From positions 1-64,000 of the forward strand of contig NZ_JAKGAM010000001.1 of NCBI RefSeq assembly GCF_023061285.1: a stretch of DNA of 64,000 bases, written 5' to 3'. Every line of letters begins with the position of its first letter. The stretch's first letter is position 1. Under the pieces are notes generated by a model. The model had not been told where the DNA came from. It was given only the letters and a program-made list of their open reading frames with translations, and searched no databases. A program made the translations under genes and the position numbers. Positions 1-64,000 of the stretch are shown here, in pieces. Source of the stretch: Chromohalobacter nigrandesensis. GTDB lineage: Bacteria > Pseudomonadota > Gammaproteobacteria > Pseudomonadales > Halomonadaceae.

Positions 1-151
1 CTGAACGCAAGAGGGGCGTGGAAAGAAATAGCGCCTCCCGGATATTTTGTAGCGTGCAAACTGGGGTGCGGCATTATCACCCTCCCCATTCGGCTGCCGC
101 TCTTTCGGCTATCGGTTATCATGCCGTTCGTATTGCACGCCGGGAGCCCCT

Positions 152-1423
152 ATGCATCAGCCCTTACCTCTCTCTACCCCCAACCGCAACCTGGTGCGAC
201 TGACCATTGTGCGCGGCATCACGTGGACCGGTTTTCTTGGGGCGATCATTTTCGGGATCGAAGTACTAGGCTTTCAGCTGCATGTGATGCCCGTCATCCT
301 GGTCATCATTGCCATGGGGTTGGTTAACGTCGCTACCTGGTGGCGACTGGGACGCCCAAGGGCCGTGACTGACATCGAATACCTAGCGCACCTCTTGATA
401 GATGTAGTTGGTTTGAGCCTCTTGTTTTACTATACGGGCGGATCTACCAATCCCTTCATCACCTACTACCTCGTCCCGGTAACCATCGCCGCAGCAACAC
501 TTCCCTGGCGCTTCGCCTGGGTCATCGCCGTCGCCTCCCTGACCAGTTACACCACCATGATGCTGTTTTACGAACCCGTTCCACAGTTAAGCAACGGATT
601 CGTGGGCACGGGTATTCGCCTGCACATCATCGGCATGTGGCTGAACTTCAGCCTGTCGGCTGGTCTCGTGACATTTTTCATCTTCAAGATGGCACACGCA
701 TTGCGGCGGCGGGACCTTACGCTCTCGCGTACCCGCGAGACGGCCTTGCGCAATGAGCAGGTGCTCGCTGTAGCTACACAGGCCGCCGGCACCGCCCACG
801 AACTAGGCACGCCCTTGTCCACCATGGCGGTGCTACTTAGCGAGATGCGACAGGAAGCGCGCGACAACTCGCCGCTCGTGGAGGACATCGATTTATTGCG
901 ACAACAAGTCGACACCTGCAAGGCACGCCTGCAGACGCTCGTGGCCAATGCCGACAGGCGACGTCTGGCCAAGCCTGAGATCGTCGCCGCCGAGACATGG
1001 CTACGCGATGTTCTGCAACGCTGGCTAGTATTGCGTCCCGATGTGAGCCATCGCATCGATATACAAGGCAAGCGTGGTACTCCTTACATCGCCACCGACA
1101 CCACGCTCGAGCAAGCGATCATGAACCTGCTCAACAACGCGGCTGACGCCAATCCCATGGATATTTCCATCTTGCTCGACTGGACGCAGGATGACGTCAT
1201 CATCGACATCCGCGATCATGGTCCCGGTGTCTCGATGAATATCGCCGACCAGTTGGGCGAAACATTCATCTCGACCAAGAGCAAGGGCATGGGCATCGGT
1301 CTTTTTCTGACCCACGCTACGATCAATCGCTTCGGCGGTGGCGTCAGTCTCTACAATCACGAAGAAGGCGGCACGCTTACCGAGGTCAAGCTGCCACGGG
1401 CGACAGCAGGCAACCCTGCCTGA
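152..1423 (+). CDS. regB: RegB/PrrB-type redox sensor histidine kinase
   Basis: Inner-membrane sensor kinase of 423 aa that should phosphorylate the response regulator encoded 17 nt downstream. Residues about 20-185 hold roughly six hydrophobic segments. GGSTNPF at 96-102 matches the GGxxNPF quinone-binding loop of RegB. The H-box (AGTAHELGTPLST) puts the phosphoacceptor at His216, and Cys256 lies exactly 40 residues on, the same spacing as His225/Cys265 of Rhodobacter RegB, where the cysteine is a redox switch. The C-terminal HATPase domain shows N (NLLNNAADA), G1 (DHGPG) and G2 (GMGIGL) boxes. A GGGAG ribosome site lies 4-5 nt before the ATG. Family assignment is firm; the signal sensed is inferred from homologues. 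Confidence 0.9.
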   Translation: MHQPLPLSTPNRNLVRLTIVRGITWTGFLGAIIFGIEVLGFQLHVMPVILVIIAMGLVNVATWWRLGRPRAVTDIEYLAHLLIDVVGLSLLFYYTGGSTNPFITYYLVPVTIAAATLPWRFAWVIAVASLTSYTTMMLFYEPVPQLSNGFVGTGIRLHIIGMWLNFSLSAGLVTFFIFKMAHALRRRDLTLSRTRETALRNEQVLAVATQAAGTAHELGTPLSTMAVLLSEMRQEARDNSPLVEDIDLLRQQVDTCKARLQTLVANADRRRLAKPEIVAAETWLRDVLQRWLVLRPDVSHRIDIQGKRGTPYIATDTTLEQAIMNLLNNAADANPMDISILLDWTQDDVIIDIRDHGPGVSMNIADQLGETFISTKSKGMGIGLFLTHATINRFGGGVSLYNHEEGGTLTEVKLPRATAGNPA

Positions 1424-1440
1424 AAGCGACGGAGAACATC

Positions 1441-1980
1441 ATGTCAGCAGATGCCGAACGGCTATTGATCATCGACGATGACGAACAGTTTTGCTTTGTC
1501 ATGGCACGTGCCATGCGGCGGCGGGGATTCGAAGTCACGACCGCCATGACCGAAGAAGAAGCGCTGGCCAGCATACGGCAAGCACCACCCCATATGGCAA
1601 CGCTCGATCTGAAGCTCGAACACTCGTCGGGGCTCAAACTACTTCCCGAACTACTGGCGCTGGCCCCGGCATGTCATGTTGTCGTGCTGACAGGCTATTC
1701 GAGCATCGCGACTGCGGTAGAAGCCATCAAACTGGGTGCCGTCAATTATCTGTGTAAGCCAGCCGATGCCGACGAGATACTGGCGTCTCTGGAGCGAGAA
1801 GGCGGCGACCCCGATATCGACATCGCCGATAGCCCGCCTTCCGTGAACCGGGTGACCTGGGAGCATATCCAGAAGGTGCTACAGGAACACGACGGCAATA
1901 TCTCCGCGACCGCGCGCGCACTGGGAATGCACCGTCGAACGCTGCAGCGCAAACTGCAAAAGCGTCCTGTTAGGCGCTAG
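1441..1980 (+). CDS. regA: RegA/PrrA-type response regulator
   Basis: Cytoplasmic two-component regulator of 179 aa, partner of the preceding kinase. The receiver domain covers residues 7-120 with the acidic pocket DDD at 12-14, phosphoacceptor Asp56 (ATLDLKL), the conserved Thr in LTGYSS and Lys in CKPAD. An acidic, Pro-containing linker leads to a Fis-type helix-turn-helix at the C-terminus (RALGMHRRTLQRKL), nearly invariant among RegA/PrrA/ActR proteins. Family members control respiration and redox-balancing genes in response to quinone state. The gene converges on the dehydrogenase gene 18 nt downstream, so the operon ends here. Confidence 0.9.
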   Translation: MSADAERLLIIDDDEQFCFVMARAMRRRGFEVTTAMTEEEALASIRQAPPHMATLDLKLEHSSGLKLLPELLALAPACHVVVLTGYSSIATAVEAIKLGAVNYLCKPADADEILASLEREGGDPDIDIADSPPSVNRVTWEHIQKVLQEHDGNISATARALGMHRRTLQRKLQKRPVRR

Positions 1981-1998
1981 TCGGCATCGCCGTTACTG

Positions 1999-2775
1999 CT
2001 ACTGCGCGGTCCACCCGAGGTCCATGCTCCAGCATGCCCCGGTCACCGCGCCGGCCTTCTCCGACGCCAGGTAACTGACCAATGCCGCCACTTCGTCGGG
2101 CTCGATAAGGCGCTTGATGGCGGCGTTTTTCAGCATTATTTCCTCAATCACCTGCTGCTCGTCCATACCATTGAGACGCGCCTGATCGGCGATCTGGCTT
2201 TCCACCAGAGGCGTGCGCACGTAAGCAGGACAAAGCGCGTTGACCGTGATACCTGCCTCACCGCCTTCCAGAGCCGCCGTTCGCGTCAGTCCTACCAAAC
2301 CATGCTTGGCACTGACATAGGCCGTCTTGCCCGGCGACGCGACGCTGGCATGGATCGACGCCATGTTGATGATCCGCCCCCATTGGCCTTGACACATATG
2401 CGGCCATACCGCTTGCGTCAACAAGAAAGGAGCCGTCAACATTAGATCGATGATCTGACGCCATTTCGCTTCAGGAAAATCCTGCAGCGCTTCCACATGC
2501 TGGATGCCCGCATTATTGACCAGTATATCGACGCGCCCGAAACGCTTGATGGCCTCCATCACCGAACCACGACATGCATCCGGGCCGGTGAGATCTGCCT
2601 GGTAGAAGACGGCACCCGCGGCTTCTGCAACATCCACGCCTTGCGGATTGGCATCCACCGCTAATACCTGCAATCCCTCTTGGCAGAACTGCTTGACCAC
2701 CGCTTCACCGATACCGCTGGAACTGCCGGTCACGATCGCGACGCGCGGATGGCCCAGTGTGGAAGGGGCTACCAT
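1999..2775 (-). CDS. bdhA: 3-hydroxybutyrate dehydrogenase (SDR family)
   Basis: 258-aa cytoplasmic enzyme expected to interconvert D-3-hydroxybutyrate and acetoacetate with NAD, in polyhydroxybutyrate breakdown. It shows the SDR glycine motif TGSSSGIG, the NNAG motif, and the Ser...Tyr-x3-Lys site (SIHASVASPG then AYVSAKHG). The block around NALCPAYVRTPLVE and the late RLIEPDEVA region are typical of bacterial D-3-hydroxybutyrate dehydrogenases. The reading frame runs further upstream, but the ATG at 2775 has a GAGGAG ribosome site and gives the usual length, so it is preferred. It is divergent from the phosphatase gene across a 155-nt gap. Confidence 0.88.
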   Translation of the reverse strand: MVAPSTLGHPRVAIVTGSSSGIGEAVVKQFCQEGLQVLAVDANPQGVDVAEAAGAVFYQADLTGPDACRGSVMEAIKRFGRVDILVNNAGIQHVEALQDFPEAKWRQIIDLMLTAPFLLTQAVWPHMCQGQWGRIINMASIHASVASPGKTAYVSAKHGLVGLTRTAALEGGEAGITVNALCPAYVRTPLVESQIADQARLNGMDEQQVIEEIMLKNAAIKRLIEPDEVAALVSYLASEKAGAVTGACWSMDLGWTAQ

Positions 2776-2930
2776 GGCACTCTCCTCGATAAAGAGACGA
2801 ACTAAACTCAGCATAAGACGTGCATTGCGACATATGCCAGCATGGCGCATCACTTACGCCATGCGGCAGGCCTGTTAGACTAAAGCTAACATTGAGTACT
2901 GGCAGCAACGCATTGCCCCGAGGAGACCGC

Positions 2931-3764
2931 ATGGAGCCTTCCCAACGGCTTGCTGAAGCCGAGCGTATCGCACGGCTAGCAGGAGAACGCATCGTCGCGG
3001 CGCGCGAGTCGCAAGCGTTTCAGCAACGCTACAAAAGCGGTGACGAACTCGTGACCGACGCCGATGTCGAAATCGATCAGCTCATCGCGTCCGAGCTTGA
3101 TGCCCATTTTCAGGACGATGCGCGTCTCACGGAGGAAATTTCTCCAGACCGCGATGTGCTCGAAGACAATGACGCCGTATGGATCGTCGACCCCATCGAC
3201 GGCACGGTGAATTTTGCGTATGGACACCCTCATGTCGCGGTGTCCATCGCCTGGGCGTCGGAGGGCAAGATACGCGTGGGCGTCGTTCATGCGCCCTTCC
3301 TGGGAGAAACGTTCACGGCACTACGCGGTGAAGGCGCCTGGCTGAACGGCGAGCCCCTTCAGGCCAGCAACGCGAGCGAGTTGCCCCGTAGCTTGATCGC
3401 CACAGGATTTCCCTATCGCCGCGATGCGCGTGCTCCCTTGTTCCGCCGCATCGCGGGCGTGCTCACCAGTTGTCGCGACATCCGCCGCAATGGGTCGGCT
3501 GCACTGGATCTATGTCACGTCGCTTGCGGCCGTATCGATGCGTATTATGAGAGTGTCTCGCCTTGGGATTTTGCCGCTGGCTTGTTGATCGCGCGTGAAG
3601 CAGGTGCCAAGACAGGGCATCTCTACCAGTGCCCCGACCGCATCCCGTCCGAACTGTATGGAGAGAACATACTGGTGGGTGCGCCGAGGATATACGACGC
3701 GTTGCGCGACATCCTCTTGAAGGCCGACGACGACCGGCTCGACGAGATCGAGGCACAAAATTGA
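2931..3764 (+). CDS. Inositol monophosphatase family protein
   Basis: 277-aa Mg-dependent, Li-sensitive phosphatase fold. Metal-site motif 1 is Asp87-Pro-Ile-Asp90-Gly-Thr (then NF), with a preceding Glu pair at 68-69. Motif 2 is Trp212-Asp213 in PWDFAAG. Substrate cannot be read from sequence: inositol phosphate, histidinol phosphate and 3'-phosphoadenosine phosphate enzymes share these motifs. It is not the rRNA-linked SuhB by any context seen here. The start at 2931 has an AGGAG at 2921; an upstream in-frame extension lacks such a site. The next gene is glutaredoxin 120 nt on, with a hairpin between. Confidence 0.8.
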   Translation: MEPSQRLAEAERIARLAGERIVAARESQAFQQRYKSGDELVTDADVEIDQLIASELDAHFQDDARLTEEISPDRDVLEDNDAVWIVDPIDGTVNFAYGHPHVAVSIAWASEGKIRVGVVHAPFLGETFTALRGEGAWLNGEPLQASNASELPRSLIATGFPYRRDARAPLFRRIAGVLTSCRDIRRNGSAALDLCHVACGRIDAYYESVSPWDFAAGLLIAREAGAKTGHLYQCPDRIPSELYGENILVGAPRIYDALRDILLKADDDRLDEIEAQN

Positions 3765-3780
3765 GTTGCCATAGAACACC

Positions 3781-3810
3781 CCAATAGCGTGTGTAGCAAG
3801 ACACTATTGG
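3781..3810. promoter_or_regulatory. Inverted repeat between phosphatase and glutaredoxin genes
   Basis: The arms CCAATA and TATTGG close an inner GTGT/ACAC stem, giving an interrupted hairpin of ten pairs. No run of T follows on the plus strand, so it is not a standard terminator. It may be an operator for the glutaredoxin gene or a weak 3' structure; function is not shown. Confidence 0.3.
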
Positions 3811-3884
3811 CACCTCATGAGCGATTCCGGAAAAATGGACTCCAAGTTCATGGCATACAAATCCCTTAAATCAAGGAGAACCCT

Positions 3885-4157
3885 ATGTTGGCAGTGATTT
3901 TCGGCCGTCCTGGCTGCCCTTTCTGCGTACGTGCCAAGGAACTCGCTGAACAGCTCAGCGAAGCGCGCGACGATTTCGGCTTCCGTTATATCGACATTCA
4001 CGAAGAAGGCATTACCAAAGCCGATATGGAAAAGACCATCGGCAAGCCCGTCGAAACGGTACCGCAAATCTTCATCGATCATACTCATATCGGCGGCTTC
4101 ACTGAGTTCGACCAACACGTTCGCGATAATGAACTGATGCCCGCGACTCAGAGCTGA
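3885..4157 (+). CDS. grxA: Glutaredoxin 1 (GrxA)
   Basis: 90-aa cytoplasmic dithiol glutaredoxin that passes electrons from glutathione to ribonucleotide reductase and protein disulfides. The active site is Cys11-Pro-Phe-Cys14; E. coli Grx1 has CPYC, so the Phe is a mild variant. Downstream signatures match GrxA closely: GKPVETVPQIFID with the cis-Pro, then HIGGFTEFD. The length fits the family. The ATG has an AAGGAG ribosome site 7 nt upstream. It seems to be a single-gene unit closed by a hairpin after the stop. Confidence 0.93.
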   Translation: MLAVIFGRPGCPFCVRAKELAEQLSEARDDFGFRYIDIHEEGITKADMEKTIGKPVETVPQIFIDHTHIGGFTEFDQHVRDNELMPATQS

Positions 4158-4163
4158 CCCCCT

Positions 4164-4210
4164 CAGCGCCAACCCTCGTCGTTACAAGGGCTGGCGCTGC
4201 CTACCTTTTG
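4164..4210 (+). terminator. Terminator after grxA
   Basis: Stem CAGCGCCA...TGGCGCTG with an inner CCCT/AGGG pair, followed by a T-rich stretch containing TTTT. It sits 7 nt after the stop codon of grxA. Confidence 0.55.
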
Positions 4211-4313
4211 CCTGTCTTCCGCAAACACGCGATAAAGCGTTGAATCCGCATCCGCCCACGCAATGAGAAAGCACTATACTCAGTGCATTGCGACAGGAGT
4301 CGAGGTGGTAGTC

Positions 4314-5075
4314 ATGCAACGCGATGAATTCCTGCAGCAACTTTGGCTCGACTATATACATTGCCATCCCGATATAGGGGCTCTCTCGCTCTGGCCACTC
4401 GAGAACCGCGTCGAGTACTGCGTGCTGGTGACACTCAATCGTGCGCCTTACCAAGCACAGCGCTTGCTCCCAGCGCTTTATCATTTCGGTTATCGGCGCG
4501 TTGGTCGCCACGCCATGGCAGACCGGGGCATACTCGCCAATGTGCTGAGCCCAGGTAATGACGATGCATGGATCGTGCTCATCGAGCTGCAACTGGACAC
4601 GCTGACACAAACGCCACGCCGACATTTGGAAGCGCTCGTCAATCGGTCTCATCCACAAGACAGCCGCGGTCAGAACCTTCTTTCGCGAGGCCGCCCCTGG
4701 CCAATGCCCGATTGGGCGACTTTCCAACAGTTGCATGAGGCCCACCCGCTCGCCGCCTGGTTAGCCATCATGGGCCCTCGCATGCATCACATCGGCTTCG
4801 ATTGCCAGCGGTCAGGACACGATATCGCCGAATATGCCGACGTGATTGCCGAGGCAGGATTGAAGTCGGGAGATCAGGCACTTCTGCCCATCTCTCCCTT
4901 GCTAGACCATCGTTACTATGCCTGTTGTACGCAGCGGGCAGTATTTGCTGCCGGTGATGAACATCGCGTCACCACCGGTGGCCTTGCCCTGGTACAGAAG
5001 CGGCTTTCCGGAACCCGCGAGCGCGCTGCGGAACTATTGTTGCCGCAACACACGCGCTGTGAGTTCAGTGCCTAG
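4314..5075 (+). CDS. DUF1338-like protein, possibly without a full metal site
   Basis: 253-aa predicted soluble protein. The start EFLQQLWLDY and a pattern of two paired half-domains (residues about 1-110 and 140-250) recall DUF1338, the family of 2-oxoadipate dioxygenase HglS. The second histidine motif has a plausible match (RMHHIGFD, about 166-173), but the first (usually NDHIA) is replaced by VEYCVLVTLN without His, so the iron site may be incomplete. The ATG at 4314 follows GAGGTGG with 5 nt spacing; an ATG 51 nt upstream lacks a good site. It ends 9 nt from the convergent transporter gene. Family call is tentative and no activity is claimed. Confidence 0.45.
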   Translation: MQRDEFLQQLWLDYIHCHPDIGALSLWPLENRVEYCVLVTLNRAPYQAQRLLPALYHFGYRRVGRHAMADRGILANVLSPGNDDAWIVLIELQLDTLTQTPRRHLEALVNRSHPQDSRGQNLLSRGRPWPMPDWATFQQLHEAHPLAAWLAIMGPRMHHIGFDCQRSGHDIAEYADVIAEAGLKSGDQALLPISPLLDHRYYACCTQRAVFAAGDEHRVTTGGLALVQKRLSGTRERAAELLLPQHTRCEFSA

Positions 5076-5084
5076 GAAGCTCGC

Positions 5085-6428
5085 TCAGCGTGCCTCTTCT
5101 TCCGCTTCCGGCAATGGCTCACTGCGATCATACGCCGCCCAGTCGTCTTCGTAGGAAGGCTCGAAATCGAGTTCGAATTGCTGAGGCTCGAAACGTGGGT
5201 CCAGTTCACTGAGATAATGCGTCGACTCCACCATCGGCACGGCTGCCACGTAAGGCTCTTGCTCCACCTCCGGGGAAACGCCCTTGGAACCATGGAGCCT
5301 CACCATGACGAACATCGACAATGCCAGCGCAGCACCGCCAAGGAATAGCCATAGTCCGTCGGGACCGGTCACCTCCATAATCACGGACGCGCTATAAGGC
5401 CCGATAACCGATCCAATGCCATACCAGATCAACAGCTTGGCATTGGCTTGAATGGTTTCCTCGGGTTCGAGCCAATCGTTGGTGTGCGACAGGCTCAAGG
5501 AGTAGAGCGTGTGCAGCATCGCGGTATGAAAACAGGCCACCACCAGCAGCACCCAGAAGTCGAACCTAGCCGCCAACGAGATCATGACCCCGGACACCGC
5601 CATCACCAAAGTCATGCAGAGGATCACCTTGCGACGATCAAGGCGGTCGGAGATGCGCCCCAGCGTCCATTGGGCCACCAGCGCCACCAGGGTGGTAATC
5701 GCCATGAACTGCGCCGTTTGCGCGGTCGAAAGGCCAATCTCCTGGCCATAGTAGGGCGTCATCGCAAAAAAGGACTGAACCATCAGCCCCGCCGTAAAGG
5801 CACCAACCAGCCCGACTGGCGCGCGGCGATACAGTTCTCGCAGCGAGATCTTGCTGGAAATCTCGTGAGACGAGCGCGTCGGGCCATTTATCCGGTAAAT
5901 CGACAACGGCACCAGCGACAGCGTGAATAGAATCCCCGAGACCGAAAACAGCACGAATGTCGCCGGGTCGGCAACATTGAGCAACCACTGGCCGACCGCC
6001 AGAGACGAGGTCGAGATGACCAGATACCATCCCAATACGCGTCCCCGGTTATCGTTCGTCGACTCCCCCGAAACCCACGACTCCATGACCATCAGCAAGC
6101 CCGCAGTCGCCGCACCGCCGAACAGGCGCCACACCAACCACGCCCAGGGATCCACCCACAAACCATGCAGCATCGCCGTCACCGCCAGCACGGCCGCACA
6201 AGCCGCAAAGACGCGAATATGCCCCACCGAGCGGATGCGCTTCTCGATCAAATAACTTCCGATCACGAAACCCAACGAGAAGCTCGACATCAACAAACCC
6301 GCCATCTGCGAGGGAAACCCCTCCAGCGACATGCGCACCCCCAGCAAGGTCATGATCAAGCCATGACCGAGCAGGAAACTGATTTCACTGAGAAATAGAA
6401 TAGGCAGGGTGGCGGGCAGGCTGCGCAA
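5085..6428 (-). CDS. MFS transporter, TTG start
   Basis: 447-aa major facilitator protein with about 12 membrane segments. The first half carries the VIGSYLIEKRIRSVGHIR loop, the second DRLDRRKVI, both loop 2/8-type MFS signatures. An acidic C-terminal tail (last ~60 residues) is cytoplasmic. It resembles the YcaD-like branch; substrate unknown. The frame is open to 6578, but the perfect AGGAGG five bases before the TTG at 6428 and the position of the first membrane helix soon after make TTG the likely start. The upstream 50 codons are polar and atypical for the family. Confidence 0.75.
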   Translation of the reverse strand: MRSLPATLPILFLSEISFLLGHGLIMTLLGVRMSLEGFPSQMAGLLMSSFSLGFVIGSYLIEKRIRSVGHIRVFAACAAVLAVTAMLHGLWVDPWAWLVWRLFGGAATAGLLMVMESWVSGESTNDNRGRVLGWYLVISTSSLAVGQWLLNVADPATFVLFSVSGILFTLSLVPLSIYRINGPTRSSHEISSKISLRELYRRAPVGLVGAFTAGLMVQSFFAMTPYYGQEIGLSTAQTAQFMAITTLVALVAQWTLGRISDRLDRRKVILCMTLVMAVSGVMISLAARFDFWVLLVVACFHTAMLHTLYSLSLSHTNDWLEPEETIQANAKLLIWYGIGSVIGPYSASVIMEVTGPDGLWLFLGGAALALSMFVMVRLHGSKGVSPEVEQEPYVAAVPMVESTHYLSELDPRFEPQQFELDFEPSYEDDWAAYDRSEPLPEAEEEAR

Positions 6429-6909
6429 ATCGACCTCCTGGCGATAGTAGCGTATGGATTTGGCGTGCTTCGCTGAGGCACGCCCTGAGAATTCATCGGA
6501 CAAGCGAGTGATTCTACCTCCTAGCGCGCATGACGACATCCACTCCTCCCGGGATATCGCCGATCCTCCGTCCAGCATAGAAGATCAAATATGCCCCCTG
6601 CAGGAGATGAGACAAGTCATCCACAAAAACTGTGGATAACACTGTGCATGAGCGGCGTTGAAGCCGCTATTTCGGCATGTCGTTTCCCACCTCGCCTTGG
6701 ATTGGTCAGATTTTCATCATCTCCCTGTCATCATGACGTGGGACGTACATATCGAGTTATCGCTCCCCTTTCGTCGAGTGGACAGCACGCTACCGACTTG
6801 TTTTTAATACTATCATGGTGCAACGCAACATCGTCGCGCAGCTTCCCCATGCCGCTCCAGGAGACGTCGATCTGAAGACAGATAGCGGGGTAGATGACTC
6901 GGAGGTCAC
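6429..6909. other. Intergenic stretch with paired DnaA-box-like sites
   Basis: About 480 bases between the divergent transporter gene and the aacS remnant. No convincing gene is seen. It holds the inverted DnaA-box-like pair at 6617-6639 and, near 6790-6815, an AT-rich TTGTTT...TACTAT stretch that could be the old aacS promoter. Confidence 0.5.
6617..6639. promoter_or_regulatory. Inverted pair of DnaA-box-like 9-mers
   Basis: TCATCCACA at 6617-6625 (one base off the consensus TTATCCACA) and TGTGGATAA at 6631-6639 (exact consensus on the minus strand) face each other across AAAAC. The 7-bp arms also form a perfect inverted repeat. No other boxes or oriC genes are near, so this is not an origin; it may be a DnaA titration or regulatory site upstream of the transporter gene. 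Confidence 0.45.
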
Positions 6910-7100
6910 ATGACCACGCCCCTTTGGGAGCCGTCGACGACGGCCATACAAAGCACGCAAATGTACGCACTGATGCAGCACATCGACTGCGAGCACGGCA
7001 CATCGCTGGCAGACTACGAGCACTGCATGCCTGGAGCGTCGAGCATCTTGGCGCTTTCTGGGAACTCCTGTGGGAGGAGTTCGACATCATCGCCGAGTGA
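6910..7100 (+). pseudogene. aacS: 5' remnant of acetoacetyl-CoA synthetase gene
   Basis: An ATG with a perfect GGAGG site opens a frame starting MTTPLWEPS and continuing QMYALMQHI...SLADYE, the usual N-terminus of acetoacetyl-CoA synthetase. At about 7021 one base is missing; the match then goes on in another frame (ALHAWSVEH, AFWELLWEEFDIIAE) and hits a stop at 7098-7100. Only about 63 of some 650 codons remain and the rest of the gene is absent. The intact enzyme activates acetoacetate to acetoacetyl-CoA. Calling it aacS rests on recall of the family N-terminus, which is characteristic. It lies just upstream of the acyltransferase gene. Confidence 0.75.
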
Positions 7101-7185
7101 TACGCACGCCATCACCTGGGCAGAGACTGGGCAGTCGCTACACGATCCAGTAGCATAAGTTGCCAAGTCATTGAAGGAGAACGGC

Positions 7186-8073
7186 ATGGCGACCCTCAAG
7201 GGGCTGACGAGCGTGCTGTTGCTGATCGCCAATACGCTTTTTTGGGGTGTGCCGCTTTATCTGCTGACGCTCCTCAAGCTCGTCACGCCAACGCGACGTT
7301 TGCGCCTACGCGTCCTGGCAGGACTCAACGCCATCGCCCTGGCCTGGGTCGCCACCAACAACTGGTGGATTCGTCATTGGGTCAAGCCAAACATCACCGC
7401 GCACTTACCCGAGGGTCTTTCTCCAAGCCAGTGGTGGCTGGTCATCGCCAACCATCGCAGTTGGACGGACATCTTCGTCATGCAGTACGTGCTGTACGGA
7501 CGGACCTCGATGCCCAAATTTTTTCTCAAGCGTGAGCTGATTTTCATCCCGATCATCGGCCTCGCCTGGTGGGCGCTGGAGTTTCCCTTCATGCGCCGCT
7601 ATGCACGCAGCGAGCTCACCCAGCGGCCACAGTTGGCAGAGCGCGACCGCCGCGCGACGCAACGCATGTGCGAGCGGGCACAGGAAATGCCGATGACGAT
7701 TTACAATTTCGTTGAAGGTACGCGCTTCACCCCCGCCAAGCGCGATCGGCAAGCGAGCCCTTTTCGGCATCTGCTGCGACCCAAGGCCGGAGGAACCGCA
7801 CAGGTAATACGTCTAATGGGTGATCGTCTGAGCGGCATTCTCGACATCACGCTTCATTATCGCCACGCGGCCCCAAACTTTTGGCATTTCCTTTGTGGCC
7901 GCGAAATCCCTATCCACATGGAGGCACGCCGACTCAACGTGCCCACCTGGATGAGCAATGGCGACTATCATCTGGACCCGCACTACAAGGAACGCTTCCA
8001 TTCATGGCTGAACGCGCTATGGGAGGAAAAGGATCGTGCGCTCGCATCGTTCCCCTCCTCCTCTTTGTCTTGA
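7186..8073 (+). CDS. YihG/PlsC-type membrane acyltransferase
   Basis: 295-aa inner-membrane 1-acyl-glycerol-phosphate acyltransferase family protein. After one or two N-terminal hydrophobic segments (residues 8-30, 45-60) comes the catalytic HX4D motif, His90 to Asp95 (NHRSWTD), then FPFMRR and the substrate-binding FVEGTR motif. The branch with NHRSWTDIFVMQ is that of YihG, which adds unsaturated acyl chains to lysophosphatidic acid in E. coli. The start is the ATG with AAGGAGA 5 nt upstream. Its 3' end overlaps the start of the NlpD-like gene, suggesting co-transcription. Confidence 0.8.
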   Translation: MATLKGLTSVLLLIANTLFWGVPLYLLTLLKLVTPTRRLRLRVLAGLNAIALAWVATNNWWIRHWVKPNITAHLPEGLSPSQWWLVIANHRSWTDIFVMQYVLYGRTSMPKFFLKRELIFIPIIGLAWWALEFPFMRRYARSELTQRPQLAERDRRATQRMCERAQEMPMTIYNFVEGTRFTPAKRDRQASPFRHLLRPKAGGTAQVIRLMGDRLSGILDITLHYRHAAPNFWHFLCGREIPIHMEARRLNVPTWMSNGDYHLDPHYKERFHSWLNALWEEKDRALASFPSSSLS

Positions 8074-8933
8074 TACTCGCCGGCTGCGCTGGCGGACCTG
8101 GCGCCGGTGGCTATCGTGGCGGCAATATCGCTGGCAACTGGGTCTCCATACAACGTGGCGACACGCTAGGGCAAATCGCCAAGCAAGCAGGTGTTCCACT
8201 GCTGCGCTTGCAGCGGTTCAACCCCGGCGCCGATGCGCGCCGACTGGCCATTGGCCAACGCATTCTGGTGCCCACCCATCGCGAACGTGCGCCAGGAGGA
8301 GGCCCCTATCGCTATCAAGTGCGCCCGGGTGACACCTATTCGAGTATCGCCAAACGCTTTGGCAGCAGCGCGCAGAGCCTCCAGGCAGCGAACCCCAAGT
8401 TTTCGGCCAACACCCTGGATGTCGGCCAGTTGGTCAAGGTGCCACTGGGTGGCGCTGCACGAAAAGCCAGTGTATCGACCACCAAGGCATCTTCATCGAC
8501 GGCGTCCAAGCCTGCAGCGCGCAGCCGTACGCTTCCCGATCCAGGTGCGTTGCCCAGTAGCGCTCACACATGGCACTGGCCGCTCAAGCAATATGAAGTC
8601 GCACGTGCCTACGGCACCGATGCGCGCGGCACCCTGCAGCCGATGTTACTCTCGACCTCCGCTGATACCCAGGCACTTGCCGTTGCCGACGGCACCGTTC
8701 GCTTTGCCGATAGTATGCGGCAGTTGGGGCGTGTGGTGATCATTCACCATCGCGACAATATGCAAAGCGTTTATGCGCTCTGCGAGCGCCTACTCGTCGA
8801 AGATGGCGACGAGGTAAAACAAGGCACACCCGTTTGCGATGTCGGTTACCGGCACGACACGGGGCGCTATGACTTGCTGTTCGACATCCGCCATGGCGGG
8901 AAACCCATCGATCCCAAACAGGTGCTACGCTAA
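8019..8933 (+). CDS. NlpD-like LysM/M23 lipoprotein
   Basis: 304-aa envelope lipoprotein. A signal sequence ends in the lipobox LAGC, two LysM peptidoglycan-binding repeats follow (WVSIQRGDTL..., YQVRPGDTY...), then a Ser/Thr/Ala-rich linker and a C-terminal LytM/M23 fold. The M23 zinc ligands are degenerate: the usual HFEIR-type motif reads LLFDIRHGGKPIDP, and the HxxxxxTxYxHL region lacks its final His. Like NlpD and EnvC it is probably not an enzyme but an activator of cell-wall amidases in cell separation. Starts at 8004 or 8019 are both possible; ribosome sites are weak and the gene overlaps the acyltransferase, so coupling is likely. Confidence 0.78.
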   Translation: MGGKGSCARIVPLLLFVLILAGCAGGPGAGGYRGGNIAGNWVSIQRGDTLGQIAKQAGVPLLRLQRFNPGADARRLAIGQRILVPTHRERAPGGGPYRYQVRPGDTYSSIAKRFGSSAQSLQAANPKFSANTLDVGQLVKVPLGGAARKASVSTTKASSSTASKPAARSRTLPDPGALPSSAHTWHWPLKQYEVARAYGTDARGTLQPMLLSTSADTQALAVADGTVRFADSMRQLGRVVIIHHRDNMQSVYALCERLLVEDGDEVKQGTPVCDVGYRHDTGRYDLLFDIRHGGKPIDPKQVLR

Positions 8934-8973
8934 ACAAGAAATATCTGGCCCATCGACAACATGCCAATCCCGA

Positions 8974-8994
8974 TTGACGACATCGTATCGTCAA
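8974..8994. promoter_or_regulatory. Perfect 7-bp inverted repeat before the GT4 gene
   Basis: TTGACGA, 7 bases, then TCGTCAA: a perfect dyad 70 nt ahead of the glycosyltransferase start. The left arm also reads as a -35-like TTGACG. A second, imperfect dyad (TGTCA...TGACA) lies near 9010-9036. Either could bind a regulator of the two-gene unit; which protein is unknown. Confidence 0.4.
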
Positions 8995-9064
8995 GATGGT
9001 GTCGCACTGCTGTCATCAGGATGCTTGAACCTGACAGTGTCTTGATATGCCACGGAGGTGCATC

Positions 9065-10222
9065 ATGCGAGTCGCATTGGTCAGTGAAACCTGGGCACCC
9101 GAGATCAATGGTGTGGCACACACGCTGGGCCATCTGGCTCATTACCTGGCCACGCGCCACGTCAACCTGCAACTGGTGCGACCTCGGCCTCGCCAAGGCG
9201 GCCGAGAAGGTCGCGCCGAGCGTGACATGCAAGTTCGTGCATTTTCTCTACCTGGTTATCCCGATGTGAATATCGGCTCGCCTGCTTGGCGGCGCTTAAC
9301 GCGCTTGTGGCAAGAGTCACGCCCCGATATCGTCTACATCGCGACTGAGGGTCCGCTTGGCTGGGCTGCGCTGTCCACGGCGCGCCACTTATCGATTCCC
9401 GTCGTCGGCGGTTTCCACACCAATTTCGACCAATACGCAGCAAGCTACCACTTGCGGTGGGCCAGCAGCATCGTCGGTGCGGGGTTGCGCTATTTCCACA
9501 ACCGTTGCCAGATGACACTCGTGCCTACCCGCGCACAGGCCGAGCGTTTATATCAACGTGGCTTTCAGCGTGTGAATGTATTGGGGCGCGGCATCGACGC
9601 TCAACGTTTTTCTCCAGAACGCCGCGACGCCCAACTAAGGAATCAATGGGGCGCCGACAAAGGCGACCCCGTCGTGCTCTACGCAGGACGCCTTGCCGCC
9701 GAAAAGAACATGCCGCTGCTGACACGCACGCTACGCGCGTTGCAAGAGGCACACCCGACGCTGCGTACCGTGCTGGTCGGTGATGGTCCCGAAAGGCAGC
9801 ACCTGAAACGACAGCTTCCCCGGGCGATTTTCACCGGCTTTCTAAGCGGAGAAAATCTGGCACGCCACTACGCCAGCGCGGACATGTTCCTGTTTCCATC
9901 GCACTCGGAGACCTACGGCAATGTAGTCCCTGAAGCCATGGCCAGCGGGCTTCCCGTCGTGGCTTTCGATCAGGCTGCCGCGAGTGAATTGATAGAAGAT
10001 GGACACGAAGGGCGCTTGATCGACGCGACGGACGATGACGCCTTTGTCCACGCCGCCGTGGAGCTTTGCCTGAATTCGGACACTCGAATCCATGCCGGCA
10101 TCGCGGCCAGAGAAAAAGTCGCCGACCAGGGCTGGCATATCATCGGCGAACGCTTCTTGACGTATTTGATCATGGCGACTCAGGAGAGCCCCCATGCGAT
10201 CTCGTCCCCCGGTCATGTTTGA
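9065..10222 (+). CDS. GT4 family glycosyltransferase
   Basis: 385-aa GT-B fold enzyme likely transferring a sugar from a nucleotide donor, perhaps to a lipid. The N-terminal half opens with SETWAPEINGVAHTL (acceptor side). The C-terminal half has YAGRLAAEKN and the EX7E donor motif within SHSETYGNVVPEAM. It resembles MgtA/SqdX-type glycolipid mannosyl- or quinovosyltransferases. GGAGGTG lies 5 nt before the ATG. The PAP2 phosphatase gene begins inside its 3' end (29-nt overlap), which suggests a joint role: the phosphatase could make diacylglycerol acceptor. That link is inference. Confidence 0.75.
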   Translation: MRVALVSETWAPEINGVAHTLGHLAHYLATRHVNLQLVRPRPRQGGREGRAERDMQVRAFSLPGYPDVNIGSPAWRRLTRLWQESRPDIVYIATEGPLGWAALSTARHLSIPVVGGFHTNFDQYAASYHLRWASSIVGAGLRYFHNRCQMTLVPTRAQAERLYQRGFQRVNVLGRGIDAQRFSPERRDAQLRNQWGADKGDPVVLYAGRLAAEKNMPLLTRTLRALQEAHPTLRTVLVGDGPERQHLKRQLPRAIFTGFLSGENLARHYASADMFLFPSHSETYGNVVPEAMASGLPVVAFDQAAASELIEDGHEGRLIDATDDDAFVHAAVELCLNSDTRIHAGIAAREKVADQGWHIIGERFLTYLIMATQESPHAISSPGHV

Positions 10223-10763
10223 GCGCCTGGACTCCCTTGAATGGCAGCTCTGCCAGCGCATCGCCCTGCTCAGTCAGCGGCGGTTGATATACGGCCTCTT
10301 CCGGTTTTGCAGCCGTCTCGGCGACTGGCCGGCCTGGGTGGCCCTGGCATTGATGCAGCCGATCATATATGGGCGTGCAGGCTGGCACCTGACACTGCTT
10401 TGGGGACTATGCGCTGCCGTCGGTGCCCTCTTCTACCGCCTGATCAAGACGCGCCTCTGCCGTGAACGTCCCTACATCACGTTTTCGAGCATCCCATGCA
10501 CCATGCCACCCGTGGATCGTTACAGCTTTCCCAGCGGGCATACTTTACACGCCATCATGTTTTCCACGTTTACTGCCGCGACGTCGCCATGGTTGCTCGT
10601 CGTGGTCCTTCCGCTCACGGTGCTGATCGCTGCCTCGCGGGTCATCCTGGGCTTGCATTACCTCAGCGATGTCATCGCAGGGGCAATACTGGGATTCGCC
10701 ATCGCCCAAATGGGGCTTTATTGGGGTGCGACTTATGGGCAATGGTTCCCTGCTTTCGACTAA
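10194..10763 (+). CDS. PAP2-family membrane phosphatase
   Basis: 189-aa multispanning phosphatase with the complete three-part site: Lys85-x6-Arg92-Pro93 (KTRLCRERP), Pro113-Ser-Gly-His116 and Ser148-Arg149-x5-His155-x3-Asp159. These residues face the periplasm in lipid phosphatases of this family, which act on phosphatidate, PGP or undecaprenyl pyrophosphate. CAGGAGAG precedes the ATG. The overlap with the GT4 gene makes translational coupling likely, and a strong terminator follows. Confidence 0.82.
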   Translation: MRSRPPVMFERLDSLEWQLCQRIALLSQRRLIYGLFRFCSRLGDWPAWVALALMQPIIYGRAGWHLTLLWGLCAAVGALFYRLIKTRLCRERPYITFSSIPCTMPPVDRYSFPSGHTLHAIMFSTFTAATSPWLLVVVLPLTVLIAASRVILGLHYLSDVIAGAILGFAIAQMGLYWGATYGQWFPAFD

Positions 10764-10774
10764 ATGACGGCAAG

Positions 10775-10804
10775 AAAAAACCTCGAGTTTTACTCGAGGT
10801 TTTA
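10775..10804. terminator. Bidirectional terminator between PAP2 gene and gcvT
   Basis: AACCTCGAG/CTCGAGGTT stem with a short T-rich loop, A tract on the left and T tract on the right, so it can end transcripts from both converging genes. Confidence 0.85.
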
Positions 10805-10828
10805 AGATAACGGTATAAAAAGAGATTT

Positions 10829-11944
10829 TTAACCCCGATAGTACTTGGCCTGCACGAACGGCATTCGCGACACCTGCATGGGCAGGCGCTTGCCACGGAC
10901 ATCGGCATACACCGTCGTTTCCAACGCCGCGAATTCGATATCGACATACCCCATGGCGACCGGCTTCCCCAGAGTCGGTCCGAAACTGCCCGATGTCACG
11001 TAGCCCACATGGCGATTCTCGGCGCTATAAAGCTGAGTACCTTCTCGCACCGGCGCTCGCCCTTCGCCCAGCAGACCGACACGCTTACGGGTGATCTGCT
11101 TGGTATCGATCTGAGGCAGAATGACATCGGCCCCCGGGAAGCCCCCTTCCCGCTCGCCTCCGATGCGCCGGGATTTCCCCACGGCCCAGATAAGACTCGC
11201 CTCGGCGGGCGTGGTCTGGGTATCCAGGTCATGCCCATACAAGCACAGCCCGGCTTCCAGACGCAGTGAGTCGCGTGCGCCCAGACCGATGGGCTCGACC
11301 TCGGGCTGATCGAGCAACCACGTCGCCAGACGCTCGGCGGCGTCCACGGGAACGGATATCTCGAAACCGTCCTCACCGGTATAACCGCTTCGGCTGATCC
11401 ACAACACGGTGCCGAGCACCTCGAATTGGCCATGATGCATGAACACTAGATTACAGGCCTCGGGGCACAGACGCGCCATCACATCTTTGGCTTGCGGCCC
11501 CTGCAACGCCATCAAAGCGCGGTCAAGCACCTCCACCTGATGCTCGGCGTCGAGCCCGATACGCAGGTGCGCGACGTCTTGGTCCTTGCAGGCCGCATTG
11601 ACGACGATATAAAGATCCTCACCGCGATTGGCGATCATCAGGTCATCGAGCAGACCACCTTCATTTCCGGTAAAGAATGCATAACGCTGCATACCCGTCG
11701 GCAACCCGACGATATCCGCCGGCACTAGCGTTTCGATAGCACGCGCCGGTGACGGTCCTGAAACGATGAGCTGCCCCATGTGCGATACGTCGAACAGGCC
11801 ACACGCATCGCGGGTATGCTCATGCTCTTTCTTGACACCCAAAGCGTATTGCACCGGCATGCTGTAACCGGCAAAGGGCACCATCTTTGCACCGTGCGAA
11901 ACATGCACGTCATGCAGCGGCGTCTGGTGAAGGTCGTCGGGCAT
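10829..11944 (-). CDS. gcvT: Glycine cleavage T-protein (aminomethyltransferase)
   Basis: 371-aa cytoplasmic enzyme that moves the methylene group from the lipoyl arm of H-protein to tetrahydrofolate, releasing ammonia. Recognised by TPLHDVHVSHGAKMVPFAGYSMPVQY at the N-terminus (read in parts), DVSHMGQL and SRSGYTGEDGFEI, all GcvT hallmarks. The ATG at 11944 has GAGGAAG upstream; the longer open frame is discarded because it overlaps the symporter end. It lies 55 nt behind the AGCS symporter gene on the same strand, so the two probably share a transcript, apart from gcvH-gcvP. Confidence 0.95.
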   Translation of the reverse strand: MPDDLHQTPLHDVHVSHGAKMVPFAGYSMPVQYALGVKKEHEHTRDACGLFDVSHMGQLIVSGPSPARAIETLVPADIVGLPTGMQRYAFFTGNEGGLLDDLMIANRGEDLYIVVNAACKDQDVAHLRIGLDAEHQVEVLDRALMALQGPQAKDVMARLCPEACNLVFMHHGQFEVLGTVLWISRSGYTGEDGFEISVPVDAAERLATWLLDQPEVEPIGLGARDSLRLEAGLCLYGHDLDTQTTPAEASLIWAVGKSRRIGGEREGGFPGADVILPQIDTKQITRKRVGLLGEGRAPVREGTQLYSAENRHVGYVTSGSFGPTLGKPVAMGYVDIEFAALETTVYADVRGKRLPMQVSRMPFVQAKYYRG

Positions 11945-11999
11945 CGTCGCTTCCTCGTCGTTATCCGTGAAGGGGCGACGATCGCCGCCCCAAGACAGC

Positions 12000-13385
12000 T
12001 CAGCGTTTATCGTCCAAGTCTTCGCCCGGCAGGACGGTCTTGCCGGCAAAGTGATCATTGGTGAGCTTGAAGACCACCGGCGACAGCAGGGCCAGCGCGA
12101 TCAGGTTGGGGATCGCCATCATGGCATTGAAGACACTGGCCATCAGCCAGACGAACTCCAGTGGCGCGACGGCTCCGGCGAGAATCGCCAGAATATACAC
12201 CACGCGGTAGATCTTGATCGACGCGACACCGAACAGATACTCGAAGCACTTTTCACCGTAGAAGGCCCAGCCGAGGATGGTGGTGAAGGCGAACACGGCC
12301 AACGCGAAGGACACCACATACTGACCGACACCCGGGAGTGCGCCATCGAAGGCCATCGCGGTCAACGCGGCACCGGTCTCACCGGATGTCCACTCGGTGC
12401 TGGTCAAGATTGCCAGCGCAGTGACCGAACACACGATGATGGTATCGATGAACGTCCCCAGCATCGCCACCAGCCCCTGGCGCACAGGGTTCTTGGTCTG
12501 TGCCGCAGCGTGGGCGATCGGCGCACTCCCCAGCCCCGCTTCGTTGGAAAACACGCCACGCGCCACACCAAATTGAATCGCCTTGGCCACGGCGGCACCC
12601 GCAAATCCACCAGCGGCGGATACCGGTGTAAAGGCATGGCCGAAAATCAGCCCCAGCGCGGTACCAACATGATCCATGTTGATGATCAGCACCAGCAAAC
12701 CGCAGACGATATAAGCGATCGCCATGATCGGCACCAGCTTGCCAGCCACCTTGGCAATACGCTTGATCCCGCCGAGAATCACAGCACCCGCCAACAGCAT
12801 GATGATCACACCGGTTAGCCAATGCGGCATACCTATCGATTCGCTGAGACCATCGGCGACCGAATTGGATTGCACGGTATTGCCAATTCCAAAGGCAGCC
12901 ACAGCACCGAAAAATGCAAACAAACCACCCAACCAGGCCCATTTCTTACCCAGTCCATTGCGGATGTAATACATCGGCCCACCAACGTGATCGCCCGCCG
13001 CATCGACTTCGCGATAACGAACCGCCAGAACCGCCTCAGAGAACTTGGTCGCCATGCCCACCAGGGCCGTGATCCACATCCAGAATACGGCGCCGGGGCC
13101 ACCCAGGAAGATGGCGGTAGCGACACCCGCGATATTACCAGTGCCCACAGTGGCCGAAAGCGACGTCATCAGCGCATTGAACGGGGAAATCTCACCCTCA
13201 TCCTCATCGCCCTTTTCGGCTTTGCGACCTTTCCAGAGAAGACTGAAGCCCGCTCCCAGCTTGCGAATGGGCAGCAACTTGAGCCCCAGTTGCAGATAGA
13301 CGCCCACCCCCAGCAACAAGATGAGCATCAAAGGGCCCCATACGACATTATCGATGGCGCTGAATACCGCGTTGAGTGTTTCCAC
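12000..13385 (-). CDS. AGCS family sodium:alanine/glycine symporter
   Basis: 461-aa inner-membrane Na+-coupled amino-acid symporter with about 11 membrane segments. Family marks are SATVGTGNIAGVATAIFLGGPGA (about residues 75-97, read in parts), GGPMYYI, FSNEAGLGSAPIAHAAA and FTTILGWAFYGEKC. Start is GTG with GGGAGG 7 nt upstream; no better ATG is in frame. Being placed directly ahead of gcvT, and back to back with gcvH-gcvP, points to glycine (or D/L-alanine) import feeding the cleavage system; that is inference from context. Confidence 0.9.
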   Translation of the reverse strand: METLNAVFSAIDNVVWGPLMLILLLGVGVYLQLGLKLLPIRKLGAGFSLLWKGRKAEKGDEDEGEISPFNALMTSLSATVGTGNIAGVATAIFLGGPGAVFWMWITALVGMATKFSEAVLAVRYREVDAAGDHVGGPMYYIRNGLGKKWAWLGGLFAFFGAVAAFGIGNTVQSNSVADGLSESIGMPHWLTGVIIMLLAGAVILGGIKRIAKVAGKLVPIMAIAYIVCGLLVLIINMDHVGTALGLIFGHAFTPVSAAGGFAGAAVAKAIQFGVARGVFSNEAGLGSAPIAHAAAQTKNPVRQGLVAMLGTFIDTIIVCSVTALAILTSTEWTSGETGAALTAMAFDGALPGVGQYVVSFALAVFAFTTILGWAFYGEKCFEYLFGVASIKIYRVVYILAILAGAVAPLEFVWLMASVFNAMMAIPNLIALALLSPVVFKLTNDHFAGKTVLPGEDLDDKR

Positions 13386-13960
13386 GAGATGTCCTCCCAG
13401 ACATTTGTTGTTATACAGCGCAAAGTGTGCGCTATCGTCAACAGCGTTACATCAAGAAGATAAACGCCAAACCATCCCGACTCTAGCGAATTGGCTTGCC
13501 ATTTCTCCATACCCACCACGCAAAATAGCGCTTCAGGGATTACTGGCAACAAACGCAATGATGCCTCGCTCGGTCATGCAGCAAAGACACGAACGCAACA
13601 AGTTTCTTATTAGAAACAGAGGCTAATCGCTGTCCTCGTACTTGGCAACCGAAAGACATCTCTCCTTCCGCCCCGAGTAGCAGACTGGTATCCGCATTTT
13701 CGATGCGCGCTGGGGGCTCATCGCCAACAAACTCACCACAGCGGCGCATCGCGACTGGGCTTGAGCTCATGCATGGCCCAAGCCTGATAGGCAGTATGGC
13801 TTTTTGCTGGACGCTCGCCGCTATCCTGTCCACCCTTACTAGGCGGTCGAGCCGAATGGCATGAAGAAATGCATGATGACGATGCCAAGGGCGAACCAAT
13901 GAGGCATAATGGCACTCATATTCCCCAAATCAGAAAATCTTTTCGTATAGGAAAATCACG
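13386..13960. other. Long divergent intergenic region upstream of gcvH
   Basis: 575 bases between the symporter gene and gcvH. Open frames here lack ribosome sites and family resemblance. No clear glycine-riboswitch core was found on either strand, although the context (gcv genes plus a glycine/alanine symporter) is where one would be expected. GCATAATGGC at 13904-13913 could be part of the gcvH promoter. Confidence 0.5.
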
Positions 13961-14356
13961 ATGAGTCACATCCCTGCCAACCTTCACTATACCGACAGCC
14001 ACGAATGGGTCCTCGATAACAACGACGGCACTGTCACGATCGGCATCACCGATCACGCTCAGGAATCCCTAGGAGACGTCGTCTTCGTCGAGCTGCCCGA
14101 AACGGGCCGGCAACTCGACGCCGGTGAAGAATTCGGCGTCATCGAATCCGTCAAGGCCGCCTCCGACCTATACCTTCCGTTGAGCGGTGAAATCGTCGCC
14201 GTCAACGAGTCGTTAGAGGATTCGCCCGAAGCCGTCAACGAGCACCCCTACGAGGACGGCTGGATCATCAAGCTCAAGCTCGCCGAGCCCGACGCGCTCG
14301 ATGCGCTGCTCGATGCCACTGCGTATGACGCACTCGTCAGCGCCGAGGAAGGCTGA
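13961..14356 (+). CDS. gcvH: Glycine cleavage H-protein
   Basis: 131-aa lipoyl carrier shuttling the aminomethyl group between P-, T- and L-proteins. Lipoylation is expected at Lys65 in ESVKAAS. TDSHEWV at the start and [20 protein letters not shown] are typical. It is first of the gcvH-gcvP unit, 100 nt before gcvP. Length fits the family (about 128). Confidence 0.96.
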
Positions 14357-14456
14357 CGAACGTTGCACTTGTCCTGTTCTGCCGGCGGCATATTCGTCAC
14401 GTGTCGCCGCTTCGTGTCGAATCGGGCTCGACCGCCCGCCACCGCTTGAGGGTCTC

Positions 14457-17357
14457 ATGGCAAACGACAATCGCAGCCTTTCCGAACTGGCCAATCACGA
14501 CGACTTCTTGACACGCCACAATGGGCCTGACGAGGACGATGTCCAGCACATGCTGGCGACATTGGATCTTCCCGATACCGAGTCGCTGATCGCCAAGACG
14601 CTTCCTGGCGATATTCGCCTGGGACGTAACCTGTCCCTCGAAGAGCCACGTGGCGAAGCAGAAGCGCTTGCCTATCTCAAGCAGTTAGCACGCCAGAACA
14701 AGACCTTCAAGAACTATATCGGTCAAGGCTACTACCCCACGCATCTACCGACCGTCATCCAGCGCAACGTCCTGGAGAATCCCGGTTGGTACACCGCCTA
14801 CACACCCTATCAGCCGGAAATCGCCCAGGGACGCCTGGAAGGTTTATTGAACTTCCAGCAGGTCGTCATGGACCTGACCGGCATGCCGATCGCCAACGCG
14901 TCCCTGCTCGACGAAGCGACGGCTGCCGCCGAAGCCATGGCCCTGTGCCGTCGTGCCAACAAGAAAGCCAAGACCGAGCGCTTCTTCGTAGCTGACGATG
15001 TGCTGCCCCAGACCCTCGACGTGCTGCGGACCCGTGCCGCCTATTTCGGTTTCGAGCTCATCGTTGCGCCCGCCGAGACCCTGGCCGATCAGGATGTCTT
15101 CGGCGCCTTGCTGCAATATCCCGGGGCCACCGGCGAAGTAAGCGATCTCACGGAGCAACTCGACGCGGCCCGACAACGACACATCATGACCTGCGTCGCC
15201 ACTGATCTGATGAGCCTGGTACTACTCAAGGAACCCGGTGCACTGGGCGCGGACATCGTCGTGGGCAGTTCCCAGCGTTTCGGTGTGCCCATGGGGTACG
15301 GTGGCCCGCACGCGGCGTTTTTCGCCGCCAGCGACGCTCTCAAGCGTTCGCTTCCCGGCCGCATCATCGGTGTTTCCAAGGACAGTCACGGCCAACGCGC
15401 CTTGCGCATGGCCATGCAAACGCGCGAGCAGCATATCCGCCGCGAGAAGGCGACCTCCAATATCTGTACCGCTCAGGCATTGCTCGCCAACATCGCCGGC
15501 TTCTATGCGGTCTATCATGGCGCCGAGGGGCTGCGCACCATCGCCACGCGGATCCATCGCCTCACGACCATTCTCGCCGAGGGACTCAAGCGCCACGGAG
15601 TAACGCTCGCCCACGACAGTTGGTTCGACACGCTCACGCTGGTGGGGCTCGACCACGACCAGGTGCATGGCCGCAGCCTGGCGCACGAAATCAACCTGCG
15701 TTACGACGCCGATGGTCATATCGGCATCAGTCTTGACGAGACTACCACGGCGGCGGACATCGTCACGCTGTTCGATGTATTGCTGGGCGACGAGCATGGG
15801 CTGTCGGTGCGCGATCTCGATCGTCACGTCCAAACCCAGGGCATGACCGGCATCCCCGCCGCTTGCGCCCGGGAAAGCGACTTCCTCAGCCATCCCACGT
15901 TCCGGCGTTACCGCAGCGAAACCGAAATGCTGCGTTACTTGAAGCGTCTCGAAAACAAGGATCTATCGCTTACCCATGCCATGATCCCCTTGGGCTCATG
16001 CACCATGAAGCTCAACGCCACCAGTGAGATGATCCCCATCAGTTGGCCGGAATTCGCCAATATCCACCCCTTCGCGCCGCAGGATCAGGTCGCCGGCTAC
16101 AAGCAGATGATCGACGAGCTCTCGGCGTTTCTCGTCGAGATCACTGGCTACGACACGATTTCCATGCAGCCCAACTCCGGAGCTCAGGGCGAGTACGCGG
16201 GCCTGATCGCCATTCGGCGCTACCAGAAATCACAGGGCCAGGGCCATCGCGATATCTGCCTGATCCCGAGCTCGGCCCACGGCACCAATCCGGCCTCTGC
16301 CGCCATGGCGCAGATGAAAGTCGTCGTCGTCGAATGCGATAGCGATGGCAACATCGACATCGACGACCTGCGCACCAAGGCCGACAAGCACCGCGACGCG
16401 CTATCGGCGATCATGCTCACCTATCCGTCGACACATGGGGTTTTCGAGGAAAGTGTCAGCGAAGCCTGCCGTATCGTGCACGACAACGGTGGCCAGGTGT
16501 ATATCGACGGGGCCAACATGAACGCTCAGGTCGGTCTCTGCCGGCCGGGAGATTTCGGCGGGGACGTATCGCACCTCAACCTGCACAAGACATTCTGTAT
16601 TCCGCATGGCGGCGGCGGCCCCGGCATGGGCCCCATCGGGATCAAGGCGCACCTGGCCACGTTCGTGCCCAATCACGTCGTCACGCCTCTGCCCGGTGTC
16701 GAGACGGATGCCGGCGCAGTCTCGGCGGCGGCCTATGGCTCGGCGTCGATCCTGCCGATCTCCTGGGCCTATATCAAGATGATGGGCGGGCGTGGCATGA
16801 AACGCGCCACGGAGCTGGCAATACTCAACGCCAACTACATCGCCAAGCGTCTCGAAGCGCACTACCCGGTGCTTTATAAAGGACGCAACGGCACCGTCGC
16901 CCATGAATGCATCTTGGATCTCCGCTCGCTCAAGACGACGTCCGGCATCAGCGAAGAAGATATCGCCAAGCGCTTGATGGATTACGGCTTCCACGCCCCG
17001 ACAATGTCCTTCCCTGTCGCCGGCACCTTGATGGTCGAGCCGACCGAATCGGAGTCGCGCTATGAAATCGACCGCTTTTGCGATGCCATGATCGCCATTC
17101 GCGACGAAATTAGGCGCGTGGAAAGCGGTGAGTGGCCGGCGGATAACAATCCCTTGTCCATGGCGCCACATACGCAGGCGGACTTGATGGCGAACGACTG
17201 GGATCGGCCGTATTCGCGTGAGCTGGGCGCCTTCCCCACCGAGGCCACCAAAGCCGCGAAATACTGGCCGACGGTCAATCGCGTCGACAACGTTCACGGC
17301 GATCGCCACCTCATCTGTAGCTGCCCGCCTATCGAGGCGTATCGCGACGGCGATTGA
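14457..17357 (+). CDS. gcvP: Glycine dehydrogenase (decarboxylating), P-protein
   Basis: 966-aa PLP enzyme that decarboxylates glycine and loads the aminomethyl group on lipoylated GcvH. It is the long, fused (P1+P2) form. The PLP lysine lies in [20 protein letters not shown], and the glycine-rich loop and [10 protein letters not shown] are as in other GcvP. The start at 14457 gives [17 protein letters not shown], the usual N-terminus; the ribosome site (GAGG) is modest, so coupling to gcvH is possible. A strong bidirectional terminator follows. Confidence 0.95.
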
Positions 17358-17388
17358 GCACGTTGAGCGTCCACGACGCCACCCGCAA

Positions 17389-17423
17389 AACGGCCCCACC
17401 AAGACAATCTCGGTGGGGCCGTT
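17389..17423. terminator. Bidirectional terminator after gcvP
   Basis: Perfect 12-bp stem AACGGCCCCACC/GGTGGGGCCGTT with an 11-nt loop, between the convergent gcvP and LysR-type genes. Only a short T tract follows on either side. Confidence 0.75.
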
Positions 17424-17475
17424 CCCGTCTAGACAGTCACGTCAGTCGAAGTGGTCACGCCCGACGCATGTAGCG

Positions 17476-18399
17476 TCAGGCATCTTCTTCGAGCGGCGGT
17501 GCTTCGGGATACCCATAGAGCGCATTACGGCGCTGCAGGCGAAACTCACCGAGCAACTGCTCGTAACGACGTGGCATCTCGACGCCTCGCTTGGTCACGA
17601 CATACAACGTTTCGTATACCGCTTCCGTCACCGGCAGTTCCTTGACCTGACGCTGCCAAGGCGACGTCTCGAGAACGGTCCGAGGGATCACGGTAAAGCC
17701 CAGACCACGCGCCACCGCATCCAGCACCATGCTGATCTCGTTGGAAAAACCTTGCTGCGGAAAGTGGCTCATCGAACGAAACTCCCCGGCAAAATTGCGC
17801 CGCAACAGCAGGCTGGCGTTGTTGATGCCATCGGAATAGTTCATGAAGCCCAGCGCCATGAGTTCGCTGATCGTCGTGCCAGCAAAATCAGCAGGAACGA
17901 CCAGGCATAGCGGCTCCTGATGCCAAGGCTCAAAATTGAGATCGGGGTGCTTGCTGATATCGGTGACGATACCCACGTCGAAGCGCCCCGCCAGTACCGC
18001 ATCGACGATCTCGCCATTAAAGGCGAAATCATAAGTGACCGTCAGCCCAGGATGCATTTGCTGATACCCCAGAATGAATGGGTAGAACATCAGCCCCACA
18101 CTGCCCGGTGATGCCACGCGACACTCCCCGGTATCCGGCGAGTCATTATCCAGCGAGTGACGAAACTGCTCATGCTCGGCAAACAGCTTGACGGAATAGT
18201 CATAGGCACGTCGGCCCGCCTCGGTCAGCGTGAAACGCCGGCCGTGTCGGTACAGCAAGGACTTGTCGAGATAGCGTTCCAGCTTGCGTATATGCTGGCT
18301 GACCCCGGGTTGAGTCATTTCCAGCTTACGTGCGGTATGCGTGAAGCTACCGGTTTCGACAAGCGTGATAAAGGTACGAAAATATTGCGCGTTGAACAT
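17476..18399 (-). CDS. LysR-family transcriptional regulator
   Basis: 307-aa DNA-binding protein. The N-terminal winged helix-turn-helix reads FRTFITLVETGSFTHTARKLEMTQPGVSQHIRKLE (in parts), followed by the usual linker helix and a periplasmic-binding-protein-like effector domain (about residues 90-290). Target and ligand are unknown; LysR proteins often control a divergent neighbour, here the ppnN gene. An in-frame GTG 15 nt upstream is possible, but neither start has a strong ribosome site. The acidic tail PPLEEDA ends the protein. Confidence 0.85.
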   Translation of the reverse strand: MFNAQYFRTFITLVETGSFTHTARKLEMTQPGVSQHIRKLERYLDKSLLYRHGRRFTLTEAGRRAYDYSVKLFAEHEQFRHSLDNDSPDTGECRVASPGSVGLMFYPFILGYQQMHPGLTVTYDFAFNGEIVDAVLAGRFDVGIVTDISKHPDLNFEPWHQEPLCLVVPADFAGTTISELMALGFMNYSDGINNASLLLRRNFAGEFRSMSHFPQQGFSNEISMVLDAVARGLGFTVIPRTVLETSPWQRQVKELPVTEAVYETLYVVTKRGVEMPRRYEQLLGEFRLQRRNALYGYPEAPPLEEDA

Positions 18400-18515
18400 G
18401 AAGTGAGGGTCCACCGGCTGGCGTTTCGGGGCAACTGCTTATAGGACGAAGCCATGACACGATCAACGACGGTCAGCGTGGCAATAACCGTGGCTTCGGG
18501 GGTTGTGATAACGAC

Positions 18516-18534
18516 ATCATAGCAAATCATGCTA
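18516..18534. promoter_or_regulatory. Possible LysR-type operator over a -10-like hexamer
   Basis: TAGCA-AATCA-TGCTA at 18520-18534 is an inverted repeat overlapping a minus-strand TATGAT (18516-18521), about 117 nt before the LysR-type start. LysR proteins commonly bind such dyads and repress themselves. The 300-nt region 18400-18699 holds nothing else recognised. Confidence 0.35.
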
Positions 18535-18699
18535 AACCACACATCGCTGCGTGGCCGAAGAACGCGTGTTAGCATCGAAACATGAATCAGCCCCGAATAG
18601 TGCGGTGATCGAACCCGGCGCGAAGCGCCAAAGACGTTCGTTCCGCCGCCTCATGCTGAGCTTTTCCTTCGGACTTCGTGCCGCCACAAGGATGCGTCA

Positions 18700-20064
18700 A
18701 TGCCCCAGAAACTTTCTACCATCATTTCTCCCGAAGGGAGCCTGGAAGTCCTCTCGCAGCAAGAGGTCAACCGCCTGCGTGATACCTCCGCCAACGGCCT
18801 GCGCGATTTATTGAGACGCTGCTCGCTGGCCGTGCTCAACTGCGGCAACCCTACCGATGACAGCCGCGCGCTGATGCAGGCGCACCACGATTTCGAGATC
18901 GAAGTACTTCAGCAGGACCGTGGCATTCGCCTCAAGCTCGACAACGCACCACAAAGCGCCTTCGTCGATGGACAGATGATCCGCGGGATTCGCGAGCATC
19001 TTTCCGCCGTGCTCCGCGATATCATCTACGTTCACAACGAAATCCAGCACACGCCCAAGTTCGATCTGCAACGCGGAGATGGCATCACCAATGCCGTTTT
19101 CCACATCCTGCGCAACGCCGGAACGTTGAAGTCCGCACGCGAACCCAGCCTCGTGGTGTGCTGGGGCGGCCATTCCATCACTCGTGAGGAATACGATTAC
19201 AGCAAGGACGTGGGGTATCACCTGGGATTGCGCGATCTCGACATTTGCACGGGATGCGGCCCCGGCGCCATGAAAGGCCCGATGAAGGGCGCCAACGTCG
19301 CGCATGCCAAGCAGCGTCGCCACGATGGTCGTTACCTGGGCATTTCCGAACCCGGCATCATTGCCGCCGAATCGCCCAACCCCATCGTCAACGAGTTAGT
19401 GATCATGCCCGACATCGAGAAGCGCCTCGAGGCCTTCGTGCGCGTTGGGCATGGCATCGTGATCTTTCCCGGCGGCGTGGGGACCGCCGAGGAAATCCTC
19501 TATTTGCTGGGCATTCTGCTGCATCCGGACAACGCCGACGTTCCCTTCCCGGTCGTCTTTACCGGCCCCCGCAACAGCGCCGACTACTTCAAGCGCATCG
19601 ACGAGTTCCTGACCTTCACGCTTGGAGAAAAGGCGCGTGAACGCTATCAGATCATCATCGATGACCCCACCGAGGTCGGCCGCGCCATGCGCCGCGGCGT
19701 GGATGACGTAGGCGCGTTTCGGCGTAGTCAGAACGACGCCTTCTATTTCAACTGGCGACTCAACGTCGATACCGGTTTTCAATTGCCCTTCGAACCCACT
19801 CACGAAAGCATGGCCGAGCTCGCCCTGCATCGTGAACAACCGGTGCATGAGCTCGCGGCCAACCTGCGTCGTGCGTTTTCGGGGATCGTCGCCGGCAACG
19901 TCAAGGAAGAAGGTATCCGCGCCATCGAGGAGCGCGGCCCTTTCCGTTTGCATGCCGAGCCGGATTTGATGGCGCGTCTCGACGCACTGCTGACCTCGTT
20001 CGTGGCCCAGGAACGCATGAAGCTGCCGGGCAGCGAATACGTCCCTTGTTATACGCTGGGTTGA
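18700..20064 (+). CDS. ppnN: Nucleotide 5'-monophosphate nucleosidase PpnN
   Basis: 454-aa cytoplasmic LOG-family enzyme (YgdH) that cleaves purine and pyrimidine nucleoside monophosphates to base and ribose 5-phosphate; the E. coli protein is activated by (p)ppGpp. The central Rossmann-like domain has GCGPGAMKGPMKGAN and the LOG signature PGGVGTAEE. The N-terminal domain begins MPQKLSTIISPEGSLEVLSQ as in YgdH proteins, and length matches. AAGGA lies before the ATG. Single-gene unit closed by a terminator about 130 nt on. Confidence 0.92.
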   Translation: MPQKLSTIISPEGSLEVLSQQEVNRLRDTSANGLRDLLRRCSLAVLNCGNPTDDSRALMQAHHDFEIEVLQQDRGIRLKLDNAPQSAFVDGQMIRGIREHLSAVLRDIIYVHNEIQHTPKFDLQRGDGITNAVFHILRNAGTLKSAREPSLVVCWGGHSITREEYDYSKDVGYHLGLRDLDICTGCGPGAMKGPMKGANVAHAKQRRHDGRYLGISEPGIIAAESPNPIVNELVIMPDIEKRLEAFVRVGHGIVIFPGGVGTAEEILYLLGILLHPDNADVPFPVVFTGPRNSADYFKRIDEFLTFTLGEKARERYQIIIDDPTEVGRAMRRGVDDVGAFRRSQNDAFYFNWRLNVDTGFQLPFEPTHESMAELALHREQPVHELAANLRRAFSGIVAGNVKEEGIRAIEERGPFRLHAEPDLMARLDALLTSFVAQERMKLPGSEYVPCYTLG

Positions 20065-20190
20065 GTGCCGAAGGAAAATGTCGTCTTGCAGTGCGCCAGT
20101 AACACTCGACGCTCGATAACCATTGCTTATGCAGTTGATCGTCTCATGCAATTGTTAAAACGCTAACAGTCTTCTAGACTCTCATCCATA

Positions 20191-20224
20191 CGCGAGCCCG
20201 GTCTGTGGCTCGCGTCTTTGTTTT
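20191..20224 (+). terminator. Terminator between ppnN and nemA-like gene
   Basis: Stem CGCGAGCC/GGCTCGCG with an 8-nt loop followed by TCTTTGTTTT, a good intrinsic terminator for ppnN. Confidence 0.8.
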
Positions 20225-20256
20225 CATTCACCGCCAGTCTGCAAGGAGAGCATCGC

Positions 20257-21390
20257 ATGGCTTCACTCTTCGAACCCTTCGATCTCAATGGCACGCGCTT
20301 GAACAACCGCATCGTGATGGCGCCCATGACGCGTTCACGTGCACCGGCAGATATTCCGACCGAGATGGGAGCCCTCTATTATCGCCAGCGTGCCAGCGCC
20401 GGGCTGATCATCTCCGAAGGCACCCCCATTTCGCGGCAGGGCCAGGGCTATCTCTACAATCCCGGGATTTTTGGCCCCGACCAACTGGCCGGCTGGGCCA
20501 AGGCCACAAGCGCCGTACACGAGCGCGGTGGTATCTTCTTCGCCCAGATCTGGCACGTGGGGCGCGTTTCCCATACCACGGTTCAGGTGGCTGGTGCGTC
20601 ACCTGTCGGCCCCAGCGACAAGCAAGGCGGCATGGCCTTTGGCTATAACGACGACGGCCAGCCGGATATGCTCAAGGCCAGCCAGCCGCGCCGTCTCGAG
20701 ACCCATGAAGTACACGAGATCGTACGCGACTTCTCCCAGGCCGCGGTCAATTCCCGCGATGTCGGCTTCGATGGCGTCGAAATTCACGCTGCCAACGGCT
20801 ACCTCTTCGAGCAATTCCTCAACCCCGGCGTCAACGACCGTGACGACGAATACGGCGGTTCGCGCGAAAATCGCTGCCGCTTGCTGCTCGAGGTCGTCGA
20901 TGAAGTCAGCAAGATGATTGGCGCGCGACGCGTCGGGGTTCGCCTGTCACCGTTCGGCACGCTGTTCGACATGCCGGAGTACGATGACAATGGCGAGACC
21001 TATCTCTACCTCGCACGCGAATTCAACAAGCGCGGCCTCGCCTACGTGCACCTGCATGACCAGGGCGGACAAGGCATGCCCCCGATGCCGCGCGACTACT
21101 TGCGCAAATTCCGTGATGTCTATCAAGGCAATCTGCTGCTCGCCGGCAACCTCGATCAGGCAGAAGCCGAGAAGCTGGTCAGCGAAGGCACCATCGATCT
21201 ACCGGTATTCGGGCGTTATTTCACCTCGAACCCCGACCTGGTCGAGCGGATGCAAAACGGCTGGCCTTTGGCGGACTTCGATGCCAACACGTTCTATGGC
21301 GGCGATGCCCGCGGCTATGTGGACTTCCCCACCTATCCCGAGGAACAAGCACGTCTGGCTCGCGAAGAGATGCTTCGCGAAAAGTCCTGA
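20257..21390 (+). CDS. nemA: Old yellow enzyme family alkene reductase (NemA-like)
   Basis: 377-aa FMN-dependent, NAD(P)H-using reductase of activated alkenes, maleimides and nitro compounds. The (beta/alpha)8 barrel shows MAPMTRSRA at the N-terminus, QIWHVGRVSH, the substrate-binding His/Asn pair in EIHAANGYLFEQFL, and GVRLSPFG. AAGGAGAG sits 6 nt before the ATG, and the start is preferred over an upstream frame that runs through the ppnN terminator. No TetR-type NemR regulator is adjacent. A terminator follows. Confidence 0.88.
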   Translation: MASLFEPFDLNGTRLNNRIVMAPMTRSRAPADIPTEMGALYYRQRASAGLIISEGTPISRQGQGYLYNPGIFGPDQLAGWAKATSAVHERGGIFFAQIWHVGRVSHTTVQVAGASPVGPSDKQGGMAFGYNDDGQPDMLKASQPRRLETHEVHEIVRDFSQAAVNSRDVGFDGVEIHAANGYLFEQFLNPGVNDRDDEYGGSRENRCRLLLEVVDEVSKMIGARRVGVRLSPFGTLFDMPEYDDNGETYLYLAREFNKRGLAYVHLHDQGGQGMPPMPRDYLRKFRDVYQGNLLLAGNLDQAEAEKLVSEGTIDLPVFGRYFTSNPDLVERMQNGWPLADFDANTFYGGDARGYVDFPTYPEEQARLAREEMLREKS

Positions 21391-21411
21391 TAGGAAATAG
21401 CACGTGCTCGC

Positions 21412-21452
21412 GAAACGAAAAACCCCCGGTCCATGGGATCGGGGGTTTCGCA
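21412..21452. terminator. Bidirectional terminator after nemA-like gene
   Basis: AAACCCCCG/CGGGGGTTT stem with flanking A and T tracts, between the convergent nemA-like and small membrane protein genes. Confidence 0.8.
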
Positions 21453-21492
21453 TTTAAACCGAGCGTGATTCGAGATCCAGCACCCAGAAGAC

Positions 21493-21870
21493 TTACTGCC
21501 GAGCGCGCCAGCCTGTCGAGATTGCGTGAAGCAACAAGCCGGCCGTGGCGCCATGCGACAGCACGGTCGCCCACCCGGCCCTGGTACTTGCCAGACCATA
21601 ATGCCAGGTGGCCATCACCACGCCCCCGACCACGAATGACAAGACCAACCACTTGAGCAGTGCTGGAAGTAGACGGCGCTGCTTTGTCGTCATGCGCCGC
21701 CAATAGGCGATGATGACGACAGCCAACCCCGCCGCGACCATGGCCAGCAAACCACTGTGGGTGTCATAGCCCCCCAGTTGATAGCGAGGCCAGGAGCACA
21801 GCGTCACGAGCAGAAGCCCGATCATGACACTCAGGCGCGCAGCGGAAGGTGACATCGTCGTATCGCCCAT
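21493..21870 (-). CDS. Small membrane protein coupled to flavodoxin
   Basis: 125-aa protein with about four hydrophobic segments (LSVMIGLLLVTL, LLAMVAAGLAVVIIAY, WLVLSFVVGGVVMATW, VLSHGATAGLLLHAI). No family recognised. Its ATG at 21870 overlaps the flavodoxin stop by one base (TGATG), so translation is probably coupled. The pairing suggests, without proof, a membrane partner for the flavodoxin, perhaps a redox-linked one. It is the last gene before a terminator. Confidence 0.65.
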   Translation of the reverse strand: MGDTTMSPSAARLSVMIGLLLVTLCSWPRYQLGGYDTHSGLLAMVAAGLAVVIIAYWRRMTTKQRRLLPALLKWLVLSFVVGGVVMATWHYGLASTRAGWATVLSHGATAGLLLHAISTGWRARQ

Positions 21871-22331
21871 CACGCAGCCTGCAATCCTTGCTCGTCGATC
21901 CACGACTCGACCCAGGGAATAGCAGCATCATCGGCCATGAAGGTCTCCATGGCGTCGATTTCCAGACGCTCGCCCAAGCGTTGAGCGCCGAGATCTTCCA
22001 GCAAAGCATCCAGCGCTCGCCCAGCGCCGCAGAACGTATCGCCATAGGAGCTATCTCCCAGGGCGATCAGCCCATAGCGACACCCGGCCAGCGCAGGCGG
22101 CGATTCGCGGAGATCACGCGCGAAAGGCACGAAATTGCCGGGGAAATCACCGCTACCGGTCGTGGAAACGCAGAATAAGGCGAGATCGGGCAAGGGATCG
22201 AGATCGTCGAGGGTGGGCTGTTCTAAGATCGCTACCTCATAGCCCACTTGCTCGAAAAGCGGCGCCACCTGCTCGGCAGCGTCCAGAGCGCCACCGTATA
22301 CGGTGCCTACGAAGATTTTGATGCTTGGCAT
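21870..22331 (-). CDS. MioC/short-chain flavodoxin
   Basis: 153-aa FMN-binding electron carrier. The phosphate loop is GTVYGGALDAAEQV, the isoalloxazine loops are STTGSGDFPGN and ALGDSSYGDTFCGAGR, as in MioC and the flavodoxin domains of sulfite reductase. It is too short for cytochrome reductase fusions. The start at 22331 gives MPSIKIFVGTV; its ribosome site is weak. It overlaps the small membrane protein gene downstream. No oriC lies nearby, so MioC's chromosomal context is not shared. Confidence 0.82.
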   Translation of the reverse strand: MPSIKIFVGTVYGGALDAAEQVAPLFEQVGYEVAILEQPTLDDLDPLPDLALFCVSTTGSGDFPGNFVPFARDLRESPPALAGCRYGLIALGDSSYGDTFCGAGRALDALLEDLGAQRLGERLEIDAMETFMADDAAIPWVESWIDEQGLQAA

Positions 22332-22411
22332 GCAGTTCAGTCGTCGATTTAACGGTAAATGTGGGCGCCATGCTAGCACATGCATGACACGTCGTTAGCG
22401 TCTCGAATGAA

Positions 22412-22471
22412 AATGAACGACACGATCCCGGGCGCTCGCAAGCCCCCGAGATTACCCGAGATCGTGTCATT
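22412..22471 (-). terminator. Terminator after ihfA
   Basis: Long hairpin with GACACGATC/GATCGTGTC plus GGG/CCC inner pairing and a CATTTTCATT tail on the minus strand, placed just after ihfA and closing the translation-gene cluster. Confidence 0.6.
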
Positions 22472-22493
22472 GCATGGGCGGAACGCGGCAACG

Positions 22494-22802
22494 TCAGTGA
22501 ATGACGTCTGCGTCGTCGAAATCCTCGACCCGCGCCTTGAGCTTCTGTCCAGGACGAAACGTCACCACACGACGCGCCGAGATAGGGATTTCTTCGCCGG
22601 TCTTGGGATTACGTCCCGGACGTTCACGCTTATCGCGCAAATCGAAGTTTCCGAACCCGGACAGTTTGACCTGCTCGTTTTCGCGTAGGCAGCTGCGGAT
22701 TTCCTCGAAAAAGGCTTCGACCATCGACTTTGCTTCGCGCTTGGAAAAACCCAGCTCAGCATGCAGATGTTCGGCCAAATCCGCTTTGGTCAGCGCCCCC
22801 AT
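22494..22802 (-). CDS. ihfA: Integration host factor alpha subunit
   Basis: 102-aa DNA-bending protein that pairs with IhfB. The N-terminal helices ([21 protein letters not shown]) and the beta-arm region [34 protein letters not shown] (in parts) with the intercalating Pro in GRNPKTG are diagnostic of IhfA. It sits 28 nt downstream of pheT, the order seen in E. coli. GAGG lies 8 nt before the ATG. Confidence 0.97.
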
Positions 22803-22830
22803 GCTCTCATCCTCGTAACGGCTGATAGGA

Positions 22831-25212
22831 TCAACTCCTCAGGACCGCCGCGAAGCGCGTTTTCGCTTCGCCGACGATGGCATCGACTAACTGATTGATT
22901 TCATCGTCATTGAGCGTGCGCGAAGGATGCTGCCAGGTCAAGCCCAAGGCAAGACTCTTGTGGCCTTTTTCGATCCCCTCACCCTGATAGACATCGAACA
23001 ATCGCATGTCGACCAGCCATTCTCCGGCCTGCTCGCGCATGACGTCCATCAAGGCCATGACCGGCACCTCGTCACGCACGACCAACGCCAGATCGCGACG
23101 CACGTCCGGATGCCGCGATAGAGGCGCGAAGGCCGGCAGTTCGCCCTGGGTCAATGCCTCCACTTCCAGCTCGAATACATAAGCATTGGTCTTGATGCCC
23201 AAGCTGGCACGAACACCGGGATGCAAGGCACCGACCCAGCCTACATGACGGTCGTCACACATAATGCGCGCTGTCTGACCGGGATGAAGCCCCGGATGCT
23301 CGCCGGCATCGAAACGCCATGCCCCAGGCTGCTGGGTCAACGCCATCAGGCTTTCCAGGTCACCCTTGAGATCGAAAAAGTCGACGTTCTCGCGCGATGA
23401 AGACCATCCTTCCGGGTGTCTCGGCCCACACACGATACCCCCGAACATCGCCACCTGCTCGAGATCATCCAACTCGCCACGGAACACGAGTCCCGTTTCG
23501 AACAGGCGAATCCGTGCTTGCTGGCGGTTGAGGTTGTGGCTCAACGCCTTGACCAGACCAGGTAGCAAGCTGGCCCGCATGACCGACATATCGGTCGAGA
23601 TGGGATTGGCCAGATAAGGCGCCACCGCGCCCGGCGTCAAGGTCTCTTGCAGCTCGGGCGCGACGAAACTGTAGGTGATCGCTTCTTGATAACCGCGTGC
23701 CACCAAGTGTCGACGTAGACGTGCCAGCGGCTGGTGGGCTTCGTTGGAAGCACTCAGTTTCAGACGCGCGGAAGGACGCCGCACGGGAACCTGGTCGTAA
23801 CCATGAATCCGCGCCAGCTCCTCTATAAGATCTTCCTCGAGCGTGATATCGAAGCGCCAGCTAGGCACCGTCACCCGCCATCCTGCCTCCATGGCAGCGA
23901 CGCGCATTCCCAGGCGAGACAGGATATCCACGACATCGTCATCAGCCATGACCAGGGCCAGGCATTGGTCGAGACGCTCACGGCGCAGGACGACCTCATG
24001 ACCTAGCGGCAAATGCTCTGGGCTCATGACGTCAGTCACCGGCCCGGGTTCTCCCCCGACGATGCTCAACAGCAATTGCGTGGCCCGCTCGATGGCAATC
24101 TGCGCCAATTGCGGGTCGACACCCCGCTCGAAACGATGCGACGCATCGGTATGCAGGCCATAAGAACGCGCCTGCCCCGCCACTGCCAGCGGCGAGAAGA
24201 ACGCCGACTCCAGGAAAATATCCTGCGTCGATGCATTGACGCCGGAGGCCTCGCCACCCATGACCCCGGCAATCGCCAACGGCTGCTTTTCATCGGCGAT
24301 CACCAGGGTGCCCGCACGCAGGGCAATATCCTGGCCATCGAGCAACGTCAAACGCTCCCCGTCTTGCGCCTCGCGGACCACAATGGCGTCATTCAAGCGC
24401 GCCAAGTCGAAGGCATGCATCGGCTGCCCGAGTTCCAGCATCACGTAATTGGTGACATCGACGATCGGATCAATGGCACGAACGCCGCTGCGACGCAGGC
24501 GCTCGGTCATCCATAGCGGTGTGCTCGCCGAGACATCGACACCACGAATGATGCGCCCCGCATAACGTGGACATTTCTCTGGCGACTCGACACGCACCGG
24601 AAACGACGCTTGATGCGCCGCCGGAACCATGTCGGTCTCCGGTGCCGTCACCGGTAGACGACTCAACACGCCGACCTCACGCGCCATCCCCTTGAGGCTC
24701 AAGCAATCGCCACGATTGGGCGTCAGATCCACCTCGATGGCATGATCGTCCAGCGCCAGCCAATCGCGCAGGGAAGCGCCGATGGGCGCCTCTTCGGACA
24801 ACACCAGAATGCCCGCCGAGGTGCCTTCTTCCAGCTCGAGCTCGGAGGCCGAGCAAATCATGCCACGCGATTCCACACCGCGTAACTTGGCTTTCGTGAT
24901 CTTGAAATCGCCGGGCAGCGTTGCATTCACCCGGGCGAAGGGCACTTTTTGCCCGACCGCCACGTTGGGAGCACCACACACGACTTGCATCGGCTCATCG
25001 CTACCATCATTGACTTGGCAAACATTAAGCTTGTCAGCGCTGGGATGGGGTTCCTTGGCGACCACCTCGGCGACGACGACGCCCTCGAAATCGCCGGCCA
25101 CCGCCTCGATGGCGTCGACTTCCAGCCCGGCCATCGTGATCCGGTCAGCAAGCGCCTGCGTCGTGAGTTCGGGTGACACCCAATCGCGCAACCATGTTTC
25201 GGAAAATCTCAT
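22831..25212 (-). CDS. pheT: Phenylalanyl-tRNA synthetase beta subunit
   Basis: 793-aa beta subunit of the (alpha-beta)2 enzyme charging tRNA-Phe. An EMAP-like tRNA-binding domain (about residues 40-150) is followed by B3/B4 editing, B5 ([10 protein letters not shown] region) and a C-terminal ferredoxin-fold anticodon-binding domain ([15 protein letters not shown]). Length equals the usual 790-795. AGGAAG lies before the ATG; pheS ends 26 nt upstream. Confidence 0.97.
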
Positions 25213-25238
25213 GTTTCTTCCTGTGTCCTAGTCGCAGA

Positions 25239-26297
<1,059 letters not shown>

Positions 26298-26467
26298 CTA
26301 CGCGAGCGAATCGCGTCGTTGCGTGGTACTCGAACACTCGCCTAACCCCATGTTATGTCTCGTGTTCTGTATTCCATGCGCCTCGCGCTTCATCCCGCTC
26401 GTCTATTTATTCAGCATTTCCCTAAGTGCCCATGATAGACCATCGCATATAAAGTGATGGCCCAGAC

Positions 26468-26502
26468 AAAAAAACAGGGGAAGAGCGGCTGCTCTCCCCC
26501 TG
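26468..26502 (-). terminator. Terminator/attenuator between rplT and pheS
   Basis: On the minus strand, a GC-rich 12-bp stem (CAGGGGGAGAGC/GCTCTTCCCCTG) is followed by seven T residues. It lies about 50 nt after rplT and 210 nt before pheS. It could end the rplT transcript or act as an attenuator, as the E. coli pheM leader does; no Phe-rich leader peptide was found between it and rplT or pheS. Confidence 0.8.
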
Positions 26503-26552
26503 CGGCTTCATGCGCATGATGAGACACTCATGAAGAACATCTCATCCGGCCA

Positions 26553-26906
26553 TTACTGAGCAGCCTTGGCCTTATCGACGATCGCGGCAAAGGCAGACTT
26601 TTCATGGACGGCGAGATCGGCCAGTACCTTGCGGTCGATCTCGATGCCGGACTTCTTCAGACCGGCGATGAAGCGGCTGTAGGACAGACCGTTGGCACGA
26701 GATGCCGCATTGATACGCGCGATCCACAGTGCACGGAACTGACGCTTGCGCTGACGACGGTCACGATAGGCATACTGACCTGCCTTGATAACCGCCTGTT
26801 TGGCAACGCGAAATACGCGAGAGCGCGCACCGTAATAGCCTTTGGCCTGCTTCAGAATCTTCTTGTGTCGACGACGAGCGACGACACCACGCTTGACACG
26901 AGTCAT
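26553..26906 (-). CDS. rplT: Ribosomal protein L20
   Basis: 117-aa large-subunit protein needed for 50S assembly; in E. coli it represses rpmI-rplT translation. Very basic N-terminus [18 protein letters not shown] and [22 protein letters not shown] are diagnostic. AGGAG lies 6 nt before the ATG. Confidence 0.98.
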
Positions 26907-26958
26907 GACTTACTCCTGACGTTTAAAATCGACAACCTGTACTTTTGAATACAAGTAC

Positions 26959-27153
26959 TCAGAGGTTCGGCAGCATGCGTTGAACCAGCTGCTTGTCGGC
27001 ACCGTGAATCTGCTTCATGCCGCGCAGCTGACGCTTACGCTTGGTCGACTTCTTGGTCAGGATGTGACTGCGGAAAGACTGCTTGTGCTTGAAGCCATGG
27101 GCAGTCTTCTTGAAGCGCTTCGCAGCGCCGCTGTTACTCTTGATTTTAGGCAT
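26959..27153 (-). CDS. rpmI: Ribosomal protein L35
   Basis: 64-aa basic ribosomal protein ([17 protein letters not shown], ending RMLPNL). The ATG at 27153 gives the universal N-terminus; a five-codon upstream extension is rejected. Two hairpins lie just upstream, the second closing near the ribosome site. Confidence 0.98.
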
Positions 27154-27160
27154 GAGGGAA

Positions 27161-27217
27161 ATCTCCACTCGGTTTCTTCAGAAAACCCGAGGCCGGCAGT
27201 CGGCGGTACCGACTGCC
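27161..27217 (-). promoter_or_regulatory. Possible L20-responsive leader of rpmI-rplT
   Basis: Two adjacent hairpins between infC and rpmI: one with perfect 9-bp arms (GGCAGTCGG/CCGACTGCC, 27195-27217) and one with CTCGG-TTT/AAA-CCGAG pairing (27168-27191) next to the GGAGAT ribosome site. In E. coli and others L20 represses this operon through structures at the same place. Fold and binding here are inference. Confidence 0.4.
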
Positions 27218-27235
27218 CGTTAAACCGCCAACGGA

Positions 27236-27775
27236 TCACTTCTTTTTGGGCGCCAGGATCATGATCATCTGACGACCTTCCATCTTGGGGAAGGATTCGA
27301 CAGCCGCCATGTCTTCGAGGTCCCCAGCAATCCGTTCCATCAGCTTACGGCCGATGTCCTGGTGTGCCATCTCACGACCACGAAAACGTAACGTGACCTT
27401 GCCCTTGTCGCCCGCTTCGAGGAAACGAATCAGGTTTTTCAACTTCACCTGGTAATCGCCCTCGTCAGTACCAGGTCGGAATTTGACTTCCTTGACCTGG
27501 ATCTGCTTGGTTTTCTTCTTCTGAGCAGCTTTCTGCTTTTTCTGCTCGAAGATGAATTTGCCGTAATCCATTATCTTACAAACGATCGGATCGGCATTGG
27601 AAATCTGTACGAGGTCCATACCCTCCGCTTCGGCACGCTCCAGGGCATCGCTGGTCGGCACGATGCCAAGCTGTTCACCGTCGCTGGCGATCAAGCGTAC
27701 CTGATCTTCGGTAATCCGCTCATTCATTGGTGGGCGCTTTTCCTGTGGGCGCCCTCTGGGGTTGCTTCTCTTGAT
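27236..27775 (-). CDS. infC: Translation initiation factor IF-3, AUC start
   Basis: 179-aa factor that binds 30S, rejects non-AUG starts and keeps subunits apart. N-domain [14 protein letters not shown], linker [22 protein letters not shown] (in parts), C-domain [13 protein letters not shown] and [13 protein letters not shown]. The first ATG (27727) would drop the conserved basic N-terminus. Reading back in frame gives [15 protein letters not shown], preceded by ATC at 27773-27775 with GGAGA 7 nt upstream and no in-frame ATG, GTG or TTG between that ribosome site and 27727. E. coli infC starts at AUU for autoregulation; AUC here would serve the same end. Confidence 0.93.
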
Positions 27776-27812
27776 GGTTCCGTCTCCACTTTTGCCTTGG
27801 AAGATGTCGCTA

Positions 27813-29708
27813 TTACCGCTCGGCCTGCACCTTGTCGATGAAAGCGTCCACCGTCATGCTGCCTAGGTCTTCGCCGCCGCGCGTACGCACAGCTACCGAG
27901 TCGGCCTCGACTTCCTTATCTCCAACCACAAGGAGATAGGGGACCTTCTGCAACGTATGTTCGCGAATTTTAAAGCCGATCTTCTCATTCCTCAAGTCTG
28001 TCTTGACACGCAGACCGAGTTTCTGCAAACGCAGCGATACCGACTCGGCATGATCGCGCTGGGCATCGGTGATATTCAAGACCACTATTTGCAGCGGCGA
28101 CAGCCACAACGGCATGGCCCCCGCATAGTGCTCAATCAGGATGCCAATGAAACGTTCCATGGATCCCACGATGGCACGATGCAGCATGACCGGCGCCTGA
28201 CGAGACCCGTCCTCGGCCACATACTGCGCCCCCAGACGAGTCGGCATCATGAAATCGACCTGCATCGTGCCCACCTGCCACTCGCGCCCCAGGCAGTCAC
28301 GCATATGATATTCGATTTTGGGCCCGTAGAAAGCCCCTTCACCAGGAAGTTCTTCCCACTCCACGTCACAGCGTCCCAAAGCGTTACGCAACGCCTCTTC
28401 GGCGCGCTCCCAATTCTCGTCGCTCCCCAGGCGCTTCTCGGGACGTAACGCAATCTTGACGGCGATTTCATCGAAGCCAAAATCACGATAGACATCCAGC
28501 GCCTGACGGTGGAATGCCGTCACTTCCGACTCGACTTGCGCTTCGGTGCAGAACACATGGCCGTCGTCTTGGGTAAAGGCGCGAACACGCATGATGCCAT
28601 GCAGGGCGCCCGAAGGCTCGTTGCGGTGGCAACCACCGAATTCGCCATAGCGTACCGGTAGCTCACGATAGCTACGCAGACCGGAATTGAAGACTTGCAC
28701 ATGACCAGGACAATTCATCGGCTTGAGCGCATACTCGCGCTTTTCCGATTCGGTGAAGAACATGTTATCAGCGTAATTGTCCCAGTGGCCCGATTTCTGC
28801 CACAGCGAAACATCCATGATCTGGGGGCAACGAATTTCCTGGTACCCGCTGTCCTTATAGACATTGCGCATATACTGCTCGACGGTCTGCCAGAGCGTCC
28901 AGCCGCGAGGGTGCCAGAACACCATGCCAGGCGCCTCTTCCTGCATGTGAAAGAAGTCGAGCTTGCGAGCCAGCTTGCGATGATCGCGCTTCTCGGCTTC
29001 CTCCAGGCGCTGGAGGTAGGTCTTCAGAGCTTTCTTGTCCGCCCACGCTGTGCCGTAGATCCGCGTCAACATGGGCTTGGTGGCATCGCCCCGCCAATAG
29101 GCACCCGCCAGCTTGGTAAGCTTGAAGGCCTTCAGATGGCGCGTATTCGGCACATGCGGCCCACGGCACATGTCGATGTATTCTTCATGATGATAGAGAC
29201 GCACGGTCTCCCCATCGGCAATGCCTTCGACAATTTCCTGCTTGTACGGCTCGTCACGCTCAACGAAGATTGCCAGAGCCTGCTCTTTGGTCACGTATTC
29301 ACGCACGACCTCGTATTCACGTTCGATCAGCGCTTTCATGCGCTTTTCAATCGCCTCGAGATCGTCCGGCGAGACCGATTGACCGAAATCGATATCGTAA
29401 TAGAACCCATCGTCCACGACCGGCCCAATCGCCATTTTAGCGTCGGGATAGAGTTGCTTGACGGCATGCCCCAGGAGATGAGCGCATGAATGGCGGATGA
29501 TCTCCACCCCTTCATGATCGCGCGCCGTCAGAATACTGACCTCGGCGTCATGTTCGATCAAATCGGCCGCATCGACGGCGATACCATCTATCTTTCCCGC
29601 CACGCAGGCCTTGGCGAGTCCCGTGCCTATGGACTCTGCGAGCTGCATGACGGTTACGGGCGAATCGAATGTTTTCTGGCTGCCATCAGGCAGTGTCACG
29701 ATGGGCAT
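27813..29708 (-). CDS. thrS: Threonyl-tRNA synthetase
   Basis: 631-aa class II synthetase charging tRNA-Thr. TGS domain (1-60, [14 protein letters not shown]), editing domain with [11 protein letters not shown] and the C-x3-H zinc part ([13 protein letters not shown]), catalytic core with [10 protein letters not shown], and a C-terminal anticodon-binding domain. First gene of the thrS-infC-rpmI-rplT cluster; the 37-nt gap to infC suggests one transcript. E. coli ThrRS represses its own mRNA by binding tRNA-like hairpins upstream; a dyad upstream here could be regulatory but is not clearly tRNA-like. Confidence 0.97.
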
Positions 29709-29775
29709 GCAAGATCCCTTTATTCAGTGGTGGCCCATACCAGGGACCACATGAAACGATGAAAATAAAACCAAT

Positions 29776-29800
29776 GGGGAACGTTATAGCCTGATTCCCC
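29776..29800. promoter_or_regulatory. Inverted repeat around a thrS -10-like element
   Basis: GGGGAA and TTCCCC flank a 13-nt centre that contains TATAAC on the minus strand, about 75 nt before thrS. The layout (dyad over a -10 hexamer) suggests promoter control or a 5' UTR hairpin; neither is shown. Confidence 0.35.
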
Positions 29801-29921
29801 TTATGAATCACACGCATATGACGTCCGCACCATGGCCGTGCGGCAAGACAAGCTTATGTAACAATGAACAACGAACACTAGCAAGCTCGAGAAATATCGT
29901 CCAGCCGTACCTGCGGCACAA

Positions 29922-29950
29922 ACAAAAGAGGCGCCCGAAGGCGCCCCTTT
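29922..29950 (-). terminator. Terminator after the OmpA-like gene
   Basis: Minus-strand stem GGCGCC/GGCGCC extended by A/T pairs with loop TTCG, then CTCTTTTGTTTG. It lies 30 nt beyond the OmpA-family stop. Confidence 0.8.
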
Positions 29951-29979
29951 CTTCTCTTCGATCATGAACCGAGCGATCG

Positions 29980-30861
29980 TTACTCTTGCTCGCCCATTTC
30001 AACGCGACGGTTTTCAGCACGGCCTTCAGCCGTCTCGTTGGTGGCGATCGGATCCTGCTCGCCATATCCCATGGTCGTGATGTTATCGCCATTCACGCCC
30101 TTGGAAACCAAGTAGTCTTTCACTGAATCAGCACGTTCCTGTGAAAGTTCCTTGTTATAAGAAGCGCTACCGACGGAATCGGTATAGCCTTCCAGGCGAA
30201 CATTGACGCTCTCGTTGGCAGAAAGCTTCTCGGCAACATCATCGAGGATGCTTTCCGCATCGCTGGTGAGCGTGGCGGAGTCGAACTCAAAGTTCACGTC
30301 ACGCAGCACCAAGTCTGCCGGGCAGCCTAGCGCATTGACTTCTTCGCCAGCCGGTGTATCCGGGCACTGATCCTGGTAGTCCGGAACGCCATCGTCGTCG
30401 CTATCCAGCGGGCAGCCCTTGGCATTGACTTCGACACCTGCCGGTGTTCCCGGGCATTCGTCTTTGTAGTCCGGAACGCCATCGCCGTCGCTATCCAGCG
30501 GGCAGCCTTTAGCGTCTACCGCAACGCCAGCCGGCGTGTCAGGGCATTGGTCACGATCATCAGGTACGCCATCACCATCGCTGTCCACTTCCTTGTCGGA
30601 GTAATCAGCGCACAGCAGAGCACCGGCCGTAGCACCGCCGACACCGCCGAGTGCAGCGCCGGTATCTTCGTCCGAATCACTGCTCGATGCGTAGCCAATA
30701 CCACCACCGATCAAGCCGCCGGCCAAACCACAGACGAACGGTGAGTTGTACCATGCTTGATCATCGGAATTTGACATGGACTGAGCACCCGACGTGGCAC
30801 AGCCAGAAAGGCCGACCATCAATGCAGAACCGAGCAGCAAGCCAGTCGTAGATTTTTTCAT
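29980..30861 (-). CDS. OmpA-family lipoprotein with TSP3 repeats
   Basis: 293-aa outer-membrane lipoprotein. Signal peptide ends in the lipobox LSGC (Cys21). A glycine-zipper-like stretch (CGLAGGLIGGGIGYA) is followed by three calcium-binding thrombospondin type 3 repeats (DSDGDGVPD, DSDGDGVPDY, DSDDDGVPDY, about residues 92-175). The C-terminal OmpA domain (FEFDSATL, NVRLEGYTDSVGS, GYGEQDP) binds peptidoglycan. Typical of OprF/Pal-like anchors in halophiles and pseudomonads; highly acidic. AAGGAG before the ATG; TATACT about 60 nt upstream. Confidence 0.88.
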   Translation of the reverse strand: MKKSTTGLLLGSALMVGLSGCATSGAQSMSNSDDQAWYNSPFVCGLAGGLIGGGIGYASSSDSDEDTGAALGGVGGATAGALLCADYSDKEVDSDGDGVPDDRDQCPDTPAGVAVDAKGCPLDSDGDGVPDYKDECPGTPAGVEVNAKGCPLDSDDDGVPDYQDQCPDTPAGEEVNALGCPADLVLRDVNFEFDSATLTSDAESILDDVAEKLSANESVNVRLEGYTDSVGSASYNKELSQERADSVKDYLVSKGVNGDNITTMGYGEQDPIATNETAEGRAENRRVEMGEQE

Positions 30862-30921
30862 ATGTAAGACTCCTTCTTAACACAGCGCTAGTCGTAACGG
30901 GACGTTACCCAGCGGGGTCCG

Positions 30922-30927
30922 AGTATA
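30922..30927 (-). promoter_or_regulatory. Likely -10 element of the OmpA-like gene
   Basis: TATACT on the minus strand, about 60 nt before the ATG. The -35 region at 17-nt spacing is a poor match, so this is only a candidate. Confidence 0.4.
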
Positions 30928-31122
30928 GAAGCGGTTCCCGGTGGGAGGAAGGCTTTTTCGCCTATCTTTTATCAAAAAGAAAGCACAAAGGCCCCCGTTC
31001 AGCCAGTGCTTCACCCTTCACCAGCGCTTCTACGGATGAATGCCCCTTCATGATTATGCATTATCGTCATTGATGCAAACCCAAAAGAACAACGACATCT
31101 TTAGTACCTCAAGCTTGTACGA

Positions 31123-32277
31123 CTATCCAGCAGTTCCCTGGTAGCGCCTGACCAAGCGTTCGAACAAATCGATGCCCGGTGTCAGCATGGCATCCGGGAA
31201 ATCGTAGCCGGGATGATGCAAGGGTCGGCATTGCTCGCCACTGCCCAAGGTCAACAACGCCCCCTCGCCTTGCGCGGCGAGCCATCCAAAATCTTCCGAC
31301 CAGCGATGTGCTGCAGGCAACTCCCGCAGCGGTAACGCCAAGGCATTCGCTTCCTCACGAATCGCTTCGACAGCACGCGGATGATTGTGGGTCGCCTGAA
31401 AGACATCGCACCAGTCGATTTCGATGCCCAAGTCATCCTCTTCAGCCTCGAACCGGGTCAGCGATACGGCCGCTTCCGCCAGGGCACGCATCATCGCATC
31501 GTCTTCAGTACGTAAAGTGGCCATCACTTCGGCCTGTCCCGGCGACGTGCCGAAGGCGACTTCACCCAGGCGTGCATGAATCAACGTCACCATGACCAAT
31601 CCTTGATCGTCCGGCAATTGCTGAGGCAGACGCTTCAACCCCTGCAGGATCCGACACATCGCCAAGGCCGGATTACGCCCCTGCTCGGGATGTGCCGCAT
31701 GGCTGCACAACCCATTGAGACGTACGATCAATCCTCGCGAGGCGCACGTGAACGCCCCCGCCCGTACCGACACCTCACCTAGCGGCTCACCGGGCAAGTT
31801 ATGCAGCGCGAAGACATGATCGGGGGCGATTTCCTCGAAACGTGACGATTCGACGACGTCTCTTGCACCTCGCCCCGTCTCCTCGGAAGGCTGGAAAAGC
31901 AGTACCGTTTCGCCGCACTCGGGCGGATTGTTCGACAACCGCTGTGCAAGCCCAAGCAATGTCGCCATATGACCATCGTGACCACAGCTATGCGCTACCT
32001 GCTCGCACCGAGATCGCCATGCCACTTTCCCAGTCTCATCAATGGGCAATCCATCGAGTTCGGCCCTGAACATGACACGCGACCCAGGACATTCACCGAC
32101 AAACACACCGGCGACGCCGTGTCCTCCCAGCCCCGTTACGACACGCGTCGCCCCTGCCTCACGGAGCCATTCGACAATGCGCCGCGACGTGGCGACTTCT
32201 TGCCCCGATAACTCCGGCTCGGCATGCAAGCGATGACGAATTTCCGTGGGATCGAGTGACATAAACCGATCACTCAT
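31123..32277 (-). CDS. M20-family amidohydrolase
   Basis: 384-aa cytoplasmic metallohydrolase of the M20D group (hippurate hydrolase, aminoacylase, IAA-amide hydrolase). The metal site shows CGHDGHMA and PSEETGRGARDV. A lid/dimerisation domain sits in the middle (about 180-290). Substrate is likely an N-acyl or amide-linked amino acid; ectoine-derivative hydrolases in halophiles belong to the same group, but no ectoine genes are adjacent. Start at 32277 has CAGGAG upstream. It directly follows the DUF2489 gene. Confidence 0.82.
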   Translation of the reverse strand: MSDRFMSLDPTEIRHRLHAEPELSGQEVATSRRIVEWLREAGATRVVTGLGGHGVAGVFVGECPGSRVMFRAELDGLPIDETGKVAWRSRCEQVAHSCGHDGHMATLLGLAQRLSNNPPECGETVLLFQPSEETGRGARDVVESSRFEEIAPDHVFALHNLPGEPLGEVSVRAGAFTCASRGLIVRLNGLCSHAAHPEQGRNPALAMCRILQGLKRLPQQLPDDQGLVMVTLIHARLGEVAFGTSPGQAEVMATLRTEDDAMMRALAEAAVSLTRFEAEEDDLGIEIDWCDVFQATHNHPRAVEAIREEANALALPLRELPAAHRWSEDFGWLAAQGEGALLTLGSGEQCRPLHHPGYDFPDAMLTPGIDLFERLVRRYQGTAG

Positions 32278-32298
32278 GAATTTCTCCTGCGTCATGGT

Positions 32299-32766
32299 TC
32301 ACTGCAAGTCTTGCGGCCACTCGCGCTTGAATGCCAGTACCTGACGCGCCGCCTCGTGAAGCGCCGCATAGCGCTCTTCCTGCAGCGCAATACGCTCGCG
32401 ATCCTCTGCGAAGCGCTGTTTGGCCGACAGGTCCTGGCGTGAAGAGTGCGTGTGCAGATGCTCCGTGCGCCGATAAATCTCGGCAAAGACCTCGAAATCC
32501 TCACGTTCGAGTAACGCGGGATCGATGATATCGAGCAACACTTTGCACCGCAGCGCCCCCTCTACCAGATCGACTTGATCGCCCAGCATGGCCGTCGCAA
32601 TTGCCTCGAGACTCTCCAGGCAATTGCGATGCGCCCGTGCGACTTCTTCACGACGGGTCGCCTCACGACGCTGCACTTCTCGCCACAACCGCCATGCATA
32701 CCCCACTAAACCAGCGACGACCAGCACCGCCAGCCCCACCAAACTCCAGCCCACCACTACGGACAT
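32299..32766 (-). CDS. DUF2489 family membrane-anchored protein
   Basis: 155-aa protein with one N-terminal membrane helix (VGWSLVGLAVLVVAGLVGYAW) and a charged, helical cytoplasmic part (residues 30-150) ending in WPQDLQ. This architecture and the conserved block NCLESLEAIATAMLGDQVDLVEGALR (in parts) match DUF2489, of unknown function, found in pseudomonads and relatives. GAGGTG before the ATG. The M20 gene starts 21 nt after its stop. Confidence 0.7.
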   Translation of the reverse strand: MSVVVGWSLVGLAVLVVAGLVGYAWRLWREVQRREATRREEVARAHRNCLESLEAIATAMLGDQVDLVEGALRCKVLLDIIDPALLEREDFEVFAEIYRRTEHLHTHSSRQDLSAKQRFAEDRERIALQEERYAALHEAARQVLAFKREWPQDLQ

Positions 32767-32898
32767 GGTCGCACCTCAATCGAATACGTTCAGTTAATCG
32801 GCAACGAGCGCGGACATTACCGAGCTTGGCGCGTTGCAACAAGCCACACCGTAAAGGCCGGACAAGCATCTTAGACCAATGATTAAGCTACCCGAACT

Positions 32899-32917
32899 TA
32901 ATACTTTAGTAGTATTA
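32899..32917. promoter_or_regulatory. Operator-like dyad before the DASS transporter
   Basis: TAATACT, five bases, then AGTATTA: perfect 7-bp arms 50 nt before the transporter ATG in an AT-rich stretch that also looks like its promoter. A dimeric regulator could bind here; none is encoded next door. Confidence 0.45.
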
Positions 32918-32966
32918 CGACTATCGTAAGCCTATTAATCATTCGCCGCCTTCAAGGAGGCAATCC

Positions 32967-34412
32967 ATGAGCGAGAGCACTCACCACGCGCGCGGCCTAA
33001 ATGCCGCACAAATCGGGCTATGGCTGGGCCCACTATGGGTCATCCTATGCCTGGTTGTGCCCGCGCCAGCCGGAATGTCATCACCGGCATGGGCATGTGT
33101 CGGCTTTGCACTGCTGATGGCCACCTGGTGGGCCACCGAGGCCATCCCCATCCCCGCGACCTCGTTGCTGCCCATGGTGCTCGCGCCTGTGCTGGGCATC
33201 GACGAACTCGATTCCGTGGCAGCCAGTTACGCCGACCCTATCATCTATCTCTTCCTGGGGGGCTTCTTGCTGGGCATCGCGATGCAGCGCTGGAACCTCC
33301 ATCGACGCATCGCCTTGAAAGTCCTCAGCATCGTCGGTCAGAAACCACGCCAGCAAATCGCGGGGTTCATGATCGCCACGGGCTTCATCAGCATGTGGGT
33401 CTCCAATACGGCCACCAGCATCATGATGCTGCCTATCGGCATGTCCGTCGTCAGCCTGCTGGGCGATGGCGACTCACGTGAAGTCTCGCGCTACGCCACC
33501 GCCCTGCTGCTGGCCATTGCTTATTCCGCCAGTATAGGCGGCGTCGCCACGCTCATCGGCACCCCACCCAATGCCTTGCTCGCGGGATATCTTTCCGGCG
33601 AAGGCATCGATATCGGCTTCGCTCAATGGATGACCATCGGCTTGCCGGTCAGCATCGTGATGATGGCCGTGACATGGTGGTGGCTGACCCACAAGGGCTT
33701 CGATCTGCAGCAAAGCGACGATGGCGGGGAAATGATTCGCCGCGAACTCGAATCGCTCGGCACCATGACCGCTGCCGAGCGCCGGGTCGGCCTGATCTTT
33801 CTTATTGCCGCCGCCACCTGGATGCTGCGCCCACTCTTGAATCAAGCCGGGCTCGACTGGCTATCGGATACCACCATCGCCCTGGCCGCCGGTATTGGGC
33901 TATTTCTCATCCCTAGTGGAGACAAGGCACGCGGCGCGCTGCTCGACTGGGATAGCGCCAAGGAACTCCCCTGGGGCGTGCTGCTGCTCTTTGGCGGCGG
34001 GCTCGCGTTGGCAGGAATGATCAAGAGCTCTGGTTTGGCCGAATGGATCGCCCAACAGCTTTCGATCTTCAGCGTATTCCCGCTATTGATGCTGGTGGGC
34101 ATCATCGTGCTGGTCATCATCTTCCTGACCGAGGTCACCTCGAACACGGCCACGGCAGCGGCCTTCCTGCCGCTTCTCGGTGCGCTCGCCATCTCGCTGG
34201 ACATGGACCCGCTACTGATCACGGTCCCTGCCGCCATTGCCGCCAGTTGTGCCTTCATGATGCCGGTTGCGACCCCACCCAATGCCATCGTGTTCGCGAC
34301 GGGACATATGAAGATTCAATCGATGATTCGCGCTGGCTTTCTACTCAACATCGTCGGCACGCTACTGATCACGCTGATCACCGTCGCGCTGCTGCGCCTG
34401 CTATGGGCTTGA
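32967..34412 (+). CDS. DASS/SLC13 family Na+:carboxylate symporter
   Basis: 481-aa inner-membrane transporter with about 12 hydrophobic segments. The two SNT motifs of divalent-anion:Na+ symporters (VindY family) are present, SNTATSIMMLPIG and SNTATAAAFLPLL, each followed by a Pro-rich TPPNA (GTPPNALLAG, ATPPNAIVFA). Substrate is probably a C4-dicarboxylate or related acid. AAGGAGG lies before the ATG. Single gene with a terminator. Confidence 0.88.
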   Translation: MSESTHHARGLNAAQIGLWLGPLWVILCLVVPAPAGMSSPAWACVGFALLMATWWATEAIPIPATSLLPMVLAPVLGIDELDSVAASYADPIIYLFLGGFLLGIAMQRWNLHRRIALKVLSIVGQKPRQQIAGFMIATGFISMWVSNTATSIMMLPIGMSVVSLLGDGDSREVSRYATALLLAIAYSASIGGVATLIGTPPNALLAGYLSGEGIDIGFAQWMTIGLPVSIVMMAVTWWWLTHKGFDLQQSDDGGEMIRRELESLGTMTAAERRVGLIFLIAAATWMLRPLLNQAGLDWLSDTTIALAAGIGLFLIPSGDKARGALLDWDSAKELPWGVLLLFGGGLALAGMIKSSGLAEWIAQQLSIFSVFPLLMLVGIIVLVIIFLTEVTSNTATAAAFLPLLGALAISLDMDPLLITVPAAIAASCAFMMPVATPPNAIVFATGHMKIQSMIRAGFLLNIVGTLLITLITVALLRLLWA

Positions 34413-34451
34413 CCTCATAGGATAAGCGATCACGACATTTTGAAAGTCTGC

Positions 34452-34487
34452 ATATGGCAACGTCCAATGAGACGTTGCCATTTTGAT
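34452..34487 (+). terminator. Terminator after the DASS transporter
   Basis: ATGGCAACGTC/GACGTTGCCAT, an 11-bp perfect stem with 6-nt loop followed by TTTTGATT. Confidence 0.75.
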
Positions 34488-34534
34488 TATGATTGTTTGG
34501 TTTCGAAGCGAAGGTAGATAACGGTATAAGTTTA

Positions 34535-35263
34535 TTAAAGCCCAAAAAGATGCACGAGAGGCGGCAGGATGAAGGCCGTCAGCAGCCCCGTCAGCCCCAT
34601 CGCCAGTCCCGCAAAGGCACCCGCCACGGCACCGATAGAAGAAAAGGAGTAGGCCGTACCGAAGCCATGCGCCGCCAAGCCCATGGTAAAGCCTTGAACG
34701 CTGGGGTCGCGTACCCTGACCAGACGGAAAACGACAGGCCCCAGGGCACATCCGAGGGAGCCGGTGATCAGCACCATCCCCGCCGCCAGCGACGGAATAC
34801 CGCCCAGTTTCTCTACGATCCCCATCGCAATGGGCGATGTCACCGACTTGGGCGACAGCGTCAGCACGGTTTCGCGACTGGCGCCCATGAGCATCGCAAC
34901 CCCCACCGCCGATGTCACCGCCGTCACGATTCCCGCGACGCAACTGAGCAATATCGGCATCAGCATACGCCTGACACGCTCCCGGTAGTCGTATAAGGGA
35001 ATCGCCAAGGCCACGGTCGCGGGCCCCAGGAGAAAGTGGATGAACTGAGCCCCCTCGAAGTACGTCGAATAGTCGGTATCCGTCAGCATCAGAAAGGCAA
35101 TGATCATCACGATGGTGAGCACGACCGGGTGCAGGAAAGGCGTGCCTCCTAGAAGACGGTTGAGGTAACTCGCCCCCATGAAGGCCAGAAACGTCACCAG
35201 CAGATGCAACAACGGACTGGCGGCGAGATACACCCAAAGCTGATCGAGTACCGGAACGCTCAT
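34535..35263 (-). CDS. lrgB: LrgB/CidB family membrane protein
   Basis: 242-aa protein with 6-7 membrane segments, the LrgB half of the holin-like LrgAB/CidAB pair. Marked by SVTSPIAMGIVEKLGGIPSLAA and GLAAHGFGTAYSF. In Staphylococcus these affect murein hydrolase activity; in other bacteria and chloroplasts homologues move small carboxylates such as glycolate or pyruvate. The start overlaps the lrgA stop (ATGA), with GGAGGAG inside the lrgA end. Confidence 0.88.
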   Translation of the reverse strand: MSVPVLDQLWVYLAASPLLHLLVTFLAFMGASYLNRLLGGTPFLHPVVLTIVMIIAFLMLTDTDYSTYFEGAQFIHFLLGPATVALAIPLYDYRERVRRMLMPILLSCVAGIVTAVTSAVGVAMLMGASRETVLTLSPKSVTSPIAMGIVEKLGGIPSLAAGMVLITGSLGCALGPVVFRLVRVRDPSVQGFTMGLAAHGFGTAYSFSSIGAVAGAFAGLAMGLTGLLTAFILPPLVHLFGL

Positions 35264-35643
35264 GAACGCTCCTCCAACCATTCGTCACGCGGGTCTTTGG
35301 ACACCGAGCGTGTCAGCCACGACATGACTTTTGCCGTGACGGCCAAGGTCAAGGCGGTCGACACCACGAGCGTGACGACGATGGGCCAGAAGTCCGCCTT
35401 GATAAGATCGAAATGCACCATGATGCCAACCCCCGCCGGTACGAAAAGCAGCGTCAAGTAACGCAGCAGTCCTTCACCACTCGTGCGCAGCCCCGTGGGC
35501 ACGCGTCCATTGATCATCAACCCGACCAATAGCACTACCATGCCCACGACGGGTCCCGGCACGGGAAGCTGGAACCCATGAACCAGAATCTCGCCGAGAA
35601 ACTGACACCCCAGCAGCACGCTCATTCCGGCAATTAGAGGCAT
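35260..35643 (-). CDS. lrgA: LrgA/CidA family membrane protein
   Basis: 127-aa protein with four membrane segments, the holin-like partner of LrgB. GQ...LLVGLMINGRVPTGLRTSGEGLLRYLTLLFVPAGVGIM (in parts) is typical. The ATG at 35643 (MPLIAGMSVLLGCQFLGE) fits family length; a nine-codon extension is possible. Neighbouring a carboxylate transporter fits a transport role, by context only. Confidence 0.85.
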   Translation of the reverse strand: MPLIAGMSVLLGCQFLGEILVHGFQLPVPGPVVGMVVLLVGLMINGRVPTGLRTSGEGLLRYLTLLFVPAGVGIMVHFDLIKADFWPIVVTLVVSTALTLAVTAKVMSWLTRSVSKDPRDEWLEERS

Positions 35644-35891
35644 TGTGTCATCTCCACATGAAACGGCCACATTCTACATCTTTCGTCTAATCCATGCCGC
35701 CCTACACCTCAGTTGATAGCGGTCACCACACTGACTTATGCCTTTCATCGTCGGACATTCATCATCACCGGGCACTGGCAAGCAGTTGAAAAAAAAGCGC
35801 TATCAAGGGTTTTCATTTCCCGGAAGCCGAGGTAGTATACGCAGCGTTCCACGGGCGGCGCCGGTTTTAAGGCCTTCCGACAGAACGTTAA

Positions 35892-35968
35892 CGGAGCGTG
35901 GCGCAGCTTGGTAGCGCGCTGCAATGGGGTTGCAGAGGTCGCTGGTTCGAATCCAGTCGCTCCGACCA
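35892..35968 (+). tRNA. tRNA-Pro, anticodon GGG
   Basis: 77-nt cloverleaf: acceptor CGGAGCG/CGCTCCG, D arm GCGC...GCGC, anticodon stem CTGCA/TGCAG around the loop ATGGGGT (anticodon GGG), T arm GCTGG-TTCGAAT-CCAGT (last pair G-T type), ACCA encoded. It reads codon CCC and resembles proL. A terminator follows at once. Its 3' end is a candidate phage attachment site, as prophage genes start about 1 kb downstream. Confidence 0.96.
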
Positions 35969-35980
35969 AAAGATTGAAGA

Positions 35981-36017
35981 AAAACCGCCACTTATGGGTC
36001 AACCATAGTGGCGGTTT
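35981..36017 (+). terminator. Terminator after tRNA-Pro
   Basis: AACCGCCAC/GTGGCGGTT stem extended by ATGG/CCAT and followed by TTTTTTGTTG. Confidence 0.9.
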
Positions 36018-36143
36018 TTTGTTGCGCTCAAAAAATTATCAAAATTTTGTCAAAACTCTGCGCCGTTGATTCCTCAACAGAGCGCCATCCTCTCAACGAA
36101 AAAGGGCGCCACAAGGGCGCCCAGATTCAGCAAGGTCGAAGCA

Positions 36144-36482
36144 TCAATCGAAATTGAACTCGCTGCGATCATCTGCGGCTTGAGTCTCCATTTGCACACA
36201 TGACTCGAGCATCGTGTAGCTACCAGCCCCACCGACGGTGGCCACTTGGTCACAGTGCTGCTGCGTACCGCCAGGAATCGATGACCACCCCTGCTTGATG
36301 TTGTCGTACGCTTGCTGCTCCATCTCGATGCACGAGTTATACATGGTGTTGCTGGGACTACCGCCGACGCTGGCCACCTGTTCACAGTGTGACTCAACAT
36401 CATAGCGCGGTGCCTGTTGCGCTTGAGCCGTGGCTGCCAGCATGACTACACCGCACGCGAAAGGAATAATGAACTTACGCAT
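36144..36482 (-). CDS. Small secreted protein with two Cys-pair repeats
   Basis: 112-aa protein with a signal peptide (MRKFIIPFACGVVMLAATAQAQ). The mature part has two repeats of about 45 residues, each HC-x2-VA-x-VGG ... TM-x2-SC-x2-ME-x-QA (HCEQVASVGG... and HCDQVATVGG...). One Cys pair per repeat suggests a disulfide in the periplasm. No family name recalled. Lies with the next zinc-ribbon gene between tRNA-Pro and the prophage proper; whether it is host or phage cargo is open. Confidence 0.7.
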   Translation of the reverse strand: MRKFIIPFACGVVMLAATAQAQQAPRYDVESHCEQVASVGGSPSNTMYNSCIEMEQQAYDNIKQGWSSIPGGTQQHCDQVATVGGAGSYTMLESCVQMETQAADDRSEFNFD

Positions 36483-36485
36483 GGC

Positions 36486-36815
36486 TTAGGCCTCCTTGGG
36501 GCGAGTAAAGAGAACAAACATGCCCAGGATGATATCGCCGAAGACCCAAGTGGTAACGATCATTCCGGTACCGAGCGTACCGCCAATCGCAGCGCCGGCC
36601 TTCTCCGCCTCGCTGGCGGGGGTCATCGAGCCCAGGTCACCCCAGTAGGAGAACAGCCACACGGCCATCAACACGTTAAACACGATAAAGCTCCACTTGC
36701 AGAGCTTGCCGAAGAGGCCTCGTTTGAGCTTACGAAGCTGCTTGCCGCACTGGCTGCATTTCAAAGCGGAATCGCTGACTTCGTGCTCACATTCCGGACA
36801 GGCTACTAATGCCAT
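36486..36815 (-). CDS. Zinc-ribbon membrane protein
   Basis: 109-aa protein. An N-terminal zinc ribbon (CPEC...CSQC, residues 6-24) is followed by two hydrophobic segments (WSFIVFNVLMAVWLFSYW; IGGTLGTGMIVTTWVFGDIILGMFVLF). GAGGG precedes the chosen ATG. It ends 3 nt before the secreted repeat protein gene, so they share a transcript. Function unknown; similar ribbon-plus-helix proteins are common and poorly characterised. Confidence 0.65.
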   Translation of the reverse strand: MALVACPECEHEVSDSALKCSQCGKQLRKLKRGLFGKLCKWSFIVFNVLMAVWLFSYWGDLGSMTPASEAEKAGAAIGGTLGTGMIVTTWVFGDIILGMFVLFTRPKEA

Positions 36816-37011
36816 GGCATGACCCTCTTGCTCAGTATTATTTAAGTTCCCCACTCCAGCTTACTAAGTCTTCGCTGATGCATCCATTACGGATTTAGGA
36901 TGTAGCAGGTGCCGCTGGCCTAATACTGTACATTCACACACCCCCACCACGGCGGGTCACGCTCCTACCCCATTCTGGTACCGTGCATACGGTAGCGTTT
37001 CTTGACGCCTG

Positions 37012-37113
37012 CGCCTGACTGGGCCACTATTCCCGTGTCGCTGCAAAATCAGTGGCTCGGGTGTGGAAGCCCGATCAGCTATCAAGGCGCACAGCGCCGC
37101 AAGGCGTTTTTTT
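37012..37113 (+). ncRNA. C4-type antisense RNA leader
   Basis: The stretch GGCCACTATTCCCGTGTCGC (37022-37041) followed by a GC hairpin and the GGGTGTGGAAG segment (37059-37069) resembles the C4 antisense RNA of P1/P7 and many prophages, which blocks antirepressor translation. GTGGAAG can pair with CTTCCAC at 37181-37187 further down the same transcript. A CGCC-GCAA-GGCG hairpin with T7 ends the element. An antirepressor gene follows, as in known C4 loci. Recognition is from memory of the pattern. Confidence 0.62.
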
Positions 37114-37264
37114 GTGCCCGCGTTATGGCGGGCCGTGCGTGGGAGGGCTTCGGTCCTGCCGGGTTTCCTTGATGCTCCGGTCTTCCACCCCGCGTACGGT
37201 CCGCCCCCAATCATGTGGAAGTGAAAGGGCGGACTCCAATCAGCATCGAGGAGTTCCATCATGA
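37052..37264 (+). CDS. Possible Icd/Ash-like small protein
   Basis: A GTG-started 70-codon frame overlaps the C4 element and ends over the antirepressor start (ATGA). Its middle, APQGVFLCPRYGGPCVGG, recalls the Icd/Ash family ORFs that sit between C4-type RNAs and antirepressors in P1/P4-like phages. There is no good ribosome site and the conserved codons coincide with RNA-level conservation, so the protein may not be made. Confidence 0.35.
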   Translation: MARVWKPDQLSRRTAPQGVFLCPRYGGPCVGGLRSCRVSLMLRSSTPRTVRPQSCGSERADSNQHRGVPS

Positions 37265-38175
37265 CCGCGATCACCGCATCACCCGTTTCCGTCGATTTCC
37301 ACGGCACCGCCATCCCGACCTTCAATGTTGAAGGCATTGTGCGCGTGGCCATGAAGCCGATCTGCGACGCCATCGGCCTCCAGTGGGAATCGCAGTACAA
37401 CCGAATCAAGCGTCACCCTGTGCTGGCTTCAACCATATCCATGATGAATATGGTTGCCGCCGACGGTAAGCGCCGCAAGCTGCTGACCCTGCCGCTGAAC
37501 AAGCTCAACGGCTGGCTGTTCGGCATCGACACCAATCGCGTCAAGCCCGAGATCCGCGAGAAGCTGGTCGAGTACCAGGCCGAGTGCTTCGATGTGCTGT
37601 CCAACTACTGGCAGAAAGGCCAGGCCACCAACCCCCGCACCACGCCCGACGAACGCGCGGGCCTTCGTGCCGCCGTGACGATGCTCACCACCAAGAAGGG
37701 CCTGATGCACAACGATGCGTACCGTCTGGTTCACCAGCGATTCAGCGTGGAGCACATCGACGAGCTGGGCACCGATCAACTGCCCGAGGCTGTGGCGTAT
37801 GTGCATCGCTTGGCGCTGGAAGGCGAGTGGCTGGGCCGCGACATGCCGCAGGCCGAGAGCGCCATCACCATCGACTACCCGCTGACTCGCCCCTGGAACG
37901 AATGGCGCGAAGGGCAACTGGTCGGTGACGACGCCATGTACCACTCCGACTTGCGCCGGCTTTTCCAGCAACTTGGCGAGGCCGAGCGCAGCGGCGGTGC
38001 GGTGACGGTTCACAACGTTGCCGGGCTGCGCGAGGAGTTCAAGGCGCTGACGTCGCTTTGCGAGAATCACGGCACGCGCTTGCGCAAAGCCAATGCCCAG
38101 CTCGAGCATGTGCGTGATTTCACACGCTCGATGGTGAACTCGGTGAACGGGGTCGTTGCGACACTGGATCGCTAG
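37261..38175 (+). CDS. Phage antirepressor (P22_AR_N type)
   Basis: 304-aa protein. The N-terminal domain FHGTAIPTFNVEGIVRVAMKPICDAIGLQWESQYNRIKRHP (read in parts) and LTLPLNKLNGWLFGI, then VKPEIREKLVEYQAECFDVL, match the P22 Ant N-terminal domain. Antirepressors bind and disable phage repressor. The C-terminal part is not assigned. GAGGAG lies before the ATG. Control by the upstream C4-type RNA is expected from synteny. It is on the plus strand, opposite the tail genes. Confidence 0.82.
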   Translation: MTAITASPVSVDFHGTAIPTFNVEGIVRVAMKPICDAIGLQWESQYNRIKRHPVLASTISMMNMVAADGKRRKLLTLPLNKLNGWLFGIDTNRVKPEIREKLVEYQAECFDVLSNYWQKGQATNPRTTPDERAGLRAAVTMLTTKKGLMHNDAYRLVHQRFSVEHIDELGTDQLPEAVAYVHRLALEGEWLGRDMPQAESAITIDYPLTRPWNEWREGQLVGDDAMYHSDLRRLFQQLGEAERSGGAVTVHNVAGLREEFKALTSLCENHGTRLRKANAQLEHVRDFTRSMVNSVNGVVATLDR

Positions 38176-38255
38176 TCGCTCGGCAGCTCACCCTTTACCC
38201 GGCTGGATAAGCTGCCGCCATCCAGCCGGTGTTATAGCGGAGGCAAAGAATACCG

Positions 38256-39308
38256 CTATTGAATATCAGAACCATATTCAATCAGCAGCTCATCGTACTC
38301 GCCTGCCGCCAGGGCCTCTTCACTATACTCAATGCTAAGAGACTCTATTTTCTTCCTTTTCTTGTATAACCCGAGCTCTAAGCTAGCATGCCGGATAGCC
38401 TCGTCTTTCAGATAGTCTGTATAGCCTTCAAAAACAGGATAGTCATTAAGCACCAGAAGGCGGTCCAACTGAGCATGCAGCGAAGACATCGTCATCTCTT
38501 TTTTTGCTAACGCCGTAGATTCAGCAAATAGCAAAAATTGCTCGGACAGAATATGCAATCGATAAAGCTCTTCGCTACTCAAGTAATTCTTGCCAGTCCT
38601 TGCTTCCTCCTTAGTCGGAAAGTCTCCGCGAATGGATAGGAGCCCCATACTATCTTCATGATGACTGGCCCTATCCAGAATCAGCTTCGAGCTAGTCATC
38701 CCAGTTATAGCGTGATGAAACTTGTCCTGAAGCAGCGCATAGAAGCTTCTCACTTCGTTGGAAGAGGGGTTGTAGTCAGAGGAGCACAGTTTGAAGCACT
38801 CGCGCACCTTGGCGTAAACCTGTTTTTCCTCCGAGCGTAGAGCCCGTACCTTCGCGGCTAATTGGTTAAGTTTTTCCGGCGACTCCCGCAAAGCCTTTTC
38901 ATTGATCACATAACCTTGTTCAATGAAAGCCCTTAACGTTCGGGTCGCCCATTTCCTAAAAGCTACTGCCCTTTTCGCATTAACCCTGTACCCAACGGAC
39001 AAGATCATATCTAAATTATAATGCTCCACGTCGGAGCGAAGAACCTCTCTACCTCCCTCATTTTGAACTATTGCAAATTTTGCAATAGTTGACTTTTTGT
39101 CCAACTCCTCATCTTTGTATATGTTGGATATGTGCCGTTTTATATTGGAATAGCTAGCGCCGAAAAGCTCTGCTATCTCCTTGCCACTGACCCACAAGGA
39201 TTGGTCGCTTGGATCAAACCTTACATCAACACTCACACCCTCATCCAAAAAAGTCAGCAGGTTATTATTTTCTTCCAAATTGGGAGTAACAGCCTTTGTT
39301 TCATCCAT
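38256..39308 (-). CDS. RhuM-family protein (phage cargo)
   Basis: 350-aa protein. The N-terminal half shows the RhuM/KilA-N-like sequence VSGKEIAELFGASYSNIKRHISNIYKDEEL (in parts), NEGGREVLRSDVEHYNLDMILSVGYRVNAKRAVAFRKWATRTLRAFI. The rest is helical and charged. RhuM proteins occur in pathogenicity islands and prophages; function unknown. Visibly more AT-rich than its neighbours, with long TTT/AAA runs, which indicates separate acquisition. It lies after gene D at the end of the tail operon; GAGGTG precedes the ATG. Confidence 0.75.
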   Translation of the reverse strand: MDETKAVTPNLEENNNLLTFLDEGVSVDVRFDPSDQSLWVSGKEIAELFGASYSNIKRHISNIYKDEELDKKSTIAKFAIVQNEGGREVLRSDVEHYNLDMILSVGYRVNAKRAVAFRKWATRTLRAFIEQGYVINEKALRESPEKLNQLAAKVRALRSEEKQVYAKVRECFKLCSSDYNPSSNEVRSFYALLQDKFHHAITGMTSSKLILDRASHHEDSMGLLSIRGDFPTKEEARTGKNYLSSEELYRLHILSEQFLLFAESTALAKKEMTMSSLHAQLDRLLVLNDYPVFEGYTDYLKDEAIRHASLELGLYKKRKKIESLSIEYSEEALAAGEYDELLIEYGSDIQ

Positions 39309-39400
39309 GGGCGAGCACCTCATATTAGCCAGCGATGATGGCCTCATCCTAGCGCGAATCACGCTTTTTGCTAAGCAATGAGTATGGCCGCGTTGAAACG

Positions 39401-40414
39401 CTAGTCGCTCGGCAGTTCACCCTTCACCTGACATTGGTAGCCGGCATCGTTCAGGGTGTGCGTCACCGACGTGATCAGCCATTCGCCGTCGGCGCCCTCG
39501 CGGAAGTCAGACAGCGCCAGCCGGCCCTCGGCCATCAGTCGGGTATCGCCCGGCAGTGTAAGGTTGAGGGTCTGCTCGCCGCGCTGGCCACGACGTAGTT
39601 CGGCCCGAGCGGCTGCTCGAGCGCTTTCCTCATCGGGGTGGATGGTCTGCAAGCGTTGGACCGGTTCGCCCTCGCCTTCGGTGATCTCGAGCGTTGCCGC
39701 GGCATCGGTGTCACGCCATCGCGCCACGACGCTTCCCGCATTGCCACGCTTGGCCAGCTTCATACGGCCGCTGCTCACCATGTCCGGCGTAACGGGAACA
39801 GTCGGCAAGCTCTCCCCGCTCTCGTTTGCCACCATCGAGGCAGCGCGCTTGGCGATCACGAGCGCACCGCCAGCCGGTTTTGCAATGCCGTCGTAATCGC
39901 GCGCCAGCCGCGTCAGCAGGTTCATATCGGATTCGTCCGTCTGATCGACATGCGGCAATGCGATCGATGCCATGACGTCCTGTATAGCGGGATCGAGATC
40001 ATGCTCGCCGGCGATGGATCGTGCCATATCCCCCAGCAGCGTACCGGCATCCCAACTGCGGGTTTTCTTTGTTTGCAGCATGGGGCGTGTACTGCCCTCG
40101 CCCGAGTCGCTCTTCGCCTGCGGCGCGGCCTTGGCGACGATCTTGAGCTGGTTGGGTGGCCAGCTCATTTCCAGGCTGTCGACCACGTAGCGCCCCATGC
40201 TGACGGCGTCATCATCGTAGCCCAGGAACGCTTCGAGCTCCGCGCCGGTTGGGGGCAATGCGAGCGGGTCTTCCGGGGCATGATCACTGACAACCAGCGT
40301 CAGCTCGTCACTATCGGCACCGGATTCATCGCGGATCTTGAGCGAGACGAAGCGTTCGCGCAGCTGGCGGGTAATGTCTTCGTCGTTGGCGGTAATGCGA
40401 AATGTCGGCTTCAT
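39401..40414 (-). CDS. Late control protein D (gpD), tail hub
   Basis: 337-aa P2 gpD family baseplate hub protein that caps the tail tube below the tape measure. FRITANDEDITRQLRERFVSLKIRDESG and LPPTGAELEAFLGY (in parts), SDMNLLTRLARDYDGIAKPAGGALVIAKR are typical. The start ATG overlaps the gpX stop (ATGA), so it is coupled. Last structural gene of the tail operon. Confidence 0.9.
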   Translation of the reverse strand: MKPTFRITANDEDITRQLRERFVSLKIRDESGADSDELTLVVSDHAPEDPLALPPTGAELEAFLGYDDDAVSMGRYVVDSLEMSWPPNQLKIVAKAAPQAKSDSGEGSTRPMLQTKKTRSWDAGTLLGDMARSIAGEHDLDPAIQDVMASIALPHVDQTDESDMNLLTRLARDYDGIAKPAGGALVIAKRAASMVANESGESLPTVPVTPDMVSSGRMKLAKRGNAGSVVARWRDTDAAATLEITEGEGEPVQRLQTIHPDEESARAAARAELRRGQRGEQTLNLTLPGDTRLMAEGRLALSDFREGADGEWLITSVTHTLNDAGYQCQVKGELPSD

Positions 40415-40623
40415 CCCCACAGCCTCACGCGGCGGCGGGTGCCGGGTCGGTCATCGTCCGGTAGTGTGAGCGGAATACCCGCCGGCAACACAGGGCCAGC
40501 CTCGGAAAGCCCGGGGTTCTCTCGCAGCACTCGTTCGACCAGACCCTTGCTGATGCGGCCATAGCGACGCCACACGATCCAATCGACGGTGTCGCCGTCA
40601 TGCGTTCGATACGTCAGCGCCAT
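40411..40623 (-). CDS. Tail protein X (gpX)
   Basis: 70-aa LysM-like small protein of the P2 gpX family (YRTHDGDTVDWIVWRRYGR...GLVERVLRENPGL, in parts). Lies between U and D as in P2. Overlaps the gpU gene by 26 nt and gpD by 4 nt. Confidence 0.9.
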   Translation of the reverse strand: MALTYRTHDGDTVDWIVWRRYGRISKGLVERVLRENPGLSEAGPVLPAGIPLTLPDDDRPGTRRRVRLWG

Positions 40624-41005
40624 CGTCGTAGTACCTCATTTTCATGGTGAAGCGCTGCCGGCGCGGAACGCCGCCCGGTGCGAACGTGTCGGATCGTTCC
40701 TCGATGTTGAGGATCACCCAGCGCCCGTGCACGTAGCCATTGCCATCGACCATCATCATCGGCTCGCCTTCGCCGGCTTGGTCGCGCATGTCGCGGATCT
40801 GGTCTGGCCCGCCTTTCCAGCCTGGGTAGATGCGCCCGGTCAGCGTAATGGCGTCTTGCCCATAGCCGGTGAACTGCAGGGCATCGTGCTTGCCTACGCG
40901 GGATTGGGCAGCCCAGCGGTATTCGGTGGTGCGCGAAAATTCCTGATAGGCGGCGGTATCCAGCGTGAACTTGTAGCGACCCAGCTTCATCATCACATCA
41001 GCCAT
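40598..41005 (-). CDS. Tail protein U (gpU)
   Basis: 135-aa P2 gpU family tail completion protein: MMKLGRYKFTLDTAAYQEFSRTTEYRWA (in parts), GKHDALQFTGYGQDAITLTGRIYPG. Its start overlaps the tape-measure stop by 8 nt. Order T-U-X-D is as in P2. Confidence 0.92.
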   Translation of the reverse strand: MADVMMKLGRYKFTLDTAAYQEFSRTTEYRWAAQSRVGKHDALQFTGYGQDAITLTGRIYPGWKGGPDQIRDMRDQAGEGEPMMMVDGNGYVHGRWVILNIEERSDTFAPGGVPRRQRFTMKMRYYDDGADVSNA

Positions 41006-43187
41006 CGTAGAGCGCCCCCTCCTGTTTCTCGTTGATCTTTTCCATTACCAGCTCGGCGATGCGCTCGGCGTAGGACTGCTCTGCCTCTCCCTCGCGACGG
41101 GTGACGCTCAGCGTGAGATTGTTGGTGATCTGCTGGGTTATCTCGCGCCGCCGTTCGCCCGCATTGGCATTGCCGCCAGCCAGGGACGGACGCGCCGGCG
41201 GGAGCGCATTGTCGGCGATGGCGCGGCCGCGCTGCCGCTGCTCAGTTTCTCGGTCTTCACTGCCCAGCTCAGGGCGACGGACCGAGCCTCCCACGCGTGG
41301 GGGCTGGGCGTCTTTCTCTTCATCGTCATCGCCACCGAAGCCGAGCCAGCCCTTGACCTTGCTGAAGGTGTTACCGACCCACTCCAGCTTGCCACTGATC
41401 CAATTCAGCGCTTTCTCGGCAGTGGCCGTAATACCGTCCCACAGGTTGCCGAACCAGCCCGTCAGCCCACTCCAGGCGTTGCTGATGGTGGCGAGTGGCG
41501 ACCAGTCGAATATCGAACCGAGAGCATTCCAGCCGAGTTGCGCATCAGCCTTGACGCCGTCCCACAGGTTGCCCAGCCAGCCGGTGATGGCTCCCCAGTT
41601 GTTCACGATCAGCCCCAGGGGCGACCACGACAGCATCGTTTTAAACCAGTCCCACGTTGTGCTGGCCACCGTCTTGACGCCGTCCCACAGATTGCCGAAC
41701 CAATCGGTGATGCTGCCCCAGTTATTCACTATCAGGCCAAGCGGCGAGAAGCTGACGATGGTTTTGAGCTTATCCCATGCCCAGGCAGCGGCGTCTTTGA
41801 TGCCACCCCACAGCTTGCCGAACCAGGGGCCGATCCAATCCCAGTTTCGATAGATGAGGTAGGCTGCACCGGCGACCGCCGCAATACCACCAACAATCCA
41901 ACCAATGGGCGTGGTCATGAACGCTATGCTCATTGCTTTGATGCCCCCGACAACAGCGGGGAACGCGCCCACCAGCGACACCAACGCGCTACCGGCTTTT
42001 ACCAGCGACACAGCGAACGCCCCGATGGAGAAAATCGCCTTGCTGGCGATCACCGTGCCGATAATCATGCCCAAGTTATCGAAACCACCGACCAGAGTGG
42101 CAACCTTACCGGTGGCCTCCCCTACTTTGGAGGCTACTGTTGCCAAGCCACTGGCCAAATTACCAATGACAGGTACCGCCTTTTCCATGCGGTCCGCGAA
42201 GGTGCTGGCAAAGCGCTTTACTTCGTCACGGTTTGTGGCCATCCAACCGGTGAATCTCCCCATCATTTTGGAGACCACCGGCATCAACTCGCTGCCGACG
42301 ATGTTTTTGAGCCCCGCCAGCGAGAGCTTGGTATCAAGCAGCTTGTCCTGGAAGGTCTCGGCGTCGCGCGTCGCTTGCTCACTGAGTATGTAGCCGGTGC
42401 GCCGAGCATCTTCGCCGAATTGCTCGAGCATTTTACTGCCGCCTTTGAGCATGTTGATCATGCCAATGCCCTGGCGGCTAAAGAGGTCGGAAACCAGAGC
42501 CACGCGCTTGGTATGGCTCTCGACATTCTGCAGGCGGTCTGCTACTTGATCTAGCGCCTCGTCGGGCGTCATGCTGGCCAGCGCTTCGGCGGACAAGCCC
42601 ATCTGATCGAGCGCATCCTTCGCGGCACCGGTGCCCTGCGCTGCCTCGCCCAGCCGCTTGGTGAACGCCTGCATGTTCGAGTCAAACTTCTGTGTCGACA
42701 CGCCCGAGCGTTCAGCGGCATAGCGGAGTTCCTGATACTTGCCGATCTGGATACCCAGCGCATCGGACCGCTTAGCCACCTCGTCGCCTAGCTCAGCAGT
42801 CGAGTTCGAGATCGCAAATATGCCGCCAGCAGCAGCGGTACCCAGCATCGCGGTGCGCCGCACCAGCCCGCCGACTTCATTGCGCATGTTGCGAAACTTG
42901 CCACCGACGTCGGCCATATCGAGGCGCTTCAACGCTTCTTGCTTGCGCTTGAGGCGCTCTACCTCTTCGGTGACCTCGGCATACTTCCTGCGCAGGGTCT
43001 CAACGCTACGGCCCTGGCGGCCAAACGTCTTGATCTGATTGGAGAGTTCCTTCTGGCGAGACGTGGCTTTGCCAATCGCGCCGCCGACCTCGCGGATCTG
43101 ACCCTTGGTATCGGTCAGTCCCTTGGTCAGCGACTTGGCCACCGTGCCGCCGATGGAGATCTGCGCGTTCAGCCGCTGGTTCGCCAT
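40998..43187 (-). CDS. Tail tape measure protein (gpT)
   Basis: 729-aa protein setting tail length. An N-terminal coiled coil (residues 25-95) is followed by the conserved TP901-like core and hydrophobic segments (about 375-445). Residues 449-586 carry four WxxIxxWFxxLWDG repeats spaced exactly 41 residues apart. The Gln/Arg-rich part near 640-690 is low complexity. Located after the E/E' frameshift genes as in P2 and lambda (G/GT then H). Confidence 0.92.
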   Translation of the reverse strand: MANQRLNAQISIGGTVAKSLTKGLTDTKGQIREVGGAIGKATSRQKELSNQIKTFGRQGRSVETLRRKYAEVTEEVERLKRKQEALKRLDMADVGGKFRNMRNEVGGLVRRTAMLGTAAAGGIFAISNSTAELGDEVAKRSDALGIQIGKYQELRYAAERSGVSTQKFDSNMQAFTKRLGEAAQGTGAAKDALDQMGLSAEALASMTPDEALDQVADRLQNVESHTKRVALVSDLFSRQGIGMINMLKGGSKMLEQFGEDARRTGYILSEQATRDAETFQDKLLDTKLSLAGLKNIVGSELMPVVSKMMGRFTGWMATNRDEVKRFASTFADRMEKAVPVIGNLASGLATVASKVGEATGKVATLVGGFDNLGMIIGTVIASKAIFSIGAFAVSLVKAGSALVSLVGAFPAVVGGIKAMSIAFMTTPIGWIVGGIAAVAGAAYLIYRNWDWIGPWFGKLWGGIKDAAAWAWDKLKTIVSFSPLGLIVNNWGSITDWFGNLWDGVKTVASTTWDWFKTMLSWSPLGLIVNNWGAITGWLGNLWDGVKADAQLGWNALGSIFDWSPLATISNAWSGLTGWFGNLWDGITATAEKALNWISGKLEWVGNTFSKVKGWLGFGGDDDEEKDAQPPRVGGSVRRPELGSEDRETEQRQRGRAIADNALPPARPSLAGGNANAGERRREITQQITNNLTLSVTRREGEAEQSYAERIAELVMEKINEKQEGALYDG
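41418..41843 (-). repeat. 41-residue repeats in the tape measure gene
   Basis: Four in-frame units of 123 nt, with W at residues 449, 490, 531 and 572. The middle two (about 490-570) are the closest, sharing SPLGLIVNNWG. Expansion or loss of units would change tail length. Confidence 0.8.
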
Positions 43188-43193
43188 GCTGTC

Positions 43194-43609
43194 CTACTCG
43201 TTGGAACGCGGCAGGCCTTCGACCCACCAGAGGAATCGACTAGTCCGCATCGCGCCTATCTCACGCGCGGACCAGCCTGTATGCGATGCAAGCGCCAGCA
43301 CCAACCGGCGCACGTCATCGCGGCTCAGTTCAAAAAACCGGCGTAGGCCTCTTGCAGACGTTGGTAGCTCTTGAGCGGCAGTCGGCGAATGTCGTCGGGT
43401 GAGATCTCGAGGAGATTGGCGAACATCGCCACTTCGCGTTTGGCGTCGCTGCCGCTCATCTCGTCATGCAAAATCTGGTCTTCGACCGTAGCTTCACGCA
43501 TGCGAAGCGTGGACTGCTCCACGCCATTGACGGAGGTGGGACGCACCAAGGTGATATCGCAGGTGCCGTTGTCGTTGTAGTTCAGGTACTCCGGGGTTTC
43601 TTCACTCAT
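43194..43609 (-). CDS. Tail assembly protein E+E' by -1 frameshift
   Basis: gpE frame ends at 43325. Seven bases TTTTTTG (43337 to 43331 on the minus strand) precede its end; slipping back one base gives ...GFL-ELSRDDVRRLVLALAS and continues to SNE, stop 43194-43196. The added E' part (about 45 residues, ending WWVEGLPRSNE) is typical of GpE' proteins. P2 uses the same TTTTTTG site. The fusion is a tape-measure chaperone, like lambda gpG-T. The tape measure gene starts 6 nt later. Confidence 0.85.
43325..43609 (-). CDS. Tail assembly protein E (gpE)
   Basis: 94-aa unshifted product: TPEYLNYNDNGTCDITLVRPTSVNGVEQSTLRMREATVEDQI (in parts) fits the P2 E / Mu gp41 tail assembly family. Start at 43609 has GAGGAAA 6 nt or more upstream. 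It should accompany the longer E+E' form in a fixed ratio, which is needed for tail assembly in P2 and lambda. Confidence 0.88.
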   Translation of the reverse strand: MSEETPEYLNYNDNGTCDITLVRPTSVNGVEQSTLRMREATVEDQILHDEMSGSDAKREVAMFANLLEISPDDIRRLPLKSYQRLQEAYAGFLN

Positions 43610-43681
43610 GCTGGCTTTCCTCTTCAAGTGGGTTCATTCCTATATAAGGGGCAGTGGCCCCCTTTGATGGATAGGGGCGGC

Positions 43682-44188
43682 TCAGACACCTAGCGCCGTG
43701 CGCAGATCCGCCAGCAGATCCACGCCGTCGACGGTGCGGATCATGTTCTCGACGTCGATCTCGTGGACGGTGACGCCGTCGTGCTCTTCCTTGTAGTAAT
43801 CAAGCCGCATGGTGACGGTCATCGACGCCACCTGGCCCGCCTGCCAGGTGCCTCGATCAAGGCTGGTGATCTTGCCGCGCATGGTGTGCACAGTTGGGCG
43901 CCAGGTGCCGTCATAGGACTGCATGGCGCCACGGCCCACGAACGGCACGTTGTTACCCTCGGAGACGCCGAATTGACGCAAGATCTCGCGGTCGTAGGAA
44001 CGCAGCACGAATGAACTTTCAAGCGCCTCCATGCCCATATCCAGCGTGATCGGCGCATCCATGCCGCCCGCGCGATGCTCCTCGGTAGAGAGGGTCAGCA
44101 CCGGCGGCGTGTACTCCATGACCTGGCCGGCATAGCCACGGCCATCCACGGAGACGGTCATCTGTTTGATAATGTTGCGAGCGGCCAT
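43682..44188 (-). CDS. Major tail tube protein (gpFII)
   Basis: 168-aa P2 FII family tube protein: IIKQMTVSVDGRGYAGQVMEYTPPVL (in parts), RAGGMDAPITLDMGMEALESSFVLRSYD, and MRLDYYKEEHDG. Start and the sheath stop overlap (TAATG). A small GC hairpin (about 43646-43665) separates it from gpE. Confidence 0.93.
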   Translation of the reverse strand: MAARNIIKQMTVSVDGRGYAGQVMEYTPPVLTLSTEEHRAGGMDAPITLDMGMEALESSFVLRSYDREILRQFGVSEGNNVPFVGRGAMQSYDGTWRPTVHTMRGKITSLDRGTWQAGQVASMTVTMRLDYYKEEHDGVTVHEIDVENMIRTVDGVDLLADLRTALGV

Positions 44189-45702
44189 TACGCGAACACC
44201 TCCTCGATGTAGTCATTCACCAGCTTGCTGCGGAATGTGACGCGCTCCGCCGGGTACGGTGGGGTGAACTCGAAGTTGAAATAGACCTGGCCTTTCTGGA
44301 CGTTGGCCGGGGTGTTGAGGTCGGGATCCGCCCAGCAGCGCCCACCCAGCAGCGCACCTTGTGCTTTCAGGCTGCCGATGTAGGCGTTGACGCCTTCGGT
44401 GACGTCTTCGACGTAGGTCTTGGTAATGTTGCGATCCACCGCCCACAGGTGCGTGCGCTGGATGCTGTCGTTGATCATGTCCGCCGTACGGCGCACGGAG
44501 ATGAATACCCACTTGGTGTCATCGGTCAGGCTGCGGTTGCCCCACAGGCGATAGCCATCCTGGTTGATGATGGTGGCGATCCCGCCCTCGTTGAGCAGGT
44601 TGGCGCGCGCATTCTCGTCGCCCAGAGTGAAATCGACACTGCGGCTCGTGCCCAGAATGCCGTAGATCTCTTTGTTCGACGGCGACCACCAGAAGCCTTG
44701 CTCGTTGTCGATGCGGGCAATAAGGCCGGCGACACGTGCCGATGCGGGCTCGCTGGTATTGCTGCCATCGCTCTGCAGGATCTTCACCCAGGGATCGACC
44801 ATGTAGATGCGAGCGCTGCCCCAGTCCTCGGCATATTGCTGGGCTGCATCGTCGGTGGTGTTGGGGCCATCGGCGACGATGATCGCCCGCATGCGATTCG
44901 CGATGCCCTCGAGCTCGGCCACCACCGCATTACGCAAGCCGCTGTCACGCTGATGAGTGAAACCTGGCGCACAAAGAATACGCGGGGCGAAGCCGACTTC
45001 AGACTCGGCGGCGGTGAAGGCATGAACGCCCTCGAACTGCCCGGTCTCGGCGTTGACGCCACCGACCACGTTAGCGATGGTCTCTTGCTCGTCTTCGGCC
45101 TTCTCCACACGGATGACAATAACCACCGCCCCGACCTGGTCGAAGATCCCTTCCATCGCCGATGGCAACGTGCCTTCGGTCCCCAGCTTGGCGGCTTCCG
45201 TGCGATTGCCCGCCACCATGGTCGGCATGTTGAGCGGGAATGGCTCATCTTCGCCGCCGGAGAGCTCGCGCCAGCTCCGAGCCCGAGGCACGCCAGTGCC
45301 ATCCGAACCTTCGACGACTGCCGCCGTCACCAGGCTGGACGCGTCCGCCTCATCGTTCACGGCCGCGGCGATCTCCTGGGCTGTCGATGTCAGCTCGCCA
45401 TCGGCATCCGTGGCCAGCGTCACGGTGACGTCCTTGCCATTGATGGAAACCGCCAGCGATGCGCTCGACTCGCCAGGCGCCACGTAGCGAACACGGATGT
45501 TATTGCCGGCGGTACCGCCATCAGCGGCGGTAAACAGGATGCCAGTGTTGGCCGCTGACGTGCCGATAGTGAGCTCGGCAGCGGTCTCCCCTTCTGCCTC
45601 CGGCGCGGTACCGACGATGCCGATCACGCCCGAGCGGACTGTCTGGATGGGTCGCGGACCGGTATCGATCTCGAGGACCTCGGCCCCGTGGAGAAATGCC
45701 AT
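44188..45702 (-). CDS. Contractile tail sheath protein (gpFI)
   Basis: 504-aa sheath subunit of the P2 FI family. HGAEVLEIDTGPRPIQTVRSGVIGIVGTAPEA at the start (in parts), an inserted variable domain (about 50-150), and a conserved C-terminus WGNRSLTDDTKWVFISVRRTADMI ... GGRCWADPDLNTPANVQKGQVYFNFEFTPPYPAERVTF (in parts). It makes this a myovirus-type tail. Confidence 0.95.
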   Translation of the reverse strand: MAFLHGAEVLEIDTGPRPIQTVRSGVIGIVGTAPEAEGETAAELTIGTSAANTGILFTAADGGTAGNNIRVRYVAPGESSASLAVSINGKDVTVTLATDADGELTSTAQEIAAAVNDEADASSLVTAAVVEGSDGTGVPRARSWRELSGGEDEPFPLNMPTMVAGNRTEAAKLGTEGTLPSAMEGIFDQVGAVVIVIRVEKAEDEQETIANVVGGVNAETGQFEGVHAFTAAESEVGFAPRILCAPGFTHQRDSGLRNAVVAELEGIANRMRAIIVADGPNTTDDAAQQYAEDWGSARIYMVDPWVKILQSDGSNTSEPASARVAGLIARIDNEQGFWWSPSNKEIYGILGTSRSVDFTLGDENARANLLNEGGIATIINQDGYRLWGNRSLTDDTKWVFISVRRTADMINDSIQRTHLWAVDRNITKTYVEDVTEGVNAYIGSLKAQGALLGGRCWADPDLNTPANVQKGQVYFNFEFTPPYPAERVTFRSKLVNDYIEEVFA

Positions 45703-45769
45703 AATGGTGTGCCTCTTGCCTGATCAGGTGTTCCGAACGGTAAGAACAGCATGACCGGGCCACGCGCGA

Positions 45770-45789
45770 GGCTCCGCTGGCAGTGGTTC
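45770..45789 (+). repeat. Dispersed phage repeat, copy 1
   Basis: GGCTCCGCTGGCAGTGGTTC, exact, between the sheath gene and the cargo gene. Same orientation as the other copies. Confidence 0.85.
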
Positions 45790-45828
45790 TATCTACTGCC
45801 TCAAAAAAAACAGTACGCGAGGAATGAA

Positions 45829-46284
45829 ATGACTTGGACGTGTGATTCATGCGGGCAGCCCATCTATAACATTCAAGATGGCTGGGTTGAGTGGTTAACA
45901 AGGATGGGACCGAATGGCGAGTCTCTCTATTCTCATTCCATGAGACTGGTTCACCACATGCCATCATCTCCTCAGAGGGGTGGATGCCAGTACGATGGTC
46001 ACCGAACCTACGCTGTTAGCAAAGACTTGAATAGCGATTTAGACTTAGAGTTCTTTGCATCACCTGATGGCCTCACCGACCTTTTACAGAAGCTATCGGA
46101 TAACGAGTTCCATAACCAAGAAGAGCTCATTGAGATGATCAAGCGCCTCCATCTTCCCAACTATGAGGAAGCCCGCCTTTACCTCACTGAAGCGGTTGCC
46201 CAAGGGGTTTTCGAACCCAACAGCAAGCCTGGTTATCCTCATCAAGGACAACTTTTAGCGGTTCGTCGCTGGACAGGTATTTAA
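45829..46284 (+). CDS. Cys-rich cargo protein at the P2 Z/fun position
   Basis: 151-aa protein of unknown family, on the strand opposite to all neighbouring tail genes. A probable zinc-binding N-terminus (CDSCGQPIY ... HSMRLVHHM ... GGCQYDGH) is followed by an acidic, helical C-terminal half. Composition is more AT-rich than the flanking phage genes and it has its own GAGGA site and a terminator, so it is an independent unit (moron). In P2 the Z/fun gene, which excludes phage T5, occupies the same place between tail-fibre assembly (G) and sheath (FI). A phage-defence role is inferred from position only. Confidence 0.7.
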   Translation: MTWTCDSCGQPIYNIQDGWVEWLTRMGPNGESLYSHSMRLVHHMPSSPQRGGCQYDGHRTYAVSKDLNSDLDLEFFASPDGLTDLLQKLSDNEFHNQEELIEMIKRLHLPNYEEARLYLTEAVAQGVFEPNSKPGYPHQGQLLAVRRWTGI

Positions 46285-46299
46285 CCAGCAAACTAATAA

Positions 46300-46326
46300 G
46301 AAGCCCGCCGAAAGGCGGGCTTCCTT
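46300..46326. terminator. Bidirectional terminator between cargo gene and tail-fibre assembly gene
   Basis: AAGCCCGCC/GGCGGGCTT with a GAAA tetraloop, then TCCTTTC. It isolates the cargo gene from the tail genes. Confidence 0.85.
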
Positions 46327-46869
46327 TCACCACTCCACCGCTTCAATCCCTTCCCGATCCTCATCTTCGAGCGCAGCGGCAACGGCGTCCTTCCGTTCCC
46401 ACGAGCGCTTGTAGACCCCTTCGATGTAATCGAGCGCAGCGGTGGTCAGCGCGATCATTTCCTCGGGGTTGAGCATGCGCGTTTTGTTGCTCTTGCCGCG
46501 AAACTCCATGACCGCGTCGGTGACGCCGGCGGCTTTGTTCGACTCGGCTTTGGCGCGTAGCCCCAGGAGATTGATTTGATCCTGCGCGCGTGTCTGGACG
46601 ACGTCAGGCTCGCCGGCGACGTCGTAGTCGAGGCCGGTGGCGAAGGCCTGGTCGCGGGCGGCGTCGATGGCTCGGCGCTTGCGTTTGGCGAGTGTATCGA
46701 GGGACGGCGGCGGGTTGGCGATCTTTCGGGCTTCGTCTCCGTCGATTGGCGTCAGATCGTCTGGCATATTGGCATAATGCACGCCATTTATGGTCTTGGC
46801 GTCGGTGTCCACCTCTTCACTGTCGCCGTAGGCATAAATGCGCCCTACCGGTGTTTTGAAATGCTGCAT
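46327..46869 (-). CDS. Tail fibre assembly protein (gpG-like, DUF4376)
   Basis: 180-aa protein directly after the tail-fibre gene. The C-terminal part (RKRRAIDAARDQAFATGLDYDV ... ALTTAALDYIEGVYKRSWERKDAV, in parts) matches the DUF4376/tail-fibre chaperone type. It probably helps fold or attach the fibre. The first residues (MQHFKTPVGRIYAYGDSE) are phage-specific. Confidence 0.7.
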   Translation of the reverse strand: MQHFKTPVGRIYAYGDSEEVDTDAKTINGVHYANMPDDLTPIDGDEARKIANPPPSLDTLAKRKRRAIDAARDQAFATGLDYDVAGEPDVVQTRAQDQINLLGLRAKAESNKAAGVTDAVMEFRGKSNKTRMLNPEEMIALTTAALDYIEGVYKRSWERKDAVAAALEDEDREGIEAVEW

Positions 46870-46870
46870 A

Positions 46871-48463
46871 TTAATAGGTCTCCACCCAAATAATGTCGTT
46901 TATGGTGCCAAGGTTTGTATCACAGCCATAAGTGCTGCCGTTAGGCACTATGAAGGTTAGGTTGCTCCTCGCGTCACCCGATGCGTCTTGCATTAAGCCC
47001 ACCTCTATACCGTCAACATGAAAAACTGCGGGGTTTTGGTTATTCTTTGTAACAGCAACTAACATCGGTTTACCCGTCGTATTTGTATACGTCGCTCCTT
47101 CGCTGCGGTTGTTAGTCTCGTCGTGGACAGCGGCGAATAGCTGGTCTTTTGTGTAGTAATCGTCAGGGTTGAAATCGGCGCTTGTGAGTATACTATCCCA
47201 ACTTCTCCAAACCCCCTGACTCAGTACCCTAACGTAAACGTTTCTCGTATTAACGTCGAAGGCCATTTGCACACTGTAATCCCCACCACTTCTTGTTATT
47301 ACAGTAGCAACTCCGCCAGACCAGCCCGGAGGGCTATTTAACGCAGTTTCTCGCGCGGTATATGCTCCCGTATCAAGAGCAATATTAAAATCTGATAATT
47401 CAGGTGGATCCTGAGACCCAAGGCCAAACGCACCGACTTCCATAACGTTGCCACTGTTGGTACCGACGGTGCGAGTAGCAGCGCTGCCTAGCCCATCAAG
47501 AACATCATTGATCGCCTCAATCGCCGCATTGAGCCCCGTAATGGCGCTCATAGGGTGCGCGCCTGATGCGTCACGGCCTGCAATGTCGTTATGGTTTTCT
47601 GCCTGGGCAGCGGCTCCCAGACCATTAAGAACTTCATTGATGGAAGTAATTGCAGCATCGAGTCCTGAAATAGCACTCATGGGGTGCGCGTCGGCATTCG
47701 AGCGGCCGGCGATGCCGTTGTGTGTCTCGGCTTTGGCCGCCGCGCCCAGGAGTGCCAACACCGCTTGTACGGTATCGGCATCGCCGAATGCGTTAAGAGG
47801 CGTGTCGAGCGCGATTTTTGACGCGTTATGTGCCTGGGCTTCTTCTTTGTGCTGATCAATCGCGGCTTTCACCCCAGCGAGGTGCGCGGCGCGGTCTGTG
47901 CGGGTGCCTGCCCGCGTCTGTTCGCTGGTGCCGAACTGCATCATTCCCTTGGCGCTGGTCGTGGCGTCGGGGTGGTTGCGGCTTTGGGCGTGCTGGTCGA
48001 TCTCGTCGTCGACGTATTCGCGTGTTGCCAGCACCACGCTGGGGTCGACTTTCAGCGTGACGGCGGCGGTGTCCGAGACCTGCATGACGAAGCGGATTGT
48101 CTGCGTCCTGCCTGAGCCTTCCGACAGAACCGGCTTGTAAGTCTCGGGGTAGTTTCCGTAGGCGATCATATCGCCGTCCGAGTCGAACAGACCGATTTCG
48201 CGAATCGTCCAGCCACCTTCGTCCGGTGGGATCACTTGTTCGACGACGATCCAGTTCGGATTGTCGTCGTCCACGACGCTGGTGTTGATCGGCGCGCGGC
48301 GCACCTGGTTGACCAGCGACGTTCGGTCGCTATCCGGGTCGGGTAGCTCACCATTGCCGTCGCCGATGGCGAGCTCGGCGATGGTGAGGGTTCGGCCGAG
48401 GGCAATGGCATTGGCGATCTTGGCTTCGCCGACGGCGGTCGGCACGGTATAGAACTTCGCCAT
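46871..48463 (-). CDS. Tail fibre protein (gpH-like)
   Basis: 530-aa fibre. Residues 1-150 are the conserved baseplate-binding domain of P2 H (FYTVPTAVGEAKIANAIALGR, PIAELAIGDGNG type). Residues 239-323 contain two 43-residue repeats (LGAAA-x-AE-x-HN-x-IAGR...AHPMSAI-x-GL) and a partial third. A GNVMEVGAFGLG hinge leads to a C-terminal half with clearly lower GC, the likely receptor-binding part, acquired separately. It decides host range in related phages. Confidence 0.88.
   Translation of the reverse strand: MAKFYTVPTAVGEAKIANAIALGRTLTIAELAIGDGNGELPDPDSDRTSLVNQVRRAPINTSVVDDDNPNWIVVEQVIPPDEGGWTIREIGLFDSDGDMIAYGNYPETYKPVLSEGSGRTQTIRFVMQVSDTAAVTLKVDPSVVLATREYVDDEIDQHAQSRNHPDATTSAKGMMQFGTSEQTRAGTRTDRAAHLAGVKAAIDQHKEEAQAHNASKIALDTPLNAFGDADTVQAVLALLGAAAKAETHNGIAGRSNADAHPMSAISGLDAAITSINEVLNGLGAAAQAENHNDIAGRDASGAHPMSAITGLNAAIEAINDVLDGLGSAATRTVGTNSGNVMEVGAFGLGSQDPPELSDFNIALDTGAYTARETALNSPPGWSGGVATVITRSGGDYSVQMAFDVNTRNVYVRVLSQGVWRSWDSILTSADFNPDDYYTKDQLFAAVHDETNNRSEGATYTNTTGKPMLVAVTKNNQNPAVFHVDGIEVGLMQDASGDARSNLTFIVPNGSTYGCDTNLGTINDIIWVETY
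47490..47749 (-). repeat. 43-residue repeats in the tail fibre gene
   Basis: Two 129-nt units encoding LGAAA...NEVLNG and LGAAA...NDVLDG, plus a truncated third (LGSAATRTVG). The composition shift in the gene begins just after them. Confidence 0.8.
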
Positions 48464-48472
48464 GGGCGGCTC

Positions 48473-49093
48473 CTAGGCGGTATTCGGGTAGACGGTGGTG
48501 GTGTCGATGGCGTGAAGTCCGGCGCCGACATGCGCGAGGCCGGTGTTTTCGGTTTGCGAGGCGACGTAGGGATATACGGTGGTGGCGTGCCCATCCTGCG
48601 TGGTCGCGCCGAGATAGAGCGGTCCCCGCGTCTCCCCGAGCAGGTCGAGCCCGGCGATATGCCGCGTGAGTGGCTTGGCGTCTTCAACGAGGCGGGTCAG
48701 CTCGGTGTACATCGCATCGGTGATGCCGGTATCCAGCACGCCGATGCGTAGATCGAACGTGCCGCGCGGACCTTCGGGGTCTTTCTGCCACCATTCGACG
48801 ATCTCGAGTAGATAACCGAGCGGCTCGACGACGCGGCGCAAGGCGCTGATCGTGCCTTTCTTGCGGTGCACATAGAACGAGCTGCGGATCACTTCGCGTT
48901 TGGCGGCCTCGGACCATGACGGGTCCCAGCGGTCTACCGAGAAGGTCCACGCCAGATAAGGCAGTAAGCGTGCCGGGCAGCAGTCGGGATGCCAGAGATC
49001 TCGCAGCGGCACCGGGACGCGCTGGATCTCGGCGAGTGCCTCGGCGGCGGCGCGCTCGAGCGGTGTGCTGTTCGGGGGTAATAGATCACTCAT
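48473..49093 (-). CDS. Tail protein I (gpI), baseplate
   Basis: 206-aa P2 gpI family protein: LLPPNSTPLERAAAEALAEI, LWHPDCCPARLLPYLAWTFSVDRWDP (in parts) and RKKGTISALRRVVEPLGY. Its start overlaps gpJ by 8 nt. The C-terminus adds two YLGAT/YPYV-type repeats (TTVYP twice) not usual in P2. Confidence 0.92.
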   Translation of the reverse strand: MSDLLPPNSTPLERAAAEALAEIQRVPVPLRDLWHPDCCPARLLPYLAWTFSVDRWDPSWSEAAKREVIRSSFYVHRKKGTISALRRVVEPLGYLLEIVEWWQKDPEGPRGTFDLRIGVLDTGITDAMYTELTRLVEDAKPLTRHIAGLDLLGETRGPLYLGATTQDGHATTVYPYVASQTENTGLAHVGAGLHAIDTTTVYPNTA

Positions 49094-49997
49094 CGCTGCC
49101 CCCGATGGTCACGCTGGTGCCGGTGCAGTGCGCGGCCTGGGTGTCGTCGAGCACGACGTCGGCGGTGGGCGCGGCGAGTTCGACACGCTGGACGCCCTCT
49201 ACATGCAGCGCGGCATAAACGGCGCTCAGGCGGATATCGCGCCCGATGCGGCGCTGGGTGCTGACGTAGGCATCCAGGGCGTCGCGTGCGGCGGCGAGGA
49301 TCGGCTCTTGCTCGGGGCCGGGGTAGAGATAGAGCGTGGCGTCGATGCTGTACGGCACGATCTCGGCGGACTGGACGGTAAGCCGGTCGGCGACCGGGCG
49401 CACGTCCTCGGCCGAGAGTTCGGCATAGACGACGTCGAGCAGCTCTTGATCGGCGGTGCCATCGTCCAATCGCGAGAGCACGGTGACCAGGGCGTCACAG
49501 GGTACGGGGCTGATCGCGGTGGCATCGGCGACGCGGCCGTCGGCGCTCAATGCGTGAAATTCATAGGCTTTTGTGGGGCCGGCGACCGATAGCCCTTCCC
49601 ACGCGCGTTGGGCACGCATGCGGAGCTCGGTGTTGCGCTCATACGTCGGCGGTACCGGAGGCGTGGCATCCGGGTCGCCGGGGTCGACCACCAGGCGCTC
49701 GACGTTGTAATTCGCCGCGAGCTGGTCGAGGTCCTCGTCGTTCGAGTAAGCGAGCATCACGGCGCGTGCCGCTTCATTGACGCGCTGCCGCCAGGTCAGC
49801 TCCCGATATGCCGATTCCTCGAGCAGCTTGGCCAGCGGTTCGGATTCGAGTTCGAGCGTGGCTTCGACGTCGGCGCGTTCGTCGCTGCTAACGAGATCCA
49901 GCAATGCGGCTTTGCGCTCGGCGAGGATGTCTTCGTAATCGAGTTCCTCGACGACAACGGGTGATGGGAGCTGGGAGAGATCGATGGGGCCGGCCAT
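49086..49997 (-). CDS. Baseplate assembly protein J (gpJ)
   Basis: 303-aa P2 gpJ family wedge protein: IDLSQLPSPVVVEELDYEDILAERKAALLDL (in parts), ESAYRELTWRQRVNEAARAVMLAYS, ERNTELRMRAQRAWEGLSVAGP. It begins at the gpW stop (TAATG overlap). Confidence 0.93.
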   Translation of the reverse strand: MAGPIDLSQLPSPVVVEELDYEDILAERKAALLDLVSSDERADVEATLELESEPLAKLLEESAYRELTWRQRVNEAARAVMLAYSNDEDLDQLAANYNVERLVVDPGDPDATPPVPPTYERNTELRMRAQRAWEGLSVAGPTKAYEFHALSADGRVADATAISPVPCDALVTVLSRLDDGTADQELLDVVYAELSAEDVRPVADRLTVQSAEIVPYSIDATLYLYPGPEQEPILAAARDALDAYVSTQRRIGRDIRLSAVYAALHVEGVQRVELAAPTADVVLDDTQAAHCTGTSVTIGGSDE

Positions 49998-50347
49998 TAG
50001 GTCACCTCAATGCCGTCGAGGTTGATGGTCTCGCCAGTGGGCCGGTATTCGCCCAACAGCTCGAGGATGACGCGACCGGGTTCGGCGCTTGTGGCGCGCA
50101 CCCGCGTGAGCCGAAAGCGATTCTCCCAGCGGGCCAGCGCCTCGGCTGTCGCGCCGTAGAGCTCCACCAGCGTGGCGTTGTTCATCGGCGCATCGATCAG
50201 CTCAAACAGACGCGAGCCGTAGTCGCGACGCATCACCCTGGTGCCAATTGGCGTGGTCAGGATGTCGCGCAGCGATTGCCGCAGATGGTTGATGCCGGAG
50301 AGGTCGCGCCCGGACTGCGCATTCATACCGTTCATGCGAGCCATCAT
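49997..50347 (-). CDS. Baseplate wedge protein W (gpW, gp25-like)
   Basis: 116-aa gp25-like protein: INHLRQSLRDILTTPIGTRVMRRDYGSRLFELIDAPMN (in parts) is the family signature. Several ATGs near the start are possible (50347, 50344, 50335). Copy 2 of the dispersed repeat lies just upstream. Confidence 0.9.
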   Translation of the reverse strand: MMARMNGMNAQSGRDLSGINHLRQSLRDILTTPIGTRVMRRDYGSRLFELIDAPMNNATLVELYGATAEALARWENRFRLTRVRATSAEPGRVILELLGEYRPTGETINLDGIEVT

Positions 50348-50365
50348 GGGCTAGGCCGCCAGCGC

Positions 50366-50384
50366 GCTCCGCTGGCAGTGGTTC
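50366..50384 (+). repeat. Dispersed phage repeat, copy 2
   Basis: GCTCCGCTGGCAGTGGTTC between the V and W genes. Here the flank makes a perfect stem, GCCAGCG/CGCTGGC with a 5-nt loop (50358-50376). Confidence 0.85.
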
Positions 50385-50391
50385 CGTACCG

Positions 50392-51090
50392 TCAGCTAGG
50401 ATTCGGTCGGCTCGTCTTGCCGCCGCTATCACCGTCATGGTCGTGGTATTTGACGCTGATATCGTCGGCCGTAATGTCGCCGTCGGTGACTCTGACCCCG
50501 CCACTGATCGAGGCGGCAGCACCCGAGCCACCCGAGCCGGTCATGCCACCCTGGTAGGTCAGCGGCCCCTGGATGGTCACCGCCCCGGTAAAGGTGCTTT
50601 GCGGACTATCGACGGTGACGGTCGGCGCTTTCAATGTGGCGTCACCGCCAGCGGTGATATCCAGCGTGGTACCGGTATTCACGGTAATGCTCTTGGCATT
50701 CTCGACGACGATGTCGCCCACGCAGTGGATCTTGATTACGTGGTCCGCGCTGTCATATTGAAAACGTGTGCCGTCTTCAAACTCGATAAGATCGAGGTCA
50801 GGGTTGTCGGAAGGCGATGGCAACGCGCTACTGTAAAGCATGCCGGTAATCACAGCCTGAGCGGGGTCCCCGGAAGGACTGGAAAGCACTACCTGCTGGC
50901 CCTTGCGAAGCGGTCGCCAGCGGCGATAGTTGCGGCCCATTTCCGTCGGCCAGTTAAGCCAAGCCGTGCGGATCTCGCCCACTTTCACCTTTAGTTTTCG
51001 AGCGGCGTGATCGACCTCAAGGATGGTGCCGACCATCAGCAGGTTGTTGAGCCGGCGTTCCAGCTCCTGCAATCGCCAGGCCTGATTCAC
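50392..51090 (-). CDS. Baseplate spike protein V (gpV)
   Basis: 232-aa P2 gpV family tail spike that pierces the outer membrane. An OB-fold N-terminus (VGTILEVDHAARKLKVKVGE) is followed by a beta-helix of repetitive GGDATLKAPTVTV type. The tip shows the HxH iron-binding motif in KYHDHDGD. Start overlaps the preceding stop by 4 nt. Confidence 0.93.
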   Translation of the reverse strand: MNQAWRLQELERRLNNLLMVGTILEVDHAARKLKVKVGEIRTAWLNWPTEMGRNYRRWRPLRKGQQVVLSSPSGDPAQAVITGMLYSSALPSPSDNPDLDLIEFEDGTRFQYDSADHVIKIHCVGDIVVENAKSITVNTGTTLDITAGGDATLKAPTVTVDSPQSTFTGAVTIQGPLTYQGGMTGSGGSGAAASISGGVRVTDGDITADDISVKYHDHDGDSGGKTSRPNPS

Positions 51091-51647
51091 GATCCGCCCT
51101 CCTCTTCATACTGACTGCCATCCTGGCGCGTGTAGAACGCCTCGTGCTCGGGACCGATCAACGGCGAGACGCCGACCCATACCTCGGTGGGCGGGGTGCC
51201 GTCGTCGATCCATTCGTTCTCGCCGATGTGCACGATCTGCGACCAATCGATGCGCCACACCAGGTACTGGTCGAGCTCGGGGCTGAATTCATCCGGCTCA
51301 CATACCGCGACCCGCGCCGGCTCCACCGGCAGGCCCCACTGCTGCTGATGGATGAAATGCGCCAGCGCGGCGACCTGGGCACGAATGGCGCGGCCCTGGT
51401 TCACGCCTCGCCAGCCGAGCACGTACCGCAGCTCGAACTGTGCCTCGAGCGCCAGTTGCCCCGTGCCCGGATCGTCGTCCGGTACCGCTGCCAGCTCGGT
51501 GAGCTCGACCAGCGCCGCCGGCACCTGGATGCGCTGGCGATCGTCCGGATAATCCTCCACGGTTTTGATCGCCGGGAACGCAGCGGTAATGGCATCGAGG
51601 ACGGCCTGATGCAGGCTGTCGAGGGTGATTTGGGTATCCGCGTTCAT
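51087..51647 (-). CDS. Phage neck/tail terminator-like protein
   Basis: 186-aa protein between gpZ-like and V genes. TLDSLHQAVLDAITAAFPAIKTVEDYPDDRQRIQVPAALVEL (in parts) and FELRYVLGW resemble the tail-terminator group (Mu gp37/DUF1834-like). Its place, next to the neck proteins, fits a tail-completion role. Family call is moderate. Overlaps both neighbours by 4 nt. Confidence 0.6.
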   Translation of the reverse strand: MNADTQITLDSLHQAVLDAITAAFPAIKTVEDYPDDRQRIQVPAALVELTELAAVPDDDPGTGQLALEAQFELRYVLGWRGVNQGRAIRAQVAALAHFIHQQQWGLPVEPARVAVCEPDEFSPELDQYLVWRIDWSQIVHIGENEWIDDGTPPTEVWVGVSPLIGPEHEAFYTRQDGSQYEEEGGS

Positions 51648-52219
51648 GAGGCCCTCAGGTAGGCGATGCGCCGCTCGAGATCGTCACGGAAGTGGCGCCA
51701 AAAGATCGCTTCCAACTTCCAGAAGATCTCGTCTTCGACGAACACGTCGGCCTTGTCTTTGATCGGCAGCGTTTCCTGGCGAATGGGCAAACGCCCCTGG
51801 CCCCGGCGTCGCATGATAGTACGGCGCTTCGTGCCACGAGGTTTGGCGACGAACGCGCCGGGGAAGTTGTGATTGCCGGCCGGGCCTGAGTAGCCGGCGC
51901 CACCGCTGGTCTCACTGACGCGGCCTTGGAACTCGGCCACAGCAATATCGTTGAGGCCGTACCACAGTTGAACCGAGGCCATCTTGCGGTAGTCACCGCT
52001 TTTCGAGCCTTTCACGCGAACGCTCTTCAAACGCTTGCGTATCGCCTTAGCGCGGCGTAGACCCAGCTCGCTTTGTAGCCCCTGGCTGGATAGCTTGCGC
52101 AGGGTAGCGGCGGTGCGAGTGAGCGCGCGGTTGTAGGAGGCGTTGACCTCTTTGGGCATGGCGCCCAGCTCCTCGATCACGCGCTGGAGCTCGTCGGCAT
52201 CGACATCAAAATCCAGCAT
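51644..52219 (-). CDS. Minor tail protein Z-like (gpZ)
   Basis: 191-aa basic protein resembling lambda gpZ / prophage minor tail protein Z: N-terminal helices (ELQRVIEELGAMPKEVNASYNRALTRTAATLRK, in parts), VQLWYGLNDIAVAEF, and the GAFVAKP...RRRGQGRLPI block. In lambda it helps fix the tail tip/neck. It overlaps the gpFII-like connector gene by 14 nt. Confidence 0.78.
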   Translation of the reverse strand: MLDFDVDADELQRVIEELGAMPKEVNASYNRALTRTAATLRKLSSQGLQSELGLRRAKAIRKRLKSVRVKGSKSGDYRKMASVQLWYGLNDIAVAEFQGRVSETSGGAGYSGPAGNHNFPGAFVAKPRGTKRRTIMRRRGQGRLPIRQETLPIKDKADVFVEDEIFWKLEAIFWRHFRDDLERRIAYLRAS

Positions 52220-52532
52220 CGGGCTTCACCGCCAGGTCGAGCATGGCCATGCCGGTACCATCGGGTTGCGGTTCCGTCATGACGTCATAGGTAGTGCCAT
52301 CTACGGTGCACGTATCGCCCCGCTTAACGCCCGGCACATCGGACTGCTTGCACCAGACGCGCGGGCGCTCGCTATCCATGCGGTACTCGCCGAGCTGGGC
52401 ATCCAGGTACTGGTCCTCATAGAGGCCGGACAGGGTCAGCACCGTGCCGTCATCGCGCGTGACGGTCACCGGCGTGGCGAATTCGTCCTCGTCGAAAAAG
52501 ACGTCGAGATTTTCCCAGTCCGGCGCGGGCAT
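52206..52532 (-). CDS. Head-tail joining protein (lambda gpFII-like)
   Basis: 108-aa protein: FFDEDEFATPVTVTRDDGTVL, LSGLYEDQYLDAQLGEYRMDSERPRVWC (in parts) and GDTCTVDGTTYDVMTEPQPDGTGMAMLDL match the phage head-tail joining (gpFII) family that completes capsids for tail docking. Start overlaps the previous stop (TAATG). Confidence 0.8.
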   Translation of the reverse strand: MPAPDWENLDVFFDEDEFATPVTVTRDDGTVLTLSGLYEDQYLDAQLGEYRMDSERPRVWCKQSDVPGVKRGDTCTVDGTTYDVMTEPQPDGTGMAMLDLAVKPDAGF

Positions 52533-52843
52533 TACTGGTCGCCCTCTTCCTCAGCCTTTTCGATGGCGGCGACCAGGTCGGCTTTCTGCATGCCATCAAA
52601 GCCCTCGATGTCCAGCGCCTTGGCCTCTTCCTTGAGTTCGGCCACCGTCATGTCCTCCAGGGCTTTTTCGCCATCATCCTCATCGCTGGCATTACCAATC
52701 AGCTTGGCCTTACCACGACGAAGTAGGTTGTCAGCCTCAGCCGCTGGCACGCCGCGCACGATCTTCTTCGGGATGATCATCTTGCCGGCGGCCATGAAGG
52801 CGCTGGTGCACTCAATATCGACGGTCTTGGTCTTCTTGCTCAT
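52532..52843 (-). CDS. Small acidic head protein with HeH/SAP-like C-terminus
   Basis: 103-aa protein. Residues 1-50 form a domain seen in small proteins after phage capsid genes (MIIPKKIVRGVPAAEADNLLRRGKAKLI). The C-terminus LEDMTVAELKEEAKALDIEGFDGMQKADLVAAIEKAEEE (in parts) is a Rho-N/HeH-like helix-extension-helix that may touch nucleic acid or other head proteins. GAGGAAA lies 6 nt before the ATG. Role likely in head completion. Confidence 0.65.
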   Translation of the reverse strand: MSKKTKTVDIECTSAFMAAGKMIIPKKIVRGVPAAEADNLLRRGKAKLIGNASDEDDGEKALEDMTVAELKEEAKALDIEGFDGMQKADLVAAIEKAEEEGDQ

Positions 52844-52917
52844 GGGGCTTTCCTCAATGAATGGCTCATGTCGAGGCGACCCCACAGGGCGTGGGGCCGC
52901 CAGTCACTGGATGCCGA

Positions 52918-55014
52918 TTACGCGGTAGTGTTACGACCCAGGCAGAACGACTCGACGCGACGCACGGCCATATCGACGTCCTGGAACACCACCAGGCGAG
53001 TGCCGCCGGATTTCGACAGGCTGTACGGGTCGACGGTCAAGTCGAGACCGCCCCACAGACCGATGATCAGGTCAGCGAAGTTGCCGAAGAACAGATCGCC
53101 GGTCTGGATCTGGTTGGTCACTTCGGTGCCGTAGCCGTTGACGGTATTACCCTGCTCCCAGATCGGTGCACCATTGGTGCCCTCGAACTTCTGAGTGGTC
53201 TTGCAGTGGCCACGCATCATCGACGCCATCACATACGCCATGGAGTTCACGTCAGCGTTATCGGCGGCGATTTCGCTTTCCATCTTCACCACCTCGGCAT
53301 AGGTGGGCTTGCCGGTCGTGGCGAGGTTGACCGCGTTGATGCCTGAGGTCTGCGCAATACCGGTCGGCTCGTTACCACCGGCACCGTAGAAGCCCGCGAG
53401 ATCGACGGCCTGCGCCACGGCAGAGGCCAGGTCGTTACGCACTACGCGCTCGGCGTCCGGAGTGGACTGCAGCATCAAGCGGCGCGTGATGTCGGTATAG
53501 GCCGCGACGGTCTTCGGGGATAGCGCGATCTGCCCGATGCTCGGCGTCCCCTCCTCGGCGTCCTCACCTTCCCCCAGCCAGTAAGCGGTGGCGCCGCCGG
53601 TCTGCTTGGGGATCTCGACGTTGCCGACTAGCCCGCTCATGGTGGTGGCCAGACGCATCAGTGCCGTGCGGTTACGCAGCATCTCGATGAAGCTGCCGGC
53701 CATGTACTGGGTATCGACCAGGCCATCGCCCGTCTGGGCGCCGCTCGGCGTATCAGACGCGCCGCCAGCATTGAAGGCACGGGAAAGCACGTCGTCGGGA
53801 ATCAGAATCCCGCGCGCCTGCTTGCCGTACTGACGCTCAGCTTCAGAGGAAAGCTCCAGCTCGAACTTGGCGGCCTCCTGGGCGCGCTTATCCTGAGGAT
53901 TCGCCAGGGCCCGAACCACCTTCATCATCGAGTAGCGCTGCAGGTCCTGATCAGTCATGCCGATGCTGGATGAGCGGGTTTCGGTCTCGCCGTTATCGGT
54001 CACCGCCTTGGAACGCTGCTTGTGCATTTCGCCCAACAGCGCACGCTGGAACTCCTCGGGGCTCTTGCCATCGCTGACGTAGCGGGTCGCCAGGTCAGGG
54101 TTCTCATACTCGCGGCCCATGTCCATGATCGCTTTGACGCGGGCCTGCTCGGCCTGGACGCCGGCCCGACGGGCCTGGTTCTGATCATCGCCGGCGCGCT
54201 CGATCATCTCGAGCACTTCGACGATCTCGTCTTGCTCGTTGACCTTGGCGCGGACCAGGTTGCCCTTCTTGTCGCGCAGGATCTTTTCGTTCATCTCGCT
54301 ATCCTTTTGGTGTGTCCTGGAAGCGCCAGCAGCGCCGCTCGATTGATTGCGTTCATTGCTGGCAGTATCAGGCCCGCCCGTGCCCGGCTCCGCTGGCAGT
54401 GGTTCCCGCGAGCGCCCTACGCCCACTGAAACGTCTGCCGCCACAGAGACGATGCTGATCTCATGCGGCTCCCAATCGGTCACGCGCACCATGTCGGCTT
54501 GCCCAGAGCGCTCCTCAATCTCCACCTTGTGAATCGAGTAGCCCACCGAGACTTGCCGACGGATGCTGTCAACCACGTCCTGCCACACCTCGGAAGCCCG
54601 AGCGCCCTTACCAAAGCGCACCGTCGCCCGGCCCCGCCGATCGGCTCCCACGGTGACAGACTCCACCACGCCCACTTGGTCATCCCAGTCATGATTGACC
54701 AGGAGTGCCGCCCCGTTCTCGAGACGCCCCGTGCGCATGGCGCCTTCGCCGTGGTCCAGCACCTCGATGCCAAACCACCGCTCCACCTCGGCCTCGCTGG
54801 AAAACGCCAGCTCGACCGTGCGTTTTTCTTCATCGATGGCCCTTACTTCGCCACCAATCATGTCGCGCGTCAGACCCTCGGCCTTCATCTTGCGCAGCTG
54901 CTCTTCGGTGACGCTGCGGGTCTGGTGGCTACCCTCAAGCTCACGGGCCTTATCGGGCTCACGCGGGACAGTCGGCTGATGCCGGCGGTCGCGAACGTCG
55001 CGCTTATCCTTCAT
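52918..55014 (-). CDS. Fused HK97-type prohead protease and major capsid protein
   Basis: 698-aa protein. Residues 50-200 are a U35-type prohead protease: His108 in LVNHDWD and Ser160 in VGYSIHKVE as catalytic residues. Residues 241-698 are an HK97-fold major capsid protein with a helical scaffold-like delta part (260-330). The linker (200-240) is Gly/Ser-rich and contains EPLPAEP from repeat copy 3. An internal ATG at 54294 (Met241) has AAGGA 8 nt upstream, so a separate capsid chain may also be made. Overlaps the portal gene by 11 nt. Confidence 0.88.
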   Translation of the reverse strand: MKDKRDVRDRRHQPTVPREPDKARELEGSHQTRSVTEEQLRKMKAEGLTRDMIGGEVRAIDEEKRTVELAFSSEAEVERWFGIEVLDHGEGAMRTGRLENGAALLVNHDWDDQVGVVESVTVGADRRGRATVRFGKGARASEVWQDVVDSIRRQVSVGYSIHKVEIEERSGQADMVRVTDWEPHEISIVSVAADVSVGVGRSREPLPAEPGTGGPDTASNERNQSSGAAGASRTHQKDSEMNEKILRDKKGNLVRAKVNEQDEIVEVLEMIERAGDDQNQARRAGVQAEQARVKAIMDMGREYENPDLATRYVSDGKSPEEFQRALLGEMHKQRSKAVTDNGETETRSSSIGMTDQDLQRYSMMKVVRALANPQDKRAQEAAKFELELSSEAERQYGKQARGILIPDDVLSRAFNAGGASDTPSGAQTGDGLVDTQYMAGSFIEMLRNRTALMRLATTMSGLVGNVEIPKQTGGATAYWLGEGEDAEEGTPSIGQIALSPKTVAAYTDITRRLMLQSTPDAERVVRNDLASAVAQAVDLAGFYGAGGNEPTGIAQTSGINAVNLATTGKPTYAEVVKMESEIAADNADVNSMAYVMASMMRGHCKTTQKFEGTNGAPIWEQGNTVNGYGTEVTNQIQTGDLFFGNFADLIIGLWGGLDLTVDPYSLSKSGGTRLVVFQDVDMAVRRVESFCLGRNTTA
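54386..54405 (+). repeat. Dispersed phage repeat, copy 3 (in frame in the protease-capsid linker)
   Basis: GGCTCCGCTGGCAGTGGTTC, exact; read on the minus strand it encodes EPLPAEP, residues 204-210 of the fusion protein. Confidence 0.85.
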
Positions 55015-56581
55015 TGCTCGTCTCTCCTGCGGTTTCGCCCTGGGGCGTACTGCTGCCGCTATTCATGGCGGGGTCGCCCAATGTCGCGTCGACCAGGGCC
55101 TCGGGGATGCCGGCGTCGATCATGGCCTGCCGATCGCTCGCCCACTGACGCCACACGCTGCGCGGATCGCCGCCGCGTTCGCGGATCACCTGCGAGGGGG
55201 ATTTGATCTTGTTGGCGATGTCGCGCGCGGCGGTCTTGGAGTCCTTGTCCGGATCGACCCAATCCCAGCGGCGCGCCTGCCAGTCATGCGCGCGGTATTT
55301 TTCGATGCGCTCGGCTCGCAAGGTGGCGCCGTTGGTGCCGGGCACGGTGATGCCCTTGAGCAGGGCTCGGGGTAGCCACGCCTGGTACACGGGTTCCAGC
55401 AGCTGCTCGATCAGCCACTCCTGCAGCTCCATCCAGTGATCGCGGGAATTGAGCACGCCATGGCGCAGGCTCGAGAAATTGACGTCGCCCAGGTCGTTGG
55501 CCAGCGTCGGGTAGTCGATCCCCATGCCGGTAGCGATCCCGCGCAAGCTCTGCTTGGAGAACGGTGCCAGCTCGCTAGTCGGGAACTGAGGTTCCCAGGG
55601 CTTGAACTTGAGCCCGGGCGGGAGTTCCTGGAACGACCCGGGCTCGGCGTCCATGTACAGCGGCTCGTGCTCGTCGCCATCATCCTCGTCGACGGGGCCC
55701 ATGCCCTCTTCCCACTCAAACCATCCGCCCTTGGCGGAGGAGACGCGAGCATTGACCAAGGATGCTTTCTCGAACCCATCCAGGTGATGCAGGCGTAGCA
55801 CGGCGGTGACCATCCACGGCAGGCCACGGCGCTGCCCCACAAGATCTTCGAGGAAGCCGTGGACCACTTCCTCGGCGGGCACTTCAACGAAATTGCGCCC
55901 GCCAAAGCGGTAGTCACTCTCCGACGGGTCGAGGGTGCCGAACAGATAGGCGACGGCCCGGCCCCAGCGGTTGTACTTGATGCCCTGCCGAATGAATTGC
56001 CCGCCCGGCAAGCGGTCTTCATTGACCTCCACCGGGCAGCGCTGCGGGTCCAACACCTGGATGGCCAACCCCCACGGGTTGAGGTTACGACCGTAGACAA
56101 TCCGGAACATGAACTCGCCGTTGATTGCGGCGTCTTCCGCTGCACGTGACAGCAACTGTCGGAAGGAACGACGCCCGGCCACGTCGCAGATGCGCCGGTC
56201 ACACCATTTGGCAAAGTCGCCTTCGATGGCATCGTTGGCGCGCTCATCGAGCGTTCCGTCGGCGTCTTTGGCCTGGGCCTGCAACTGGATGCCTTTGCGT
56301 CCCACCACGTTCTGTCGCACCTGGCGCACGAAGCCTCGGGCGTAGTCGTTGGTCAGCAGCAGGTGGCGCGAGCGCGCGACCAGGGGGCGCTGATTCTTGT
56401 CGATGAACTGATCGGCCGGTACCGGTGTTGTCGGCAGGTCAGCCGACAGCCGGTCGGCCTTTGCCTGGCCCAGCAACGTGCGCGACAGCGCACGGGGGAT
56501 GGCCCGCATACGCGAGCGTGGAGCTGGTTGCTGACCTGACGGCGCCGCCGCTTTCCGGCGCTTGAGCAATTCAAGCACCAT
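55004..56581 (-). CDS. Portal protein (lambda gpB family)
   Basis: 525-aa dodecameric portal through which DNA enters and leaves. LTNDYARGFVRQVRQNVVGRKGIQLQ, SRAAEDAAINGEFMFRI, GMGIDYPTLANDLGDVNFSSLRHGVL and DWQARRWDWVDPDKD (in parts) are the lambda-type portal blocks. ATG at 56581 (MVLELLKRRK) has GAGG 7 nt upstream. Confidence 0.93.
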   Translation of the reverse strand: MVLELLKRRKAAAPSGQQPAPRSRMRAIPRALSRTLLGQAKADRLSADLPTTPVPADQFIDKNQRPLVARSRHLLLTNDYARGFVRQVRQNVVGRKGIQLQAQAKDADGTLDERANDAIEGDFAKWCDRRICDVAGRRSFRQLLSRAAEDAAINGEFMFRIVYGRNLNPWGLAIQVLDPQRCPVEVNEDRLPGGQFIRQGIKYNRWGRAVAYLFGTLDPSESDYRFGGRNFVEVPAEEVVHGFLEDLVGQRRGLPWMVTAVLRLHHLDGFEKASLVNARVSSAKGGWFEWEEGMGPVDEDDGDEHEPLYMDAEPGSFQELPPGLKFKPWEPQFPTSELAPFSKQSLRGIATGMGIDYPTLANDLGDVNFSSLRHGVLNSRDHWMELQEWLIEQLLEPVYQAWLPRALLKGITVPGTNGATLRAERIEKYRAHDWQARRWDWVDPDKDSKTAARDIANKIKSPSQVIRERGGDPRSVWRQWASDRQAMIDAGIPEALVDATLGDPAMNSGSSTPQGETAGETSNEG

Positions 56582-57113
56582 GGCCAAACCTCGCTAGCAC
56601 GGGGCGGCCCAGCGTGTTGCGGCCCTTGCGCGCAGCACGTATTCGGCGCACTTCATTGCGGTAGACGTCGCGCAGCTTGAGCAATTGGCTGATGGGGGTG
56701 CGGCGCAACTCGCGGTTGTTGATGCGGTAGCTGTCCTGATCCTTGCTGGCGCGTCCCTCGATCACCGCCTCGATAGCCTCGAGGGTCTTCTCGGCGTGGG
56801 TGCGGCCATCGAAGTCGGCATCAGCAGTGGCGAGATCGGGCAGCACCTTGAGCGTGCCGGTGTCGACCTCGTGCACCTCGGTGCCATCGGTTACTCGAAG
56901 GCTGTACCAGTAGTCGCCGGCTTTCCATTCGCTGGTGGTGTCGGCGTCGGCCTGAAAAGCATGCAGCCTGCCGTCGGGCTCGGACGTGAGATCAATGGAC
57001 TGGACGCCACGCAGGATCAGCGTTGCCGACCACTCCGTGGCGGGGTATGCGGTCAGCGCCAGCGAAATCGCCAGCGTTGTGCCTGCCGTCATGCGTTCGG
57101 GAATGCCTGCCAT
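56571..57113 (-). CDS. Head protein with gpW-like C-terminus
   Basis: 180-aa protein between TerL and portal, where lambda has W. The N-terminal two thirds are a beta-rich domain (LAISLALTAYPATEWSATLILRG ... GDYWYSLRVTDGTEVHEVDTGTL, in parts); the C-terminus SYRINNRELRRTPISQLLKLRDVYRNEVRRI (in parts) resembles gpW-type connectors. In lambda gpW stabilises packaged DNA. The domain combination is common in such prophages; function by position. Confidence 0.65.
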   Translation of the reverse strand: MAGIPERMTAGTTLAISLALTAYPATEWSATLILRGVQSIDLTSEPDGRLHAFQADADTTSEWKAGDYWYSLRVTDGTEVHEVDTGTLKVLPDLATADADFDGRTHAEKTLEAIEAVIEGRASKDQDSYRINNRELRRTPISQLLKLRDVYRNEVRRIRAARKGRNTLGRPVLARFGHGA

Positions 57114-57116
57114 GCG

Positions 57117-59081
57117 TCACCAGTTGTTGACCCAGCTCGAGCGCTGTCGCCTGGATCGTCCCGTGGATGTCTTGCGCCTAGTCTTGCGCTTGCGGGGCTT
57201 GGGCTCCGCTGGCAGTGGTTCTGGCGCAGCATCCGGTGACGTCGGTGTCTCGTCGCCCTCTTCAGGCTGCTCATATTCCGCCAGCCGCGCAGCGTGGCGT
57301 TTGAGGCTGGGGCTAGCGATCTTGAAGGCGGCGTAGGCATAGGCGCGGCAGTCGAGTGCCTCGTTGCGCGGGCGGGTCTGGTGCCATTCCCGCTTGGGCA
57401 CGCCCTTCACGTACTTGGTCACCAGCTTCTCAGCGGTGAGCTGATGGAACCACTCGGCCTCGCGGTCGGCGGGGATATGCGTAAAACCGGGCCCGTGATG
57501 CTCTACCGCCAGCCGCCGCATGATGGTGAGCTTGGCTTCGTCGACACCAATCGAGAACAGGTCTACCTTCCGCTTGCCGCGCCCCGTACGCTTGCGTGAT
57601 GGCGCCGTCACCACCGGGCGATCCCAACCCGGTACGCCCTTGATGGCGAACAGGCGACGCCCCGTCTTCCCGCGTGCGTATTCGTAGGCGCGTTGGGTAT
57701 AACCACTGCTGCCGCCGGTATCCAGGCAGGATGCGATGATGCCGAGTTGGGCGCCGCTCTCATGAGTCCAGGTGGTGGCCAGGTAGTCATCGAGGTCACG
57801 CCACACTTCTTCCTGCAGCGGATCACCCCACAACACGGTGTAATCCACCGACCAGGATTCCTCGCCGTAGCCCCAGGCAACGGTTTCCATCTCGAGTCGG
57901 TCTTGCTGCATGTCGATGCCGGTGGTGAGCACCACGCCACCAGCCGGCACTGGCGCCTTGTAGCTCTCCGCGCGCTCCATGAGGACGTGTGCCTCGGCCT
58001 GCTCTCCCTGCTCTTCCCACGTCTCGGCCAGACTGACGTTGATGAACGACTGCAGGTCGCCCTTGGCCTTCTTGTCGAGGAACGACTGGATGATGTCGCG
58101 CAGTCGGCGAAAGCACGAATAGATCTCGTTGAGGTGATAGCTGGCGTGGCCACGGAACGGCTTGCTGGATTTCCACCCGGCACCGACCTGCTCGGCGGTA
58201 CGAATCGCCGCGATGCGCTCGCCGTCGTTCCACATCACGCCGCAGTGCTTGCAGACGTAGGCAGCGGTTTCCGGATGGTGGGTGCCATCGTCGTCCTTGT
58301 CCCAGGTGACCTGGTGCCAGTCGAGTGTCTGGTGATGGTCGCAATGCGGGCAGGCGACGTAGAAGCGGCGCTGATCCCCGGCGTCATAAGAGGCCTCGAT
58401 CTTGCTCTCGCCCTTGATGGTCGGCGTGCTGATCTCGAGGAGCAGGCGTTGATCGCCATAGGTGGCGGCACGCTGCCACAAAAGCTCGACTTCATCGCCC
58501 TCGCCGGTGCCGCTATAACCATCCACTTCATCGGCGACGATCAACGGCGCCGAGCGCCCGCGCATCGTCTTGGTGGAGCCGGCCCAAGCGAACATTAGGA
58601 AGCCGCCGGGATAGGACTTCATGCGCTGGTTGTTGACGCCCTCGTGGCTGCGCGGCTTGGCCAGCAGGTTCTGCAGCGATGGATTCGCATCCACCATCGG
58701 GTTGAATTTGGTTTCCAGCCAGGTGGTGAGGTCGCCCTGACTGGGCTGCATCATCATTTGGCTGCTCGGTTCGTGGGCGATGCTGTAGCCCTGCAGGCAT
58801 AGCGCCAACTGGGTCTTGCCGACCTGAGCGCCCCACATCAGCGAGATGCGATAGCAACCGGGATGCACGGCCATGTCCATCGGCTCGCGCTGGTACGGCG
58901 CATTGTCGAAGCGAATAGGCCCCGGGATCGCGTTGCCGGCGGGGATCCTGACGTTGGTTTCGGCCCACTCGCTGGGCTTGAGTGGCGCCGGCGGCACCAG
59001 GTGACGGGCGCTGCGCTTCAGGGCACGCAGCACGCCTTTGGTGTTGCTGAACTGCTCGGCCGCGTCAGTCGCTTCCGTCAT
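57117..59081 (-). CDS. Terminase large subunit (lambda gpA family)
   Basis: 654-aa packaging motor: ATPase Walker A-like WGAQVGKTQ, Walker B ADEVDGY, then a C-terminal nuclease. Zinc-type CPHCDHH and CKHCG pairs lie in the middle. The last 27 residues are very basic (KPRKRKTRRK), preceded by EPLPAEP (621-627) from repeat copy 4. gpA family enzymes cut at cos sites, so the phage may have cohesive ends. Overlaps TerS by 17 nt. Confidence 0.95.
   Translation of the reverse strand: MTEATDAAEQFSNTKGVLRALKRSARHLVPPAPLKPSEWAETNVRIPAGNAIPGPIRFDNAPYQREPMDMAVHPGCYRISLMWGAQVGKTQLALCLQGYSIAHEPSSQMMMQPSQGDLTTWLETKFNPMVDANPSLQNLLAKPRSHEGVNNQRMKSYPGGFLMFAWAGSTKTMRGRSAPLIVADEVDGYSGTGEGDEVELLWQRAATYGDQRLLLEISTPTIKGESKIEASYDAGDQRRFYVACPHCDHHQTLDWHQVTWDKDDDGTHHPETAAYVCKHCGVMWNDGERIAAIRTAEQVGAGWKSSKPFRGHASYHLNEIYSCFRRLRDIIQSFLDKKAKGDLQSFINVSLAETWEEQGEQAEAHVLMERAESYKAPVPAGGVVLTTGIDMQQDRLEMETVAWGYGEESWSVDYTVLWGDPLQEEVWRDLDDYLATTWTHESGAQLGIIASCLDTGGSSGYTQRAYEYARGKTGRRLFAIKGVPGWDRPVVTAPSRKRTGRGKRKVDLFSIGVDEAKLTIMRRLAVEHHGPGFTHIPADREAEWFHQLTAEKLVTKYVKGVPKREWHQTRPRNEALDCRAYAYAAFKIASPSLKRHAARLAEYEQPEEGDETPTSPDAAPEPLPAEPKPRKRKTRRKTSTGRSRRQRSSWVNNW
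57202..57221 (+). repeat. Dispersed phage repeat, copy 4 (in frame in TerL)
   Basis: GGCTCCGCTGGCAGTGGTTC, exact; encodes EPLPAEP near the TerL C-terminus on the minus strand. Confidence 0.85.
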
Positions 59082-59586
59082 CGTCGCCCTCTTCTTCCTC
59101 GAGCTCGACGTCGGTCTCGGCGGCAGCTTCCAGAGCCTGGATCAACTCGGTCCGCAGCACGTCCTTGAACCGGCCTTCGTCAGTTTCACCGATCAGCTGA
59201 CTGACCACGCGGCTGGGCACGTTCATCACGTTGGCGCGCACGGTCGCATTCTCCAGGGCGCGGGCTCGCTCGAACTCGTCGATGGGCGCTACCTGCTGCC
59301 GTGCCGTGGCGAGATCCAGCTCGGCCTGGGCGGTTTCAGCCGCCAGCTTGCGCAGCTTGAGTTCGAACTCATCCATCGGCGCGTCGCCGGCGGCCTCAAG
59401 GCGTGCCTGCTCGCGCAGCCACTCGGAGACGTCGCGGGTGTTGAAACGCCACGGCTTCCCCTGACGCCCCCGCTGCTCGAAGGGGCAACCTTTGCGGATC
59501 CAGCTGCTGACAGTATTGAGCGAGACACCGAAGGTCTCGGCGAGCTCTTCGCGGTTGACCTCGCGCCCCTTTCCTTTGAACGCCAT
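59065..59586 (-). CDS. Terminase small subunit (Nu1-like)
   Basis: 173-aa DNA-recognition subunit. N-terminal winged helix (VNREELAETFGVSLNTVSSWIRKGCPFEQRG, in parts) as in lambda Nu1, followed by a long coiled helix (80-140) and a very acidic tail (VELEEEEGDDDGSD) that probably contacts TerL. ATG at 59586 with GGGAG 5 nt upstream. Confidence 0.88.
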   Translation of the reverse strand: MAFKGKGREVNREELAETFGVSLNTVSSWIRKGCPFEQRGRQGKPWRFNTRDVSEWLREQARLEAAGDAPMDEFELKLRKLAAETAQAELDLATARQQVAPIDEFERARALENATVRANVMNVPSRVVSQLIGETDEGRFKDVLRTELIQALEAAAETDVELEEEEGDDDGSD

Positions 59587-59668
59587 GACGCTCCCAAACA
59601 ACAACAATCAACCGAGTTCGGGGCGCCTCGCTCATGCGAATTTCCGCGCCGCCGTCTACCCGCAGGGC

Positions 59669-59965
59669 TCACCCCCCGCCGGGAGTACCTAAAAAGTCTC
59701 GAGGCTCGTCGCCATCGTCCTCGTCGTGCTTCGTGCGCCACGCACGCAGCGCGGCCTTGTCGGCGCGATCGCACTCCACCGTGGCTCGCAGTCCCTGCAG
59801 TGCCTCGCCAATCGTGCCGTTACCCAGCGAGACGTCGCAGGGCTGCAGGTAGCTCGCCGGCGGCAACACTGGCTCACGCTCGGTTACCGTTACGGGCTCA
59901 CTGGCGCAGGCGGTCAGCAATGCCGCCAGGCAGCTGCATCCCCATACAGGCATCAATCTGTTCAT
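59669..59965 (-). CDS. Rz1-like outer-membrane spanin lipoprotein
   Basis: 98-aa Pro-containing lipoprotein: signal MNRLMPVWGCSCLAALLTAC with a lipobox ending at Cys20. Starts inside the Rz gene in another frame (68-nt overlap), the classic Rz/Rz1 layout. GAGGG lies 6 nt before the ATG. Bridges the envelope with Rz to fuse membranes at lysis. Confidence 0.82.
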   Translation of the reverse strand: MNRLMPVWGCSCLAALLTACASEPVTVTEREPVLPPASYLQPCDVSLGNGTIGEALQGLRATVECDRADKAALRAWRTKHDEDDGDEPRDFLGTPGGG

Positions 59966-60272
59966 CGGTAGCCCTCGCGTTCTTGATCTCGTCCGCCAGG
60001 CTGCGAGTGCGTGCCTGTGCATCACGGGTATGGGCTCGCGCAGCGACCAACGCAGCATCACGTGCCGCCAGCGCTTGCTGGTGTCGTTCGTCCTGGGCCT
60101 CGAGCTTATTACCCAACTTATCGATAGCGGCCTGCTTGGTGGCCACCTTGGCCTCCAGCTCGCCTATCGACTGCGCCTGGTGAAGACCGATACCGACCAC
60201 GGCAGCAGCACCAGCCAGCGCGGCCACCGCTCCCCATAGCCGCCACGACTTGAGCAGACCCAGGCCGATCAT
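59898..60272 (-). CDS. Rz-like inner-membrane spanin
   Basis: 124-aa protein with one N-terminal membrane helix (LWGAVAALAGAAAVVGIGLHQ) and a long periplasmic coiled coil (35-110). Partner of the overlapping Rz1. Overlaps the holin gene by 4 nt. Confidence 0.82.
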   Translation of the reverse strand: MIGLGLLKSWRLWGAVAALAGAAAVVGIGLHQAQSIGELEAKVATKQAAIDKLGNKLEAQDERHQQALAARDAALVAARAHTRDAQARTRSLADEIKNARATDEQIDACMGMQLPGGIADRLRQ

Positions 60273-60565
60273 TTGGCAGCCGCCCGAGCTTTGGCCCCGA
60301 CGATCTCGAGCATGCTGTCAGCGGCATACCCGACACCAAAGGCAGACACCAGGCTCGGTACCGAGGCATCTGCCAATAGCAGGTAGCCGGCCATGGCACC
60401 GATGGTGGCCATCACCGACTTGTAGGGGCGTGCCTTGAGATACGCGATCAACGTCAATGCCTCGAGTTGCTGACGCATCTCCATGAACTTCTTCAGCACA
60501 TGCGTGGCCAGCCCCAGCAGTAGCATGCAGAACGGCGCGATATGCGGCACAAGGCTATGCATCAT
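60269..60565 (-). CDS. Holin
   Basis: 98-aa membrane protein with two or three hydrophobic segments (PHIAPFCMLLLGLATHVL; VMATIGAMAGYLLLADA; LVSAFGVGYAADSML). Size, position directly after the endolysin and before the spanins support a holin that makes the lethal hole. Its ATG overlaps the endolysin stop (ATGA). The family was not named. Confidence 0.7.
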   Translation of the reverse strand: MMHSLVPHIAPFCMLLLGLATHVLKKFMEMRQQLEALTLIAYLKARPYKSVMATIGAMAGYLLLADASVPSLVSAFGVGYAADSMLEIVGAKARAAAK

Positions 60566-60921
60566 CCATCCCACCGCGCCGGCCCATCGCTGCGCGTATC
60601 AACGTGGGTGAACGTGTCATACCGCCCCAGGCTGACGAACGGGAAGTTGGCATCGATCCAGTCATGCACCTCATCCGGATCCACGCCCTTCACCTGGATA
60701 TCAGCCGCGCGTGACACCTTGTGCTGGCTATGCGCGGCACCACCAATGCGGGCGTTGTACTCGGGGCAACGGCAGCCGCTGGTCACCGTAACGGGCACAC
60801 CGAAGTGCTCGCGCGTGGCTTCCAGGATCTCGAGGGTTCCGTGGTCAACAGTGTCGAAGCCACAGCCACAGCTACACGCGAACTCGCCGCGCCGGAAATG
60901 AGGGGAAATACGTTCAGACAT
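60562..60921 (-). CDS. M15-family endolysin (D-Ala-D-Ala carboxypeptidase type)
   Basis: 119-aa zinc peptidase of the M15_3 group: ligands in SQHKVSRAADIQV and FTHVDTR, with a tight N-terminus RISPHFRRGEFACSCGCG. Cleaves peptide cross-links of the wall. No signal peptide, so a holin is needed for release. Length equals phage M15 endolysins. Confidence 0.9.
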   Translation of the reverse strand: MSERISPHFRRGEFACSCGCGFDTVDHGTLEILEATREHFGVPVTVTSGCRCPEYNARIGGAAHSQHKVSRAADIQVKGVDPDEVHDWIDANFPFVSLGRYDTFTHVDTRSDGPARWDG

Positions 60922-60929
60922 GTGACCTC

Positions 60930-61331
60930 CTATGTAAGCCAGCCTTTGGCCGCCGCCGTCACGACGGCCGTAATCGCCAGCGCCGCTGCCCAGGCAGTGA
61001 CGTTGGATACGAAGTGGGAACGGTTAACCCGGGGCTCGAGCACCTCACGCAGGTGCTTGCGCGACCGGCGGGAATGCTCCATCTCGCTCTCAAGCGCAGC
61101 CAAGCGCGCAGCCTGGTCGGAAGTGGTCTGCTGCACCTCGATCATCTGGTGAAACAGATGGGGAATCTGCGCGACAGCTTTGGCCATCTCCGCGTGGGAG
61201 TCGCTCATCGACTCCATATGGCGTTCCAGGCGGTTGAGGATCTCCCCCTGGCCGTCCAGTCGGGTTTCTACCCGCGCCAAGCGCTCGTTGGTTTCTGCCA
61301 TGATGCCCAGACCCGTGGATTTATCGGTCAT
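60930..61331 (-). CDS. Coiled-coil protein with C-terminal membrane anchor
   Basis: 133-aa protein: a long amphipathic coiled coil (residues 12-95, heptads such as RLARVETRLDGQGEILNRLERHMESM, in parts) ending in one hydrophobic segment (VTAWAAALAITAVVTAAAKGWL). First gene of the lysis cassette, 8 nt before the endolysin. Such tail-anchored proteins are often annotated as holin-like or lysis regulators; role here unproven. Start is 61331 or 61301. Confidence 0.6.
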   Translation of the reverse strand: MTDKSTGLGIMAETNERLARVETRLDGQGEILNRLERHMESMSDSHAEMAKAVAQIPHLFHQMIEVQQTTSDQAARLAALESEMEHSRRSRKHLREVLEPRVNRSHFVSNVTAWAAALAITAVVTAAAKGWLT

Positions 61332-61407
61332 GTGTCGACTCTCGAGTCGCCGTGACTCGCGACAACGTGGATATGGGCCTGATTGTGTGGGCCGCCAGCC
61401 GGGCCTG

Positions 61408-61423
61408 CCGCTGGCGGTGGTTC
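61408..61423 (+). repeat. Dispersed phage repeat, copy 5 (diverged)
   Basis: CCGCTGGCGGTGGTTC, one base off the core of the other copies, abutting the stop of the Mor-like gene. Its flank pairs as CCGCCAGC/GCTGGCGG (61391-61416). Confidence 0.75.
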
Positions 61424-61949
61424 ATAACGACAGGTCGTACTGGGGGCTGGATGGTCGCGGCGGCGAGCGACGCTTGACCGGCTCGACGTCACCCTCCACC
61501 TCGACATCCAGGATGTAGCCGAGCGTCAACGGATTGATCTTCACCGAGTGCGCGACGATTTCGATGCTGATTCCACGGCGCACCATGTCCCGGGCATCGA
61601 CGATGGCATCCACCCATTTCTCGCTCATGCCCAACTCGGCGGCGATCTCCGCGATGCTCATGCCCGTATCGCGAAGCGCCAATACCGGACGGTTTGCCAT
61701 CGCCCGCTCCAGGTAGCGACAGCGCGATGGATACACGTGCGTACCGCCTAGCGCCTCACACAACGCCATGGCATCGTTCCACCCCAGTAGCGTTACCAGC
61801 ATGTGATTGATATGCAGGCTCTTGGACGCGGGCACGTAGACCGATAACGTCTTCCCCGACTGCTGCTCACGCAGCGTTCTCACCAGGTGCAACGCCTTCT
61901 CTTGCCCGATGATGTCCGCGATCTGCTGTACGCTCTTTGGCAACCGCAT
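61422..61949 (-). CDS. Mor-like transcription activator
   Basis: 175-aa DNA-binding protein. LPKSVQQIADIIGQEKALHLVRTL then NHMLVTLLGWNDAMALCEALGGTHVYPSRCRYLERAMANRPVLALRDTGMSIAEIAAELGMSEKWVDAIV (in parts) recalls Mor/C of phage Mu: dimerisation part, then helix-turn-helix. Directly precedes the lysis, head and tail genes, so it is the likely late-gene activator, in place of P2 Ogr or lambda Q. GGAGG 5 nt before the ATG; start overlaps the nuclease stop. Confidence 0.72.
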   Translation of the reverse strand: MRLPKSVQQIADIIGQEKALHLVRTLREQQSGKTLSVYVPASKSLHINHMLVTLLGWNDAMALCEALGGTHVYPSRCRYLERAMANRPVLALRDTGMSIAEIAAELGMSEKWVDAIVDARDMVRRGISIEIVAHSVKINPLTLGYILDVEVEGDVEPVKRRSPPRPSSPQYDLSL

Positions 61950-62458
61950 CAACGCCTCCAATTCGTTCCCGACGCGATACGCTGCACCGGCCCTGCCACT
62001 TGAGTGCGCGACCAGGCAGCATATTCACGCAGCACGGCCTTGGCCTGTTCGAGCCCCAGCGCGAGGGCGGCGCAGTAGCGCTCTTCCTCGGAGCCATCCA
62101 ACCACTCATGTTGCGAGTCGGCCAGATCGGCATCACGTGGCGGCGTCGCTTTCAATTCCAAATACAGGCCATGCCAGCCGCCACGGGCTTGGCGAATGAC
62201 CAGGTCGCTAACGCCAGATTTCGCGCCCTGCTGCTTCATGTCGCTGGCGGTCTTCCAACTGCGAACACCGCCGTTCGGGGGATGAAAGACATGGGGATAC
62301 AGCTGCCCCACCTCACTGCCGCGCATGTGCTCACCGCGAAGCCACGAAATCAGCTGCTTTTGCTCCATGCCCTCGTAATCAAATGGCCGCTTGCGAGGCT
62401 TGCCACTAGCTGTCGTGATACGCCGCTGCCCGCTTTTCGCCTTAGGGTTCCAAGCCAT
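61949..62458 (-). CDS. VRR-NUC domain nuclease
   Basis: 169-aa small nuclease. EQKQLISWLRGEH, PHVFHPPNGGVRS, GAKSGVSDLVIRQARGGWHGLYLELK (in parts) show the PD-(D/E)xK VRR-NUC core (Asp in SDL, ELK). Often found in phage early regions beside replication genes; may process recombination intermediates as RusA does in other phages. Starts at the previous stop (TAATG). Confidence 0.85.
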   Translation of the reverse strand: MAWNPKAKSGQRRITTASGKPRKRPFDYEGMEQKQLISWLRGEHMRGSEVGQLYPHVFHPPNGGVRSWKTASDMKQQGAKSGVSDLVIRQARGGWHGLYLELKATPPRDADLADSQHEWLDGSEEERYCAALALGLEQAKAVLREYAAWSRTQVAGPVQRIASGTNWRR

Positions 62459-62748
62459 TATCCTGCCCTCCGCTGCCGACGTTCCCACCGCGTGTAGTCC
62501 GCAACGATGCGGCCCAGGATGAAGCCCGCATTAACGTCGTGATCGATCTCGGCTCGACTCGAGACACCGCAGGCAGCACGGATGAAATCCGCCGCATCAT
62601 CGGCGCTATGTGTGCCGTCAGGCAGTTGGTCAGGTGTCAGGCCATTGCGGTGGCGCCGCCGAGCGTCCAAGTACAACCGAAACCGGGGATTACTTCCAAG
62701 CAATGCCGCGCGACGCGACTCTGCACCGCCCTTTAGCTGTTTATCCAT
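62458..62748 (-). CDS. Small phage protein, unknown
   Basis: 96-aa predicted soluble, basic protein (RFRLYLDARRRHRNGLTPDQLPDGTHSADDAADFIRAACGVSSRAEIDHD in parts). No family recognised. It overlaps the 49-aa zinc-finger gene upstream by 8 nt and the nuclease gene by one base, so it belongs to the same early operon. Confidence 0.6.
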   Translation of the reverse strand: MDKQLKGGAESRRAALLGSNPRFRLYLDARRRHRNGLTPDQLPDGTHSADDAADFIRAACGVSSRAEIDHDVNAGFILGRIVADYTRWERRQRRAG

Positions 62749-62890
62749 GCTCTCGGTCCTCCCGCATCACGCACTGCATGCAGATCCGCCGGCCCTTCGG
62801 GAACATGCCGGGATAATGGGTATTTCCGCAGCGCACGCACTCTCGGCGTGTGGTTTGAAGACGACGTTTCTTGAATCGAGGGCCGCGCAT
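62741..62890 (-). CDS. 49-aa zinc-finger protein
   Basis: Short frame starting at the replication P-like stop (TAATG) and ending inside the next gene. It encodes MRGPRFKKRRLQTTRRECV then RCGNTHYPGMFPKGRRICMQCV, so CVRC and CMQC pairs 20 residues apart form a compact zinc ribbon with a basic N-terminus, fit for nucleic-acid binding. Similar mini-ribbons lie in phage early operons. The tight packing with both neighbours supports it being real. Confidence 0.65.
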   Translation of the reverse strand: MRGPRFKKRRLQTTRRECVRCGNTHYPGMFPKGRRICMQCVMREDREHG

Positions 62891-63681
62891 TACGCCTCTC
62901 CTTTCAACGCGGCACGCAGGGACCGTATGCCCTGGTCGGCATTCATGGCATGCGGCAAACCCTCGGCCTCGGCGCGATGGGTAGCAGTCTCCCGGCTTGC
63001 GCGTTCCGCCAGGTCAGCGGCGCTTCGGCTGTTGTCGTCCTCGAGCAGATGGCGCGGCGTGATCTGCTCGCCTGCCATTACCCGGTTGACCAAGGCTTGG
63101 TAGTGCTTGGCAAAGCGCTTCTCGAGACGTGGCCACTGGCTCTTGGCCGTGGTGTGAGTGAGATCCCACCAGCCGACGCTTTGCCCGGCCATGCGAACCG
63201 CCTCATGGCTCCAGCGGTGCCGGCGTGGCTCATGGGCATGGGCCAGCGCCTCGGTCCATGCGTCACCAGTCGCCGGCATGCCGAAGTCCTCCGCTGTCGG
63301 CGCCAGCATCGTAACCAGCACGGGGATCGTCGGTGGCCAAGTGCTCCCCTCGCGCTTGAGCGTACTCATGGCCCGTTCGATCACCTGCCGCGTCGGTAGG
63401 TGTATCCAGCCCGCCAGCTCCTGCGCCAGCTCGCGACGTGCCAGGGTCAGCATTTCGGTCGTCGGGAACGCGCTCGAGAACGTCCTCGGAAAAATCGCTT
63501 CCAGCCGGGTGAACACCTGCGCCACCAACGTCGTGGTCTGCTCCCGGCGGCTCCGGGTCGCACTCGTCGTCTGGCCACCACCCGTCTGCCCAGCTGGTGT
63601 CGTTTGGGCTTGCGAGCTGCTGGCGGACTGCCTCGCGCTCAGTTCGGTCATCGCGCGGTCGATCAGCGGTTGGGCGGTCAT
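62890..63681 (-). CDS. Replication protein P-like helicase loader
   Basis: 263-aa protein similar to lambda gpP: VFTRLEAIFPRTFSSAFPTTEMLTLARRELAQELAG ... ERAMSTLKREGSTWPPTIPVLVTML (in parts) is the family core. It would bring host DnaB to the phage origin. The N-terminus is Gln/Thr/Ser-rich and disordered. It ends at the zinc-finger gene start. Confidence 0.85.
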   Translation of the reverse strand: MTAQPLIDRAMTELSARQSASSSQAQTTPAGQTGGGQTTSATRSRREQTTTLVAQVFTRLEAIFPRTFSSAFPTTEMLTLARRELAQELAGWIHLPTRQVIERAMSTLKREGSTWPPTIPVLVTMLAPTAEDFGMPATGDAWTEALAHAHEPRRHRWSHEAVRMAGQSVGWWDLTHTTAKSQWPRLEKRFAKHYQALVNRVMAGEQITPRHLLEDDNSRSAADLAERASRETATHRAEAEGLPHAMNADQGIRSLRAALKGEA

Positions 63682-64000
63682 GAGACCCTCCAGAAGCGTT
63701 GTGGCGCGCCGGCTGGCGCTGCTGATTTTCGTGGACCCAGCGAGCGAAACGACGGGTCCAATCGGCGGGGGTTGCGGTGCGTCCCGGCTCGGCGGCGTAG
63801 TGCTCTCGGAAGTCGATCAGGGCTTGGCGGTGGTCGGTACCGGCCGCCAGCCCACGGTCGAAGCAAGCGCGGGCCCAGGTCGCCGAGTCCGGTTGCCAAT
63901 CCAGCGTCATCGGCTGGCGGCGGCTCACGGTCTCGACCGGCTGGCCATCGTCGGTCTGCCCGGCAGCTCGTTCGAAGATCGATGCGCGCGCCTCAGAGGG
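63263..64000 (-). CDS. Replication O/DnaT-like protein, 5' end outside window
   Basis: Frame open to the right edge with no stop, so the N-terminus is missing. LDWQPDSATWARACFDRGLAAGTDHRQALIDFREHYAAE ... ADWTRRFARWVHENQQRQPAR (in parts) matches the DnaT/gpO C-terminal block (W-P...F..YW..RG...W...F..WV). It should recruit or load the P-like protein. The frame overlaps the P-like gene by 419 nt; the extra tail is Asp/Gly-rich with no similarity, so the annotated stop may be wrong or the overlap tolerated. Confidence 0.6.
   Translation of the reverse strand, partial: PSEARASIFERAAGQTDDGQPVETVSRRQPMTLDWQPDSATWARACFDRGLAAGTDHRQALIDFREHYAAEPGRTATPADWTRRFARWVHENQQRQPARHNASGGSHDRPTADRPRDDRTEREAVRQQLASPNDTSWADGWWPDDECDPEPPGADHDVGGAGVHPAGSDFSEDVLERVPDDRNADPGTSRAGAGAGGLDTPTDAAGDRTGHEYAQARGEHLATDDPRAGYDAGADSGGLRHAGDW

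Follow-up and report, generated by a model that had tools for sequence, protein, structure and literature searches.

The closest described counterpart of the gene analyzed here is fun (Z) of phage P2, which sits between the tail genes FI and G (in the accessible portion of PMC3091744). In the P2 reference record, the order is G, the terminator of the V operon, the antiparallel gene fun(Z), an activator site of the F promoter, and FI; the record describes fun as a nonessential gene of lysogenic conversion that blocks T5. According to the available sections of the same paper, genes foreign to P2 that were acquired horizontally are very common in the Z region of P2-like phages, and in one strain a Burkholderia P2-like phage carries a DNA methylase at the Z site, for which the authors infer protection from restriction (PMC3091744). 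For E. coli, the fun-bearing locus of P2-like phages is presented, in the excerpt at hand, as the second defence-enriched locus, with three reported defence systems (PMC9519451). Flanking inverted repeats of fun that are used for exchange are reported, with reference to Nilsson 2004, in an accessible passage of PMC8987985, and the other P2 locus, old/tin, located between gpA and gpQ, is treated in the available part of PMC9122126.

The window, that is, the whole analyzed stretch of 64,000 nucleotides from Chromohalobacter nigrandesensis, ends in a prophage that combines a P2-type tail operon on the minus strand with a lambda-type head (a GpA terminase, a lambda-family portal and an S78 protease fused to the capsid). 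A tRNA-Pro gene at 35892–35968 may be the attachment site. Tail gene D is directly followed by an AT-rich gene of the RhuM family, at 38256–39362 on the minus strand (Pfam E = 1.5e-65; PADLOC candidate PDC-S05, E = 8e-107); the RhuM gene is flanked by a 35-bp direct repeat (38165–38199 and 39394–39428, 89%) that includes the end of D, as if the gene had been inserted.

A single plus-strand gene is found between the G-like tail-fibre assembly gene (46327–46869, minus strand; DUF4376, E = 7.9e-17) and the sheath gene FI (44188–45702, minus strand; phrog_23, E = 7.6e-119), antiparallel to both. This gene, hereafter the cargo gene, extends from the ATG at 45829 to the TAA at 46284 and encodes a protein of 151 aa with a predicted N-terminal zinc-binding module and a C-terminal helical domain. 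It shares with P2 fun the position between G and FI, the orientation, and the placement after a terminator and, as given for P2, before the FI promoter. Both genes are also low in GC, namely, 32.8% for P2 fun versus 56.0% for its FI, and 48.7% for the cargo gene versus 63.2% for FI in the window. The 12 tail genes compared range from 56.1 to 66.6% in GC and from 0.62 to 0.82 in GC3, so that the cargo gene has the lowest GC of all, with a GC3 of 0.51. The initial annotation had described a 151-aa, AT-richer gene opposite to the tail operon, between the fibre assembly and sheath genes, at the site where P2 carries its T5 exclusion gene; all of this agrees with the flanking genes, the composition and the layout of the P2 record. 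The proteins themselves differ in size, with 528 aa for Fun, as calculated from the coordinates, versus 151 aa, and membership of the cargo protein in the P2 Fun family was rejected because none of 21 family members matched the P2 stretch at E ≤ 0.01 (tblastn).

The start of the cargo gene is preceded by a Shine-Dalgarno-like GAGGA at 45819–45823 on the plus strand, five bases 5' of the ATG. An alternative in-frame start at 45751 would yield a protein of 177 aa; the homologue alignments inspected start at residues 1–3 of the 151-aa form. Compared with its nearest relative, the cargo gene has a dN of 0.20 and a dS of 1.01, that is, mostly silent substitutions, and the dN/dS values of the family are 0.20, 0.08 and 0.24 for the three unsaturated pairs (dS was saturated in three other pairs). 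The cargo gene is under purifying selection. Given the full-length homologues and the mostly silent substitutions, the cargo gene is real and not a chance open frame. The FI promoter (minus strand) and any promoter of the cargo gene (plus strand) would be expected inside the divergent spacer of 126 nt at 45703–45828. A scan of 45500–46900 for sigma-70 consensus promoters yielded none, with 0.6 expected, so that a promoter of the cargo gene's own is at most putative.

The spacer also harbors one copy (45771–45789) of a 19-bp prophage repeat, GCTCCGCTGGCAGTGGTTC (plus strand), which is present in four exact copies of the same orientation, the others being located at 50366–50384, 54387–54405 and 57203–57221. 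In this order, the copies precede FI by 69 nt, W by 19 nt, an internal capsid start (54294) by 93 nt and the gene at 56571–57113 by 90 nt. Matches of this type with up to three mismatches are expected 0.06 times per shuffle, and the genome contains no further copy of the 17-bp core. Judging from this arrangement, the repeat may be a late-gene control element. Ogr-like dyads (GTTGT...ACAAC) upstream of FI were observed in 13 of the 40 related loci described below and are absent from the window.

The site was surveyed in related tail loci of the bacterial family of the window, where the sheath protein had matches in 52 of 201 genomes. Besides that of the window, there were 62 sheath places, of which 40 were fetched, one was dropped because of its location at a contig start and 21 were dropped because of lower scores. 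In four of these 40 loci (L058, L059, L061 and L072), the sequence upstream of the sheath is cut short by the end of the contig, and the upstream tail gene was undetected in L061 and L072. For 16 loci in which G escaped detection by homology, the gaps were measured from a fibre gene or another gene and are hence too long. Relatives of the cargo gene were found in none of 44 other P2-type tail loci (the 40 fetched loci plus P2, ZRG1, AcaML1 and Valp1; tblastn with 21 members, E ≤ 0.01), so that conservation as a tail structural protein, which had been named initially as a refuting observation, was not what the comparison revealed. At least one antiparallel ORF of at least 90 aa with a GC content at least 6 points below that of the sheath was present in 19 of the 40 family loci (26 ORFs, called mechanically, so that some short ones may be spurious). 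Adding two forward ORFs and one from the phage record OR820920 gives 29 site proteins, which fall into 17 clusters at E ≤ 1e-5. The assertion that the site varies among P2-like phages is thus corroborated, in line with the accessible parts of PMC3091744 and PMC9519451.

Among the 29 site proteins, named matches were acyltransferase-3 (5), SGNH (3), DUF1508 (2) and sulfatase (1), and a PADLOC match, to Cas2b, was obtained for one. The named cargo at the site in the family prophages is mainly envelope-modifying, and acyltransferase-3 is the only recurrent named enzyme (5 of 29) among the other site cargo. In ZRG1, AcaML1 and Valp1, with sheaths that are 50–60% identical, the annotation leaves 60 to 150 nt in front of the sheath gene, and the site is empty. 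The Z/fun site is a real turnover site, and its nameable content is mainly other than known defence. The other cargo (acyltransferase-3, the family of the OR820920 ORF and small membrane proteins) resembles the cargo gene in site, low GC and mostly antiparallel orientation, whereas the proteins are unrelated to the cargo protein.

Three further observations concern this other cargo. The acyltransferase-3 genes, which were encountered repeatedly at this site in prophages of the family (L056, L058, L064 and L066), could be involved in surface or serotype conversion. An unnamed protein family of 194 aa, without a Pfam match, occupies the Z/fun site of four phages or prophages (OR820920, 10687–11271, as well as L060, L065 and L082). 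The same genome that contains the window also carries a second P2-type tail locus (L095, G000:C1:650200-658700) with a short-form sheath and a different, 190-aa antiparallel ORF at the site.

Behind the cargo gene, a hairpin with a stem at 46300–46323 (−22.2 kcal/mol, z = −4.7) is separated by 3 nt from the G stop codon, where the P2 record has the V-operon terminator. Hairpins of the GCCCGC/GCGGGC type numbered 33 in 70,475 nt of the gaps before FI versus 2 in 263,048 nt of other sequence from these 40 loci. They were present in 28 of the 40 loci, in nine of which they were at most 60 nt from the last detected tail gene and in 15 at most 160 nt from FI, and short gaps that appear to be empty contained them as well (L063, 176 nt; L069, 120 nt). 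Because of this enrichment and the presence in apparently empty gaps, the hairpin is the terminator of the tail operon. The hairpin of the window is this conserved terminator, common to the convergent cargo gene and tail operon, and the cargo gene sits between it and FI. The terminator that had initially been ascribed to the cargo gene does exist, but it is not the gene's own. Whereas the window has one hairpin next to the cargo gene, OR820920 has two, one after the cargo gene and another after the next ORF, which would fit an exchange at the hairpin.

OR820920, which was deposited as Bacillus phage vB_BpuM-ZY1, encodes a 62% identical protein at the Z/fun site, in the same orientation as in the window. 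The nucleotide identity is 64% over 501 columns, from the start codon through the hairpin. The sheaths of OR820920 and the window are about 31% identical, and the other significantly matching tail genes 28–56%. The gene at 11476–12201 of OR820920, annotated as a DNA methyltransferase, matches only DUF4376 in Pfam (E = 6.8e-16) and is 53% identical to G of the window; it probably encodes a fibre-assembly protein. The tail proteins of OR820920 are of the P2 type, like those of the family of the window, and the host label Bacillus pumilus may deserve a check; the available part of the phage description gives a GC content of 58.4% and an endolysin that clusters with Halomonas (PMC11448403). In another genome (G091), a 71% identical cargo gene is followed by a short stretch that matches the end of G, with the best 20 residues at 80% (E = 2e-4; G of the window itself reaches only E = 0.016). 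No other convincing tail genes were found beside it in the 18 kb fetched. On this modest evidence, G091 appears to be another, third instance of this site, with the prophage around it all but gone.

Relatives were also found far outside P2-type phages. They are present in 24 plasmid records (20 from Xanthomonas, three from Paenibacillus and one from Halomonas) plus a Rhodococcus plasmid, in two more genomes of the family of the window, in two loci from a scan of genome contigs (a Verrucomicrobia MAG and a Pseudanabaena contig), in 13 Gordonia phage records and in nine distinct viral contigs (L016–L020, L024, L025, L103 and L104), which were reached via alignments and family members. When the window protein served as the only query, no viral contig was hit; the Rhodococcus member likewise recovered none, and a later member query recovered only one contig, already among the nine. 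The Gordonia proteins (Attis gp30 and its kin) have the same motif and C-terminal signature; they are linked to the family via L016 (E = 1e-4), L022 (E = 5e-19) and the fold (Foldseek E = 1.1e-05). They differ in that they belong to an actinomycete siphophage and its integrase cassette, and their direct identity to L016 is about 23%. Within its genus, one of 10 genomes has the cargo gene, namely, that of the window, and within the family, four of 250. Samples of the class (1 of 369) and of the phylum (1 of 299) contained only the window's own gene, with at most 10 or 12 first-look candidates scored per genome, so that misses are possible. The family spans plasmids, phages and genome contigs of five phyla and, as judged from these sequences, the cargo gene moves between them independently of the tail. 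L103 2397–2882 and L104 5815–6432 share the N-terminal pattern but form a more remote branch, and L103 has both branches. Nearly the same gene is found on the Halomonas plasmid and on a contig of another family genome (L003 and L014; dN 0.017), in a shared mobile region with umuDC annotated on the plasmid.

Elsewhere, too, the family occupies typical moron places. In Gordonia phage Attis, the relative is flanked by a minor-tail gene and the integrase and has an annotated toxin as a neighbour; in L017, it is downstream of a lambda-type integrase at the contig end; in L024 and L025, fibre genes lie on one side of it and a lysis gene (an amidase or an M23 endopeptidase) on the other; and on the Rhodococcus plasmid, it adjoins an AbiD-type protein and a NACHT protein. 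In L020, a Mu-type transposase is 1.5 kb away. Several plasmid contexts include toxin-antitoxin genes near the relative, and others contain nothing telling; no obvious defence gene was seen in the regions viewed of the Xanthomonas, Paenibacillus and Halomonas plasmids and of L010. Since the contexts share no predicted partner gene, the cargo protein probably acts alone.

The cargo protein contains neither a predicted membrane segment nor a named enzyme domain. It had been called Cys-rich, which is not the case for 3 Cys of 151 residues. These belong to a C-x2-C...H...C motif (C5, C8, H42 and C53; with a spacing of H-x2-11-C or so), which is kept in all 21 family members, although, as the members were gathered as homologues, some conservation is expected. 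The four ligand-type residues persist down to 22% identity, and R.....YE near the C-terminus is kept among the 21 compared, with R106, Y112 and E113 being near-invariant; the L024 member has a stop inside the motif. The motif would be expected to bind one zinc. AlphaFold2 on 11 sequences gave a confident model (pLDDT 93.4, pTM 0.85), with a strand-rich N-terminal module and a helical C-terminus (pLDDT 88 for the C-terminal part alone), but a match to a solved fold did not emerge. The best Foldseek hit of the full model in the PDB had E = 0.74 and the best VIA-align Z was 3.3, which falls short of proving a new fold; a fold search with the C-terminal domain alone and a sequence search of the PDB gave no match and nothing meaningful, respectively. 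The resemblance to a LIM chain was weak (Z = 2.4), and AlphaFold models carry no metal. In BFVD, the only significant match was a family member from Gordonia phage Lamberg (Foldseek E = 1.1e-05).

The statement that no family is recognized holds for Pfam, NCBIfam and PADLOC-DB 2.0.0, the profiles of which gave a best E of 0.042 for the window protein and 0.008 for 11 members, but not entirely for PHROG. The unnamed, function-less phrog_35745 matches residues 2–145 of the window protein weakly (E = 0.0017). With a threshold of E ≤ 0.1, it matches six of the 11 family members searched, the lowest value being 2.1e-06. The mycobacteriophage zinc family PF24331 (E = 0.019) and rubredoxin-like proteins (E = 1.2 or worse) were rejected as too weak. 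A literature search found no paper describing the family; as the family is nameless, this negative result carries little weight.

Its position, orientation and mobility, the selection on it and the company it keeps indicate that the cargo gene is a lysogenic conversion (moron) gene, and two other readings can be set aside. The gene is short, and its relative on phage contig L024 has a stop in the motif, as a chance open frame or a decayed gene might; with full-length homologues in five phyla and a dN/dS of about 0.2, this is next to impossible. The location inside a tail gene cluster would suit a structural, assembly or late-control protein of the tail, which we consider very improbable and reject: the gene is on the opposite strand, all 44 other P2-type tail loci lack it, including L056 and L057 with 75–76% identical sheaths, relatives are found on plasmids, and in OR820920 a divergent tail accompanies a 62% identical cargo protein. 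The cargo gene lies between G and FI, antiparallel behind the tail terminator, and is exchanged between phages rather than conserved with the tail; it thus occupies the P2 Z/fun cargo site as mobile cargo and not as a tail part.

What the cargo does is a matter of several readings. The likeliest single role is that of a zinc-binding protein expressed in the lysogen that excludes other phages, since the homologous P2 position does so, as do other systems found there; we give this role about an even chance. Speaking against it are the failure of PADLOC models to match, the many contexts in which no defence gene was obvious, the mainly envelope-modifying nature of the named cargo at the site and the negative promoter scan. 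Unlikely, yet worth considering, is a host-fitness or maintenance gene without an anti-phage role, for instance, a zinc-dependent adaptor or a regulator of stress or metabolism. The lack of a match to defence families would agree with such a gene, as would the recurrence on large plasmids and on a MAG contig where defence genes are missing from the neighbourhood, as would the weak likeness of the N-terminal half to small zinc and ribosomal proteins (best Z 3.3, below a meaningful level), but the fun site and the other phage moron positions do not, nor does the sparse distribution (4 of 250 family genomes), which is typical of arms-race genes. Rather improbable, too, is counter-defence cargo, in which the small zinc protein would shield the mobile element from host restriction or other immunity on entry. 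Relatives of the cargo gene are found on conjugative plasmids, plasmids and phages alike, and anti-restriction genes likewise occur on all of these. A precedent at the Z site would be the DNA methylase of the one Burkholderia strain, as the available text describes it (PMC3091744). However, the cargo gene is antiparallel to the late operon in both the window and OR820920, outside any early operon, and the persistence of the G091 copy in an almost-gone prophage is a better fit to a benefit for the host.

For phage exclusion, which we infer from site, mobility and company, a possible course of events is as follows. The cargo gene would be transcribed while the prophage is quiescent. Its product, a cytosolic protein acting alone, would bind an essential component of an incoming phage, or a host factor that this phage needs, via the conserved helical C-terminal face. 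The lysogen would thereby exclude competitors; P2 achieves this with other proteins, Fun and Tin. Like the P2 gene at this position, the cargo gene probably protects its host against rival viruses. A broader proposal is tentative, and we regard it as possible rather than probable: the gene would represent an anti-phage family so far undescribed, the members of which act as single genes, have a zinc-dependent fold outside the solved structures and are spread over several defence sites, P2 Z/fun included, on phages, plasmids and further elements from at least five phyla.

The Z/fun site is a busy cargo site in the prophages of this halophile family, and in E. coli it is known, from the accessible part of PMC9519451, to hold defence genes. 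One of the genes at the site is a member of a family that crosses phyla and has neither a name nor an assigned function or solved fold. If this cargo gene excludes phages, it would represent a new defence family, and the Z/fun site would be predictive outside E. coli.
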